Source: Treponema sp. (GTDB taxonomy: Bacteria; Spirochaetota; Spirochaetia; Treponematales; Breznakiellaceae). Taken from it: a DNA stretch of 44,508 nt. Location: NCBI GenBank assembly GCA_009778545.1, contig WRJO01000003.1, positions 1 through 44,508 of the forward strand. The letters are read 5' to 3'. Both the position numbers and the translations under genes were made by a program. The notes under the pieces were generated by a model that worked only from the letters and a program-made list of their open reading frames with translations, searched no databases and was not told the DNA's origin. This document shows, in pieces, positions 1-44,508 of the stretch; within the stretch, counting starts at the first letter, position 1, and every line of letters starts with the position of its first letter.

Positions 1-124
1 CATCGCTGAGAAACGGGATGGAAATATCAAGCTTTTCCGCCAATTTTTCCTGCGATAGCTTGCGATATGCCCGGTATCGTTTCAAATTGGCGCTTAAAAT
101 GGCCCGTAATTCGTGTTCTGTCAA
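1..124 (-). CDS. XRE-family HTH regulator, partial (runs off left edge)
   Basis: Only the first 41 codons are in the window; the frame is open to the left edge. They hold the start of a helix-turn-helix of the Cro/C1 (XRE) type, with the phrase LSQEKLAEKLDISIPFLSD. The likely start is TTG at 124-122, preceded by AGGT with normal spacing. It aligns almost residue for residue with the next gene upstream (ILSANLKRYR against YLSANIKARR, then SQEKLAE in both), so the two are tandem paralogues read as one unit with 18 nt between them. DNA binding is inferred from the family; target and effector are unknown. Confidence 0.6.
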   Translation of the reverse strand, partial: MTEHELRAILSANLKRYRAYRKLSQEKLAEKLDISIPFLSD

Positions 125-142
125 ACTGTTACCTGGATTCCA

Positions 143-499
143 TTAGATTCCGACGGTATTCCGATCTCTTTCCATTAAGCGGTCAAAGCGGCTGTTGATG
201 TCATCCTGTATATTTTGTTTGAGATTGCAGAGCAAACCGGAAAACAGGGTGGAATTATCGGGTAAATTCAACCCATCAGAAGGAAACAGCAACTGAAAGG
301 CCGAAACCTCCAAAACGTATGCCAGATTTGTCAGCATTTTATCGCTTACCCAAGTACGACGCCCTTCTATCCGTTTTATCATCTGGACGGATACATCTGC
401 AAGTTCCGCCAGCTTTTCCTGGCTTATTTTCAGCGCTTCCCTTCTGGCTTTAATATTAGCGGATAAATATGACCGCAGCGCCTCAGATTTTATTTTCAC
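143..499 (-). CDS. XRE-family HTH transcriptional regulator
   Basis: This is a 118-residue protein with an N-terminal Cro/C1-type HTH at about residues 8-62 (SQEKLAELADVS, then a recognition-helix region ending MIKRIEGRR). The C-terminal half is helical and charged with no recognised effector domain. The frame is open to a GTG at 544, but GTG at 499 was chosen because it makes the N-terminus line up with the tandem paralogue that follows it. It is divergent from the CsgG-like gene at 681, and a perfect 14-bp palindrome lies between them, so autoregulation and control of the neighbour are plausible. The regulator family is clear; the target is inferred from position only. Confidence 0.75.
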   Translation of the reverse strand: MKIKSEALRSYLSANIKARREALKISQEKLAELADVSVQMIKRIEGRRTWVSDKMLTNLAYVLEVSAFQLLFPSDGLNLPDNSTLFSGLLCNLKQNIQDDINSRFDRLMERDRNTVGI

Positions 500-532
500 C
501 TTTTGAAATACATGGTATATCCATATTGATAC

Positions 533-561
533 TTGACAATACACTTTTAATAACCCATTAT
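533..561 (+). promoter_or_regulatory. Promoter for the CsgG-like gene, overlapping a divergent promoter
   Basis: TTGACA at 533-538 is followed after 17 nt by CATTAT at 556-561. On the minus strand TTGTCA overlaps the same -35 bases (539-534) and has TACCAT 16 nt further on, in position to read the XRE genes. The two -35 boxes therefore share bases, a compact divergent arrangement. The match is by eye. Confidence 0.4.
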
Positions 562-563
562 GA

Positions 564-596
564 TATTATTATTAGACTTTTGGTCTAATAATAATA
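564..596. promoter_or_regulatory. Perfect 14-bp palindrome, candidate operator
   Basis: TATTATTATTAGAC at 564-577 and its exact reverse complement at 583-596 are separated by TTTTG. The palindrome starts 2 nt after the plus-strand -10 box, so it would cover the transcription start. No T-run follows, which argues against a terminator. An XRE repressor from the adjacent divergent gene is the natural candidate ligand (inference). Confidence 0.5.
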
Positions 597-680
597 ATTT
601 AGTATGGGGGGTATTTTCCCAATTTAACTGCCGAGCTATGCAACATGCTCTGTATCATCTGTATTGGTTAGGAGGCAAAA

Positions 681-1124
681 ATGAAAAAAAACATTTTGAC
701 ACTTACCCTTTTGATAGGCGCGGTGATGGTGTTTGCGCAAAATGCGGTCACTTTGGATAGCGCGTTGGAATATTGCGCCATACATTTAAGAAACCAGCTC
801 CCACGAGGGGCAAGGGTTGCCGTCTTAAATATTGAAGCCAGGTCCGAAGGGTTTGCAGATTATGTAACCGATAGTCTTTCTGCAAAATTAGTCTGCCAGA
901 ATCATCTTACCGTTGTTGAACGGGGCCGGGCACGCAGTGTCCTGGAATCGGAACAGAATTACCAACTGTCCGGAAATGTAAGCGACGAAACCGCTGCCTC
1001 TTTAGGCAAACATTTAGGGGCTGAACTTATCTTTACCGGTTTGATAACGCCAAGGGGAGATAACTACAGTATAAATATCAGAGTTGTTCATGTGGAAACC
1101 GCTCGGGTACAGGATTGGATTTAA
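681..1124 (+). CDS. CsgG/FlgO-fold envelope protein, short form
   Basis: This 147-residue protein has a signal peptide (MKKNILTLTLLIGAVMVFAQ, cleavage after FAQ) and a single alpha/beta domain of the CsgG/FlgO/LpoB type. Visible landmarks are VAVLNIEA (first strand), LTVVERGRARSVLESEQ, SGNVSDETAASLGKHLGAE and IFTGLI. The same order occurs in the larger protein at 6526-7500 (VVVLNF, LVVVDRANLELLQQE, SGEVSDSSAQAIGQKLGAQ), but this copy stops where that one continues into a membrane domain. The start is fixed by GGAGG 7 nt before the ATG. It probably sits in the periplasm or at the outer membrane; the exact role is unknown. Confidence 0.7.
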   Translation: MKKNILTLTLLIGAVMVFAQNAVTLDSALEYCAIHLRNQLPRGARVAVLNIEARSEGFADYVTDSLSAKLVCQNHLTVVERGRARSVLESEQNYQLSGNVSDETAASLGKHLGAELIFTGLITPRGDNYSINIRVVHVETARVQDWI

Positions 1125-1197
1125 GGTTGTTGGATTTTGTGCCGGATTAACCGGATTCCCTGATCAGGCGCAAATGGAATAGTTGGTGGGAGAACAA

Positions 1198-1668
1198 GTG
1201 GTTTTATGCATGCAGAGTAAAAATTATTACATCAAACAGATAAAAACAACTTATTTTTTTGCTGCACTTGCAGCTTTTCTGATCGGTATAGCAATTTATG
1301 TGTTTTATAGAAATATCGACAATCTTGTGTTGTTTCGTTATTTTCCAAAACCTTCGTTTCTAGCTTCCCTTAGTCTTCTGCATGGAACAGACACAATAGG
1401 TGGTTATTTATTTGTTTTCACCTTGCCTCACGGATTATGGTGTATATCGGGATTATTTGTTATTCGGGCAATCTGGCTACACAATACTAAATGGCGAGCA
1501 ATATACGGCGTAATATTTATTATTGTCGTCTCCTCCCTTGAAATTAGTCAACTGAGTGAAAACAGACCCGGAACATTTGACATACTTGATCTCTCATCTT
1601 ATTTTATTTCTGCTTTTTTGGAAAGTATAGTTTTTAATATATTCGTTAAAAGGAGAATTATTAAATGA
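1198..1668 (+). CDS. VanZ-like membrane protein
   Basis: This protein of about 156 residues has four predicted membrane segments (around FFAALAAFLIGIAIYVFY, GGYLFVFTLPHGLWCISG, YGVIFIIVVSSLEI and the C-terminal SSYFISAFLESIVF). The pattern E-I-S-Q-L followed by F-D-I-L-D-L is typical of VanZ-like proteins, a family of uncertain function first noted in glycopeptide resistance loci. The frame is open from TTG 1183. GTG 1198 was chosen because GGGAG lies 5 nt before it; ATG 1210 is an alternative. The stop overlaps the next ATG (ATGA), so the two are translationally coupled. AT-rich. Confidence 0.5.
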   Translation: MVLCMQSKNYYIKQIKTTYFFAALAAFLIGIAIYVFYRNIDNLVLFRYFPKPSFLASLSLLHGTDTIGGYLFVFTLPHGLWCISGLFVIRAIWLHNTKWRAIYGVIFIIVVSSLEISQLSENRPGTFDILDLSSYFISAFLESIVFNIFVKRRIIK

Positions 1669-3587
1669 ATAAAAAATTGTTACCCCATGTTATTACAACT
1701 ATTGCAATGGCAGTATTTATTTTTACTAGTTTAGCAAGTGCTAATAGTCCACCTTCTTCTGGGGATAGTTACGGAGCAAGAGAAAAACCTCAACAAAATG
1801 ACTATACGATCCAACAGCAACAGAGGGATTCATCTTTTACTGGAGACGGCGGTAAAGGAATTAGTCTTGCCATTCTTGCTCCGAAAGCGAACGGACTTGA
1901 GAAAAATCAAAGCTATCTTCCTGCACTGGTACAGGGTGAATTTGTCAGCAACTTTTCAAGCTTTTCCAACATTTCCGTACTGGATCGAGAACGCCTTGAT
2001 ACTCAGTACGCCGAGCTGTTATCAGGTTATTATGACGACAATGCGGAAGAAGGTCTTGATTTAGGACACTTAATACCAACAACTCATTTAATGATCGGAA
2101 ACATCACCAGAACTGCAACAGGCTATGCTCTCCAGATTCAAATTACCAAAAACTCCGATAAAATGACAATGGCTTCATATTCCGGAACTTTTACTTTTGC
2201 GGAACTAGACAACTTTACGGGTATACGGCGGGTATCGCTTGATCTGTTACAAAAAATGGGCGTAACACTTACGGCACATGCACAGAGAGAACTTGTCGGA
2301 GCGGCGGCGGATAACCATGTAAATGCCCAAACCGCTCTTGCCCGAGGCGTTACCGCACGAACTGAAGTTGCGGCATTAAGCTATTTTTACCAAGCTACTG
2401 CCTATGACCCCTCATTGAGAGAAGCAGCAAACCGTTCTTCGATACTAAACGCCAATATAACAAGCGGGAACATCGGAGATAATGTTCGTAACGACATACA
2501 ATGGCGGAGGAATTGGGTAACACGGCTTACAGAAACGGAGCAATATTTTGACGATTTTAACCGGACAGAGTCTATGCCCTATACCTTGTTTTATTCGGAT
2601 GAGATTAAACAGGGAGCCGTTAATTACCAGAACGAAACTGTAAGCCTTAGCATAGAGACGCATCTACATAGCAGTAGCATTTGGCCGGTTTCAATAGAAC
2701 GTGCATTACAAGCAGTTTATGACGGTTTAGATGCCACCAATAGAAAAGATACTTGGGGACTTGAAGGTTGGCCGTATCATGGTGTTACCAATCTAAATGC
2801 TTTTGCAAGACGGAGTGGAAACTTTTCTGTAGTTTTCGAGCTGTTGAATAACCAAAACAAAATAATAGGGAGACAAACTTTACAAACAGGGGGGTATTGG
2901 GAATTAAGCTGGAGTAATCGTCCTGTTATTAGTGTATCAGCAGATGTTAGAAAAAATCTAAATTTTCAGAATGTCAATGCAAATGATATAAGCGATCAAA
3001 TGACTATACGGGTTACAACTGTAAATGGAGTGGATGCAGAATCTGCGGCCCGAAATGGAGTTCTGCAAATTAGGGCAAGCAATAAAAATGAATTTGACAG
3101 GAATGACAACTGGCTCTTTGTAAGAGGTGAGATACAGGGTTTAACGAATATGTCTGAAAGAGTAGGAAATCTTGTTATTCCTAATAATATTTGGGGTGAT
3201 CCTGTTATCCGGATAGGCAGTGATGCGTTTAAGAACATTGGATTATCCAGTTTAACCATTCAAAACGGTGTTATTTATATCGGTAATAATGCGTTTGAGG
3301 GCAATAGATTGACTAGCTTAACCATACCTGGCAGTGTTACTTCAATAGGTGTAAATGCGTTTTGCCAAACACCTTGGGTAAAGATAACCAGAATTACGAT
3401 AGGAGCTAATGTGGCTATAGCGGGGAATCATGATCATTCTAGAGCCATATCTACTTTTGGTAGTGCTTTAGCAGAGACTTATATGCTATTCGGATATTTT
3501 TATAACCAAAACAACAAGCGAGCTGGAACATACACATATTCTGAAGGACTTTTTGAAAGACCTTCTTGGACGTATAGCTCACGGTAG
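1665..3587 (+). CDS. Exported protein with CsgG-like domain and C-terminal LRR_5 repeats
   Basis: This 640-residue protein has a signal peptide (LASANS region) and then a low-complexity Q/S/D linker. Residues about 65-210 look like the CsgG/FlgO fold (ISLAILAPKA, ISVLDRERLDTQ, HLMIGNITRT). Residues about 220-310 are helical and repeat-like, around an ATAYDPSLREAANRS motif often seen in spirochaetal members. The C-terminus (about 530-600) carries about three BspA-type LRR_5 units (RIGSDAF, YIGNNAF, SIGVNAF). It is coupled to the VanZ-like gene by ATGA. Joining a CsgG-type domain to surface leucine-rich repeats suggests an envelope-anchored, surface-exposed protein. Function is unknown; domain calls are by motif. 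Confidence 0.6.
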   Translation: MNKKLLPHVITTIAMAVFIFTSLASANSPPSSGDSYGAREKPQQNDYTIQQQQRDSSFTGDGGKGISLAILAPKANGLEKNQSYLPALVQGEFVSNFSSFSNISVLDRERLDTQYAELLSGYYDDNAEEGLDLGHLIPTTHLMIGNITRTATGYALQIQITKNSDKMTMASYSGTFTFAELDNFTGIRRVSLDLLQKMGVTLTAHAQRELVGAAADNHVNAQTALARGVTARTEVAALSYFYQATAYDPSLREAANRSSILNANITSGNIGDNVRNDIQWRRNWVTRLTETEQYFDDFNRTESMPYTLFYSDEIKQGAVNYQNETVSLSIETHLHSSSIWPVSIERALQAVYDGLDATNRKDTWGLEGWPYHGVTNLNAFARRSGNFSVVFELLNNQNKIIGRQTLQTGGYWELSWSNRPVISVSADVRKNLNFQNVNANDISDQMTIRVTTVNGVDAESAARNGVLQIRASNKNEFDRNDNWLFVRGEIQGLTNMSERVGNLVIPNNIWGDPVIRIGSDAFKNIGLSSLTIQNGVIYIGNNAFEGNRLTSLTIPGSVTSIGVNAFCQTPWVKITRITIGANVAIAGNHDHSRAISTFGSALAETYMLFGYFYNQNNKRAGTYTYSEGLFERPSWTYSSR

Positions 3588-3702
3588 GTTGACGATGTTG
3601 AATTGAGTAGAAAACACTGTGTTTCATTCTACCTCGTTGAGGTAAATTTCCGCAGTAAAGGCGGATAAATCAAAAGCGGTGAGTCCGTAAAAGGAGATTA
3701 TT

Positions 3703-3792
3703 ATGATGAAATCGAAAGTTATTTCAGTGCTGCTATGCCTTATGGCACTGAGTTTGGTTTTGATGGCTTGCGTCGCAATACCAACAAATTAA
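3703..3792 (+). CDS. Tiny lipoprotein, 29 residues
   Basis: The ORF is short but well marked: AAGGAG about 7 nt before the ATG, a basic N-terminus (MMKSK), a hydrophobic core, and a lipobox LMAC with the cysteine at residue 23. The mature part would be only CVAIPTN. A second gene with the same layout follows at 3926. Size and form recall entericidin-type peptides, but there is no sequence match to name it. About 100 nt upstream of the ATG contain short self-complementary pieces (ACCTC/GAGGT; TCCGC/GCGGA) that could be leader structure. Confidence 0.5.
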   Translation: MMKSKVISVLLCLMALSLVLMACVAIPTN

Positions 3793-3798
3793 AGATGT

Positions 3799-3839
3799 GG
3801 TATCAGGTGCCATAAGGGTAACGTCTGGTACCTGATACC
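3799..3839. terminator. Hairpin after the first tiny lipoprotein gene
   Basis: GGTATCAGGTGCC (3799-3811) pairs with GGTACCTGATACC (3827-3839) with one mismatch across a 15-nt loop. It starts 7 nt after the stop codon. There is no strong T-run after it, so it may be an RNA-stabilising or attenuating hairpin between the two small genes rather than a full terminator. Confidence 0.4.
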
Positions 3840-3925
3840 GAATTTGCCTTGTGTACTTGAGAAGTTGCAACACACAAGTGTAAAAGTTTGTTTTTTATTA
3901 TTTTCAAACATATAAGGAGTGAACA

Positions 3926-4045
3926 ATGTTCAGAAAAAATATTGATAGATTCATTTTGCTATTTTTATTAGTATTGGGAATGGTTTTTATCGGATGTGTA
4001 CAGCTTCTTTGCTACATCCCCTCTTCAAGCGTTCCGGATCTTTAG
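3926..4045 (+). CDS. Small lipoprotein, 39 residues
   Basis: AAGGAG lies 8 nt before the ATG. The product starts MFRKNIDR, has a hydrophobic core (FILLFLLVLGMVF) and a lipobox FIGC with the cysteine at residue 24. The predicted mature peptide is 16 residues (CVQLLCYIPSSSVPDL). It is not a copy of the 29-residue protein at 3703 outside the signal type. It is probably anchored in the inner or outer membrane; function is unknown. Confidence 0.5.
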   Translation: MFRKNIDRFILLFLLVLGMVFIGCVQLLCYIPSSSVPDL

Positions 4046-4275
4046 TTATTGAAAATCGCTTTTCTCTTTTTAGCATTCCTCATTCCTCATTGCTCATTCT
4101 AATTTCATTCGCAATCATCTCATCGCTCCGAACTAGACGAAAATAACGTTTACGCTGAGTGAAGGCAGGATTGTTCAAATCCTGCACCGGTTAAGAAAAT
4201 GCTATGACAAGGCGGCATGTGATGCTAAGGCATTGGTTATTTCGCTTAACTGTCTTCTGATTCCTCTCCCTAATT

Positions 4276-4305
4276 CACTTTGCGTTCTCTGCGCCTCTGC
4301 GTGAG
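4276..4305 (-). repeat. CGCAGAGG dispersed repeat, copy 1
   Basis: Reads TTGCGTTCTCTGCGCCTCTG then CGTGAG on the plus strand, the inverted orientation of the copy at 4398. Copies of the same phrase recur at 4398, 5431, 6412, 16883, 17681 and, in a diverged form, 39594. Confidence 0.75.
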
Positions 4306-4397
4306 TTAATAAGAATAGAATCTCTATGCCTTTGCACGAAGCAATGTAAAGTCAATTCTCCCGAAAGCGATACCCGCCACCAAATTTGCCGGAATAA

Positions 4398-4428
4398 TCT
4401 CACGCAAAGGCGCAGAGGACGCAGAGGG
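4398..4428 (+). repeat. CGCAGAGG dispersed repeat, copy 2
   Basis: Reads TCTCACGCAAAGGCGCAGAG then GACGCAGAGGG, inverted relative to the copy at 4276. The pair encloses about 92 bp without a gene. Confidence 0.75.
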
Positions 4429-4671
4429 AAAACACAGGGCTAAAAAGCAGTTTGCGTTTCAACAGTGAGGATTTTCAAGTATCCATGATTTAGCCGCTTT
4501 GCCAGCAAAGAAGAGATTACAGATGCTGAATTGGTACTTGAGGACTAAAGTCCCGGGAGGTTTGAATAAAATAGGTCTTGTTGCAGTGTAAATTATTTTG
4601 CGGAGATGCAGAGGTAAAAAGTGAAATATAAGGCCCATTTTAATATGTGAGAAAAATAGCAGTTTGTGGAC

Positions 4672-4700
4672 TTGTTTTGCCGGTCCAGAATTGCTATATT
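4672..4700 (+). promoter_or_regulatory. Promoter of the GNAT/partner pair
   Basis: TTGTTT at 4672-4677, a 17-nt spacer, then TATATT at 4695-4700. An AAGAGG sequence and the ATG at 4718 follow, so this transcript has a short leader with a ribosome site. Confidence 0.4.
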
Positions 4701-4717
4701 AAGGTTAAGAGGTATTA

Positions 4718-4870
4718 ATGGCCGCTAAAATAAAACCCGTGCAGCCTACGGAGATTAAAGATAAAAAAATCGCCCGCGAAGTCATTGAGCAGATCCGTAA
4801 ACCCATACCCGCTTCAGTTTACCGAAGGCACAAGAGAAAAGCAGAATTTATAGATAAATTTTTTGAATAA
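4718..4870 (+). CDS. 50-residue protein, candidate antitoxin partner of the GNAT enzyme
   Basis: This small basic ORF starts MAAKIKPVQP, continues with a helical charged middle (DKKIAREVIEQIRK) and ends YRRHKRKAEFIDKFFE. AAGAGG precedes the ATG. The TAA stop shares one base with the next ATG (TAATG), so it is coupled to the acetyltransferase. The known TacA-TacT modules have a small DNA-binding antitoxin just before a GNAT toxin; position, size and coupling fit that scheme, but I see no ribbon-helix-helix, so the antitoxin call is inference from context. Confidence 0.45.
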   Translation: MAAKIKPVQPTEIKDKKIAREVIEQIRKPIPASVYRRHKRKAEFIDKFFE

Positions 4871-5430
4871 TGGCGATGCAGCAGGAATTTAATAAAAGCG
4901 GGCGTTTTAATGAGTTTAAATTAACACCTTTAACTCTGGTAGAAGCCTGTGGTATTTTTGACTGTGGAATACCTGAATATAATGACTATCTCTTGAAAGA
5001 TTCATTTCGTTCCATGAATGACCATATTGCCTTCACTTGGCTTCTTACCGAGCGATCTACTGATAAAGTGGCAGCCTATATGGCTCTTATTATGGACTCA
5101 ATAAAACTATCATTTACCGAGAAAGAACTTCATAATCTTAAATATCCATTCAAAACCATACCTGCTATGAAGATAGCCAAATTGGCTGTTGACAGCAATT
5201 TTTCAGAAAAATTTAAAGGTATTGGAACCTTTATGATCGAAAGTGCACAGCGGCTTGCATGGGCCTGTAACTCAGCCTATTGTGCTGCACGTTTCCTTAC
5301 CGTAGACGCTGATATAGAACACGATACAGGCGTTCTTGCTTTTTACAAAAAAAACGGCTTTATTCCAAACGCCGAGCTTAACAATAAAAACCGGAAGACA
5401 ATCAGCATGCGAAAAGATATTTATGCATAG
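4870..5430 (+). CDS. GNAT acetyltransferase, TacT-like toxin candidate
   Basis: This 186-residue GNAT-fold protein follows the TacT-type layout: an N-terminal FDCGIPEYNDYLLKDS (compare CG...N.WL in TacT-like enzymes), a strand pair ending AAYMALIMDSI, then IAKLAVDSNFSEKFKGIGTF covering the acetyl-CoA-binding motif A (K-x-x-G-I-G), and a C-terminal LAFYKKNGF carrying the usual Tyr. TacT-type enzymes acetylate the amino group of charged tRNAs; other GNATs act on many substrates. The coupled 50-residue gene upstream supports a toxin-antitoxin reading. It is flanked by dispersed repeats (4398 and 5431), suggesting a mobile accessory gene. Confidence 0.65.
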   Translation: MAMQQEFNKSGRFNEFKLTPLTLVEACGIFDCGIPEYNDYLLKDSFRSMNDHIAFTWLLTERSTDKVAAYMALIMDSIKLSFTEKELHNLKYPFKTIPAMKIAKLAVDSNFSEKFKGIGTFMIESAQRLAWACNSAYCAARFLTVDADIEHDTGVLAFYKKNGFIPNAELNNKNRKTISMRKDIYA

Positions 5431-5448
5431 CGCGGAGGACGCGGAGGA
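5431..5448 (+). repeat. CGCAGAGG dispersed repeat, short copy
   Basis: CGCGGAGGACGCGGAGGA directly after the GNAT stop codon is a diverged short copy of the repeat at 4398, in the same orientation. Confidence 0.55.
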
Positions 5449-5462
5449 AAAACAGAAGTTAG

Positions 5463-5491
5463 TGGACTTTCTTTGATTTTTGTTCTATATT
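5463..5491 (+). promoter_or_regulatory. Leaderless-type promoter of the DUF3791 gene
   Basis: TGGACT at 5463-5468, a 17-nt spacer, TATATT at 5486-5491, then exactly 6 nt to the ATG at 5498. Transcription would begin at or next to the start codon; no Shine-Dalgarno is present. Confidence 0.45.
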
Positions 5492-5497
5492 TTCTAC

Positions 5498-5731
5498 ATG
5501 TCCGAAAGAGAGCGGGATCAAAACCTCATGCTGGTATATGCTGTAGAAGGCTATTCGTGGCGGCACAATCTTCCTGAAAGAGATGTCGTTGCTCTTTTTC
5601 GCAAGTATGGGATAAACGATTTAATCCGTAAAAATTATAACACTCTCCATACACAGGATATGGACGAAAGCATAGCATTTGCTGAGGATGCTTTGTCTAT
5701 GCGGGTAAAGCCGAAAGTGGTACAACATTAA
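5498..5731 (+). CDS. DUF3791-like small protein
   Basis: This 77-residue protein has the pattern LMLVYAVEGYSWRHNLPERDVVALFRKYGI, then YNTLHTQDMDESIAFAEDAL, which resembles DUF3791 (a small helical family often next to DUF3990 genes in possible toxin-antitoxin pairs). The ORF extends to TTG 5480, but ATG 5498 is preferred because the -10 box would otherwise lie inside the gene. No DUF3990 partner is visible on either side, so it may be an orphan or a remnant of a pair. Function is not established. Confidence 0.55.
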   Translation: MSERERDQNLMLVYAVEGYSWRHNLPERDVVALFRKYGINDLIRKNYNTLHTQDMDESIAFAEDALSMRVKPKVVQH

Positions 5732-5747
5732 CGCCGTCTTTTCGGCG
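5732..5747. terminator. Short hairpin after the DUF3791 gene
   Basis: CGCCG (5732-5736) and CGGCG (5743-5747) flank TCTTTT directly after the stop codon. No T-run follows, so terminator function is weakly supported. Confidence 0.3.
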
Positions 5748-5858
5748 GCAGGCAAAACCGTTAGCGGTAATTATGGTCAGCCCGGCGGGCGGCCCCCATT
5801 TTTTGCAGGATAACATCGGTAAAGCGGTTAAAATAACTTCCCATGCTGTAAAGTATAG

Positions 5859-5948
5859 TATTTCAACCCGGAAAATGTAAGTGTTTTAACCGGAAAAATG
5901 TAAGCTTTCTAACCGGTAAAATATAACTAATTTAACCCGGAAAATGTG
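5859..5948. repeat. Four iteron-like repeats with CCGG cores, 22-24 bp period
   Basis: Four imperfect units share the form TTTAACCGGAAAATGTAAG. Their CCGG cores are at 5868, 5890, 5913 and 5937, spaced 22, 23 and 24 bp, about two helical turns. Such rows occur as transposase-binding sites in IS21-type and Tn7-type element ends and as replication iterons. No transposase or Rep gene is in the window, so this may be a solo end. Confidence 0.6.
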
Positions 5949-6042
5949 AATACCGTCTTCTTCTTCCCCCGCACTAATTCACTGAGAAGGGTACACACCC
6001 CGTCCGCTTCTGCTAAACTTGACCCACTGTTACCTGCGAATG

Positions 6043-6290
6043 CCTCGGCGGGGCGGGCAGCGCGGGGGCCGCGCGCGGGCTGGCAAAAAATTTCTGGGCC
6101 TCTCCGCCGGAGGAGACGAGGGAGGAGACTCTAAAACTAGGCGTAGAGAAAATGCCTGACCACTTAAGAAGCTGATTTTGGGCAGTTACTCTCAACAAGA
6201 AGAATTAAGTGGTCTGGTGGCTCCGCAGGCGGACTCCCCCAGATTTTTGCCAGCCCGCGCGCGGCCCCCGCGCTGCCCGCCCCGCCGGGG
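6043..6290. mobile_element. Fold-back element: 44-bp perfect inverted repeat with nested repeats
   Basis: Bases 6046-6089 and 6244-6287 are perfect reverse complements (44 bp, extremely GC-rich, starting CGGCGGGGCGGGCAGCGCGG). Pairing continues outward by a few bases and inward as imperfect matches (CTGGGCCTCTCCGCCGGAGG against the right-side counterpart). A second perfect 10-bp pair, GACCACTTAA (6158-6167) and TTAAGTGGTC (6205-6214), lies inside. The whole could fold into one long hairpin. No gene is inside; short open frames here are by-products of GC-rich sequence. A MITE-like or fold-back mobile element is likely (inference). A diverged fragment of an arm appears at about 5778-5803. Confidence 0.65.
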
Positions 6291-6411
6291 TTTTACGGAA
6301 AATTGTGGGGCAAGTTTAGACGCTTTGGGCTGGGTTGTTGATTGAAACCCACAGCGATATTATTGTAACTACTATACTTTCTTTCGTAAGTTGAGGAGGC
6401 CACATTTTCTT

Positions 6412-6427
6412 TTGCGTTCTCTGCGTG
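6412..6427 (-). repeat. CGCAGAGG dispersed repeat, short copy
   Basis: TTGCGTTCTCTGCGTG is a truncated copy, in the same orientation as the one at 4276, lying in the leader region before the promoter of the CsgG/P13-like gene. Confidence 0.6.
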
Positions 6428-6446
6428 GGGAATTTTGAATATTAAC

Positions 6447-6475
6447 TTGACAATTATTACATCAACTAATACAAT
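6447..6475 (+). promoter_or_regulatory. Sigma-70 promoter of the CsgG/P13-like gene
   Basis: A consensus -35 TTGACA (6447-6452), 17-nt spacer, and TACAAT (6470-6475). The leader is about 45 nt and carries an AGGAG before the ATG at 6526. Confidence 0.75.
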
Positions 6476-6525
6476 AAAATGCTGATGGAAATGCTCCATC
6501 CCGGAAAAGACAGGAGAATACATCA

Positions 6526-7500
6526 ATGGTTAGGCATTTTTTCCGATTTGTGGCAGCGCTGGCTTTGGCGGCAGGATGGATTATTGGCGGAAATAGCGCG
6601 CTGTATGGGCAAGCCGCCGTTCCTCTGGGCGATGCGATAAAAACCGGTGTGGCGGAAATAGAGCTTAAGCTGGCGCAGGGCGTTAAAGTGGTTGTGCTGA
6701 ACTTCCGATCGCCATCGCAGAGGTTGTCGGATTATATCCTTGACGAATTGATGACCGAGCTTGTCAGAAACGGCAGGCTCGTCGTGGTAGACCGGGCGAA
6801 TCTTGAACTCCTCCAGCAGGAAATGAATTTTCAGATGTCCGGCGAGGTAAGCGACAGTTCCGCGCAGGCCATCGGCCAGAAACTGGGCGCCCAGTCGATC
6901 ATTTCGGGGAACATCGAAGATATTGGCGCAGATTACCGGATTCGTTTCCGCACCATCGAAGTGGAAAGTGCGGCGATTCAGGTCCTTACTTCAATTACCG
7001 TTCGAAAAGACAGGCTCATCGCGAACCTTATGGCACGGTCCTCCCGGCAGGCCGCCGCCCGTACTGAAAGCCAAAATGCCGCCCCCGATCCGGGCGAACT
7101 GAATTTTCCCACAGAACGGAAGGTGGGCGCCGGGTTCCTCAACCTGCTGTACGGGGCCGGCTCGTTCAGCATGGGAGATTGGGCCGGAGGTTTGATTGTC
7201 GGCGGCATAGAGCTTACCGGCTCCATCATTTTTCTTGCCGGGGTGGTTGGAACAGAAGACGAATACGGCGATTTCTACTACACGGATTCCGATGTTGCCG
7301 CCATAGTTATCGGTTTGGGAATTTCTTTGGCGGGAAATATTGTCGGGTTTATCCGCCCCTTCTCCTACGACCGGGCCCTGGCGGCAAAGAACGGCGCCTA
7401 CCACGCCCTGGGGGGCAATCCCCTGAATAACATTACCGTCGCGCCGGTTGTCCAAAACGGCGCCGCCAAAGTAACACTGCTGTACAGCGCGTCTTTCTAA
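6526..7500 (+). CDS. CsgG/FlgO-fold protein with P13-like membrane C-terminus
   Basis: This 324-residue protein has a signal peptide (MVRHFFRFVAALALAAGW...LYGQA). Residues about 35-170 form a CsgG/FlgO-type domain: VVVLNFRSPSQRLSDYILDEL, LVVVDRANLELLQQE, SGEVSDSSAQAIGQKLGAQ, IISGNI. Residues about 195-290 have GFLNLLYGAGSFSMGDWAGG and two hydrophobic stretches (GLIVGGIELTGSIIFLAGVV; VAAIVIGLGISLAGNIVGF), a layout reminiscent of the Borrelia P13 membrane family. The end (VTLLYSASF) is an outer-membrane-like aromatic terminus. It has its own consensus promoter. Probably an outer-membrane-associated protein; the combination is spirochaete-like. Confidence 0.65.
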   Translation: MVRHFFRFVAALALAAGWIIGGNSALYGQAAVPLGDAIKTGVAEIELKLAQGVKVVVLNFRSPSQRLSDYILDELMTELVRNGRLVVVDRANLELLQQEMNFQMSGEVSDSSAQAIGQKLGAQSIISGNIEDIGADYRIRFRTIEVESAAIQVLTSITVRKDRLIANLMARSSRQAAARTESQNAAPDPGELNFPTERKVGAGFLNLLYGAGSFSMGDWAGGLIVGGIELTGSIIFLAGVVGTEDEYGDFYYTDSDVAAIVIGLGISLAGNIVGFIRPFSYDRALAAKNGAYHALGGNPLNNITVAPVVQNGAAKVTLLYSASF

Positions 7501-7528
7501 AAGAAAAAATCCGTGATATTCTATTGAT

Positions 7529-8317
7529 ATGCGGAATAAACAAATAACGAAAATGGCGGCCGCGCTGGCCCTTGCCGTGTTTGCGGCGGGCGGGGCTTTT
7601 GCGCAGGACAGTTACTGGGGGTCGCCAAAGAATACATTTACTGCGGATTTTGGGCCTACCCTGGTCGGTTTGTTCATCAACGGCCTGGCGGATACGGCCG
7701 GAGGGGACACCGGCCTGAGCTCCAGCGGTTTTGGCATCGGCCTCCAGTATGAGCGGCAGCTTTTTGAACCGCTGGCGGTTGCCGGCAGGTTTGCCTTCCT
7801 GGGAGGCGGCCTTGGGCTTTCGGCAGAAGATGTGGTAGACGGGGTTAAGACGAAAGCAGCGTTGGGAATGAACTTCTCTTCCTTTTCCCTGGAAGCCCAT
7901 GCCCGGTTTTACCCTGGGGGGAATGCCTTCTTTTTGGGAGGCCTTATGGGCTACGGGTTTTTGTCATCAACCTTCTCGGGCGAGGTTCTGGTCCAGGACA
8001 CTGAAGGCAACAGGGAAAAAGTAGGCGTTTCGTTCACCGGGTCGAGAAGCTATATGAAGCTCGGAACAAGGGTGGGATGGCGGGTTAGCAGTTCGTCCGG
8101 CGGATTTACCTTTGAACCTTCAGTAGGGTATAACATTGCGATCGGCATGGGCGATACCCTGGGAAATGCCCTCGTGAAAGACATCAGGAAGAAGTCGCCG
8201 GATATCGAAATGGAGGATGATTTTGCTTCCTCGGTCGATGACTTGTTCAAATTCCTTGAAGAAATCATATTTATCGGCGGCCCCCGCCTTACCCTGGCTT
8301 TCGGCTGGCGGTTCTAG
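7529..8317 (+). CDS. Predicted beta-barrel outer-membrane protein
   Basis: This 262-residue protein has a clear signal peptide ending GAFAQ (residues 1-26). The mature part alternates polar and hydrophobic residues with glycine-rich turns (GIGLQYERQLF, FFLGGLMGYGFLS, YMKLGTRVGWRV), typical of a small beta barrel. The last residues LAFGWRF end in Phe, the C-terminal signal for BAM-dependent insertion. The start is the only ATG before the signal peptide; TATTCT (7517-7522) lies 6 nt before it with no Shine-Dalgarno, so the mRNA may be leaderless or read through from 6526. No specific substrate can be named. Confidence 0.65.
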   Translation: MRNKQITKMAAALALAVFAAGGAFAQDSYWGSPKNTFTADFGPTLVGLFINGLADTAGGDTGLSSSGFGIGLQYERQLFEPLAVAGRFAFLGGGLGLSAEDVVDGVKTKAALGMNFSSFSLEAHARFYPGGNAFFLGGLMGYGFLSSTFSGEVLVQDTEGNREKVGVSFTGSRSYMKLGTRVGWRVSSSSGGFTFEPSVGYNIAIGMGDTLGNALVKDIRKKSPDIEMEDDFASSVDDLFKFLEEIIFIGGPRLTLAFGWRF

Positions 8318-8326
8318 CCGGGATGA

Positions 8327-8346
8327 AGGCGGCATTGTTGCCGCCT
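8327..8346. terminator. Hairpin after the beta-barrel gene
   Basis: A perfect 8-bp stem AGGCGGCA (8327-8334) and TGCCGCCT (8339-8346) with a TTGT loop lies 10 nt after the stop codon. A long T-run is missing, so terminator strength is uncertain. Confidence 0.5.
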
Positions 8347-8458
8347 GGTCCGCGCTGTAACTATATCCCCCTTTCGGCGAAACATTTATCCACAAATCGA
8401 AAATTCCACTGGTTTTTTTGCCTGATTTATACTAAATTTTAGTGTACAGGGGCTATAA

Positions 8459-11400
8459 ATGGGCAATGACGCACCACCGGGCAGGCACATTCCCAAGAGC
8501 AGAATTGCCGCGCGGGTGCGAAATATCAACATGATCCTCCTCATATTGATTCTTGCCCCGATAACGATTGCGGCCACGGTAATGGTGGCGGGCGTTACCG
8601 ACAGCGCTTCCAGAAATTTCGCCCGCTTCTATTCAATCCAGACGGTGAACAAGTTCAATTCCCACCTCAGCGAAGACCTTGCCCTTGTCCGGAAAGTGTC
8701 CAGTTCAAAGGCCGTTACGGGCTGGTTTTCTGACGAGGAAGATGAGGCGAAAAGAATAGCGGCGTATAACGAGATGATGGACTATGCAGGTATTCTTGAG
8801 GGGGCAAAGCTCTATTTCGGCATCCACAGATCGTTGAACGAATTTGCCATTGGCGGAAACACAACCCTTGATGATTTTGTCCCGAGCGCCGCCTTTGATC
8901 CGGATGATCCCATAGATGTGTGGTATTTTGAATGTATCGCCTCGGAAAATGATTATGTCCTTAACATCGATATTGATAAAATTTCCTGGCAGTGGAATCT
9001 GTGGATCAATCACAAGGTCATGTCCGAAGGAGACATTGCGGGGGTGTTCTGCTCGGGGCTGAGCATTAACGCAGTGCTGGACGATTTGTTTTCCCGGTAC
9101 GGTGCAGGAAGCGCGCGGGGATACGTCATCGACAGGCACGGCATTATCCGGCTGGACAGCGATCTTCACGATGTTTTCTCCAGCGGCATTGAAAGCCATA
9201 TCCGGCAGATGAGCGGCGATCCCGCGTTTGCCAGGGCAATCGATTCGTATCTGGAAAATACCGACGGGTACTTCGGTCCCAACGCCCAGCCCGAGGTTAT
9301 CAAACTTTCCCGGGGGCCGTACGGATATGCTTCCATTGCGCCGATTTCCAATTCCGACTGGTCGGTGGTAACTTTTTTTAACAACAATTCGCTGTTCAGC
9401 GTTATGAAGCTTCTGCCGCTGATCATCGCGATGTTTTCCGCGTTTGTTATCTATACCTTCTCCGGCAGCATTCTTATGCAGCGGCTTGTGCTGCGGCCCC
9501 TGAAAAGCCTTACCGAGAGCCTGTCGCAGCTTAAATCGGGCACGGGCGAAATATCCGGCAGCGGCCGCGACGACGAAATCGGCGATCTGGCGCGCACCAT
9601 CCGCGAGACGGAAAACCGGCTGAGCGCCTATAACTCGGAAGTGCTGCACCAGACGCAGGAATTGGAACGCAAGGATCAAATTCTGCAGGCGGTAAACAGC
9701 CTTGCGGAGGCGCTGCTTTCCCCGATGGACGAAGTCGATTTCAAGTCGTCGCTCCAGGAAGGAATGGAGATAATGGGCCTGTGCATGGACATCGACCGCA
9801 TCTATATCTGGAAGAACGAAATGCGGGACGGAGTGCTCCGCTATACGCAGCAGTACGACTGGATGAACGAATTGGGACGCGCCGCAAACCCCGTGCCGAA
9901 CAATGCCAGCTATCCCTATACCGATAATCCCGAATGGTACACCGAGTTTATCAAGGGGAACTGCATAAACGGCCCCTTGAGTGGAATGTCGGAGCATACG
10001 CAGACCCTGCTCAAGCCCTGCGGGGTGCAGTCGTTTTTGCTGATACCGGTGCATTTAAACGAATTTTTCTGGGGCTTTGTGAACTTTGACGACTGCCACC
10101 AGGAGCGGAGCTTTACCGATACGGAGGTGAGCATTCTGCGTTCGGGAAGCCTGATGATGGTCAATGCGGTGAACCGCTATGCCCAGGCGGTAAAAATACG
10201 GGAGGCCCACGAGCGGGTACAGCTTTTGCTGGACGCGACTCCCCTGTGCTGCACCCTCTGGGACAAAAACATCCGCAACATCCTCTGCAACGAGGCGGCG
10301 GTTAAGATGTTTAACGTGAAGGACAAGCAGGAATGCCTGGACCGGTTTTTCGAGCTTTCCCCGGAGTATCAGCCGGACGGGCATCGTTCCGCAGAATGGG
10401 CGGCGGAGATCGTTAAAAAGGCTTTTGAAGAAGGATTCGGCGTATATGAATGGGTGCACCAGACGCTGGACGGAACCATAATACCGGCGGAGATCACCCT
10501 TGTCCGCATAGACTACGGCGGCGAATACGTTGTCGCCGGATATGCGCGCGATCTGCGATCGTACAACCAGATGATGCAGGGGATTTCCCTGCGTGACAAC
10601 ATGCTGCAGGCGGTGAATCAGATCGCCGCAATCCTGCTTCACTCCGACCTTGACGCATTCACCGCCAACCTATGGCACTGTATGGGCATGATGGCGAGAA
10701 TCGCCAATGCCGACCGGGTGTATATCTGGAAAAACCACCGCAAGGATAAGCAGCTCTGCTGTACGCAGCTGTACGAGTGGTCGGAAGGCGCCGCGCCGCA
10801 GCAGGGCAATGAATATACGGTGGACATCGTTTACAACGAAACGATCCCCAGTTGGGAAGAAACCCTGAAAATCGGGCGCAGCATCAACGGCCCGGTCCGC
10901 ACCCTTACATCCAGGGAGCAGGCGCAATTAACGCCCCAGGGAATAATTTCGATTTTGGTGGTTCCGGTTTTCATGCAGGATTTTTTCTGGGGCTTTGTCG
11001 GTTTTGACGATTGCCACCGCGAGCGGATTTTTTCCGAAAACGAGGAATCGATCCTCCGTTCCGCCAGCCTGCTCATCGCCAACGGAATCCTCCGCAACGA
11101 AATGACCCTTAACATACGCGATACCGCCGCCAGGATGGAAGCGGTTATCTCCAATTATTCCGGCGTCATCTGGAGCGTGGACAAGGACAATGTCATCAAC
11201 CTGTTTAACGGCCTGTCGCTCGGCAAGCTGGGCCTGTCTCCTTCGACGCTGGAAGGCAAACCGCTGGATGCCGCCCAGGAGATGTATCCGGAAATGGGAA
11301 TCACCGAGCATATCCAGAAAACGTTTACCGAAGGGCCGCAGGACTGGATTTCTGAAGTGGGCGAGAGGGTGTACCGCACCCACACTACGGAAGTTTTTGA

Positions 11401-13051
11401 CGAGGAAGGCGAGACAAGCGGCGTGGTGGGCAGCATCGACGACATAACGGACATGATCCAGCTTCAGACCGATCTGGAGAATGCGCTGGTAAAGGCGCAG
11501 GCGGCAAGCCAGGCAAAGACCAACTTCCTGTCGAACATGAGCCACGAGATACGCACGCCGATGAACGCCATTATCGGAATGACGACGATAGGCAAATCTG
11601 CTTCCGATTTGGACAAGAAAAATTATTCATTTGACAGGATTGAAGGCGCTTCCAACCACCTTTTGGGCATCATCAACGACATTCTTGAGATGTCAAAAAT
11701 CGAAGCCGGAAAGTTTGAACTGCTCCCCGTTGAGTTCAGCTTTGAAAAGCTGCTGCAAAAGGTTACCAATGTTATCTGCTTCCGGGTCGACGAAAAACGG
11801 CAGAATTTTGCCGTGAATTTTGACAGAGACATTCCCCCGCTTTTAATCGGCGACGATCAGCGGCTGGCGCAGGTGATAACGAACCTGCTGTCCAACGCGG
11901 TAAAATTTACGCCGGAAGAAGGATCGATCCGCTTTGGCGCGCATCTTGAGAAAGAGGAAGACGGCATCTGTACGCTGAAAATGGAGGTGGCAGACAACGG
12001 CATCGGCATCAGCGGCGAACAGCAGGCGCGCCTGTTTACCTCGTTCGAGCAGGCGGAAAACAGCACCTCGCGCAAATACGGCGGGACGGGGCTGGGGCTT
12101 GCCATTTCAAAGCAAATTGTCGAGCTTATGGGCGGCAAAATTTGGATTGAGTCGGAACTGGGCAAAGGCTCCACCTTCGCCTTTACCGTCCAGGTGGCAA
12201 GGGGCAAGGCAAAGGCGGCAAAGGCGCTTCTGGCCGACGTGGACAGGGCAAAAGTCCGCATGTTCGCCGTGGACGATGATCCGGAAGTTCTGGAGTGGTT
12301 TACCGGCGTAGCGGAACAGTTTAAGGTAAGCTGCGAGATAGCGTCTTCGGGCAATGATGCTTTGCGGCGCATTGCCGGAGACGGTTCGTACAATATTTTC
12401 TTTATCGACTGGAAGATGCCCGGCATGGACGGCATTGAGCTGTCCCGAAAAATTAAATCGCTGGGCAAAGGCAATTCGGTCATCATCATGATTTCCGCCG
12501 CAGAATGGAACGAAATCGAAGATGAAGCCAGGGAAGCCGGAGTTGACGGTTTTTTGCCCAAGCCCCTGTTCCCCTCTTCCATCGCCGACTGCGTTCAGGA
12601 ATATATCGGGATTCCTGCCGAAGATTCCGCGCCGCAGGGTACGGCTGCGGACGCGGATGCCGAAACCTTTGCCGGCTACCGCCTGCTTTTAACCGAGGAT
12701 GTGGAGATCAACCGCGAGATTGTGCTGACGATGCTGGAATCGACAGAGATTGGCATCGACTGCGCGGTAAACGGCGCCGACGCGGTGCGGATATTCAGCG
12801 AAAATCCCGAACGGTATGACCTTATCTTTATGGATATGCAGATGCCCGAAATGGACGGCCTGGAAGCTACCCGCCGCATTCGTGCCATTGAAGCGCCCAA
12901 AGCCAAAGCGATTCCCATAGTAGCAATGACCGCTAACGTCTTTAAGGAAGACATCGCCAGGTGCATGGAGGCGGGCATGAACGATCATATCGGGAAACCG
13001 ATTGATTTCGGCGAGGTTATGGAGAAGCTCAGGTTCTATCTTAAATCATAG
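8459..13051 (+). CDS. Hybrid sensor histidine kinase with Cache-like sensor, two GAF, two PAS and two receiver domains
   Basis: The protein has 1530 residues. Order: cytoplasmic tail, membrane helix (about 25-46), extracytoplasmic Cache-like sensor (about 50-310), membrane helix (316-340), HAMP (341-395), GAF (410-577), PAS (584-700), a second GAF clearly duplicated from the first (716-880; both contain DRxYIWKN, INGP and FFWGFV.FDDCH.ER), PAS (890-1000), HisKA with NMSHEIRTPMN (His1029), HATPase with NLLSNAVKF, DNGIGI and GGTGLGLAI, then two receivers (IDWKMPGMDG, Asp1317; FMDMQMPEMDG, Asp1459). The transfer of phosphate from His to the receivers follows from the family. No output regulator or HPt lies beside it, so the target is elsewhere. 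AGGGG precedes the ATG. Confidence 0.9.
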   Translation: MGNDAPPGRHIPKSRIAARVRNINMILLILILAPITIAATVMVAGVTDSASRNFARFYSIQTVNKFNSHLSEDLALVRKVSSSKAVTGWFSDEEDEAKRIAAYNEMMDYAGILEGAKLYFGIHRSLNEFAIGGNTTLDDFVPSAAFDPDDPIDVWYFECIASENDYVLNIDIDKISWQWNLWINHKVMSEGDIAGVFCSGLSINAVLDDLFSRYGAGSARGYVIDRHGIIRLDSDLHDVFSSGIESHIRQMSGDPAFARAIDSYLENTDGYFGPNAQPEVIKLSRGPYGYASIAPISNSDWSVVTFFNNNSLFSVMKLLPLIIAMFSAFVIYTFSGSILMQRLVLRPLKSLTESLSQLKSGTGEISGSGRDDEIGDLARTIRETENRLSAYNSEVLHQTQELERKDQILQAVNSLAEALLSPMDEVDFKSSLQEGMEIMGLCMDIDRIYIWKNEMRDGVLRYTQQYDWMNELGRAANPVPNNASYPYTDNPEWYTEFIKGNCINGPLSGMSEHTQTLLKPCGVQSFLLIPVHLNEFFWGFVNFDDCHQERSFTDTEVSILRSGSLMMVNAVNRYAQAVKIREAHERVQLLLDATPLCCTLWDKNIRNILCNEAAVKMFNVKDKQECLDRFFELSPEYQPDGHRSAEWAAEIVKKAFEEGFGVYEWVHQTLDGTIIPAEITLVRIDYGGEYVVAGYARDLRSYNQMMQGISLRDNMLQAVNQIAAILLHSDLDAFTANLWHCMGMMARIANADRVYIWKNHRKDKQLCCTQLYEWSEGAAPQQGNEYTVDIVYNETIPSWEETLKIGRSINGPVRTLTSREQAQLTPQGIISILVVPVFMQDFFWGFVGFDDCHRERIFSENEESILRSASLLIANGILRNEMTLNIRDTAARMEAVISNYSGVIWSVDKDNVINLFNGLSLGKLGLSPSTLEGKPLDAAQEMYPEMGITEHIQKTFTEGPQDWISEVGERVYRTHTTEVFDEEGETSGVVGSIDDITDMIQLQTDLENALVKAQAASQAKTNFLSNMSHEIRTPMNAIIGMTTIGKSASDLDKKNYSFDRIEGASNHLLGIINDILEMSKIEAGKFELLPVEFSFEKLLQKVTNVICFRVDEKRQNFAVNFDRDIPPLLIGDDQRLAQVITNLLSNAVKFTPEEGSIRFGAHLEKEEDGICTLKMEVADNGIGISGEQQARLFTSFEQAENSTSRKYGGTGLGLAISKQIVELMGGKIWIESELGKGSTFAFTVQVARGKAKAAKALLADVDRAKVRMFAVDDDPEVLEWFTGVAEQFKVSCEIASSGNDALRRIAGDGSYNIFFIDWKMPGMDGIELSRKIKSLGKGNSVIIMISAAEWNEIEDEAREAGVDGFLPKPLFPSSIADCVQEYIGIPAEDSAPQGTAADADAETFAGYRLLLTEDVEINREIVLTMLESTEIGIDCAVNGADAVRIFSENPERYDLIFMDMQMPEMDGLEATRRIRAIEAPKAKAIPIVAMTANVFKEDIARCMEAGMNDHIGKPIDFGEVMEKLRFYLKS

Positions 13052-13075
13052 AATCGCGGCATTTGTTCGCAGGCA

Positions 13076-14152
13076 TCATCCCTGGAACATTCCCACGGCG
13101 AACTCAAGCTGGGAATCCAGATAGCCGCTTAACTCTTCCCATGAATTTTCTACCGTATGATCGGGGATTACCCCTTTTCCCTCAAGGGGATTTCCTTCGA
13201 TGTCCGTTACCTTCTGTACCGACACCGTATACTCCCACCCGTTTACCAGGGGTCGCACCACCCGCGAAGAAAAAGCCCCGTTCGTCGGCTGCCCGACAAT
13301 GGTAACATGGCTTTGCGTCCGCAGGGCCATGGCGAACCATTCCGCTGCGGAAGCCGTTTCCCGGTTAGTCAGCAGCACAACCTGTTTGATATACCGCGTC
13401 CCGGCGGGCTGTACCGACCAGGTTAGCGGAGGGGAAAAATCATTGCGTCCGGGCCCGTTTTTGGTAGACGACTTGATGTAGTCTTTCCGCACGGACGCGA
13501 AACGGCCGGCGATGTAGTCCATGTTCGATCCAAGCCCGCCGCCGTTGTTGCGTATGTCCAGTATCAGCCAGTCGGTATCCTCCATCGTATGTATTATGCC
13601 GTCAATCTCTTTCGCCCAGTCCGATACCGGATCAAGCCCAATTCCGGAACTGAGAAAATCTTCGATATAGATATACCCCACCGGATGCCGGGTTTTTTCC
13701 GGCTTGATTGTGCCGTACAGCATCCTTCCGTCTCCCGCGTATTTAACGCCGGAGTCCAGATAGCCGCCTCTGACGACTCTGAGCGAAAACATTTCCCGTT
13801 CGCTGTAAACCAGGTCAAGAAAGTCGAGGTCGGGATAGTTTAAAATGTATGAAACGCCAAAAGGGGATGCCAAAGCGACGTGGTAATCATCCAGCTCATT
13901 GAGCATCTGCGAGCATACGATAAAAAGATCGTAGCTACCCATTCCCGGTGTTATTTGCGGCGAATATTTTTTGTACATTTCATTCCAGTCTATCCCCTTA
14001 ACGTCAAAGAGCGCGTAGGTTTCGTTAAAATCGTTCCAGATACGGTTAAAAATCCCCCTGGGGCTGCTGTCGGGATCGGGCCCCAAAAAAACATGGCAGG
14101 CGGACATCAGGAATATCAGCAAAAGGGCTACCAGTATTTTTTTCGCTCTCAT
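13076..14152 (-). CDS. S41-family peptidase lipoprotein
   Basis: This 358-residue protein has a lipoprotein signal (LMSAC, Cys19). The C-terminal half matches the S41/tail-specific protease fold: WLILDIRNNGGG, then VVLLTNRETASAAEWFAMAL holding the putative catalytic Ser, and GQPTNGAFSS. No PDZ domain can be recognised, unlike the CtpA protein at 20344. AGGAG precedes the ATG. It is last in a three-gene minus-strand unit with a beta-barrel protein and an LRR_5 lipoprotein, only 9 nt after the former. Probably a membrane-anchored periplasmic protease; whether the lysine partner of the Ser is present is uncertain. Confidence 0.7.
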   Translation of the reverse strand: MRAKKILVALLLIFLMSACHVFLGPDPDSSPRGIFNRIWNDFNETYALFDVKGIDWNEMYKKYSPQITPGMGSYDLFIVCSQMLNELDDYHVALASPFGVSYILNYPDLDFLDLVYSEREMFSLRVVRGGYLDSGVKYAGDGRMLYGTIKPEKTRHPVGYIYIEDFLSSGIGLDPVSDWAKEIDGIIHTMEDTDWLILDIRNNGGGLGSNMDYIAGRFASVRKDYIKSSTKNGPGRNDFSPPLTWSVQPAGTRYIKQVVLLTNRETASAAEWFAMALRTQSHVTIVGQPTNGAFSSRVVRPLVNGWEYTVSVQKVTDIEGNPLEGKGVIPDHTVENSWEELSGYLDSQLEFAVGMFQG

Positions 14153-14161
14153 ATCCCGCTC

Positions 14162-14983
14162 CTAAAAGGTAAAGGCAATTCCCGTGTTCAGCCTGAATAT
14201 CGCGTCTCTTCTCGGCCTTGGAGAATTAAAATGCGAGATTTCAAAGGCAAGGCCGGAATACGAAGAAAGCAGCGCGCTTATTTTATAGTGATACTTCAAA
14301 TCGCCGAAAAAGGCCCAGTAATTATGAAAGCTTGCAATTTCGCCAAGCGACAGGATCTTTAAAAAGGCGCCGTCGTACAGGTATTTCATCCAGAGCTCGT
14401 CAAAACCGGCATAGGCAGGACGGACCGCGTATCCGAAAAGGGGATAGCCCGCGCAGAAGGTAAGCGTGTGCTTTTCGCTGATTATCCACTTCTGGCTCGC
14501 GTGCAGATCGAGGGAAAAAAGGCCGATGCCCGTCGGCAGGGGATAATATTCCTTTTCGATAACTCCGGCAAAATCAACGCCTGTATAGTAAAACATGATC
14601 CGGAACGCGCCGCCGAGGAAGCCCGGAAACGTGCTGTTTCCCCACAGGCGGCCGTCGAGGGCGTATTCAATAAGGCCCCTGGCGGAAATGTACTGCAAAT
14701 GGTTGTACCCGAGGTAGGGGGATGCCATTTGGGCATTGCCGATAAAAAAGTTGATATTAAGCGAGTGGAGAATATTCCCCTTTTCGATGTTGCCGTCGAT
14801 TATGTAGGTTAAGGTGTTAAGGTACCGGTTGATGGGGGATTCTATCTCCTCCTTGTATCCGGTAAACGAACAGCCCAGGGCGGCGCCTATCCTGAAAGGA
14901 GGGTCCGGCTGCGGGCACTGCGCCCCTGCCGGTTTTGCCCAAAAAAACATTAAAACTGCTGCCGTTAATAATGCTTTTTTCAT
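14162..14983 (-). CDS. Predicted outer-membrane beta-barrel protein
   Basis: This 273-residue protein has a signal peptide (MKKALLTAAVLMFFWAKPAGAQ) and many amphipathic strands separated by turns; the C-terminus NTGIAFTF ends in Phe as in BAM-inserted barrels. The ATG immediately follows the stop of the LRR_5 gene (no gap), so it is probably translated by coupling; no separate ribosome site is seen. It lies between a surface LRR lipoprotein and a protease lipoprotein. No family name can be assigned. Confidence 0.6.
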   Translation of the reverse strand: MKKALLTAAVLMFFWAKPAGAQCPQPDPPFRIGAALGCSFTGYKEEIESPINRYLNTLTYIIDGNIEKGNILHSLNINFFIGNAQMASPYLGYNHLQYISARGLIEYALDGRLWGNSTFPGFLGGAFRIMFYYTGVDFAGVIEKEYYPLPTGIGLFSLDLHASQKWIISEKHTLTFCAGYPLFGYAVRPAYAGFDELWMKYLYDGAFLKILSLGEIASFHNYWAFFGDLKYHYKISALLSSYSGLAFEISHFNSPRPRRDAIFRLNTGIAFTF

Positions 14984-16759
14984 TTACGGCTGCCTGTTCC
15001 ACACTGCGCTGTTTCCCGGATTTGCCGTGGCATAGCTGCCCGGCCCCCCTTCCGTTTCAAAATATTTTTCGTACAGGTCGCCGGGAAACGCGCCGGAAGA
15101 TGAAAAGCCCTCTTCGCCGATCGTGCCGTCGAAGGTTACTCCGGCAAGGGCCGAACACGAGGCGAAAGCATTATCCCCGATGGCGGTTACACCGGCGGGA
15201 ATGGTAACGGCGGCAAGGTTCCTGCAGCCTTCAAAGGCCCTTGCGCCAATGCCGGTTACGGAATCCGGAATGGTAACGGCGGACAGCCTGGAATTTCTGA
15301 ACACGCCGGTTCTCAGTGCGGTAATGGTTTCCGGTATGCTTATGCCGGAAAAGCCGCAGCCCTGAAAAGCATAATCTCCGATGCTGCCGACGCTGTTCGG
15401 GATAATTGCGCTTTCCAGCCACATGCAGTCGGCAAAGGAATAATTCCCGATGTTCTGAACGCCTGCCGGAATGGTTACGGAGGTCAGGTTGCTTCTCTGG
15501 AATGCTGAATTTCCGATGCTCCTTACGCTGTTCGGAATGGCTATGCCGGTAAGCCCGGAATCGGAAAATGTCCCCGCCTGGATGATAACTATCGTGTCGG
15601 GAATGTGCACGCTGCTTAGCCTCGTGCAGCCGGCGAACGCGTATTCTCCAATCCACGAAATGCTGTCCGGAATGGCAATATCGGCAAGGCCGCTGCAGTT
15701 GCGAAAAGCATTATTCCCGATGCTGCCGACTTTTTCGGGAAGCGCCACTGCGGCAAGGCTCGTGCAGCCCATAAAGGCATATTCTCCGATGCCGGTAACG
15801 CTGTCGGGGATTGTTACGGCGGCTAGGCTGCTGCACCGGTAAAAGGCGGAATCGCCGATAAAGGTAACAACGCCGGGAATCGTTATGCCGGCAAGGCTCG
15901 TGCAGTTCATAAAAAGATAATTCCCGATGCGGGTAATGCCATCGGGAAGGGTTATGCCGGCAAGGCTTGTGCAGTCCATAAATGCGTAGTCCCCGATGCT
16001 CCTTACGGTGCGGGGAATCTCAATGTCTTCAAGGCCGGTGCAGTTACGAAAAGCGTGATCCCGGATGCTTGTTACGCTGCCCGGGATTACGACTTCGGCA
16101 AGCTCCAGGCAATAGGCAAAAGTCCAGTTTCCGATGCTGGTTATGCCGTCCGTAAGGGCAACGCCGGTAAAGCCGCAGCCCATAAAGGCATAATCCCCGA
16201 TGCTGGTAGCGGTTTCAAAAACCGACGTGCCGGTAAAGTTCCTGCACAGGGAAAACGCATAATCATCAATGGCGATCAGGGAGGGAAATATCGCATCTTC
16301 CAGACTGCGGGCGTTATGAAAACAATAGCTTCCCAGCCTTCTGATGTTGGTCCCTTCGATTTTTTCCAGGTACGAGAAAAACCGGAAAGCGGGATTGTCG
16401 CTGGTTCCTTCAATAATGCTCGTGGATGAATCGGGCAGCTTAAGGTTTACGATATAGGCTTTTCCAGCGGCCCTGGACGGATCGGGGTTAAAGACCGTCA
16501 TCCCCGTGCTGTCCGAAATATCCAGGCTGACATACCTGTTTTTGTAGCTCAGGGTAGCCAGCAGCCGTTCCCAATCCTCCTGCGAATCGAGTTTTACCGC
16601 GAGGGGAATAGGATTTCTTGACGAATTCCAGTCGTGCCTGTCGAGAAAATCGGCAACCGAGGTAAAAATATCCGGTTCGCGGCTGCTGTCCAGCGGATTT
16701 CCGCACCCCGCCGCAAGAAGGGCCAGGATCAACGCCGCGCCAAACAGGCTTTTCCTCAT
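14984..16759 (-). CDS. BspA-type leucine-rich repeat (LRR_5) lipoprotein
   Basis: This 591-residue protein begins MRKSLFGAALILALLAAGC, a lipobox with Cys19. The frame is open 36 nt further upstream, but this ATG was chosen because it gives a normal lipoprotein signal and because a TATACT box (16771-16766) lies 6 nt before it. After an N-terminal region of about 130 residues come about 18 repeats of roughly 23 residues with the BspA consensus (SIGDYAFMGC, L..V.IPDSV). BspA-type repeats in Treponema and Bacteroidetes are surface proteins that mediate adhesion. It is the first gene of a three-gene unit. Confidence 0.85.
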   Translation of the reverse strand: MRKSLFGAALILALLAAGCGNPLDSSREPDIFTSVADFLDRHDWNSSRNPIPLAVKLDSQEDWERLLATLSYKNRYVSLDISDSTGMTVFNPDPSRAAGKAYIVNLKLPDSSTSIIEGTSDNPAFRFFSYLEKIEGTNIRRLGSYCFHNARSLEDAIFPSLIAIDDYAFSLCRNFTGTSVFETATSIGDYAFMGCGFTGVALTDGITSIGNWTFAYCLELAEVVIPGSVTSIRDHAFRNCTGLEDIEIPRTVRSIGDYAFMDCTSLAGITLPDGITRIGNYLFMNCTSLAGITIPGVVTFIGDSAFYRCSSLAAVTIPDSVTGIGEYAFMGCTSLAAVALPEKVGSIGNNAFRNCSGLADIAIPDSISWIGEYAFAGCTRLSSVHIPDTIVIIQAGTFSDSGLTGIAIPNSVRSIGNSAFQRSNLTSVTIPAGVQNIGNYSFADCMWLESAIIPNSVGSIGDYAFQGCGFSGISIPETITALRTGVFRNSRLSAVTIPDSVTGIGARAFEGCRNLAAVTIPAGVTAIGDNAFASCSALAGVTFDGTIGEEGFSSSGAFPGDLYEKYFETEGGPGSYATANPGNSAVWNRQP

Positions 16760-16765
16760 CGGACA

Positions 16766-16771
16766 AGTATA
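16766..16771 (-). promoter_or_regulatory. -10 box 6 nt before the LRR lipoprotein ATG
   Basis: TATACT on the minus strand with a GC-rich, non-consensus -35 region. The spacing to the ATG would give a leaderless mRNA. Confidence 0.3.
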
Positions 16772-16882
16772 GCACACAAATCGGGGATTTCCCATCCGGA
16801 ATTTCTGGTTTTGGTGCCTGCCGCAGAATTCCTTGCAAAAATGCTCCGCGCAAAGGCGCTGGAAATATTATTCGAAAATACA

Positions 16883-16902
16883 TCACGCAGAGGCGCAGAG
16901 GG
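16883..16902 (+). repeat. CGCAGAGG dispersed repeat, left end of the ORF6N cassette
   Basis: TCACGCAGAGGCGCAGAGGG, the same phrase as at 4398, in inverted orientation to the copy at 17681. Confidence 0.7.
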
Positions 16903-17026
16903 GAAGGCGAAGGGGGGCTAATGCTTAACTACGCAATATCTGGTAGGTGGTTGCACCTAACGGCACTACAGGTTTTGGTGCCTGACACCCTGTGCTGCCA
17001 TGCGGACTTGGAATTATCATTATTTT

Positions 17027-17587
17027 ATGGTAAAAATTGAAGATATGGCGAACAAACTAATGCAAATCCAGAAAATGATATATGAAATCCGCGGACAAAA
17101 AGTCATGATCGACAGTGACCTTGGGGCTTTATACGGTGTTGAACTCAAAGTAATGAACCAGGCAGTAAAACGAAATATTGACCGGTTTCCGGTAGATTTT
17201 ATGTTCCAATTAACGGCAGAGGAATGGGCTAATTTAAGGTCACAAATTGTGACCTTTAGCAAAGACAGTAGAAAATACAAACCTTACGCTTTTACCGAGC
17301 ATGGAATACTTATGCTTTCAAGTGTTTTAAACTCTGACAGGGCGGTAAAAATAAATATTCAGGTAATGAGAATATTTGTACAAATGCGTCAATATGTTCT
17401 TTCGCAAAATGCGACAAGCGGACAAATCGCCGAACTACGGAAACTCCTTTTGCTTCACATCGAAAACACTGATAATAAACTTTCAAAACACGACAAGACG
17501 ATTGAACAAATCATTATTGCATTGAATAACCTGATTGAAAAGCCGCCAAAGACTAAACCGATTGGGTTTAATGCGGGGGGTTCATAG
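17027..17587 (+). CDS. ORF6N domain protein
   Basis: This 186-residue protein has the ORF6N domain, a DNA-binding-associated domain of phage and mobile-element proteins related in context to KilA-N: IYEIRGQKVMIDSDLGALYGV, VMNQAVKRNIDRFPVDFMFQL, LRSQIVTFSK, YAFTEHGILMLSSVLNSDRA, then a helical tail. The length is normal for chromosomal ORF6N genes. The frame is open to 17000; ATG 17027 was chosen because TATCAT (17015-17020) lies 6 nt before it. Its position between inverted dispersed repeats marks it as transferred cargo. Cellular role unknown. Confidence 0.85.
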   Translation: MVKIEDMANKLMQIQKMIYEIRGQKVMIDSDLGALYGVELKVMNQAVKRNIDRFPVDFMFQLTAEEWANLRSQIVTFSKDSRKYKPYAFTEHGILMLSSVLNSDRAVKINIQVMRIFVQMRQYVLSQNATSGQIAELRKLLLLHIENTDNKLSKHDKTIEQIIIALNNLIEKPPKTKPIGFNAGGS

Positions 17588-17680
17588 TGCTGTGTCTGAT
17601 ACTCAAGCGTGTTCTTGGACCATGGGTAAACCTCCTCCATTTTGGAGATGTAGGTTCAAGCACAATGCGCTGTCTTTTCT

Positions 17681-17719
17681 TCCTTTGCGTCCTCTGCGCC
17701 TCCGCGCCTCTGCGTGAGA
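17681..17719 (-). repeat. CGCAGAGG dispersed repeat, right end of the ORF6N cassette
   Basis: Reads TCCTTTGCGTCCTCTGCGCC then TCCGCGCCTCTGCGTGAGA. It contains one extra 8-bp unit compared with the left end. The copy-to-copy change in unit number suggests slippage inside the repeat. Confidence 0.7.
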
Positions 17720-17815
17720 TAATGGGAGAATAAGCCTCGGGAAAATTCCTTGATCTGACATTATGTGCGTTAACCGGCGCCATGAGCGTTCCCCCAAAAC
17801 GCCCGTTTCCCGTAC

Positions 17816-17843
17816 TTGACTGTATCCAAACCTGGGGTATACT
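17816..17843 (+). promoter_or_regulatory. Promoter of the tandem lipoprotein genes
   Basis: TTGACT (17816-17821), 16-nt spacer, TATACT (17838-17843). It overlaps a palindrome (next entry). Confidence 0.6.
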
Positions 17844-17855
17844 GGTAAATACCCC
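17834..17855. promoter_or_regulatory. Palindrome over the -10 box, candidate operator
   Basis: GGGGTAT (17834-17840) and its reverse complement ATACCCC (17849-17855) are 8 nt apart and cover the -10 box and transcription start. A repressor bound here would block RNA polymerase. No regulator gene lies beside it. Confidence 0.4.
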
Positions 17856-17873
17856 AATAGAGAAGGAATTTGT

Positions 17874-18341
17874 ATGAAAAAGCTGATTGTTGTTATCGTA
17901 GCCATCGCCCTTGCTGCCTGTACGAGTACCGACTTTACCGCCAATGTGGCGGGTTCTTCGGATTATTCCACGGTGGTGGTAAAGGATTTTACCACTTTGG
18001 GCATTGTGACGGTTCATGCGACGGAAATCCATTTTTCCAGCCCTTTGGGCATCAACAAAAGCGTTGAAGGCGCAAAAATTACCTTTGCCGATCTGATGCA
18101 GGAAGCCGCCAAGCTGGAAGCCGATGACATCATCAATGTGCGGATTGACATGAACGCCCACTACCACAAAAGCATTTTTGACTGGATTACCGGCTGGAAA
18201 AGGACGTTTTACTATACCGGCACCGCCCTTGCGATAAAATATACCGACAAGCTCGATACCGACCGGGGCGATCCGCAGCTCGGCGGGCTGCCAAGGGCGC
18301 CGGAAGAAACCGGGGCATCCAGGGGCGGCAGGTCCAGGTAG
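17874..18341 (+). CDS. Lipoprotein, paralogue 1 of a tandem pair
   Basis: This 155-residue protein has a lipobox ALAAC (Cys16), AAGGA 6 nt before the ATG, and a compact domain: VKDFTTLGIVTVHATE, EGAKITFADLMQEAAKLEADDIINVRIDMN, then FYYTGTALAIKYTDK. The segment A-D-D-I-I-N-V-R-I-D recalls the YbjQ/heavy-metal-binding-like fold, but the match is too weak to name. It is about half identical by eye to the next gene. The C-terminal 25 residues, rich in G, R and P, are unique to this copy. Envelope lipoprotein of unknown function. Confidence 0.6.
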   Translation: MKKLIVVIVAIALAACTSTDFTANVAGSSDYSTVVVKDFTTLGIVTVHATEIHFSSPLGINKSVEGAKITFADLMQEAAKLEADDIINVRIDMNAHYHKSIFDWITGWKRTFYYTGTALAIKYTDKLDTDRGDPQLGGLPRAPEETGASRGGRSR

Positions 18342-18350
18342 CCAGCGCAC

Positions 18351-18776
18351 GTGCGAAAGATATTCGCCGTCCTGCCGGCGCTTGCCGTGTTGGCAGGATG
18401 CGTAACCATCGATTATACCGCCCCGCTCCAGGGCAAATTCGACAACGCCGGCCTTCCGGTAAAGGCTTTTGAAGTGGTCGGCCCGGTGTCGGCCAGCGCA
18501 ACGGAGACGCACAGGGCCAGCCCCCTGAGCATCGTGCGGACCGTGGAAGGGGCAAAGGTAACCTATTCCGACCTGATGCAGGAAGCGGCGCGGCTGGGCG
18601 CAGACGACATTATTGACGTGCGAATCGACATGAACACTTCCGGAAAGACAAGCCTTATCGACCGGCTGACCGGCTGGGAGCGGACTTTTACCCACACCGG
18701 CCAGGCCATAGCAATACGGTATGTCAGCGGCAGGGATGGAGAAAAAGTAACGCCGGTCCGTGCCTTTTCACGGTAG
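18351..18776 (+). CDS. Lipoprotein, paralogue 2 of a tandem pair
   Basis: This 141-residue protein starts at GTG 18351 and has a lipobox VLAGC (Cys17). It shares with its neighbour VKAFEVVGPVSASATE, EGAKVTYSDLMQEAARLGADDIIDVRIDMN and the Trp-containing LTGWERTFTHTGQAIAIRY. The 9-nt gap and common order show recent tandem duplication and co-transcription. Function unknown; probably the same compartment as paralogue 1. Confidence 0.6.
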   Translation: MRKIFAVLPALAVLAGCVTIDYTAPLQGKFDNAGLPVKAFEVVGPVSASATETHRASPLSIVRTVEGAKVTYSDLMQEAARLGADDIIDVRIDMNTSGKTSLIDRLTGWERTFTHTGQAIAIRYVSGRDGEKVTPVRAFSR

Positions 18777-18782
18777 CGGCCC

Positions 18783-19553
18783 TTAGCCCTTTTTTCTGAA
18801 AATCCGGTACGCAAGCAAAAGCATATTATAATACAAAAAAGGAAAAATCCGCAGCAGCTTGAGGGGGTTTTGGGCGCAGTAGCCGGCCCATTCAAGGCCA
18901 AGGTCAAAAACCGCCTTCGTCGGATGGCGCCTGCGCTTGGCGAAAACGTCGAAAAGGTCGCTGCACCACAGGCGCATTCCCTTTCCCAGCCGGCCGGAGT
19001 TCCGGGCAATCCAGCATTCGCCGCCCCGCACGCCATTGCCGACCAGCAGCAGCGACGGCGAAGCCTTGCGGATCGCCTCTATGATGACGGCTTCGTCCTG
19101 CCGCCGGAAAGCGCCGGGAAAACGTCCCACAATGCGGAGCCCCGGATATGTGTCGCGGATGTTTTTCTCGGTCTTGGCAAGCACCTTTGCTTTGCCGCCA
19201 AGAAGGTAGCTCGACAGTTCAAAATTTTCCAGCGTCGACAACAGCTTTATCACAAAATCAAAGGGCATATAGCGGACGGCCTGTTCTCCCAGCAGAAACT
19301 GGATGCCCCTGACAATGCTTTTGGAGATTGGGATGACCAGCGCCGCCTGCTGCACATAGTCGCGGTATTCGCCGTTCCGCCTTGCCCGCAGAAGGTCCCA
19401 CACCGACAAAAGGACGATGTTTTTCTCTTTTTCTTCCGCCAAAAGCCGGAACGCCAGAAGGCCAAGCTCATCGGGGTCGACGATGTCGATGGGAACCTTG
19501 AGGAAGTTCACCCGCTTGTTGCTCAGTTCTTTGCTTTCTGTTTCGTCTCCCAC
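18783..19553 (-). CDS. WecG/TagA/CpsF-family glycosyltransferase
   Basis: This 256-residue protein shows the WecG/TagA/CpsF pattern: VNFLKVPIDIVDP at the N-terminus, LGGKAKVLAKTEKNIRDTYPGLRIVG (nucleotide-sugar region), PSLLLVGNGVRGGECWIARN and FDVFAKRRRHPTKAVFDLGLEWAGY near the end. This family moves a sugar from UDP-sugar to a lipid-linked acceptor in envelope polysaccharide synthesis. The start used is GTG 19553, inside the end of rsmE (31-nt overlap). A hydrophobic C-terminal stretch (PFLYYNMLLLAYRIF) may hold it to the membrane. The acceptor cannot be told from sequence. Confidence 0.75.
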   Translation of the reverse strand: MGDETESKELSNKRVNFLKVPIDIVDPDELGLLAFRLLAEEKEKNIVLLSVWDLLRARRNGEYRDYVQQAALVIPISKSIVRGIQFLLGEQAVRYMPFDFVIKLLSTLENFELSSYLLGGKAKVLAKTEKNIRDTYPGLRIVGRFPGAFRRQDEAVIIEAIRKASPSLLLVGNGVRGGECWIARNSGRLGKGMRLWCSDLFDVFAKRRRHPTKAVFDLGLEWAGYCAQNPLKLLRIFPFLYYNMLLLAYRIFRKKG

Positions 19554-20341
19554 GAATCTCTCTCCGCCAAAAGTATGCGTACAGCCGCCTGTGCGAATAA
19601 TGCCGCCGTTTCGGTACGCAGGACGCTGTTCCCAAGGGTGAATGGCCTGAAACCCGCTGCGATAAACCGTTCCGCCTCGGCAGGGGAAAAACCTCCCTCC
19701 GGCCCGACGGCTATGGCAACCGCATCTGGATACCTATCAAGATACCCGTGAAGGCTTTCATTTGCAAGAGGCTGGTGGTGAAACAGCAGGCCCACGGCGC
19801 CAGGCCATTTTGTTTTAATCTGTTCCCAGTATGCAAAAAGCCCATCCATCGGCACTGGCTGGCAAATCTCCGTCGCCGCCGCCGAGCCGCTTTGCTGCCG
19901 CGCCTCTCTGATTATCCGCCGCCACCGGGTCAGCCGCTGGCTGTCTTGCAGCTTTTCTCCGTCTGCCACGGGTTTCCCGATTTTCGTGATGGAAAACTCC
20001 GACACGAACGGGACAATTTCCGCAGCCCCCCCCTCGGCGGCCTGCCTGACGATAAGGTCCATCTTGCCGCTTTTGGGCAGCGCCTGCAGCAAAATCACCG
20101 GCGGCAGCGCGGGGGAGGCACTCTCGCTTTGTGCGGAATCGCTGCGGGATATTTCGCCGGTAAGCGCGCGGTTGTCCACCGACAGCACGCGCACCGTTAC
20201 CGTGCCGCCGCCGGGCAGCAGGGCGGGGAAGTATTCGCCAGGGGCAAGGCGGCGCACGCGGACAAGGTAGCGGTAGTCGTCGCCCTCAAGCCGCAGGCGG
20301 CCGTTCCTGTCCGGCCCGGCCTTGAGGATGAATTGTTTCAA
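19523..20341 (-). CDS. rsmE: 16S rRNA (uracil-1498-N3)-methyltransferase RsmE
   Basis: This 272-residue protein has a normal length for RsmE. An N-terminal PUA-like domain (DYRYLVRVRRLAPGEYFPAL) is followed by the SPOUT/trefoil-knot methyltransferase, ending in the diagnostic AVGPEGGFSPAEAERF and TLGNSVLRTETAALFA. It methylates U1498 of 16S rRNA using S-adenosylmethionine. The start is TTG 20341, adjacent to the CtpA stop, so coupling is likely. A short acidic-serine insertion (SDSAQSESASPA) is seen about residue 85. Confidence 0.92.
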   Translation of the reverse strand: MKQFILKAGPDRNGRLRLEGDDYRYLVRVRRLAPGEYFPALLPGGGTVTVRVLSVDNRALTGEISRSDSAQSESASPALPPVILLQALPKSGKMDLIVRQAAEGGAAEIVPFVSEFSITKIGKPVADGEKLQDSQRLTRWRRIIREARQQSGSAAATEICQPVPMDGLFAYWEQIKTKWPGAVGLLFHHQPLANESLHGYLDRYPDAVAIAVGPEGGFSPAEAERFIAAGFRPFTLGNSVLRTETAALFAQAAVRILLAERDSWETKQKAKN

Positions 20342-20343
20342 GC

Positions 20344-21882
20344 TTACGAGGCTTGCGCCAGATCCCCGGCGGCCTCTTCCTGCAGCGCCTTGAGCGTTTT
20401 GGTGGTCTGCATCAAATTGCGGTAGCTGCCGCTGTTGAGGATGTTCACCGCCTCCTGCAGCTGCACGTCGTACTCAAGGTCGTACACCGGGGCGATGGCC
20501 GTCCGGTTCTGCTCGTTGCGGATAAGGCGCTTGAGCAGGGTAAAATCAAGGCCGTATTCCTTTTCCAGCGACCGGGCGAATGTCTCGACCTGCGACGCGG
20601 TTGCCTGGGGGTTGCCGCCGACGTAAGACGGTATCCTGTTGTCGTTGATCAGCTTGTTGAGCTTTTCCGCGTCGTCCTCGGTAAACTCGGGAAACTCCAC
20701 CAGGCGGTCGGGGGGGATGCCGATCTTGTCGATGTTTACGTCGCTGGGGGTAAAGTAGCGGGCCGTGGTGATCTTGAAGCCGGCGGAGTCCAGCGGGTAC
20801 ACCTGCTGCACCGAGCCTTTGCCGTAGGATTTTTCCCCGACCAGGTAGGCCCTGCCACGGTCTTTCAGCGCGCCGGCCACAATCTCCGAGGCGGATGCGG
20901 AGCCCCTGTTTATCAGCACGACGACGGGGATGTTGGCGCCGACAAGCGGGGCGCGGCGGACGTTGGCGTTAAACGTATGGTTTTCCGACGCTATCCTCGA
21001 CTTGGTGCTGACCACCACGCCGCCCTCCAGGAACAGGCTGGAGATGTCTACGGCGGAATTTAAAAGCCCGCCGTAGTTGTTCCGCAGGTCGAGGATCATG
21101 CCCGTGTAGTTCTTCGATTTGAAATCGGCAATCGCCTCGGCGGCGCGGTCGGCGGTCATGGGGGTAAAGGTAATGAGCTTAAGGTAGCCGATGCTGCCTA
21201 TCATTGCGTGCTTAATTGTAGGAACTTCGATAATGGCGCGGGTAAGGCTGACGGGGAATTCAAGCCGCTCCCCCCGCCGTATCACCAGGTTTACCACAAC
21301 CCCCGGCGTTCCCCTCAGGCGGGCAAGCACCTCGTCCAGGCTGAGTTTCTCGGTGGACTCGCCGTCTATGGAAACGATAAAATCGCCGGGGTTAATCCCT
21401 GCCCGCCAGCCGGGGGTGTCCTCGATGGGGGAGGCCACCTCGACAAAGGACGGTTTGCCGTCCGGCCGGTCTGTCGGCTTGGAAATATACAATCCCACCC
21501 CGCCGAATGAACCCTGGGTGGTGTCGTTCAGATCCTTCATCTCCGATTCCGTCAGAAAAACCGAATAGGGGTCCTGCAGGGCGTTAAATATCCCCGTCAT
21601 CGCCCCTTCAAAGATTACCTTCGAGTCGACTTCCTCCACATAGTGCCGCTGGATAAAGTTGAACACCTGCTGGATGGTGTCCGTGTACCTCCGGTTTCTC
21701 TGGGCGCTGTCGCCCTGTCCGAATGCCTGCGATCCGCCGTCGCGCACCTGTGCGAGAACCCTGGGAACCGAGGCAAACGCGAACACCGCGCAGAGCAGCG
21801 CCGTGGATGCAACCCAAATCCACGAAAATGGTATTTTTCGCCGCGCGGGCTTATTATCGGGGGAAAAACCGGAATCGCTCAT
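20344..21882 (-). CDS. ctpA: Carboxy-terminal processing peptidase (S41, CtpA/Prc type)
   Basis: The protein has 512 residues: an N-terminal membrane anchor (FSWIWVASTALLCAVFAFA), then a PDZ domain (GGVGLYISK...PGWRAGINPGDFIVSIDGES), then the S41 protease with LDLRNNYGGLL, RGSASASEIVAGAL (catalytic Ser) and GEKSYGKGSVQ (catalytic Lys). It cleaves the C-termini of envelope proteins. AGGAG precedes the ATG. It heads a minus-strand unit with rsmE and the WecG/TagA gene. The final 100 residues form a charged helical tail beyond the core. Confidence 0.92.
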   Translation of the reverse strand: MSDSGFSPDNKPARRKIPFSWIWVASTALLCAVFAFASVPRVLAQVRDGGSQAFGQGDSAQRNRRYTDTIQQVFNFIQRHYVEEVDSKVIFEGAMTGIFNALQDPYSVFLTESEMKDLNDTTQGSFGGVGLYISKPTDRPDGKPSFVEVASPIEDTPGWRAGINPGDFIVSIDGESTEKLSLDEVLARLRGTPGVVVNLVIRRGERLEFPVSLTRAIIEVPTIKHAMIGSIGYLKLITFTPMTADRAAEAIADFKSKNYTGMILDLRNNYGGLLNSAVDISSLFLEGGVVVSTKSRIASENHTFNANVRRAPLVGANIPVVVLINRGSASASEIVAGALKDRGRAYLVGEKSYGKGSVQQVYPLDSAGFKITTARYFTPSDVNIDKIGIPPDRLVEFPEFTEDDAEKLNKLINDNRIPSYVGGNPQATASQVETFARSLEKEYGLDFTLLKRLIRNEQNRTAIAPVYDLEYDVQLQEAVNILNSGSYRNLMQTTKTLKALQEEAAGDLAQAS

Positions 21883-21927
21883 ATACTTCTCCTGTATTAT
21901 TATTATCGGATAAAACTGCGGATTCTG

Positions 21928-23586
21928 CTACCGGCTGCCGGCGTGTTTATCCACCAGCTCTGCCAAAAGGGGCATGAGCTGCTTTTTCCGGGACACCACT
22001 CCCTTGAGTTCGTATATCCCCGGCGCGGCGGCGGGAAAATTGACAATATCAGTAAATGTTTTTTCGCCGGTTACAAAGAGCTGCGAATCCAGCGTCGTGA
22101 CGTCGGTGGCCAAAAGCGCGGCGAAAAGATGTTTTTTTGCATGGCGCGATTTTTCCAGCGCGGCGGCGATTTCTTCCGCACGGGCCGTCAGCGCTGCGGC
22201 ATCGTTGATCTCGATCTGGCTGACCGAGAAAGACATCTCGCGCTCGGCGTATTCCTTCATGTCCATCGCGACAAGCTCGTCCGCCGACAGGGAGTTGATC
22301 CGGTTCGCGGCGTTCATCATGTCCTGGCCCAGGGCTTTAATATCCAGGCCGGTAATCGAGGAAAGGTATTCGGCGGCTTCGACATCCGTTTCCGTGGCCG
22401 TCGCCGATTGCAGAGTCAGCGTGTCGGACAAAATGCCGCACAGGAGGATCGAAGCCATTCCCTTTTCCAGCGGCATTTTTTGTTCGCGGTACAGGTTGGT
22501 GATGATCGTGCAGGTTGCCCCAACCACCCGGTTGATGAACGTGATCGGATAGCGGGTTGAAAGGTTGCCCAGCCGGTGATGGTCGATCACCTCGGTGATC
22601 CGGTAGTTCTCGATGCCTTCGATTGCCTGGCTCTGCTCGTTGTGATCCACCATGATCACCTCGACATTCGGCTCTTTGGTCAGATCGCCTTCAAAGATAA
22701 CGCCGGCAACTTTGCCCTCGCCGTCGACTATGGGCAGGTGGCGAGAAGTGGCTTTGGAGAGGGCCTCGCGGAACGAACGCACCGGATCGTTCAGCCGCAC
22801 CGGCGACAGGGTCGCCTCGCCGATATTGCCAATCGCCACCGAATAGATGATCAGCATCGCCGTGGAAGACGTGTCGTATGGGCTGATCAGAACCGTTACC
22901 TTATGCTTTTCTGCCAGTTCGGCAAGCTCTTTGGAGAGGATGTTCCCGCCGGAAAGGATAAGCGCCCGCACCCCCATTTCGATGCAGCACCTCTGTATGT
23001 CCCAGCGGTCGCCGACTATTACCAGCGCGTTTTCCGCGCCTTCGCTTTTGATGTTCTGCTTGAAATGCGACGTGTACGAAGCCGCCACCACGATGGTCGA
23101 TTTTTTGATTTCGCTGCCGTTAAAAAGGGTGATCGGCTGTGCGTGGATCGTCGCCGCCAGATGGTCGAGCGAGAGGGGGAAGGAGGATTTTTTATGGGGG
23201 TTTATGTTGGCGATGATGTATTGGGCAAAGCCCTTGTGGTGGAACATGCTGTGGTACACGCCGTTCGTGTCCACGATGGGCAGCACCTTGGCGTCGTTTT
23301 TCTGCAGCAGTTCCAGGGCGTTCCAGACGCTGTCGTCTTCGTCGATGGTAACCGGCGTTCCGGTGATGTAATGCTCCGCCTTGGGAACCAGGTCGGGCAG
23401 GAACTGGGGCAGCGGCACTTTGAAACGGTCGAAAATGTATTCGGTCTGGGCGTTGATGTTTCCTGCCCGCGCGGCGATGCAGTTGTCGTGTCCCTGAAGC
23501 TGCTTGAGCCGCGCATAGGCGGCGGCGGAAACTACCGAATCCGTGTCGGGGTTCCGGTGTCCGATAACGTAGGTTTTTTTCTGCAT
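21928..23586 (-). CDS. ppaC: Manganese-dependent inorganic pyrophosphatase with CBS and DRTGG domains
   Basis: This 552-residue family II pyrophosphatase has an N-terminal DHH half starting YVIGHRNPDTDSVVSA, an insert of CBS-DRTGG-CBS (about residues 70-310; DEDDSVWNALELL and the GNILSKELAEL region), then VIMVDHNEQSQ, EVIDHHRLG and the DHHA2 domain with NSLSADELVAMD. It hydrolyses pyrophosphate in the cytosol; in related enzymes the CBS insert is regulated by adenine nucleotides. The frame is open 126 nt further upstream, but that would overlap the divergent Nudix gene and its promoter, so the ATG at 23586 is used. Confidence 0.9.
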   Translation of the reverse strand: MQKKTYVIGHRNPDTDSVVSAAAYARLKQLQGHDNCIAARAGNINAQTEYIFDRFKVPLPQFLPDLVPKAEHYITGTPVTIDEDDSVWNALELLQKNDAKVLPIVDTNGVYHSMFHHKGFAQYIIANINPHKKSSFPLSLDHLAATIHAQPITLFNGSEIKKSTIVVAASYTSHFKQNIKSEGAENALVIVGDRWDIQRCCIEMGVRALILSGGNILSKELAELAEKHKVTVLISPYDTSSTAMLIIYSVAIGNIGEATLSPVRLNDPVRSFREALSKATSRHLPIVDGEGKVAGVIFEGDLTKEPNVEVIMVDHNEQSQAIEGIENYRITEVIDHHRLGNLSTRYPITFINRVVGATCTIITNLYREQKMPLEKGMASILLCGILSDTLTLQSATATETDVEAAEYLSSITGLDIKALGQDMMNAANRINSLSADELVAMDMKEYAEREMSFSVSQIEINDAAALTARAEEIAAALEKSRHAKKHLFAALLATDVTTLDSQLFVTGEKTFTDIVNFPAAAPGIYELKGVVSRKKQLMPLLAELVDKHAGSR

Positions 23587-23598
23587 GGTTGTATTTTC

Positions 23599-23627
23599 AT
23601 TATGGGGCAAGCGGACGGATATATCAA
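23599..23627 (-). promoter_or_regulatory. Promoter of the pyrophosphatase gene
   Basis: On the minus strand TTGATA (23627-23622), a 17-nt spacer and CATAAT (23604-23599). The leader would be only about 6 nt. Confidence 0.5.
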
Positions 23628-23656
23628 GACTCCCGCTTTTCTGCGATAATGCGCCC

Positions 23657-24238
23657 ATGTTTACATTCTGCCCCGCCTGCGCGTCAAAAGAGATCGTTTT
23701 TTCGGGCGGCAAATCGTTCCATTGCTCTGCCTGCGGTTTCGTGTACTACCACAACACCGCCGCCGCCACTGGCTGCATCATCAGCGTGCCGCCGGACGCA
23801 GACGCCCCCGCCGGCGGCGACGCTTGTGCCTGCCGCCTGTTGTTCCTCGTCCGGGGCAGGGAACCGGCAAAGGGCAAGCTCGACCTGCCCGGCGGCTTTG
23901 TCGATCCCGGCGAAGGCGCGCTTGAGGGCCTGCACCGCGAACTGCGCGAAGAGATCGGCTGGTCGCCGCCCGTTCCCCCCGGCGCGCCGCTTACCGGCAT
24001 ATACACATTGTTCGCATCGTTCCCCAACGTCTATCCGTACAAAGGCGTCGCCTACAACACCTGCGATCTATATTTCCGCTTACGCGCGCCGGGCCTGAGC
24101 GAGCGCAGCCTGCGGCTTGACTTTTCAGAAATCGCCGCCGTGCGCTTCCTGCTTCCCGATGAAATTAACTTTGACGAGATCGCATTTGATTCTACGCGCC
24201 GCGCGGTGAAGGAGTATCTGGCGTGGCACCTGTATTGA
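23657..24238 (+). CDS. Nudix hydrolase with N-terminal zinc ribbon
   Basis: This 193-residue protein begins MFTFCPACASKEIVF and has a second pair HCSACGF, a four-cysteine zinc ribbon as in NudC/NADH-pyrophosphatase-like Nudix proteins. The Nudix box GGFVDPGEGALEGLHRELREEIGW has all key positions (G-x5-E-x7-R-E-x-x-E-E-x-G). Substrate not determinable. The start at 23657 (not the upstream open frame) is set by the zinc ribbon and by GATAAT (23645-23650) 6 nt before it. Divergent from the pyrophosphatase gene. Confidence 0.85.
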   Translation: MFTFCPACASKEIVFSGGKSFHCSACGFVYYHNTAAATGCIISVPPDADAPAGGDACACRLLFLVRGREPAKGKLDLPGGFVDPGEGALEGLHRELREEIGWSPPVPPGAPLTGIYTLFASFPNVYPYKGVAYNTCDLYFRLRAPGLSERSLRLDFSEIAAVRFLLPDEINFDEIAFDSTRRAVKEYLAWHLY

Positions 24239-24269
24239 CTATTTCCTGTTTTCTTATCATTTTTAAATC

Positions 24270-24863
24270 ATGTTTCATTGTGTATGCAAGAACCTTGCCG
24301 TACTTGGCGAGTACCGCGCTATTGCGGAAGCCCTTTTTCCGCAGGGCGATATTTCTTCCGGCAGCGCGTCACGGGGGAACGGGCCCGATTATGGCATAAC
24401 GGCGGGGTTTGCCGAGGCGCTGGGAATAGGGGCGGACTACCGGCGGCTTTTGGATGATACCAAAAACAACGCCAGGATGAAGGAATTCCTGGGGCACTTT
24501 CAGAATAACCTCGATCTCCTGATACAGAAAACATGGGTCGAAAAAGCCGACGAGGAACGCAAGGAACGGCTGCAGGACGACGTGCCGCCCTTTATGACGT
24601 TCATCATGGAAGAGAATTTTCCCAGGGCGCTTGACGCGTTCGGGGCAATCCTCGAAGAGCTCGCCTACCTCTTTTTTGGTTCCCAAAGCACCAGGGACGA
24701 TTTTACCGAGTATACCTTGCGTATCGACACGCAGATGGGCCTGTTCTGGTGGTATGGTTCGCAGCTCGGCAAGCTGAAGAAAACCGGCGAGGATATGGAC
24801 GCGGACGACGAATTCCTCTGGGCGGTCCTGCTTATCGGTATCTGCTATCTGACGAACTTCTAG
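24270..24863 (+). CDS. Conserved-looking hypothetical protein
   Basis: This 197-residue protein matches no family I recognise. It is mostly helical, with charged middle ([18 protein letters not shown]) and a hydrophobic acidic C-terminus ([19 protein letters not shown]). An N-terminal [11 protein letters not shown] and the phrase [11 protein letters not shown] suggest a soluble helical-bundle protein rather than a signal peptide. It ends 8 nt before glnS and probably shares its mRNA. TTGACT at 24235-24240 could be a -35 box, but the -10 is weak. No ribosome site. Confidence 0.55.
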
Positions 24864-24871
24864 GAGTACCA

Positions 24872-26677
24872 ATGGACACATCTGAAAATGCCTCTTCGGA
24901 TTTTATCAGCGACTTTATAAAGGAAGACCTCGCGTCCGGCCGGTTCGGCTATGTGCATACCCGTTTCCCGCCGGAACCGAACGGCTGGCTGCATATCGGC
25001 CACTGCAAGGCGTTTTACATCGACTTTGCCATGGCGGAGCGTTTCGGCGGAAAGTGCAACCTCCGCTTTGACGACACAAACCCCGAAAAAGAAGACATTT
25101 CCTACGTTGAAGCAATCAAGCGCGACATCCGGTGGATGGGGTACGACTGGGAAGACCGGGAGTTTTACGCGTCGGATTATTATGAATATCTGTACGACCT
25201 CGCCGTAAAGATCATCAAAAAGGGAAAGGCGTATGTTGACGATCTTTCCGACACGGAAATGAGCGAGTACCGGGGCACGGCTCGAACCGAAGGTTCGGTC
25301 GCCGATAAGAATAACATTACAGGCGAACCTTCGGTTCGCACTACCCCCCCTGGAAAAAACAGCCCCTACCGGGACCGTTCCGTCGAAGAAAACCTCGACC
25401 TCTTTGCCCGGATGCGCGGCGGCGAATATCCCGACGGGGCCAAAACCCTGCGCGCCAAAATCGACATGGCCCACCCAAATCTGATAATGCGCGACCCGGT
25501 GATGTACCGCATCCGCCGCGAAAGCCATTACCGCACCGGCAATGACTGGTGCATCTACCCGATGTACGATTTTCAGCACCCGCTGTCCGACGCGAAAGAG
25601 GGGATTACCCACTCCCTGTGCTCCCTGGAATACGAGATACACCGGCCGCTGTACGAGTGGTTTATCCGCGAGGCGGAAGTGTTCCCCTCACGGCAGATCG
25701 AATTTGCCCGCCTGAACCTGAGCCGCACGGTGATGAGCAAGCGCTGGCTTTTAAAGCTGGTGCAGGACAAATACGTTTCCGGCTGGGACGATCCCCGGAT
25801 GCCCACCATAGCCGGCCTGCGCCGCCGGGGCTACACGCCGGAGGCGATCCGCAGCTTTGTCTCGCAGATTGGCATCGCCAAGACGGACAGCATGGTAGAC
25901 ATCGCCTTTCTGGAATACTGCCTGCGCGAGGACCTGAACCGGCGGGCAATGCGGGTGATGGCGGTGCTCAGGCCGCTTAAGCTGATCATCGAAAACTGGG
26001 ATGAAAATACAACCGAGGAACTGGAGGCGGTGAACAACCCCGAAGATCCATCCGCCGGAACGCGCCGCATAACGTTTTCCCGCGAACTGTGGATCGAGCG
26101 GGACGACTTTGAGGAAGTCCCCCCGCCCAAATACTTCCGGCTGTACCCCGGCAACGCCGTGCGGCTGCGCTACGCGTACATTGTTACCTGCACCGGCTGT
26201 GACAAAGATGCCGACGGGAACGTTACCGCCGTGCGCTGCACATACGACCCCGAAACCAAAGGCGGGAACGCGAACGCCAGCGGCGCTTTGGGCAGCCGCA
26301 AGGTAAAGGGCACGATCCACTGGGTTTCTGCCGATGCCGCCGTGCCGCTGGAGGTGCGCCTGTACGACTACCTGTTCAGCGTCGAGCGCCCGATGGATGC
26401 CGCCCCCCGCCCCGACAGGGTACCTGGCAGCCAAGGCTGCCGCGGCGACTTTACCGACAACATCAACACCAACTCGCTGGAGGTAATCGCCAATGCCTGG
26501 GGCGAGCCCTGCCTTGCCGCTGCCGCGCCGGAGGACCGCTTCCAGTTTGAGCGGCTGGGGTACTATACCCGCGACCCTGATTCTTGCATCCAGGATGCTT
26601 GCGCGGACGGGCGGCCCGTCTTTAACAAAACCATTGGCCTTAGGGACACCTGGGCAAAAATTGCGAAGAACGGCTAA
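24872..26677 (+). CDS. glnS: Glutaminyl-tRNA synthetase
   Basis: This 601-residue class I synthetase has [14 protein letters not shown] with the HIGH signature, EYRGT...[31 protein letters not shown] (KMSKS-equivalent) and the two C-terminal anticodon-binding beta barrels ([21 protein letters not shown]). It charges tRNA-Gln with glutamine. The start is ATG 24872 after AGGAG; the frame extends upstream. Compared with E. coli GlnRS it has three extra segments: about 20 residues after Thr136, about 14 near Gly519 and about 5 near residue 575. Each carries a palindromic DNA core (see findings). Confidence 0.95.
25283..25338. repeat. Inverted repeat inside glnS
   Basis: CGAACCGAAGGTTCG (25283-25297) and its exact reverse complement (25324-25338) flank 26 nt. 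Each arm is itself palindromic (CGAACC/GGTTCG). It encodes the extra residues about 138-156 and keeps the frame open. Confidence 0.7.
26426..26441. repeat. Palindrome inside glnS
   Basis: GGCAGCC, AA, GGCTGCC. It lies in the second extra segment of the synthetase. A third smaller palindrome, GCATCC-A-GGATGC, is at 26586-26598. Confidence 0.5.
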
Positions 26678-26718
26678 AGCACAATCACATTAGTAACTAT
26701 TAAAAAAAATAACAATTT

Positions 26719-26734
26719 TGTGATATAAATCACA
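26719..26734. promoter_or_regulatory. CRP/FNR-family binding site before the nitrate-reductase operon
   Basis: TGTGA-TATAAA-TCACA, a perfect CRP-type dyad with an extra T before it (TTGTGA), as also described for HcpR-type regulators. Its centre is about 60 bp before the expected start (class I activator position). TATAAT follows at 26774-26779, while the -35 region is poor (AACGCT), as expected for an activator-dependent promoter. Confidence 0.75.
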
Positions 26735-26773
26735 TCTCAAACGAAGCAATAACGCTTACGATTAATATAATTT

Positions 26774-26779
26774 TATAAT
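26774..26779 (+). promoter_or_regulatory. -10 box of the nitrate-reductase operon
   Basis: A perfect TATAAT with no good -35, followed by GGAGG at 26804-26808 and the ATG at 26816. Confidence 0.55.
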
Positions 26780-26815
26780 GTTGTTAGCATAATTGTTGCA
26801 AAAGGAGGAATAGTT

Positions 26816-27796
26816 ATGGCACAAAAATCGTTGATACAAAAAGCTGCGGGGTTTCCGATACCGCTGCTTCCCACCCTGGTAGGCGCAGTGACGCTCTCGA
26901 ACGTGTATGCCGGTCAATTCCAGTTAACATGGATAAGGCATATCTCAACGGTTGCGTCAATGGTGGTCTGGCTGTTTGCGCTGATAAAAATAACGGTGCA
27001 TTTCAAGGTATTTAAAAACGAATATAAAAATACCGTTCCCGCCAGCCTTACCGCCGGTTTTACCATGCTAATGATGCTTTTCGGCGCTTATTTGCTCCCA
27101 TACAATGCAGCCGTCGGCAAAGCGATATGGTTTGCCGGGGTCGGTTTGCACGCCATTCATATTCTGATATTTACCTTTATGAACGTTCTGCGGGGGGTAA
27201 AGCTGGATACGTTTGTTCCGTCCTGGTTTGTCACCTATAACGGCTTTTTGGTATCGGCTGTTGTTGGCGTTCCCATGAAAGAGCCGTTCATACTGACCTG
27301 CATCGTATATTATGGTTTGGGCGTTTACGCTATTCTGGGCATCAGTATGCTTATCAGGGTTGCGTCAAAACCGATCAATCCGCCGCTCCTCCATACCAAG
27401 GCAATCTTCCTTGCCCCTGCGGCCCTCTGCCTTGTGGGCTACCTTAACATCATAAAATTCGACAACGTAACCGGAATACCGATCATTGTATACATATTGT
27501 ACGGCGCCGTATTTTTGTCGTTCCTGTATTTCCTTAAAAACCTGCCGGCCTTTTTCGCCGTTCCCTTTGCCCCAGGATTCGCGGGGATGACATTCCCTAA
27601 CGCGATAGGCATTGTAGCGTCTTACAATATGTCGGGATACCTGAAAGACGCGGGGTATGAACAACTGTCTTCGATTGTCAAGCAGATTGCCGGAATTCAG
27701 CTGTACATAACGACGGCTGTTATAGCGCTGGTGGTTTTCAACTTCATCAAGATGTTCAAGAAAAGCTATGAAAAGAAAGAGGAGGCTGCAAAGTGA
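26816..27796 (+). CDS. TDT/SLAC1-family anion channel or transporter
   Basis: This 326-residue protein has about ten hydrophobic segments in the arrangement of the TehA/SLAC1/TDT family: SLIQKAAGFPIPLLPTLVGAVTLSN at the start, ISTVASMVVWLFALIKI, GAYLLPYNAAVGKAIWFAGVGLHAIHI, VPSWFVTYNGFLVS, and INPPLLHTKAIFLAPAALCLVG. Family members conduct anions, including nitrate and chloride, or carry C4-dicarboxylates. As the first gene of a nitrate-reductase operon, coupled by GTGA to the reductase, nitrate or nitrite transport is the likely role (inference). Confidence 0.7.
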   Translation: MAQKSLIQKAAGFPIPLLPTLVGAVTLSNVYAGQFQLTWIRHISTVASMVVWLFALIKITVHFKVFKNEYKNTVPASLTAGFTMLMMLFGAYLLPYNAAVGKAIWFAGVGLHAIHILIFTFMNVLRGVKLDTFVPSWFVTYNGFLVSAVVGVPMKEPFILTCIVYYGLGVYAILGISMLIRVASKPINPPLLHTKAIFLAPAALCLVGYLNIIKFDNVTGIPIIVYILYGAVFLSFLYFLKNLPAFFAVPFAPGFAGMTFPNAIGIVASYNMSGYLKDAGYEQLSSIVKQIAGIQLYITTAVIALVVFNFIKMFKKSYEKKEEAAK

Positions 27797-29877
27797 AAAA
27801 GGTACAGACAACCTGCAATTATTGCTCGTTATCCTGTAATCTGGATTTCCATGTTGAAGGCAACGCCATACAAAAGGTAATGCCCACGCCGGACTATCCG
27901 GTAAACAGAAATTTTGCCTGTATTAAAGGTTTGTCCCTGGACAAGCCCGCCATCGTAAACCACACCAATCCGCTGCCGAGAATCAGGGATGAAAAGGGAA
28001 ATTATAAAAACGTTTCCTGGGACGAGGGTTTTAAGCATACGGCGGCAAAGATCAACGAGCTAATCAAAACCCACGGAAACGAGGCATTTGCCTCCATCAG
28101 CACGGGGCAGCTTACCCTGGAAGAAATGGCCCTGTTGGGGCACGTCGCCAGAAACTTTCTGCGGGCGGATGTAGACGGCAACACGCGGCTGTGCATGGCC
28201 ACTTCGGTCGTCGCCCACAAGCAGTGCCTTGGCTACGACGCGCCGCCGTATACCCTGAACGACTTTGAGCTTTCGGATACGATCATCCTTATCGGGGCGA
28301 ACCCGGTGGTGGCGCATCCCGTTGTTTGGGACAGGATCAATTCAAACAAAAACAAAAAACTGATCGTCCTCGACCCGCGCAAATCCGAGACTGCACAGCG
28401 GGCAGATTACTGGTACGGCCTCAAGCCCAAAAGCGACTTGACGCTGCTGTACACGCTGGCAAACCTCCTCATCGAAAAGGGCTGGGTAGACCAGAACTAC
28501 ATCGACAATTACACGGAGATGTTTGCGGAGTACAAGGCCCATGTGGCGGCGTTCAAAATGGATGCGGTCGAGAGCACAACCGGCATCAGCGCGGACAGGC
28601 TTTTGGAACTTGCTAAACTTATTCACGAAGGAAAGCGGGTCTCTCTGTGGTGGACGATGGGAATCAACCAGGGCTATGAAGGTGTCAGGACGGCGCAGGC
28701 GATTATGGCCATCGCCGTTATGACGGGCAACATCGGGCGCGAAGGCACCGGCGGCAACTCGCTGACCGGCCAGTGCAACGCGATGGGCTCGCGGGCGTTC
28801 AGCCACCAGGCGGGCCTGTACGGCGGCGGCGATTTCGACAATCCCAAACGCCGGGAAGCGGTGTGCGCCGCGCTGGGGATCACGGACGAGCAGCTCATCA
28901 ACAAGCCGACCGCTCCCTACAACGTTATTATCGAAAAAATACTTGCAGGAACCATTAAAGGCCTGTGGATACTTTGCACCAACCCGCGCCATTCCTGGGC
29001 GAACAACGAAACATTCCGCCAGGTTATGGAAAAGCTGGATCTGTTCATCGTTCAGGACATTTATGACGATACCGACAGTTCCGTGGACTGCGATATTTTC
29101 CTGCCGGTCGTTCCGGGGATCAAGAAAGAAGGGACGATCATCAATACGGAACGGAGGCTTTCGGCAATGCGCCCGGTTATCGACCGCGGGCCGGACGAAA
29201 AAACAGATTACCAGGTTCTGTTCGGCGTAGGAGAAGCACTGGGAATGGGGAGCCTTTTGGACAACTGGAAAACCCCCAAAGACGCTTTCGGCCTGATGAA
29301 AAAATGCTCAAAGGGTATGCCCTGCGAGATCACGGGCGTCGATTACGACGGCCTTGTCGACTCGAAAGGCATCCAGTGGCCGTTCAGGGAAGGCGAGACC
29401 CTTGCCTCCGACGAAAGGCGCCTGTTCGAGAACAACAAGTTCTACCATCCTTCGGGAAAATTCAAATTTATGTTTGAAGCGGTAAAGGAAAATCCACTGA
29501 AGAACTCGGCGGAATTCCCCTATACCCTGAACACGGGGAGGGGCACTATCGGCCAGTGGCATACCCAGACACGGACGCGGGAGGTTGCCTTTGTGCAGGA
29601 CGTAAGCGCGAAAGACGCTTATGTGCTGATCAATCCGGAACTTGCGGGAAAATACAGCCTTGCCGAAAACGACCTGCTGGAGATTAAGTCGATCAACGGG
29701 CAGAGCGCGGTATTCAAGGCAAGGATTACCCCTAACGTGCCGCCGGATCAGTTGTTCGCCCCAATCCACTACATTGAGACCAACAAACTGACCCCGTCGC
29801 TGTACGACTCCTATTCAAAGGAACCGTCGTACAAGACTACTCCCGTCAATATAAAGAAGGAGGGTGTGAAAGCATGA
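27793..29877 (+). CDS. Molybdopterin nitrate reductase (NasA/NarB type), catalytic subunit
   Basis: This 694-residue enzyme binds one [4Fe-4S] cluster (Cys8, 11, 15 and 43) and Mo-bis-MGD. The molybdenum-ligand region GNTRLCMATSVVAHK (Cys134) and LGYDAPP...DFELSD match assimilatory or clostridial nitrate reductases rather than formate dehydrogenase, which has Sec/Cys followed by His. GTGGNSLTGQCNAMGSR is typical of the Nas/Nap family. There is no Tat signal, so it is cytoplasmic and presumably reduces nitrate to nitrite with electrons from the two downstream proteins. GTG start in GTGA overlap with the transporter, with GGAGG before it. Assimilatory or dissimilatory use cannot be told. Confidence 0.82.
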   Translation: MKKVQTTCNYCSLSCNLDFHVEGNAIQKVMPTPDYPVNRNFACIKGLSLDKPAIVNHTNPLPRIRDEKGNYKNVSWDEGFKHTAAKINELIKTHGNEAFASISTGQLTLEEMALLGHVARNFLRADVDGNTRLCMATSVVAHKQCLGYDAPPYTLNDFELSDTIILIGANPVVAHPVVWDRINSNKNKKLIVLDPRKSETAQRADYWYGLKPKSDLTLLYTLANLLIEKGWVDQNYIDNYTEMFAEYKAHVAAFKMDAVESTTGISADRLLELAKLIHEGKRVSLWWTMGINQGYEGVRTAQAIMAIAVMTGNIGREGTGGNSLTGQCNAMGSRAFSHQAGLYGGGDFDNPKRREAVCAALGITDEQLINKPTAPYNVIIEKILAGTIKGLWILCTNPRHSWANNETFRQVMEKLDLFIVQDIYDDTDSSVDCDIFLPVVPGIKKEGTIINTERRLSAMRPVIDRGPDEKTDYQVLFGVGEALGMGSLLDNWKTPKDAFGLMKKCSKGMPCEITGVDYDGLVDSKGIQWPFREGETLASDERRLFENNKFYHPSGKFKFMFEAVKENPLKNSAEFPYTLNTGRGTIGQWHTQTRTREVAFVQDVSAKDAYVLINPELAGKYSLAENDLLEIKSINGQSAVFKARITPNVPPDQLFAPIHYIETNKLTPSLYDSYSKEPSYKTTPVNIKKEGVKA

Positions 29878-30284
29878 AAAAAATAGCAATCGACAGGGAT
29901 AAATGTATCGGCTGTTTAACGTGCGTATGCGCCTGCATGGTGGCCCATCAGGAACAGGACGCGAGGAACAGGGTAACGATAGACAGCAAGAACAAACCGG
30001 CGCCCATATTCTGCATGAATTGCGACAAGCCCGAATGTACCTATACCTGCATGACCGGCGCGATGAGCGTGAATGCCGAAAACGGCAGGGTAGCGTATGA
30101 CAAGGACCGCTGCGCGAACTGCTTTATGTGCATCATGGCGTGCCCCTACGGGGTTTTGAAGGCGGACAGCCTGCAGCACAAGGACATTATGAAATGCGAC
30201 CTGTGCGACGGCATAGGCGATTCGCAGCCGATGTGCGTGAAAAAGTGCCCGATGGAGGCGATTACTATGGAGGTGGCGGTATGA
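29874..30284 (+). CDS. Polyferredoxin electron-transfer subunit (4Fe-4S, CooF/HycB-like)
   Basis: This 136-residue protein has about four [4Fe-4S] sites: CIGCLTC.CAC near the N-terminus, CMNCDKPECTYTC, CANCFMCIMACPYG, and CDLC...CVKKCP near the end. The architecture is that of HycB/CooF/FdhB-type electron carriers. The ATGA overlaps on both sides show one coupled unit with the reductase and the flavoprotein, so it probably hands electrons from the flavoprotein to the molybdoenzyme. Confidence 0.85.
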   Translation: MKKIAIDRDKCIGCLTCVCACMVAHQEQDARNRVTIDSKNKPAPIFCMNCDKPECTYTCMTGAMSVNAENGRVAYDKDRCANCFMCIMACPYGVLKADSLQHKDIMKCDLCDGIGDSQPMCVKKCPMEAITMEVAV

Positions 30285-31489
30285 AATATGTGGTAATAGG
30301 CGCATCGGCTGCCGGCCTGAACGGCATTAAAACGTTGAGAAGCAACGACAAGAATGCCGAGATTGTACTGATTGCCCCGGATGCTCTGATTCATTCCCGG
30401 TGCATCCTGCACCGGTATATCGACGGCGAACGCGGCGAAAAAGACCTCGACTTTACCGAAGAAGGGTTCTTCGCGAAAAATAACGTTAAGCAGATCAAGC
30501 ACCGCGCCGCCGGCGTAGACCCGGCAAAAAAGGCAGTTTCGCTCGACAGCGGCGAGACGGTGAATTACGACAAGCTGCTGATCGCCGCCGGGTCGGTAAC
30601 GAACATGCCGCCGATCAAGAACCTCGGCGCGGCGAAGAATGTTTTTGGCTTGCACGATTTTGAAGATGCCGCCGCCATCAAGGAAAACGCGAAGAAGGCA
30701 AAGCACATCGGGGTCATCGGCTCGGGGCTGGTAGGCTGCGACGCGATTGTCGGCGTGCTAAACTCCGGCGCGAAAGTTTCGTGCTTTGAGGTTGCCGAAC
30801 ACCTGCTGCCCCTGAACCTGGACAAACACGCGGCGGAAACGTACCAAAAGGCGCTGACGGAAAAAGGCGTAGAGCAGCATTACAAGGCAACCGTAGCGGA
30901 GTTCCTGCTGGGAGGCGACAACAAAGTTACCGGGCTGAAACTTTCCGACGGAAAAACCTTTGACTGCGACATGATTATCATGGCGGCAGGTTTAAAATCC
31001 AACACGGAATTCCTGAAAAGCTCCGGCCTCAAAATCGACGACAAGGGCCTTGTCTACGACAAGCACGGTAAAACGTCCGACGATAATGTGTACGCCGCCG
31101 GCGATATTTCCGGCAGAACGCCGATATGGTCTGCCGCCGTAAAGGAAGGCATCATCGCGGCGAACAACATGAGCGGCGTTTCCAGCGAAATGACGGACTT
31201 CTTTGCCAGCAAGTCCACGATGAATTTCCTGGGCATCCCGACCATGTCCTTGGGGCTGGCCGTTAAGCCGGATGATTCGTTTGTCGAAGTTGTTTCCACC
31301 GACAAGAAGGGCAACTACAAGAAAATCATTCACAAAAACGGGGAAATCAAGGGGGCGATACTGCAGGGCGATTTATCCTATGCCGGTATTCTGACGCAGC
31401 TAATCAGGGAGAAAATAGATGTGTCAAGGGTAAAAAAGCCGCTGTTCAATATTGACTATTCCGATTTCTTCGGCGAATTTGAATTCTAG
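30281..31489 (+). CDS. NAD(P)H:ferredoxin-type FAD oxidoreductase of the nitrate-reductase unit
   Basis: This 402-residue pyridine-nucleotide disulfide-oxidoreductase fold protein has an FAD-binding VVIGASAAGLNG at the N-terminus, NAD(P)-binding GVIGSGLVGCD at about residues 145-155 and the second FAD motif VYAAGDISG. It resembles rubredoxin reductase and the N-terminal part of NirB. The upstream frame is open, but ATG 30281 gives the ATGA overlap and an intact N-terminal dinucleotide fold. Probable NAD(P)H oxidase feeding the polyferredoxin (inference from order). Confidence 0.82.
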   Translation: MKYVVIGASAAGLNGIKTLRSNDKNAEIVLIAPDALIHSRCILHRYIDGERGEKDLDFTEEGFFAKNNVKQIKHRAAGVDPAKKAVSLDSGETVNYDKLLIAAGSVTNMPPIKNLGAAKNVFGLHDFEDAAAIKENAKKAKHIGVIGSGLVGCDAIVGVLNSGAKVSCFEVAEHLLPLNLDKHAAETYQKALTEKGVEQHYKATVAEFLLGGDNKVTGLKLSDGKTFDCDMIIMAAGLKSNTEFLKSSGLKIDDKGLVYDKHGKTSDDNVYAAGDISGRTPIWSAAVKEGIIAANNMSGVSSEMTDFFASKSTMNFLGIPTMSLGLAVKPDDSFVEVVSTDKKGNYKKIIHKNGEIKGAILQGDLSYAGILTQLIREKIDVSRVKKPLFNIDYSDFFGEFEF

Positions 31490-31501
31490 GAGCGTGTAGC
31501 G

Positions 31502-32029
31502 ATGTTTACAACCGGCGAGACCGGCACGTCCGGTTCTGCCGGAAAAACGCCAATACTGTCTTTTGTGGGGAATTCCGGCTCGGGCAAAACCATGTACCTG
31601 GAAAGGCTGATACCGGAACTGAAATTGCGGGGCCTGCGCATCGGGATCGTTAAAAACGATGCGCACGGCTTTGATATTGATATTCCCGGCAAAGACAGTT
31701 GGCGATTAACCCGGGCCGGCGCGGACATTACCATGATTGCGTCGCCACAAAAGCTCGCCGTCGTTGAACAGTGGGATGCAAAAGAAAGCCTCGAGCAGAT
31801 AGCGAATCGGGTAAGCAACGTCGATTTGATTATTACCGAGGGGTTCAGGACGTCAAACGCGCCCAAAATCGAAGTACGCCGGACGGCATGCGGCCATGAA
31901 CCCATTTTTGGGCCGGAGCAGTTGATCGCCGTCGTCAGTGATGGCGCGCCTCCGGACGACTCCGTCCCCTGGTTCCCCCTTGACGACCCCGAACCCATGG
32001 CCGCGTTTATTATGGAATACATACGCTGA
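31502..32029 (+). CDS. mobB: Molybdopterin-guanine dinucleotide biosynthesis protein MobB
   Basis: This 175-residue P-loop GTPase has LSFVGNSGSGKTMYLERLI (Walker A at residues 23-30), IGIVKNDAHGFDIDIPGKDSWR, ADITMIAS and DLIITEGFRTS, all typical of MobB. It assists MobA in making the MGD form of the cofactor used by the reductase. The first 15 residues (TTGETGTSGSAGK) are an extra tail. It is 12 nt after the flavoprotein and 3 nt before the mobA-moeA gene. Confidence 0.9.
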   Translation: MFTTGETGTSGSAGKTPILSFVGNSGSGKTMYLERLIPELKLRGLRIGIVKNDAHGFDIDIPGKDSWRLTRAGADITMIASPQKLAVVEQWDAKESLEQIANRVSNVDLIITEGFRTSNAPKIEVRRTACGHEPIFGPEQLIAVVSDGAPPDDSVPWFPLDDPEPMAAFIMEYIR

Positions 32030-32032
32030 ACT

Positions 32033-33820
32033 ATGGATTATTCGGCGATTATTCTGACAGGGGGAAAAAGCACCAGATTTGGAAAAGACAAAACGCTGCT
32101 CAGGGTTAATGGCGAATTAATCGTTCAATCAATCATCAACAAGTGCAAGCCGCTGTTTTCCGAAATAATTCTGGTGAGCAACCACAGCAATAAATTCGGC
32201 ATAGAGGGCGTTACCGAAATATCCGACATTTTCGCCGGACAGGGCCCGCTGGGCGGGATACACGCAGGGCTGAAGGAAGCGAAAAACCCCGTTTGCTTTG
32301 TAACAGCCTGCGACATGCCGTATTTTTATCCGCCCCTTGTTTCGTACCTTCTGGAAGAATCGAAAGAGAGCGACGTTGTCGTCCCCAGAGAATCCAACGG
32401 CCACCTCCAGCCCCTGTTTGCCGTTTACAACAAGCGCGTCCAGCGTCAGGCGGAAGAGCTGCTGAAAGAAAACAGGTCTTCAATACTGTGCCTCTATGAC
32501 ATGGCGAATGTTAAGTACATTGAAGAGCAATGCTGGAAGGGAATAACCGGCGGCAAAGACGATGTTTTTTACAACATCAACTATGCCGAAGATTACGAGC
32601 GAATCCGCCAGATTCCCATTGAACTGGAATCGGCGGTCGACCTGCTGGTAAAGAATGTCAGCGCCATCACGGAAACGGTAAAGGCCCCCATATTGCAGGC
32701 CTGCGGGAACGTAGCGGCGGAAGACATTGTTGCATCCATGAATAATCCGCCGTTTCACCGTTCCCCCCTTGACGGCTATGCCCTCCGCCACCAGGACAGC
32801 AAGGGCGCAAGCAGGGAACATCCGGTGCGGCTAACCGTTTCCCGCGAGGTTTTTGCCGGAAGCCGCCCCGAAAGCGGAGCAGAACTGCCCGCCGGACACG
32901 CCGCAAGGATTATGACCGGAGGCGTTATTCCGGACGGATGCGACTGCGTTATCCGCCAGGAAGACACCGACGAAGGCGCCAAGGCCGTTCAGATTTATTC
33001 GGAATTGCGGGAACACCAGAATTTTTGCTTCTGCGGCGAGGACATTCGCGAGGGGCAGAAGCTGTTAAGGCGCGGCGATACGCTTCAATATGTGCACCTT
33101 GGCGTGCTGTCCAGCGTGGGGGTTTCGCAGATCGAAATCATACGTCCGGCAAAAGCCGCCGTTATGTGCACCGGGGACGAATTGGTATCGAGCGGCACTG
33201 CACTTGCGCCGGGAAAAATCTACGACAGCAACCTGTACATGCTGGCCGGCCGTCTTACCGAGCTGGGCATTGAAACAATCTGCTATCCCCCCGCTACCGA
33301 TGATGTTTCCTCCATTGCCGCCAGAATTGAAAAAATGGCAGAAGAAGCGGACGTCGTTATAACCACCGGCGGCGTCAGCGTGGGCAAAAAAGATTTTCTG
33401 CACGAGGTGTTTACCCTGCTGAATGTCGATAAATTATTCTGGCGCGTGGGCCTAAAGCCGGGAACTCCGGTGCTATGCGGCATGTACCGGAACAAGCCGC
33501 TTGTCTGCCTTTCGGGCAACCCCTTTGCCGCGACGACTACTTTTGAGCTATTGGTGCGTCCGGTTCTGGCGAAGCTTACCGGCAGGGATTCCCTTATGTA
33601 CAGCTGCCAAAAGGCCCGGCTCGTCGGCGATTTTAACAAGACCAGCGATACAAGGCGGTTTATCCGGGCGCGGCTTGTGGGCGGCGAGGTGTTTTTAAAC
33701 CCGGGAAGCCATTCTTCCGGCGTGCTGTTTTCCATGCTGAGCTGCAACGCGCTTATCGATATTCCGGCAGGTTCCCCGCCTCTAAAGAGCGGAATGACCG
33801 TTGATGTGGTTTCGCTCTGA
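32033..33820 (+). CDS. mobA/moeA: MobA-MoeA fusion protein
   Basis: This 595-residue protein joins two enzymes. Residues 1 to about 195 are MobA: IILTGGKSTRFGKDKTLL, GPLGGIHAGL, FVTACDMPY, HLQPLFAVY; it transfers GMP from GTP to molybdopterin. From about 197 on is MoeA: ACGNVAAEDI, FHRSPLDGYALRH, RIMTGGVIPDGCDCVIRQEDT, MCTGDEL, TTGGVSVGKKDF, LSGNPFAA; it inserts molybdate into the cofactor. Separately encoded in many bacteria, here they form one chain, which puts the last two cofactor steps together. moaABCDE is not in this window. Confidence 0.9.
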   Translation: MDYSAIILTGGKSTRFGKDKTLLRVNGELIVQSIINKCKPLFSEIILVSNHSNKFGIEGVTEISDIFAGQGPLGGIHAGLKEAKNPVCFVTACDMPYFYPPLVSYLLEESKESDVVVPRESNGHLQPLFAVYNKRVQRQAEELLKENRSSILCLYDMANVKYIEEQCWKGITGGKDDVFYNINYAEDYERIRQIPIELESAVDLLVKNVSAITETVKAPILQACGNVAAEDIVASMNNPPFHRSPLDGYALRHQDSKGASREHPVRLTVSREVFAGSRPESGAELPAGHAARIMTGGVIPDGCDCVIRQEDTDEGAKAVQIYSELREHQNFCFCGEDIREGQKLLRRGDTLQYVHLGVLSSVGVSQIEIIRPAKAAVMCTGDELVSSGTALAPGKIYDSNLYMLAGRLTELGIETICYPPATDDVSSIAARIEKMAEEADVVITTGGVSVGKKDFLHEVFTLLNVDKLFWRVGLKPGTPVLCGMYRNKPLVCLSGNPFAATTTFELLVRPVLAKLTGRDSLMYSCQKARLVGDFNKTSDTRRFIRARLVGGEVFLNPGSHSSGVLFSMLSCNALIDIPAGSPPLKSGMTVDVVSL

Positions 33821-33829
33821 TACTATACT
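33801..33829 (+). promoter_or_regulatory. Internal promoter for the siroheme genes
   Basis: TTGATG (33801-33806), a 17-nt spacer, TATACT (33824-33829), then 5 nt to the ATG at 33835. The -35 lies within the end of moeA. It would give a leaderless sirC mRNA and let the siroheme genes run independently of the nitrate promoter. Confidence 0.5.
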
Positions 33830-33834
33830 GACGC

Positions 33835-34335
33835 ATGATAATCAGTGACAGAAAATCGGAAAAAACCCCGGCTGCGGCGGGAACATTTTTTCCGCTTTTT
33901 ATCGATATGGGCGGCAGGAAGGTGCTGGTAATCGGCGGCGGAAAAGTGGCAGGGCGGCGGATAAAGGGCCTTGTCGGCTTTGGCGCGGAAATCACCGTAA
34001 TAACGCCGGAAGCCGCCGGGTACATTGAAAATGCTGCTGCTTCGAAAGCGATACGGCTAATCAGGCGAAAATACAAAAAGGGCGACGTGGCGGCGCTGAT
34101 GCCGTTTTTTGTTATCGCGGCAACAGGCAGCCGGCAGGTAAACCATGCCGTGATGGCGGAAGCCAAAAGCCTGGACACCCCGGTGTCGGTCGCGGACTGC
34201 CGGGAGGAATGTACCTGCTTTTTTCCGGCGATTGCGGAAAGCGGGGACTATATCGCGGGGCTTGTATCGAAAAACGGCAGCCACCGGGGCGCCGCGCAGA
34301 CGGCGAAGAAAATACGGGAGTTCTTTGCTTCATGA
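33835..34335 (+). CDS. sirC: Precorrin-2 dehydrogenase (SirC/Met8/CysG N-terminal type)
   Basis: This 166-residue NAD-dependent enzyme has FIDMGGRKVLVIGGGKVAGRR (Rossmann loop), ITVITPEA, PFFVIAATGSRQVNHAV, and the C-terminal VADCREECTCFFPAI. It oxidises precorrin-2 to sirohydrochlorin. The short form lacks the extra domains of CysG, and the methyltransferase part is supplied by the CobA-HemD protein two genes on. ATGA overlap with hemC. Confidence 0.88.
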   Translation: MIISDRKSEKTPAAAGTFFPLFIDMGGRKVLVIGGGKVAGRRIKGLVGFGAEITVITPEAAGYIENAAASKAIRLIRRKYKKGDVAALMPFFVIAATGSRQVNHAVMAEAKSLDTPVSVADCREECTCFFPAIAESGDYIAGLVSKNGSHRGAAQTAKKIREFFAS

Positions 34336-35219
34336 AAAGAACCATACGGGTCGGAAGCCGCGACTCTGTTTTGTCGGTTATACAGGCGCAGATTGTTATG
34401 GATGCCGTTAAAGCGGCAAATCCGGCTGTTGAGTTTGAGCTTGTTGCCATCAAAACGTCGGGGGATAAAAATACCAGTGCCGCACTGGATTCGGCGGCCG
34501 GAAAGGATTTGTTTACCAGGGAACTGGAACAAGCCCTTGCGGACGGCAGCATTGACATAGCCGTTCACAGCTATAAGGACATGCCCTATGAAGCGTCGGA
34601 AGATTTGCCCGTAGTGGCGCTGTCCGAAAGGGAATCGCCCTTTGACGTGCTGGTGCTGCCCAGGGGCGCCGCAGCTTTGGACAGTTCAAAACCGGCGGGG
34701 TCTTCCAGCCTGCGAAGGACGATCCAGTTTGCGAAATTGTACGCGGGGGTTGCCACGAGGCCGGTGCGGGGCAACGTGCCCACCCGCCTTGCGAAACTGG
34801 ATGGCGGCGAATATTCCGCGCTGATACTGGCCCATGCCGGGCTGATCAGGCTGTCGTTGCAGGACAGGGTTTCCCGCGTCTTCACGCTCGACGAAATGAT
34901 TCCGGCGGCTTCCCAGGGAATCCTCGCCGTGCAAGGCAGGCAGGGCGAAGATTATTCGTACCTTGGCGGCTTCCACAGCCGGGAATCGGAAATTGTTTCC
35001 AGGGCGGAACGGCGATTCCTTAAAACCCTGGGCGGCGGCTGTTCGTCTCCTGCCGCCGTATTCGGTCAGCTGCATAACGGCGAGCTGCTCCTTGCCGGGA
35101 TGTACGCCGGCCCCTGCGGCTGCATGGAAACCGGAAGGATAAACGGCGGTGCGGATGAGGCAGAGCAGTTGGGCGAAACGCTCGCCATGCGGCTGAAAAT
35201 GAAATGGGAGGGAAAATGA
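34332..35219 (+). CDS. hemC: Hydroxymethylbilane synthase (porphobilinogen deaminase)
   Basis: This 295-residue protein has IRVGSRDSVLSVIQAQIV, VAIKTSGDK, HSYKDMPYE and FLKTLGGGCSSP, where Cys237 holds the dipyrromethane cofactor. It joins four porphobilinogens into hydroxymethylbilane. The frame is open upstream, but ATG 34332 gives the ATGA overlap and the correct N-terminus. Confidence 0.95.
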   Translation: MKRTIRVGSRDSVLSVIQAQIVMDAVKAANPAVEFELVAIKTSGDKNTSAALDSAAGKDLFTRELEQALADGSIDIAVHSYKDMPYEASEDLPVVALSERESPFDVLVLPRGAAALDSSKPAGSSSLRRTIQFAKLYAGVATRPVRGNVPTRLAKLDGGEYSALILAHAGLIRLSLQDRVSRVFTLDEMIPAASQGILAVQGRQGEDYSYLGGFHSRESEIVSRAERRFLKTLGGGCSSPAAVFGQLHNGELLLAGMYAGPCGCMETGRINGGADEAEQLGETLAMRLKMKWEGK

Positions 35220-36730
35220 TCGTTACCCTGGTCGGGGCGGGCCCCGGCGACAGCGGGCTATTAACCCTCAAGGGCTTACAGCGGCTGCAGAATGCCGACG
35301 TAGTGCTGTACGACCGCTATATCGGCGAAGAGATTCTTTCGATGATACCCGCCGCCGCCGAAAAGATAGACGTTGGAAAAAAAGCGGGCCGCCACCCCGT
35401 GCCGCAGGAGGAGATCAATTCCCTGCTGCTGGAAAAGGCCCGGCAGGGGCTTAGGGTGGTCAGGCTCAAAGGCGGCGACCCGTTCGTATTCGGGCGCGGC
35501 GGCGAGGAACTGGATTTTCTCGCCGATAACGGCATTCCCTTTGAAGTGGTGCCGGGGGTTACCTCCGCCATAGCGGGCCCTGCATACGCCGGCATACCCG
35601 TTACCCACCGGAAACACGCATCTTCGCTGCATATAATTTCCGGGCATCCCCGGAAAGATGCCATTCCGGCAGCGAACTACGACGCCCTGGTCCGCGCGGG
35701 GGGCACGCTTGTTTTTTTGATGGGTGTTGCTGCAGTCGGCGACATTTGCCGGGGCTGCGTTGACGCCGGCATGGACGTAAACATGCCCGCCGCCATCATC
35801 GAAAATGCCACCGTTGGTTCCCAGCGCGTATTTTCGGGCACGGTGCAAACCCTGCCCGCCATAGCCCGCGAAAACAACGTTAATTCGCCTTCCGTTATCG
35901 TCATTGGGAACGTATGCCGGCTTTCCGGCCGCTTCGGCTGGTTCAAGCCGGAGGTTCGGCGCGTCCCCGGCAGGCGGGTCATCGTCGTGCGGGGCAGGCC
36001 GGGGTCGTCCGACCTGTCGGACATGCTCAGGGAACTGGGCTTTCAGGCGGTGGACATGCAGTGCTTTGCCATCGTTCCGCTTACCGGCCCCGGCTGCGAA
36101 TTGGAAAAAGCCATCGGGAAAATAAATGGCTACGCTTGGCTTTTGTTCACCAGCAGCATTGGCGTAAATGTGTTTTTCGATTACTTTATTGCAAACGGAT
36201 TTGACATAAGGACGCTTGCCAATCTGAAGGTCGGCTGTGTCGGAAGCGAAACCGGAAAGGAACTTGCCAGGCGCGGTATTGCGGCAGATTACCGCCCGCC
36301 CGAATACAACGGGGCGGCGCTGGCCCGAGGCCTTGTTCCGCTTGTCAAAAATGGGGAGAAGCTGCTCATCCTCAGGGCCAAAAACGGCGCGGAAGGCGTT
36401 ACGCGCATACTGGCGGACGCAGGGATTGCCTTTGACGACGTGCCGCTATACGAAAAGGTCCAAGATTCGGCGAAAACCGGCGCGGCTGCCAGGATAATCG
36501 CCGAAAACAGGGCGGACTTTGCCGCGTTTACCAGCTCGTCCGCCGTGGAGAGCTTTGCCGCAGCGGCCGAAGCGGCCGCAGCGGCCGCAGGCACGGACAT
36601 AAGCGCAATAAAGGCGGTGTGCATCGGGGAGAGGACGGCGGCTGCGGCAAAATCATACGGCATGGAAGTGCATGTTTCGGCGGAGGCCACCATCAAGAGC
36701 ATGGTTGAAAAAATAAAGGAGCTTGCGTAA
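35216..36730 (+). CDS. cobA/hemD: CobA-HemD fusion: uroporphyrinogen-III methyltransferase and synthase
   Basis: The protein has 504 residues. Residues 1 to about 245 are SUMT/CobA: VTLVGAGPGDSGLLTLKGL, VVLYDRY, VVRLKGGDPFVFGRGGEE, VPGVTSAIAGPAYAGIPVTHR; it adds two methyl groups to uroporphyrinogen III. Residues about 255-504 are HemD: VIVVRGRPGSSDLSDMLRELG, WLLFTSSIGVNVFFDYF, LRAKNGAEGVTRILADAGIAF, AFTSSSAVESF; it cyclises hydroxymethylbilane. An alanine-rich stretch (AAAAEAAAAAAGTD) is coded by repeats of GCGGCC near 36560. GGGAGGG sits before ATG 35216, so the upstream in-frame ATG at 35204 is rejected. The stop shares one base with hemB. Confidence 0.93.
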   Translation: MIVTLVGAGPGDSGLLTLKGLQRLQNADVVLYDRYIGEEILSMIPAAAEKIDVGKKAGRHPVPQEEINSLLLEKARQGLRVVRLKGGDPFVFGRGGEELDFLADNGIPFEVVPGVTSAIAGPAYAGIPVTHRKHASSLHIISGHPRKDAIPAANYDALVRAGGTLVFLMGVAAVGDICRGCVDAGMDVNMPAAIIENATVGSQRVFSGTVQTLPAIARENNVNSPSVIVIGNVCRLSGRFGWFKPEVRRVPGRRVIVVRGRPGSSDLSDMLRELGFQAVDMQCFAIVPLTGPGCELEKAIGKINGYAWLLFTSSIGVNVFFDYFIANGFDIRTLANLKVGCVGSETGKELARRGIAADYRPPEYNGAALARGLVPLVKNGEKLLILRAKNGAEGVTRILADAGIAFDDVPLYEKVQDSAKTGAAARIIAENRADFAAFTSSSAVESFAAAAEAAAAAAGTDISAIKAVCIGERTAAAAKSYGMEVHVSAEATIKSMVEKIKELA

Positions 36731-37710
36731 TGGACAAAAGGACAAGGAGGCTGCGGGGCAGCGAGCAACTGCGCCTCATGACGCGGGAAACACGGCTCTC
36801 TGCCAACAGCCTTATCTATCCCCTCTTTGTCAGAGAGGGCAAGGGCATTGCGGAAGCCCTGCCTTCGCTTCCCGGGCAGATACGCTACAGCCCGGACACC
36901 CTGGCAAAGGGCATGGAAACGGCGATAAACGCGGGGGTTCGCTCATTCCTCCTCTTTGGCATACCCGCCGCCAAAGACGAAAGGGGCTCGGGCGCATATG
37001 ACGAAAAGGGGGTGATTCAGCAGGCGCTGAGAAACCTTAAACTGGCCTATGGAAAGGACGTGTGCCTCATCGCCGACGTCTGCCTGTGCGAATATACGTC
37101 CCACGGCCATTGCGGCCTGGTCGAGAACGACAGGATCGATAACGACTCCACGCTGCCCCTGCTCGCGCAGATCGCGCTTTCATATGTAAGCTCGGGCAGC
37201 GATGTGGTCGCCCCTTCGGGCATGATGGACGGTACAGTTAGTTGCGTACGAAAGGCTTTGGATGCGAACGGCTTTACGGATGTTCCCATAATGAGCTATG
37301 CCGCCAAATATGCCTCCGCTTTGTACGGCCCGTTCCGCGAAGCGGCCAGTTCAGTGCCCCGGTTTGGAGACAGAAAGACCTATCAAATGGATTGGCACAA
37401 CAGCAGGGAAGCGCTGAAACGGATTCAGATTGACATTGACGAAGGCGCGGACATCATTATTGTAAAACCAGCCCTTGCGTACCTGGACATTGTATCCAGG
37501 GTTTCGCGCCGCGTGAACGAACCGGTCGCCGCTTACAGCGTCAGCGGCGAATATGCTATGATAAAGGCCGCCGCCGCTTCGGCGTTCATTGACGAATATC
37601 GTATAATGTGCGAAAGTGCAGTTTCGGTATTCCGCGCCGGTGCGGATATCCTGATTACCTATTTCGCCAAGGAACTGGCTGCGGCGATAAAAAAGGGGGA
37701 TATTGGATGA
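36730..37710 (+). CDS. hemB: Porphobilinogen synthase (5-aminolevulinate dehydratase)
   Basis: This 326-residue enzyme has LIYPLFVREGKG at the N-terminus, DVCLCEYTSHGHCG, the cysteine-rich zinc site, MSYAAKYASALYGPFREA with a catalytic lysine, and IIIVKPALAYLDIV with the Schiff-base lysine. It condenses two 5-aminolevulinates into porphobilinogen. Its TGA stop overlaps the ATG of a 15-codon ORF that ends by ATGA at the next gene. Confidence 0.95.
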   Translation: MDKRTRRLRGSEQLRLMTRETRLSANSLIYPLFVREGKGIAEALPSLPGQIRYSPDTLAKGMETAINAGVRSFLLFGIPAAKDERGSGAYDEKGVIQQALRNLKLAYGKDVCLIADVCLCEYTSHGHCGLVENDRIDNDSTLPLLAQIALSYVSSGSDVVAPSGMMDGTVSCVRKALDANGFTDVPIMSYAAKYASALYGPFREAASSVPRFGDRKTYQMDWHNSREALKRIQIDIDEGADIIIVKPALAYLDIVSRVSRRVNEPVAAYSVSGEYAMIKAAAASAFIDEYRIMCESAVSVFRAGADILITYFAKELAAAIKKGDIG

Positions 37711-37754
37711 CAATGATCTTTTCAAAAAATCCCGTCGCCGAGGGTGGCGCATGA
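37707..37754 (+). CDS. 15-codon minigene bridging hemB and cbiX
   Basis: ATG 37707 overlaps the hemB stop (ATGA), encodes MTMIFSKNPVAEGGA, and its TGA overlaps the cbiX ATG (ATGA). GGGGG lies 7 nt before. Both junctions use the same overlap seen between most genes of this operon. It could carry ribosomes across the 40-nt gap so that cbiX is translated by reinitiation. No peptide function can be inferred; chance is possible. Confidence 0.35.
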   Translation: MTMIFSKNPVAEGGA

Positions 37755-38113
37755 AAGGCATTCTGGTAGTTGCCCACGGCAACAGGGAAAAAGAAACAGG
37801 GGCGATTTTCGATACCATTCTGTCAATGGTAAAGGTTCAGCTTCCTGAAACAACTATCGAATACGCCTGCCTGAAGTACTCCGATCGGACAATTGAAAAG
37901 GGCATTGAAGCTTTGGCAGCCAGGGGAATTACGGAGATAACAATCGTGCCGTATTTTCTGTTCGTGGGAAAACACCTGAAAGTGGACCTGCCCTATATGG
38001 TTGCCCAATGCGCTCCAAAATTTCCTGAAATACAGATCACTATTGGAGAGGTACTTGGTATTGACCAGCGGCTTGCCGATATTTTGGTTGACAGAATCAA
38101 CAACTCCGGTTAA
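37751..38113 (+). CDS. cbiX: Sirohydrochlorin chelatase CbiX/SirB, short form
   Basis: This 120-residue protein is the short CbiX type: KGILVVAHGNREKET with His9 and FLFVGKHLKVDLP with His75, the two metal-ligand histidines, and ALAARGITEITIVPY. It inserts Fe(II) (or Co(II)) into sirohydrochlorin; with the four neighbouring enzymes the product would be siroheme. The frame extends to a TTG at 37703, but ATG 37751 after GAGGGTGG gives the expected N-terminus. Confidence 0.88.
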   Translation: MKGILVVAHGNREKETGAIFDTILSMVKVQLPETTIEYACLKYSDRTIEKGIEALAARGITEITIVPYFLFVGKHLKVDLPYMVAQCAPKFPEIQITIGEVLGIDQRLADILVDRINNSG

Positions 38114-38139
38114 CGGACAGTGTGTTTTGGAGAGGCGCG

Positions 38140-38832
38140 ATGCTGACATTGTCTGTTGAAAAACTGAGAAAAATGGATTTGTTTAAGGATGCTTCGGAAG
38201 CAGCCTTAACGGAGATTTGCAGGCTGGCGAGGGTAAAGCAATATCCCAAGGGCAGCTATCTTTTCATGGACAAACAGCCCCTGGATTCGGTCTTTATTGT
38301 ATTCTCCGGAAAATTCATTCTGTACAAGATCAGCGCCGCAGGCTATAAGCGGGTAATTTTCATGCTTGGAGAAGGCCATATCCTCAACGATCATCTGACA
38401 AAAGACCTGCCGAGCGTTATTAACTGCGAAAGTTTTGAGGATTCATACGCCCTCGTTATCGGCAAGGGGGCTTTTTTGACGGTTCTGAGCATGGATTTTT
38501 CGATAATGCAGGCCGTCCTGAACCAATACACGTCAAAGCTGCGGCGGACTTTCCGCCAGCTTAAAAACGCCTCGACAAGCGTGGGGATGGAAAAAAGAAT
38601 TGCGGCGAAAATATATGCCTTAAGCCGCCAGTACGGAGTAAAATCGGCCAAAGGGGTCGTCATCAACGTGCCGCTAACCGTTACCTATCTTTCGGAAATG
38701 CTGGGGGCCCAGCGGGAAACCGTCTCGCGGACCATGAAGAAACTCGTAAAAGACGGGCTGATAACATATGAGCAGCGGAAAATCGCCATACCTAATCTGG
38801 AAGTATTGGCGGATTTCTACAGAAAGGAATAA
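38140..38832 (+). CDS. CRP/FNR-family transcriptional regulator
   Basis: This 230-residue protein has an N-terminal cyclic-nucleotide-binding-like domain (FKDASEAALTEICRLARVKQYPKGSYLF, DSVFIVFSGKFILYK, FMLGEGHIL), a long dimer helix and a winged HTH with LTVTYLSEMLGAQRETVSRTMKKL. The recognition helix R192-E193-T194-V195-S196-R197 is the CRP-type signature for TGTGA half-sites, which are found before the transporter gene. Only two cysteines, so no FNR-type [4Fe-4S] sensor; an HcpR- or DNR-like heme/NO or nitrite sensor is possible but not shown. GGAGAGG before ATG 38140 sets the start (not 38122). It closes the operon. Confidence 0.87.
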   Translation: MLTLSVEKLRKMDLFKDASEAALTEICRLARVKQYPKGSYLFMDKQPLDSVFIVFSGKFILYKISAAGYKRVIFMLGEGHILNDHLTKDLPSVINCESFEDSYALVIGKGAFLTVLSMDFSIMQAVLNQYTSKLRRTFRQLKNASTSVGMEKRIAAKIYALSRQYGVKSAKGVVINVPLTVTYLSEMLGAQRETVSRTMKKLVKDGLITYEQRKIAIPNLEVLADFYRKE

Positions 38833-38845
38833 AGCTCCCCGCCGG

Positions 38846-39562
38846 CTACCCGAAAAGCCGGTACTGTATCCCTGTGTCGTACACGTCGATGCCTTCGCTT
38901 TTTTTCAAAAGGCGCACCGCCGCGTAGTTGGCGGGCAGCACAAGTACTTCGATGAGCAGTTTGAGCAGGTAGTTGGTCAGCACGAGGCTCTGGAACAATG
39001 ACCAGGGAAAAACCCCGGCGGCGCACGCTATCGCCACAAAAATGACGCTGTCCAGTAGTTCTCCGGCGATGCTTGAGCCGATGGCCCTTACCCACATGAG
39101 CCGCCCCTTCATCAGCACCTTTATCCGCGACATAAGCATTGAGTTGAGAAATTCCCCCGCGAGGTATCCGGCAAGGCTTGCCAGGACAATGCCCCCCGTG
39201 CTCATCCCGCCGAGTATCGCGCCATATGCCGCGCCGCCCGCCTCGGTTTCCCAGGTACGTTCGCCGGGAAGGACGCGCAGGACGAAAAACACCAGCGCGG
39301 TAAACGCCAAAAGTGCAAAACCCGTCCAGATTGCCCGCCTGGCGGCCCTGAAGCCGTACACCTCGGTAAGCACGTCGCCCAAAACGTAGGCCAGCGGGAA
39401 CAGCAAAGTGCCGCCGTCGAAGGCCAGGCGGATCCCAAAAAGCGAAAAGCCCAGGTCGACAATCTTTGCCGAGGAAGCGATATTGCTGACAACAAGGATA
39501 ACCGCAAAAACCGCCAATACCAAATCGTAGTGCCTGTAAGAAAGGTTTTTACCCGTTTTCAT
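38846..39562 (-). CDS. yhhQ: Queuosine precursor transporter (YhhQ/VUT family)
   Basis: This 238-residue membrane protein has about six hydrophobic segments. Characteristic of COG1738 are the N-terminal VLVVSNIASSAKIVDLG, FPLAYVLGDVLTEVYGF, AGYLAGEFLNSMLMSRIKV and SSIAGELLDSVIFV. Family members import 7-cyano-7-deazaguanine or preQ1 for queuosine in tRNA. Convergent with the CRP gene, 13 nt apart. I looked for a preQ1 riboswitch upstream and saw none. Confidence 0.85.
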   Translation of the reverse strand: MKTGKNLSYRHYDLVLAVFAVILVVSNIASSAKIVDLGFSLFGIRLAFDGGTLLFPLAYVLGDVLTEVYGFRAARRAIWTGFALLAFTALVFFVLRVLPGERTWETEAGGAAYGAILGGMSTGGIVLASLAGYLAGEFLNSMLMSRIKVLMKGRLMWVRAIGSSIAGELLDSVIFVAIACAAGVFPWSLFQSLVLTNYLLKLLIEVLVLPANYAAVRLLKKSEGIDVYDTGIQYRLFG

Positions 39563-39593
39563 TGAGTTGATCCCTGATTATTTCTTGCGAATA

Positions 39594-39667
39594 TTTCACA
39601 CGGAGGCACCAAGGCACAGAGACACAAAGCCCGATTTATTCAGTGCCTCTGTGCCTCTGTGTGAGAC
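39594..39667. repeat. Diverged dispersed repeat pair
   Basis: TTCACACGGAGGCACCAAGG then CACAGAGACACAAAG at the left, and GTGCCTCTGTGCCTCTGTGT then GAGA at the right, are inverted copies separated by about 13 nt. They belong to the CACAGAGGCACAGAGG branch of the same repeat type as the CGCAGAGG copies. Here nothing lies between the ends. Confidence 0.65.
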
Positions 39668-39710
39668 TTTTTGGAGAAGGTGCCTGTTTCGGACTGCTCC
39701 AGTTATGCCC

Positions 39711-42245
39711 TTAAGCCCACTTGATAAAGCCGGTGCGATACGGATGAATCAGCGCTTCGTGCTTCGGCAGGATACGAACCGTGTGTCCCTGGAAGCCGGT
39801 GTCGGCGCATTCTACCCGCACCTGGTACTGGTTCAGGTTGTCCTGGGCGCCGATGTACTTCATCTCGGTCCTGCGGGCGTTGGTAATCCCGTGGTTGAAC
39901 ACCGTTCCGTGGTACAGCTCTACCAGCACGTCCGTTGGCGCTACATGGCCAAGCTCTATGTTTGCCGTGACGGTTAGCATATCGCCCCGCTGCATTACGG
40001 GCTTTGTGTTGGCTTCGACCCGGACGATCTTGATGTTGTCCCAGGATTCCTTGAGCTGGGCAAAGTATCCGGCAAGCTCCTTCGCTTCGGCATAATCGTC
40101 CTTTACCAGCCTGTGGTAGTTTTTCAGCGCCGGGAAGTAGAACTGGTTGGAATAGTCCATCAGCGTGCGGTGGAAGGACATCGACTGCCCAATCTCGCGC
40201 ATGCAGTCCTTCATCCGCTTGATCCAGTCGCGCGGCAGGCCGTCCCTGCCTCTGTGGTAGAACAGGGGGATGATGTCCCTTTCAAGCAGGTCGTACAGCG
40301 CCTTGCTTTCTATGTCGTCCTGAAGCCTTTCGTCTACATACTGCTCGCCGTGGCCGATGGCCCATCCCACTTCGGGGTTGTAGGCCTCGTCCCACCAGCC
40401 GTCCAAAATAGAACAGTTCAGGACGCCGTTCATTGCCGCCTTCATGCCGCTGGTGCCGGATGCTTCCATCGGGCGCCGGGGGGTGTTGAGCCATATGTCG
40501 CCGCCCGACGTAAGGTACTTGGCGACGTTCAAATCGTAGTTTTCGACAAACACGATCCTGCTGGTAACGTCATAGCGTTCGGCAAAGTGGACGATCTCGC
40601 GGATAAGCTCCTTGCCGGGCATGTCGTGGGGATGGGCCTTGCCGGCGAAAATAAGCTGGATCGGGCGGTCGTTGTCTTTGACCAGCCGCAGCAGCCGCTC
40701 GGGATCGCGCAGCAGGAGGTTGCCCCGCTTGTAGGTGGCAAAGCGGCGGGCAAAGCACAGGGTAAGGGCATACGGCGAAAGGGCGTCTTCCGCCTGCTGG
40801 ATGCGGCGCTCTACCGCTCCGGTGCGCTTGTACTGCTCGCGTATGCGTTCGCGGACAAAGGCAACCAGCCGTTCGCGGCGCCGCTCATGGGTGCGCCACA
40901 GCTCTTCGTCGCTGATCCTGTCCATGCGGTCCCAAATCGACAGGTTGGTGGGCTTTGCCTCGAAATGGGGGCCGAAGTAGCGGTCGAGCAGCTCGATCAT
41001 CCCCGAGGAAACCCAGGTGCGGGGGTGTACGCCGTTGGTGACATGGCCGATGGGGATTTCGTTCATCGGCAGCCCCGGCCACAGCCCCTGCCACATCTCG
41101 CGGGAGACCACGCCGTGCAGTTTGGCGACGCCGTTGGCATAAGCGGCCATTTTGAGCGCCAGCACGGTAAGGCAGTACGTTTCCTTGTCGTCGTTTACGT
41201 TTATCCGGCCGAGGCCGAGGAAGTCCTTCCAGGAAATGCCGAGGATCTGGGGCCAGGAGCGGAAGTATTTTTCTACCATGCTGATGTCAAAGCGCTCGTT
41301 GCCCGCCGGCACCGGCGTGTGGGTGGTGAAGATGTTGGTGGGCCAGACCGCTTCCCGCGCCTCTTCAAAGTTAAAATTCTTCTCGGTCATTATCTCGCGG
41401 ACCCGCTCCAGCCCCAGGAAGGCGGCATGGCCTTCGTTCATGTGGGTGGCTGCGGGGTTGATCCCCAGCGCGCGCAGGGCGCGGATGCCGCCGATGCCCA
41501 GGAGAATCTCCTGCTGCATCCTCGTTTCCTTGTCGCCGCCGTACAGCGAGGCGGTAACGTTGCGGATGTCCGGGGCATTTTCTTCTATATTAGTGTCCAA
41601 AAGGTACAGGGATGAACGGCCGACCTTAACCTCCCAAATCTGGGCGGTGCATTGCCGGCCCGCCAGATCCACGGAAATTTTCAGCGGATTGCCGTCTTTG
41701 CCGTTTTTCCGCTCGACCGGCATGTTGTACCAGTCGTTTTCCGGGTAGCTTTCCTGCTGGAAGCCGTCTGCGTTGAGCATTTGCGTGAAATATCCCTGCC
41801 GGTACAGCAGCCCTACGCCCACCAGGGGGAGGCCCATGTCGGAAGAGGTCTTCATGTGATCCCCGGAAAGGATCCCCAGGCCCCCCGAATAGATGGGAAG
41901 GGATGCGTCCATGCCGTATTCCATCGAGAAATACGCGACAACATCCTTGTGGCTGCCCCGATACCATGTTTCCCCCTTTTTATACCGGAGGAAACGGTCG
42001 TACACTTCCTTGAGGGCAGCCAGGTAGGAGTCGTCCTTGGCTGCCTGGGCAAGCCGCTCCTGGCTGACCATGCCCAAAGTCCGAACCGGACTCTGGTGGG
42101 ACTGCATCCATACATCATAATCCAGCCTTATAAAGAGCTGAATCGCGTCGTAATTCCACGAAAGCCAGAGATTACGGGCAATCTCTTCCAGGGGCTTTAA
42201 GGGAATCGGGAGCTTCGGCTTTACCGTGTATGTGGATATATTCAT
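39711..42245 (-). CDS. glgP: Alpha-glucan phosphorylase (GlgP/MalP, short-chain type)
   Basis: This 844-residue protein has DUF3417-type N-terminus (LKPLEEIARNLWLSWNYDAIQLF), YFSMEYGMDASLPIYSGGLGILSGDH, AATHMNEGHAAFL, GHVTNGVHPRTW, YKRGNLLLRDPERL, and MEASGTSGMKAAMNGVLNCS with the PLP lysine. It releases glucose-1-phosphate from glycogen or maltodextrins in the cytosol. The frame extends 21 nt upstream to a TTG, but that overlaps the -10 box, so ATG 42245 is used. The mRNA would be leaderless (see findings). Confidence 0.92.
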   Translation of the reverse strand: MNISTYTVKPKLPIPLKPLEEIARNLWLSWNYDAIQLFIRLDYDVWMQSHQSPVRTLGMVSQERLAQAAKDDSYLAALKEVYDRFLRYKKGETWYRGSHKDVVAYFSMEYGMDASLPIYSGGLGILSGDHMKTSSDMGLPLVGVGLLYRQGYFTQMLNADGFQQESYPENDWYNMPVERKNGKDGNPLKISVDLAGRQCTAQIWEVKVGRSSLYLLDTNIEENAPDIRNVTASLYGGDKETRMQQEILLGIGGIRALRALGINPAATHMNEGHAAFLGLERVREIMTEKNFNFEEAREAVWPTNIFTTHTPVPAGNERFDISMVEKYFRSWPQILGISWKDFLGLGRINVNDDKETYCLTVLALKMAAYANGVAKLHGVVSREMWQGLWPGLPMNEIPIGHVTNGVHPRTWVSSGMIELLDRYFGPHFEAKPTNLSIWDRMDRISDEELWRTHERRRERLVAFVRERIREQYKRTGAVERRIQQAEDALSPYALTLCFARRFATYKRGNLLLRDPERLLRLVKDNDRPIQLIFAGKAHPHDMPGKELIREIVHFAERYDVTSRIVFVENYDLNVAKYLTSGGDIWLNTPRRPMEASGTSGMKAAMNGVLNCSILDGWWDEAYNPEVGWAIGHGEQYVDERLQDDIESKALYDLLERDIIPLFYHRGRDGLPRDWIKRMKDCMREIGQSMSFHRTLMDYSNQFYFPALKNYHRLVKDDYAEAKELAGYFAQLKESWDNIKIVRVEANTKPVMQRGDMLTVTANIELGHVAPTDVLVELYHGTVFNHGITNARRTEMKYIGAQDNLNQYQVRVECADTGFQGHTVRILPKHEALIHPYRTGFIKWA

Positions 42246-42251
42246 AAGAAA

Positions 42252-42280
42252 ATTGTATGCCTTCAATCCGATTCTGTCAA
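42252..42280 (-). promoter_or_regulatory. Consensus, leaderless-type promoter of glgP
   Basis: On the minus strand TTGACA (42280-42275), a 17-nt spacer and TACAAT (42257-42252), then 6 nt to the ATG. Transcription would begin at or beside the start codon. Confidence 0.75.
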
Positions 42281-42428
42281 CGGTGAGTTTCGTAAGATTC
42301 TTCTATTTTGGGATGGCATTTTTCGAGGAATTTTGCCTGCAAGCGGTTTACAAACCCCCAGCAGTTGATTATATTTGAAGGTATATTACTTACGAATGAA
42401 TCATAAATCACTTACAGAGGTAAAAATC

Positions 42429-43445
42429 ATGATGAAAGTAAAAAAATACATTTTTTTACTGGCCATATTCATTGCCATTGGTTCCGGGCTGTATGCCCAG
42501 ACAGAATTCCCGGCAGGGGATTTTTGGTCGCTGGATGCTGGATTGGGAATGAGCGATCTCCTGGTAAAGGGACATTCGTTTCAGGCTGTTCTGGACCCCA
42601 AACTCTGGCTTTCGCCCCCGCTGATGGTTGGAAGCAGGCTCGGCGTAAGCTACAGCAACGAAAAAGATTCGGATTTAAGCAACATACTCACCTTCGAAGG
42701 CCAGGTGTACCTGCGCTGGAATTTTCTGCGCCTTGGCCCTGCCGATAATAAAACCAATATTTTTGTCCAGGGCGGCCTGGGTTTGGTTTCGGCATACAGG
42801 GGAAGGGACAAGTCATTCGACGATGTGACAAAAACCCGTGGCTCGCTGCTGGCGGACGCTGCGTTAGGTGTCACCATACCGCTGTCCGCACGATGGCACA
42901 TAGAGCCTTCGGTCCGCGGAGGGTATCCGCATATCGTCGGCTTTTCCGTAACGGGGGGGTATAAATTCCCCCTGCCGCAAAAGATCAGATATCAGACTAC
43001 GTCAAAAACCGAATACGTCGAGATAGTTAAAATGCTTCCCCCCGAGGAGATCATCAAACGGATAATGATTTCTTCGGTTGAATTTATCCTGTTCGGGCCG
43101 GACATAGGAAAGTACAACGTCGGCATCGACAATGACGCCCAGCAGCTTAACGAACTGGTTCTTAATGCCACGGCCCAGTACCTCAATGACAACCCCGAGT
43201 TCAGGGTCAGGATCGAAGGCCATGCAAATCCCTTTACCATAAGCCCCAGCGAAGCCGACGAGCTGATGGCCCTCAGCGCCATGCGGGCGAATACGGTGGC
43301 GGATCAGCTCAGGTCAAGGGGAGTAAACGACGAACAAATTGTCATTATTTCTTTCGGCGGCACCAGGGTTGCAACCAGCGAGTTCGACGTGCGGAACAGA
43401 AACCGCCGGGTTGAATTAATACTCATTCAGATTAATACCGACTAG
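42429..43445 (+). CDS. OmpA-family outer-membrane protein
   Basis: This 338-residue protein begins with a signal peptide ending SGLYAQ, then about 190 residues of beta-strand-rich sequence with aromatic girdle (VGSRLGVSYSN, GQVYLRWNFLRLG, HIEPSVRGGYPHIVGFSV). The C-terminal domain is OmpA-type: FILFGPDIGKYNVG, FRVRIEGHANPFT, LSAMRANTVADQLRSRGVND, RNRNRRVELILIQ, which in OmpA-like proteins binds peptidoglycan. AGAGG before the ATG pair at 42429/42432; ATG 42396 further upstream lacks a ribosome site. Adjacent to the repeat lipoprotein that follows 9 nt later, so the two may work together. Confidence 0.8.
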   Translation: MMKVKKYIFLLAIFIAIGSGLYAQTEFPAGDFWSLDAGLGMSDLLVKGHSFQAVLDPKLWLSPPLMVGSRLGVSYSNEKDSDLSNILTFEGQVYLRWNFLRLGPADNKTNIFVQGGLGLVSAYRGRDKSFDDVTKTRGSLLADAALGVTIPLSARWHIEPSVRGGYPHIVGFSVTGGYKFPLPQKIRYQTTSKTEYVEIVKMLPPEEIIKRIMISSVEFILFGPDIGKYNVGIDNDAQQLNELVLNATAQYLNDNPEFRVRIEGHANPFTISPSEADELMALSAMRANTVADQLRSRGVNDEQIVIISFGGTRVATSEFDVRNRNRRVELILIQINTD

Positions 43446-43454
43446 GAGGAATAT

Positions 43455-44508
43455 ATGGCAAACCTGAAAACCAAACTATTCATAGGCTTATTGTTGCTGG
43501 CGTGCGCCGTTTTTATAACGTGCAGCTGGGATAACCCAATTCTGGAAAAATGGTGGGTAGAGGGAGAGGAAGATTATTTTTACGTTCCGATTACCAAATA
43601 TATTCCGGAGGTTTTCTACGAACAGATCATACAGCACGAGGTTGTGTATGAGACAATTTATGAACAGCTTCCCCCAAAGGTGATCGTAGAACAGCTTCCC
43701 CCCGAGATTGTTATTCAGTATGTTCCAAAGTATATCTATGAAACAGTTTATGAAAAAATTGTTGAAGAGGCTGATCCTGAGGAAATCGTGAAAAATATTC
43801 CTCCCGAAATTCTCTTTCAATATCTTACTGATGAGCAGATTGGATATATCTACGAACAGCTTCCTCCCAAGGTGGTCATTGAGCAGCTTCCTCCCGAAGT
43901 GATTATAAAAGAAGTACCGGTGTATATACACGAGACAGAGTATGTAACAATTTACGAGACAATCATCGAAGAGGTTGATCCCAAGGAGATAATAAAACAG
44001 CTTCCTCCGGAATATATCTTTGAATACCTCACTGACGAGCAGAAAGAATACATAAAAGAACTGCTTACAGAAGAGATTTATATTTCGCTTCCTCCAAAAG
44101 AGATAATAGTACTCGTGCCGCAGTATATTTACGAAACAATCTACCAGACAATTTATGAAAAAATTATTGAGGAAGCTGATCCAAAGGAGGTTGTGCAAAA
44201 GCTGCCTCCTGAAATTGTCTTTCAATATCTTACTGATGAACAGATTGAATATATCTACGAACAGCTCCCACCCAAGGTGGTTATTGAGCAGCTTCCTCCC
44301 GAGGTGATCACTAAGGTGATCTACGAAACAGAATACATCGAAGTACCGGTAGAAATACCAATAGAAGTAGAAAAAGTAATCACAATCACTTTGCCGCCTG
44401 ACAAGGAAACGTTCCTGCAATGGCTCAAAGATGATGCGAGCGATGAGGATAAAGATGCGATCAAGGAGATAATCAAGGAATATCTTACGATAGATGATAT
44501 CATTGAAA
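43455..44508 (+). CDS. Repeat-rich lipoprotein, partial (runs off right edge)
   Basis: The open frame is 351 residues and continues past the window. AGGAGG overlaps the stop of the OmpA-family gene, 5 nt before the ATG. The N-terminus has a lipobox (LLAC at Cys17 or FITC at Cys23). The mature part is a strongly repetitive, acidic and proline-rich sequence with about three recurring modules: PPEIVFQYLTDEQIEYIYEQ, LPPKVVIEQLPPEV, YIYETIYEKIIEEADPKE, and a more varied C-terminal part (PIEVEKVITITLPPD). The layout suggests an extended, periplasm-spanning or surface stalk protein. No family name is known to me. Confidence 0.6.
   Translation, partial: MANLKTKLFIGLLLLACAVFITCSWDNPILEKWWVEGEEDYFYVPITKYIPEVFYEQIIQHEVVYETIYEQLPPKVIVEQLPPEIVIQYVPKYIYETVYEKIVEEADPEEIVKNIPPEILFQYLTDEQIGYIYEQLPPKVVIEQLPPEVIIKEVPVYIHETEYVTIYETIIEEVDPKEIIKQLPPEYIFEYLTDEQKEYIKELLTEEIYISLPPKEIIVLVPQYIYETIYQTIYEKIIEEADPKEVVQKLPPEIVFQYLTDEQIEYIYEQLPPKVVIEQLPPEVITKVIYETEYIEVPVEIPIEVEKVITITLPPDKETFLQWLKDDASDEDKDAIKEIIKEYLTIDDIIE

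What the first reader, a model, noticed from the sequence alone, without database searches (positions are those of the whole stretch)
26719..38832. Nitrate reductase, molybdenum-cofactor and siroheme genes form one 12-kb unit in a spirochaete-like genome
From the transporter to the CRP regulator all genes point the same way and most overlap by ATGA/GTGA. They cover nitrate reduction (reductase, polyferredoxin, flavoprotein), the final Mo-cofactor steps (MobB, MobA-MoeA) and 5-aminolevulinate to siroheme (HemB, HemC, CobA-HemD, SirC, CbiX). Siroheme is the cofactor of ferredoxin/NADH nitrite and sulfite reductases, so the unit looks built for nitrate to ammonia, yet the nitrite reductase is absent here. 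hemA and hemL are also absent. The electron-transfer trio resembles the clostridial nitrate-reductase layout, so horizontal transfer is a possibility. Nitrate use is not a usual trait of Treponema-type spirochaetes.
Basis: partly seen in the sequence, partly recalled or inferred. Interest (0 to 1): 0.75.

Follow-up and report, generated by a model that had tools for sequence, protein, structure and literature searches.

The report
Clostridial-type nitrate reductase operon in treponeme
A spirochaete carries a nitrate-reduction gene set of a kind best known from clostridia, fused in one gene row to its own genes for the siroheme cofactor, but this row lacks both the usual partner enzyme for nitrite and the genes that start the cofactor pathway.

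Summary
The 12-gene same-strand unit (26816-38832) is real. Its catalytic subunit has the nitrate-reductase Cys-Met motif and is about 57-66% identical to clostridial homologues, including the Clostridium ljungdahlii cluster whose deletion abolishes nitrate reduction (PMC9124969). Seven treponeme NarB, this one included, form one clade inside a clostridial radiation, supporting horizontal acquisition; 7 of 195 family genomes have the gene.

The missing nitrite reductase has a candidate already proposed in print for other bacteria, AsrABC ('anaerobic sulfite reductase'). AsrC lies within 6 kb of NarB in 46 of 82 homologous loci, and in part of them shares the operator TGTGA-N6-TCACA with narB or the channel gene. 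The closest relative (NarB 88%) carries hemA-sirC-hemC-cobA/hemD-hemB-hemL-cbiX-crp-asrABC facing its nar operon. In the window the sirC-crp block lies in tandem behind nar, without hemA, hemL and asrABC. The bin is only 68% complete, so asrABC may lie elsewhere. Missing hemA and hemL fit dependence on imported 5-aminolevulinate, supported for Treponema primitia cobamides (PMC6461909), predicted here for siroheme; two 99%-complete Brachyspira nar genomes show the same gap.

Verdict: a known kind of system in an unusual host, with an unusual cofactor supply.

The parts
26719..26734 (.). CRP-type operator TGTGATATAAATCACA, the only one in the window with at most one mismatch, 97 bp upstream of the first gene
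26816..27796 (+). SLAC1/TDT-family anion channel, predicted nitrate/nitrite transporter
   Evidence: PF03595; TDT within 6 kb of NarB in 61 of 82 loci, an MFS NarK-like transporter in 3, both in 0
27793..29877 (+). NarB, Mo-bis-MGD nitrate reductase catalytic subunit with an N-terminal [4Fe-4S] domain
   Evidence: Pfam; motif NTRLCM; tree
29874..30284 (+). Ferredoxin-like electron-transfer subunit, 17 Cys (four 4Fe-4S clusters predicted)
30281..31489 (+). FAD/NAD(P)H oxidoreductase subunit (NirB N-terminal/PadH-like)
   Evidence: NCBIfam matches below cut-offs
31502..32029 (+). MobB
   Evidence: TIGR00176 over cut-off
32033..33820 (+). MobA-MoeA fusion
   Evidence: Pfam domains over cut-offs
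33835..34335 (+). SirC-type precorrin-2 dehydrogenase
   Evidence: TIGR01470 over cut-off
34332..35219 (+). HemC
   Evidence: TIGR00212 over cut-off
35216..36730 (+). CobA-HemD fusion (uroporphyrinogen-III methyltransferase and synthase)
   Evidence: TIGR01469 over cut-off and PF02602; start chosen
36730..37710 (+). HemB (porphobilinogen synthase)
   Evidence: NF006762 over cut-off
37751..38113 (+). CbiX-type small sirohydrochlorin chelatase
   Evidence: NF033198 63.5 bits, below its cut-off of 120; 60% identical to the gene in the same relative place in L138
38140..38832 (+). CRP/FNR-like regulator with recognition helix RETVSR; 2 Cys, so no FNR-type cysteine cluster
   Evidence: (all matches below cut-offs)

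Best explanation
The unit is one operon, started at a CRP-type operator, that makes a soluble NAD(P)H/ferredoxin-linked nitrate reductase of the clostridial type. The channel brings nitrate in (and may let nitrite out). The flavoprotein and the ferredoxin subunit carry electrons to NarB, which reduces nitrate to nitrite. MobB and MobA-MoeA finish its Mo cofactor. The second half makes siroheme from 5-aminolevulinate for an AsrABC-type siroheme reductase that turns nitrite into ammonium. The nar half came horizontally from the clostridial/fusobacterial pool; the siroheme half is the family's own operon, placed in tandem behind it. asrABC, often in or near such loci, is not in this one and most likely lies in the unassembled third of the genome. 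hemA and hemL are missing from the operon, so 5-aminolevulinate is probably taken up. The CRP-like regulator encoded last probably activates its own operon. Shown: gene content, motif, synteny, trees, operator position. Inferred: transcription as one unit, transport role, electron path, AsrABC acting on nitrite and being present in this organism, 5-aminolevulinate uptake.
For: Domains. Active-site Cys-Met as in E. coli NapA, against Cys/Sec-His in nine FDH-like rows and E. coli FdhF; the tree sets the FDH-like rows apart at 100. The C. ljungdahlii locus L096 reads CRP-AsrABC-MFS-NarB-Fdx-Flav; deletion of the nar trio of that species abolished nitrate reduction (PMC9124969), and its asr genes rise strongly with nitrate and were proposed as nitrite reductase (PMC5640608; PMC4222884). 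In Acididesulfobacillus acetoxydans AsrABC protein rises 195-fold during nitrate reduction (PMC10949509). AsrC within 6 kb of NarB in 46 of 82 loci. Operators: 30 of 34 perfect sites in 1.48 Mb lie within 300 bp upstream of narB, TDT or asrA. Closest relative with the full hem-asr operon. Seven treponeme NarB rows form one clade at SH-aLRT 99 inside clostridial and fusobacterial rows. HemB groups with the family's own. Intact siroheme ORFs with dN/dS estimates 0.08-0.23.
Against: NCBIfam ranks formate dehydrogenase alpha first for NarB (438 bits, cut-off 666), ahead of NasC (366, cut-off 1100); no cut-off is reached. No siroheme reductase was found in the bin. AsrABC of the closest relative does not group with AsrABC of the five other treponeme genomes, so nar and asr do not share one history. 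Salmonella asrABC deletion mutants still reduce nitrite and lose sulfite reduction, and AsrABC has never been assayed pure (as told in PMC10949509). The operator is absent, even with one mismatch, in five other treponeme nar/asr stretches (L049, L052, L229, L226, L227), and perfect sites are in a minority of starts (NarB 7 of 82, TDT 6 of 65, AsrA 17 of 50). The control starts (FdxC, FlavR, AsrC: 0 of 179) lie mostly inside coding sequence, so they are a weak control. The congener G539 has a 269-bit match to the ALA-synthase model (cut-off 339) that was not identified further. Nothing was measured.
Confidence: 0.75

Rival explanations
1. The catalytic subunit is another molybdoenzyme, such as a formate dehydrogenase, and the resemblance to nitrate reductase is only of the superfamily.
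For: Highest NCBIfam score is Fdh-alpha; the ten best PDB sequence matches are formate dehydrogenases and the YjgC oxidoreductase, NapA comes after them.
Against: Cys-Met at the Mo ligand, as in NapA; FDH-like rows form a separate clade; linked TDT, Mob and Asr genes; genetic proof for the C. ljungdahlii cluster (PMC9124969).
Confidence: 0.05
2. The lineage reduces nitrate only to nitrite (electron sink, nitrite released through the channel); asrABC is truly absent and the siroheme genes are kept for another use or are decaying.
For: No PF01077 in the bin; hemA, hemL and asrABC are all missing at the places where the closest relative has them.
Against: The bin is 67.8% complete and also lacks moaA, which all six other nar carriers of the family have (in two Brachyspira nar genomes MoaA matches stay below the cut-off, so moaA is not a perfect yardstick). 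In the congener G539, asrABC sits with CRP and TDT genes on a contig other than the siroheme contig. Siroheme ORFs are intact. No CbiC, so no sign of cobamide use.
Confidence: 0.2
3. hemA and hemL simply lie in another part of the genome that was not assembled, so 5-aminolevulinate is made normally.
For: 32% of the genome is missing; some relatives have hemA on a different contig from hemB (G442); 8 of 25 family genomes with HemA have no HemB found, which shows how often bins miss such genes.
Against: The congener G539 (92% complete) and Brachyspira G132 and G113 (99%) also lack hemA, hemL over its cut-off and ALA synthase over its cut-off. hemA and hemL are both present or both absent in each of the 12 genomes tested.
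Confidence: 0.3
4. The tandem arrangement is a mis-assembly, and the real order is as in the closest relative.
For: Metagenome-type bin of 135 contigs; the block is inverted relative to the relative.
Against: The junction MoeA-SirC is a 14-base gap between intact genes, and three separate gene absences, one inside the block, would all have to be errors.
Confidence: 0.07

Closest known systems
nar gene cluster of Clostridium ljungdahlii (CLJU_c23710-30) with neighbouring asr genes
   Same: NarB, ferredoxin subunit and NADH-oxidase-like flavoprotein in the same order; a CRP-like gene nearby; shown by deletion to be the nitrate reductase (PMC9124969)
   Different: C. ljungdahlii has an MFS transporter and asrABC upstream; the window has a SLAC1/TDT channel, Mob genes and siroheme genes, and no asrABC. 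NarB 57% identical
Brachyspira nar-siroheme-CRP-asr locus (L031-L034, L037)
   Same: Counterparts of all the window's genes except CbiX (no match to the query) lie in one locus; hemA and hemL not found in the two genomes tested, both 99% complete
   Different: asrABC present next to crp; gene order differs; NarB, AsrABC and HemB fall in other clades
Treponema Nt197P3bin20 contig WRIB01000055.1 (L038/L138)
   Same: Same genes, NarB 88%; a one-mismatch version of the operator upstream of the channel gene
   Different: Siroheme operon is convergent, starts with hemA, contains hemL and ends with asrABC, with a perfect operator before asrA
5-aminolevulinate salvagers of PMC6461909, including Treponema primitia ZAS-2
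   Same: Tetrapyrrole pathway from HemB on without the genes that make 5-aminolevulinate, in a termite-gut treponeme
   Different: There the product is cobamides; here CbiC was not found and siroheme is the predicted product
AsrABC proposed as nitrite reductase in Acididesulfobacillus acetoxydans (PMC10949509), and Fsr in the methanogen nitrate operon (PMC13381448)
   Same: A siroheme sulfite reductase thought (Asr) or shown in vitro (Fsr) to act on nitrite made by a nitrate reductase
   Different: The nitrate reductase there is NarGHI, or a methanogen operon with a transporter; neither paper was compared with the window by sequence

Membership tests
Clostridial NAD(P)H/ferredoxin-linked nitrate reductase (Nar trio) | Catalytic subunit of the nitrate-reductase clade with Cys-Met at the Mo ligand | tested here: met
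Clostridial NAD(P)H/ferredoxin-linked nitrate reductase (Nar trio) | Adjacent 4x4Fe-4S ferredoxin subunit and FAD/NADH-oxidase-like subunit | tested here: met
Clostridial NAD(P)H/ferredoxin-linked nitrate reductase (Nar trio) | Nitrate reductase activity | not testable with these tools
   Known for the C. ljungdahlii cluster (PMC9124969)
Nar-Asr nitrate-to-ammonium module | asrABC in the locus or genome | tested here: inconclusive
   Not in the locus, not in the 67.8% complete bin; present in the closest relative and in a nar-carrying congener
Siroheme biosynthesis from 5-aminolevulinate | HemB, HemC, HemD, CobA, SirC and a chelatase, all intact | tested here: met
   the chelatase model is below its cut-off
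De novo C5 pathway to 5-aminolevulinate | hemA and hemL | tested here: not met
   Absent from the locus and not found in the bin, subject to 68% completeness
5-aminolevulinate salvager | hemB present; hemA, hemL and ALA synthase absent in a complete genome | tested here: inconclusive
   Met in two Brachyspira at 99% completeness; G539 at 92% lacks hemA and hemL but has an unidentified sub-cut-off match to ALA synthase; the own bin is too incomplete
CRP-type regulator with TGTGA-N6-TCACA operator (as Desulfovibrio HcpR) | R-E-x-x-x-R recognition helix and matching operator upstream of target genes | tested here: met
   RETVSR; operator at 26719; consensus and R180/E181 rule read as passages of PMC1274295
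CRP-type regulator with TGTGA-N6-TCACA operator (as Desulfovibrio HcpR) | Place in the HcpR branch of the CRP/FNR tree; hcp as target; effector | not tested
   No tree of regulators built, hcp not searched

The most novel reading that the evidence does not exclude
Gut spirochaetes (this treponeme lineage and, independently, Brachyspira) run nitrate ammonification whose nitrite step depends on community-supplied 5-aminolevulinate: the siroheme operon has lost its own precursor genes, so nitrate-to-ammonium flow is switched by cross-feeding of a tetrapyrrole precursor.
Probability: 0.4. Interest if true: 0.65.

Novelty: new variant of a known kind. Interest (0 to 1): 0.45.

Why it matters
In a large survey of termite-gut MAGs (PMC9137090, passages read), 15 MAGs had complete dissimilatory nitrate reduction, and all of these and the urease MAGs were Proteobacteria or Campylobacterota except one Bacillus; the genes named in the passages are narGHI, napAB, nrfAB and nirBD. 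The route seen here (NarB in seven treponeme genomes, AsrABC in six of them) would escape such searches, so nitrate use by spirochaetes of this family may be underestimated. The linkage and the shared operator add support for reading asrABC genes beside NarB as nitrite reductases, an idea in print since 2013-2024 but never assayed with pure enzyme. The missing hemA and hemL point to a testable exchange of 5-aminolevulinate between microbes.

Tried and rejected
A hemL remnant in the 40-base gap between hemB and cbiX looked plausible by eye (frame DNDLFKKSRR), but a shuffle test gave 1160 of 2000 shuffles at or above the observed score, so it is dropped. The HemL match at window 37608 came from 33 extra upstream codons in my HemL query, which overlap hemB in another frame; with the trimmed query the window has no HemL match.

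A simple story of nar and asr travelling together into treponemes is not supported: L138 AsrABC falls apart from the five other treponeme AsrABC (starred branches force 2 changes). So I cannot say whether the window lost asrABC or the relative gained it.

ALA synthase as the precursor source: 0 of 12 genomes pass the TIGR01821 cut-off of 338.6; scores of 243 and 269 bits in G351 and G397 (= G539) were not followed. Cobamide synthesis as the use of the tetrapyrrole genes: CbiC was found in 4 of 14 genomes, not in G000, G539 (= G397) or the two Brachyspira.

Transfer of the locus between G000 and G576: GlnRS is 78% identical against NarB 88%, but locus genes range from 60 to 90% with near-saturated silent sites, so recent exchange is not shown.

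Paper searches listed no paper that, from titles and abstract openings, describes this arrangement or the SLAC1/TDT channel as the nitrate transporter of nar operons; most listed papers were not opened.
Full report
What is there. Twelve intact genes lie on the + strand from 26816 to 38832. In order: a SLAC1/TDT channel, NarB, a ferredoxin subunit with 17 cysteines, an FAD/NAD(P)H oxidoreductase, MobB, MobA-MoeA, SirC, HemC, CobA-HemD, HemB, CbiX and a CRP-like regulator. Of the 11 junctions, 5 overlap by four bases, 1 by one base, and 5 have gaps of 3 to 40 bases. One CRP-type operator in the window lies at 26719-26734, 97 bp upstream of the first gene. The next gene downstream is on the other strand, a queuosine precursor transporter.

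Nitrate reductase or formate dehydrogenase. NCBIfam alone does not settle it: Fdh-alpha scores highest and every model is below its cut-off. I therefore aligned 112 rows, E. coli NapA and FdhF among them. The window reads NTRLCM; NapA reads NARHCM; FdhF and nine other FDH-like rows read Cys or Sec followed by His. One truncated row (L026) has no motif. In the tree of 108 rows (L026 and three duplicate Brachyspira rows dropped) the FDH-like rows separate at 100. The nearest genetically tested relative is the C. ljungdahlii nar cluster; its deletion strain lost nitrate reduction and complementation restored nitrate use (PMC9124969, passages). That locus L096 is this cluster rests on species and gene order. 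The window NarB is 57% identical to the L096 NarB.

Relatives and neighbourhood. A scan of one genome per species kept the best 80 loci (more existed): mostly Clostridia, plus Fusobacteria, Brachyspira, one bin labelled Chloroflexi and six spirochaete bins (that these six come from termite or cockroach guts is recalled from their isolate names, not shown by a call). In 82 loci (L044-L046 dropped as duplicates, five Brachyspira stretches added, the window not included; some genomes give two loci), TDT lies within 6 kb of NarB in 61, an MFS transporter like that of C. ljungdahlii in 3, both in 0, neither in 18; AsrC lies within 6 kb in 46. Of the 82, 33 have short flanks, and Brachyspira AsrC lies further than 6 kb off, so the Asr count is a minimum. 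The mutual exclusion of TDT and MFS suggests that the channel does the nitrate transport; the MFS number is small.

The missing nitrite reductase. The closest relative (NarB 88%) has asrC, asrB and asrA passing the NCBIfam cut-offs. PF01077 was found in 17 of 20 genomes checked, the three without being the window's bin and two congeners that also lack NarB. In C. ljungdahlii the same three genes are strongly induced by nitrate and were proposed as nitrite reductase (PMC5640608, passages); nitrate was consumed with stoichiometric ammonium there (PMC4222884, passages). In A. acetoxydans AsrABC is proposed as nitrite reductase from transcript and protein levels, but the same paper notes that Salmonella asrABC mutants still reduce nitrite (that species also has NrfA) and that AsrABC has not been purified (PMC10949509, passages). 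A related case is the methanogen Fsr, which takes nitrite and sulfite (PMC13381448, passages). The idea is thus not new. Added here are the linkage across phyla and a shared operator. In 83 stretches (1.48 Mb) there are 34 perfect TGTGA-N6-TCACA sites; 30 are within 300 bp upstream of narB (7 of 82 starts), TDT (6 of 65) or asrA (17 of 50), while 0 of 179 starts of FdxC (81), FlavR (81) and AsrC (17) have one. These control starts mostly have coding sequence before them, so the control is weak, and counts include near-copies. Of the other four sites, three precede the MoeA-like match of Brachyspira loci and one lies between a CRP gene and NarB (positions compared). Several treponeme stretches have no site even with one mismatch (L049, L052, L229, L226, L227). 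The window regulator has the recognition helix RETVSR, which fits the published R180/E181 rule for this operator in Desulfovibrio HcpR and E. coli CRP (PMC1274295, passages).

What differs in this genome. On the relative's contig (L138) the nar operon faces a second operon, hemA-sirC-hemC-cobA/hemD-hemB-hemL-cbiX-crp-asrABC (HemA 195.8 bits, slightly under its cut-off of 209.6). In the window the block from sirC to crp is turned round, placed directly behind moeA, and lacks hemA at its head, hemL in its middle and asrABC at its tail. The remaining genes are intact and conserved (silent sites are close to saturation, so the ratios are rough and cannot date the event). Among the 24 family genomes with HemB, hemL directly follows hemB in 14 (G576 and 13 others), does not in 8 with room to see it (G000, G539, G212, G518, G458, G454, G530, G455), and cannot be seen in 2. 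So hemL after hemB is probably, not certainly, ancestral. Direction for asrABC is open, since the relative's AsrABC is not of the clade of the five other treponeme genomes.

Completeness limits and what goes round them. The bin is 67.8% complete. It lacks moaA, which six of six other nar carriers of the family have, so absence alone proves little; in the two Brachyspira genomes MoaA matches stay below the cut-off, so moaA is not a perfect yardstick. Three results go round this. First, the congener G539 (92% complete, also nar-positive) has sirC-hemC-cobA/hemD-hemB without hemL next to it and without hemA or hemL over cut-off in the genome, and has a CRP-TDT-AsrABC cluster on a contig of its own, apart from the siroheme contig. 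That contig might adjoin the nar contig, whose FlavR lies 150 bases from the contig end, so I do not claim that asr and nar are apart there. Second, Brachyspira G132 and G113 (99%) have nar, siroheme and asr genes and lack hemA, hemL over its cut-off and ALA synthase over its cut-off. Third, hemA and hemL are both present or both absent in each of the 12 genomes tested: both in G392, G393, G394 and G401, neither in 8, of which G177, G351 and G396 (= G515) have no HemB either. Weaker matches to the hemL model (129-140 bits in the eight, against a cut-off of 527) are presumably other aminotransferases and were not identified. Across the family HemB is in 24 of 195 genomes and 7 of these lack HemA: G000, G539, G430, G431, G455, G518, G212; conversely 8 of 25 genomes with HemA lack HemB, which shows the effect of incomplete bins. 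G430 and G431 do have hemL after hemB, so they are not clean cases. G212 is a 4.1-Mb single-contig genome that fits T. primitia (recalled size), and T. primitia ZAS-2 made more corrinoid and grew better with added 5-aminolevulinate (PMC6461909, passages).

Origin. The seven treponeme NarB rows are one clade (SH-aLRT 99) inside clostridial and fusobacterial rows, apart from Brachyspira (quick tree without mixture model; the tool warns of long branches, L084 among them). NarB at E below 1e-150 occurs in 7 of 195 family genomes in 6 of 56 genera, and in 2 of at least 22 genomes of the window's genus. HemB of the window, L138 and G539 is one clade (100/99), next to G212 within the family's HemB, while Brachyspira HemB goes with the fusobacterial one (midpoint root; 26 rows). 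So an acquired nar operon was probably joined to a resident siroheme operon.

Verdict. As an enzyme system it is known. Its host, the fused operon and the missing precursor genes make it a new variant worth testing.

Noticed in passing
L094 and L039 (Clostridium paraputrificum), L086 and L055 (Clostridium CL-2), L088 and L074 (Clostridium K13), L093 and L064 (C. cuniculi), L083 and L090 (C. thermobutyricum): Five clostridial genomes gave two NarB clusters each; L094, L086, L088 and L093 branch deepest in the NarB group and have no TDT channel nearby.
   Followed up: partly
L053, L079: Epulopiscium-type bins carry the nar trio with TDT, and their NarB groups with Niameybacter next to Brachyspira (support 89).
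   Followed up: no
window 1-6000: G+C is about 0.40 against 0.47-0.60 in the rest; BspA-type leucine-rich repeat proteins at 1665-3587 and 14984-16795. Possibly a mobile or recently acquired stretch.
   Followed up: no
window 8459-13051: A 1530-aa hybrid histidine kinase with PAS, GAF, HisKA, ATPase and receiver domains.
   Followed up: no
window 21928-23712: DHH/DHHA2 protein with CBS and DRTGG domains, a regulated inorganic pyrophosphatase type (enzyme name recalled).
   Followed up: no
window 37703-38113: A longer CbiX frame starting at TTG runs in frame from the end of hemB; resemblance of its first residues to HemL is no better than chance.
   Followed up: yes
L096 8637-9929: MFS transporter between AsrC and NarB in C. 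ljungdahlii; loci with it have no TDT channel nearby and the reverse, suggesting exchange of one transporter type for the other.
   Followed up: partly
termite treponeme cooS loci (PMC3082573): Published: clade-C CO dehydrogenase genes of termite treponemes sit beside homologues of the same ferredoxin and flavoprotein subunits, so this electron-transfer pair may serve more than one catalytic subunit (passages).
   Followed up: no
G132 and G113 (Brachyspira): MoaA matches of only 31-33 bits, below the cut-off of 37.4, in 99% complete genomes that carry the nar locus: a divergent MoaA or a gap in Mo-cofactor synthesis.
   Followed up: no
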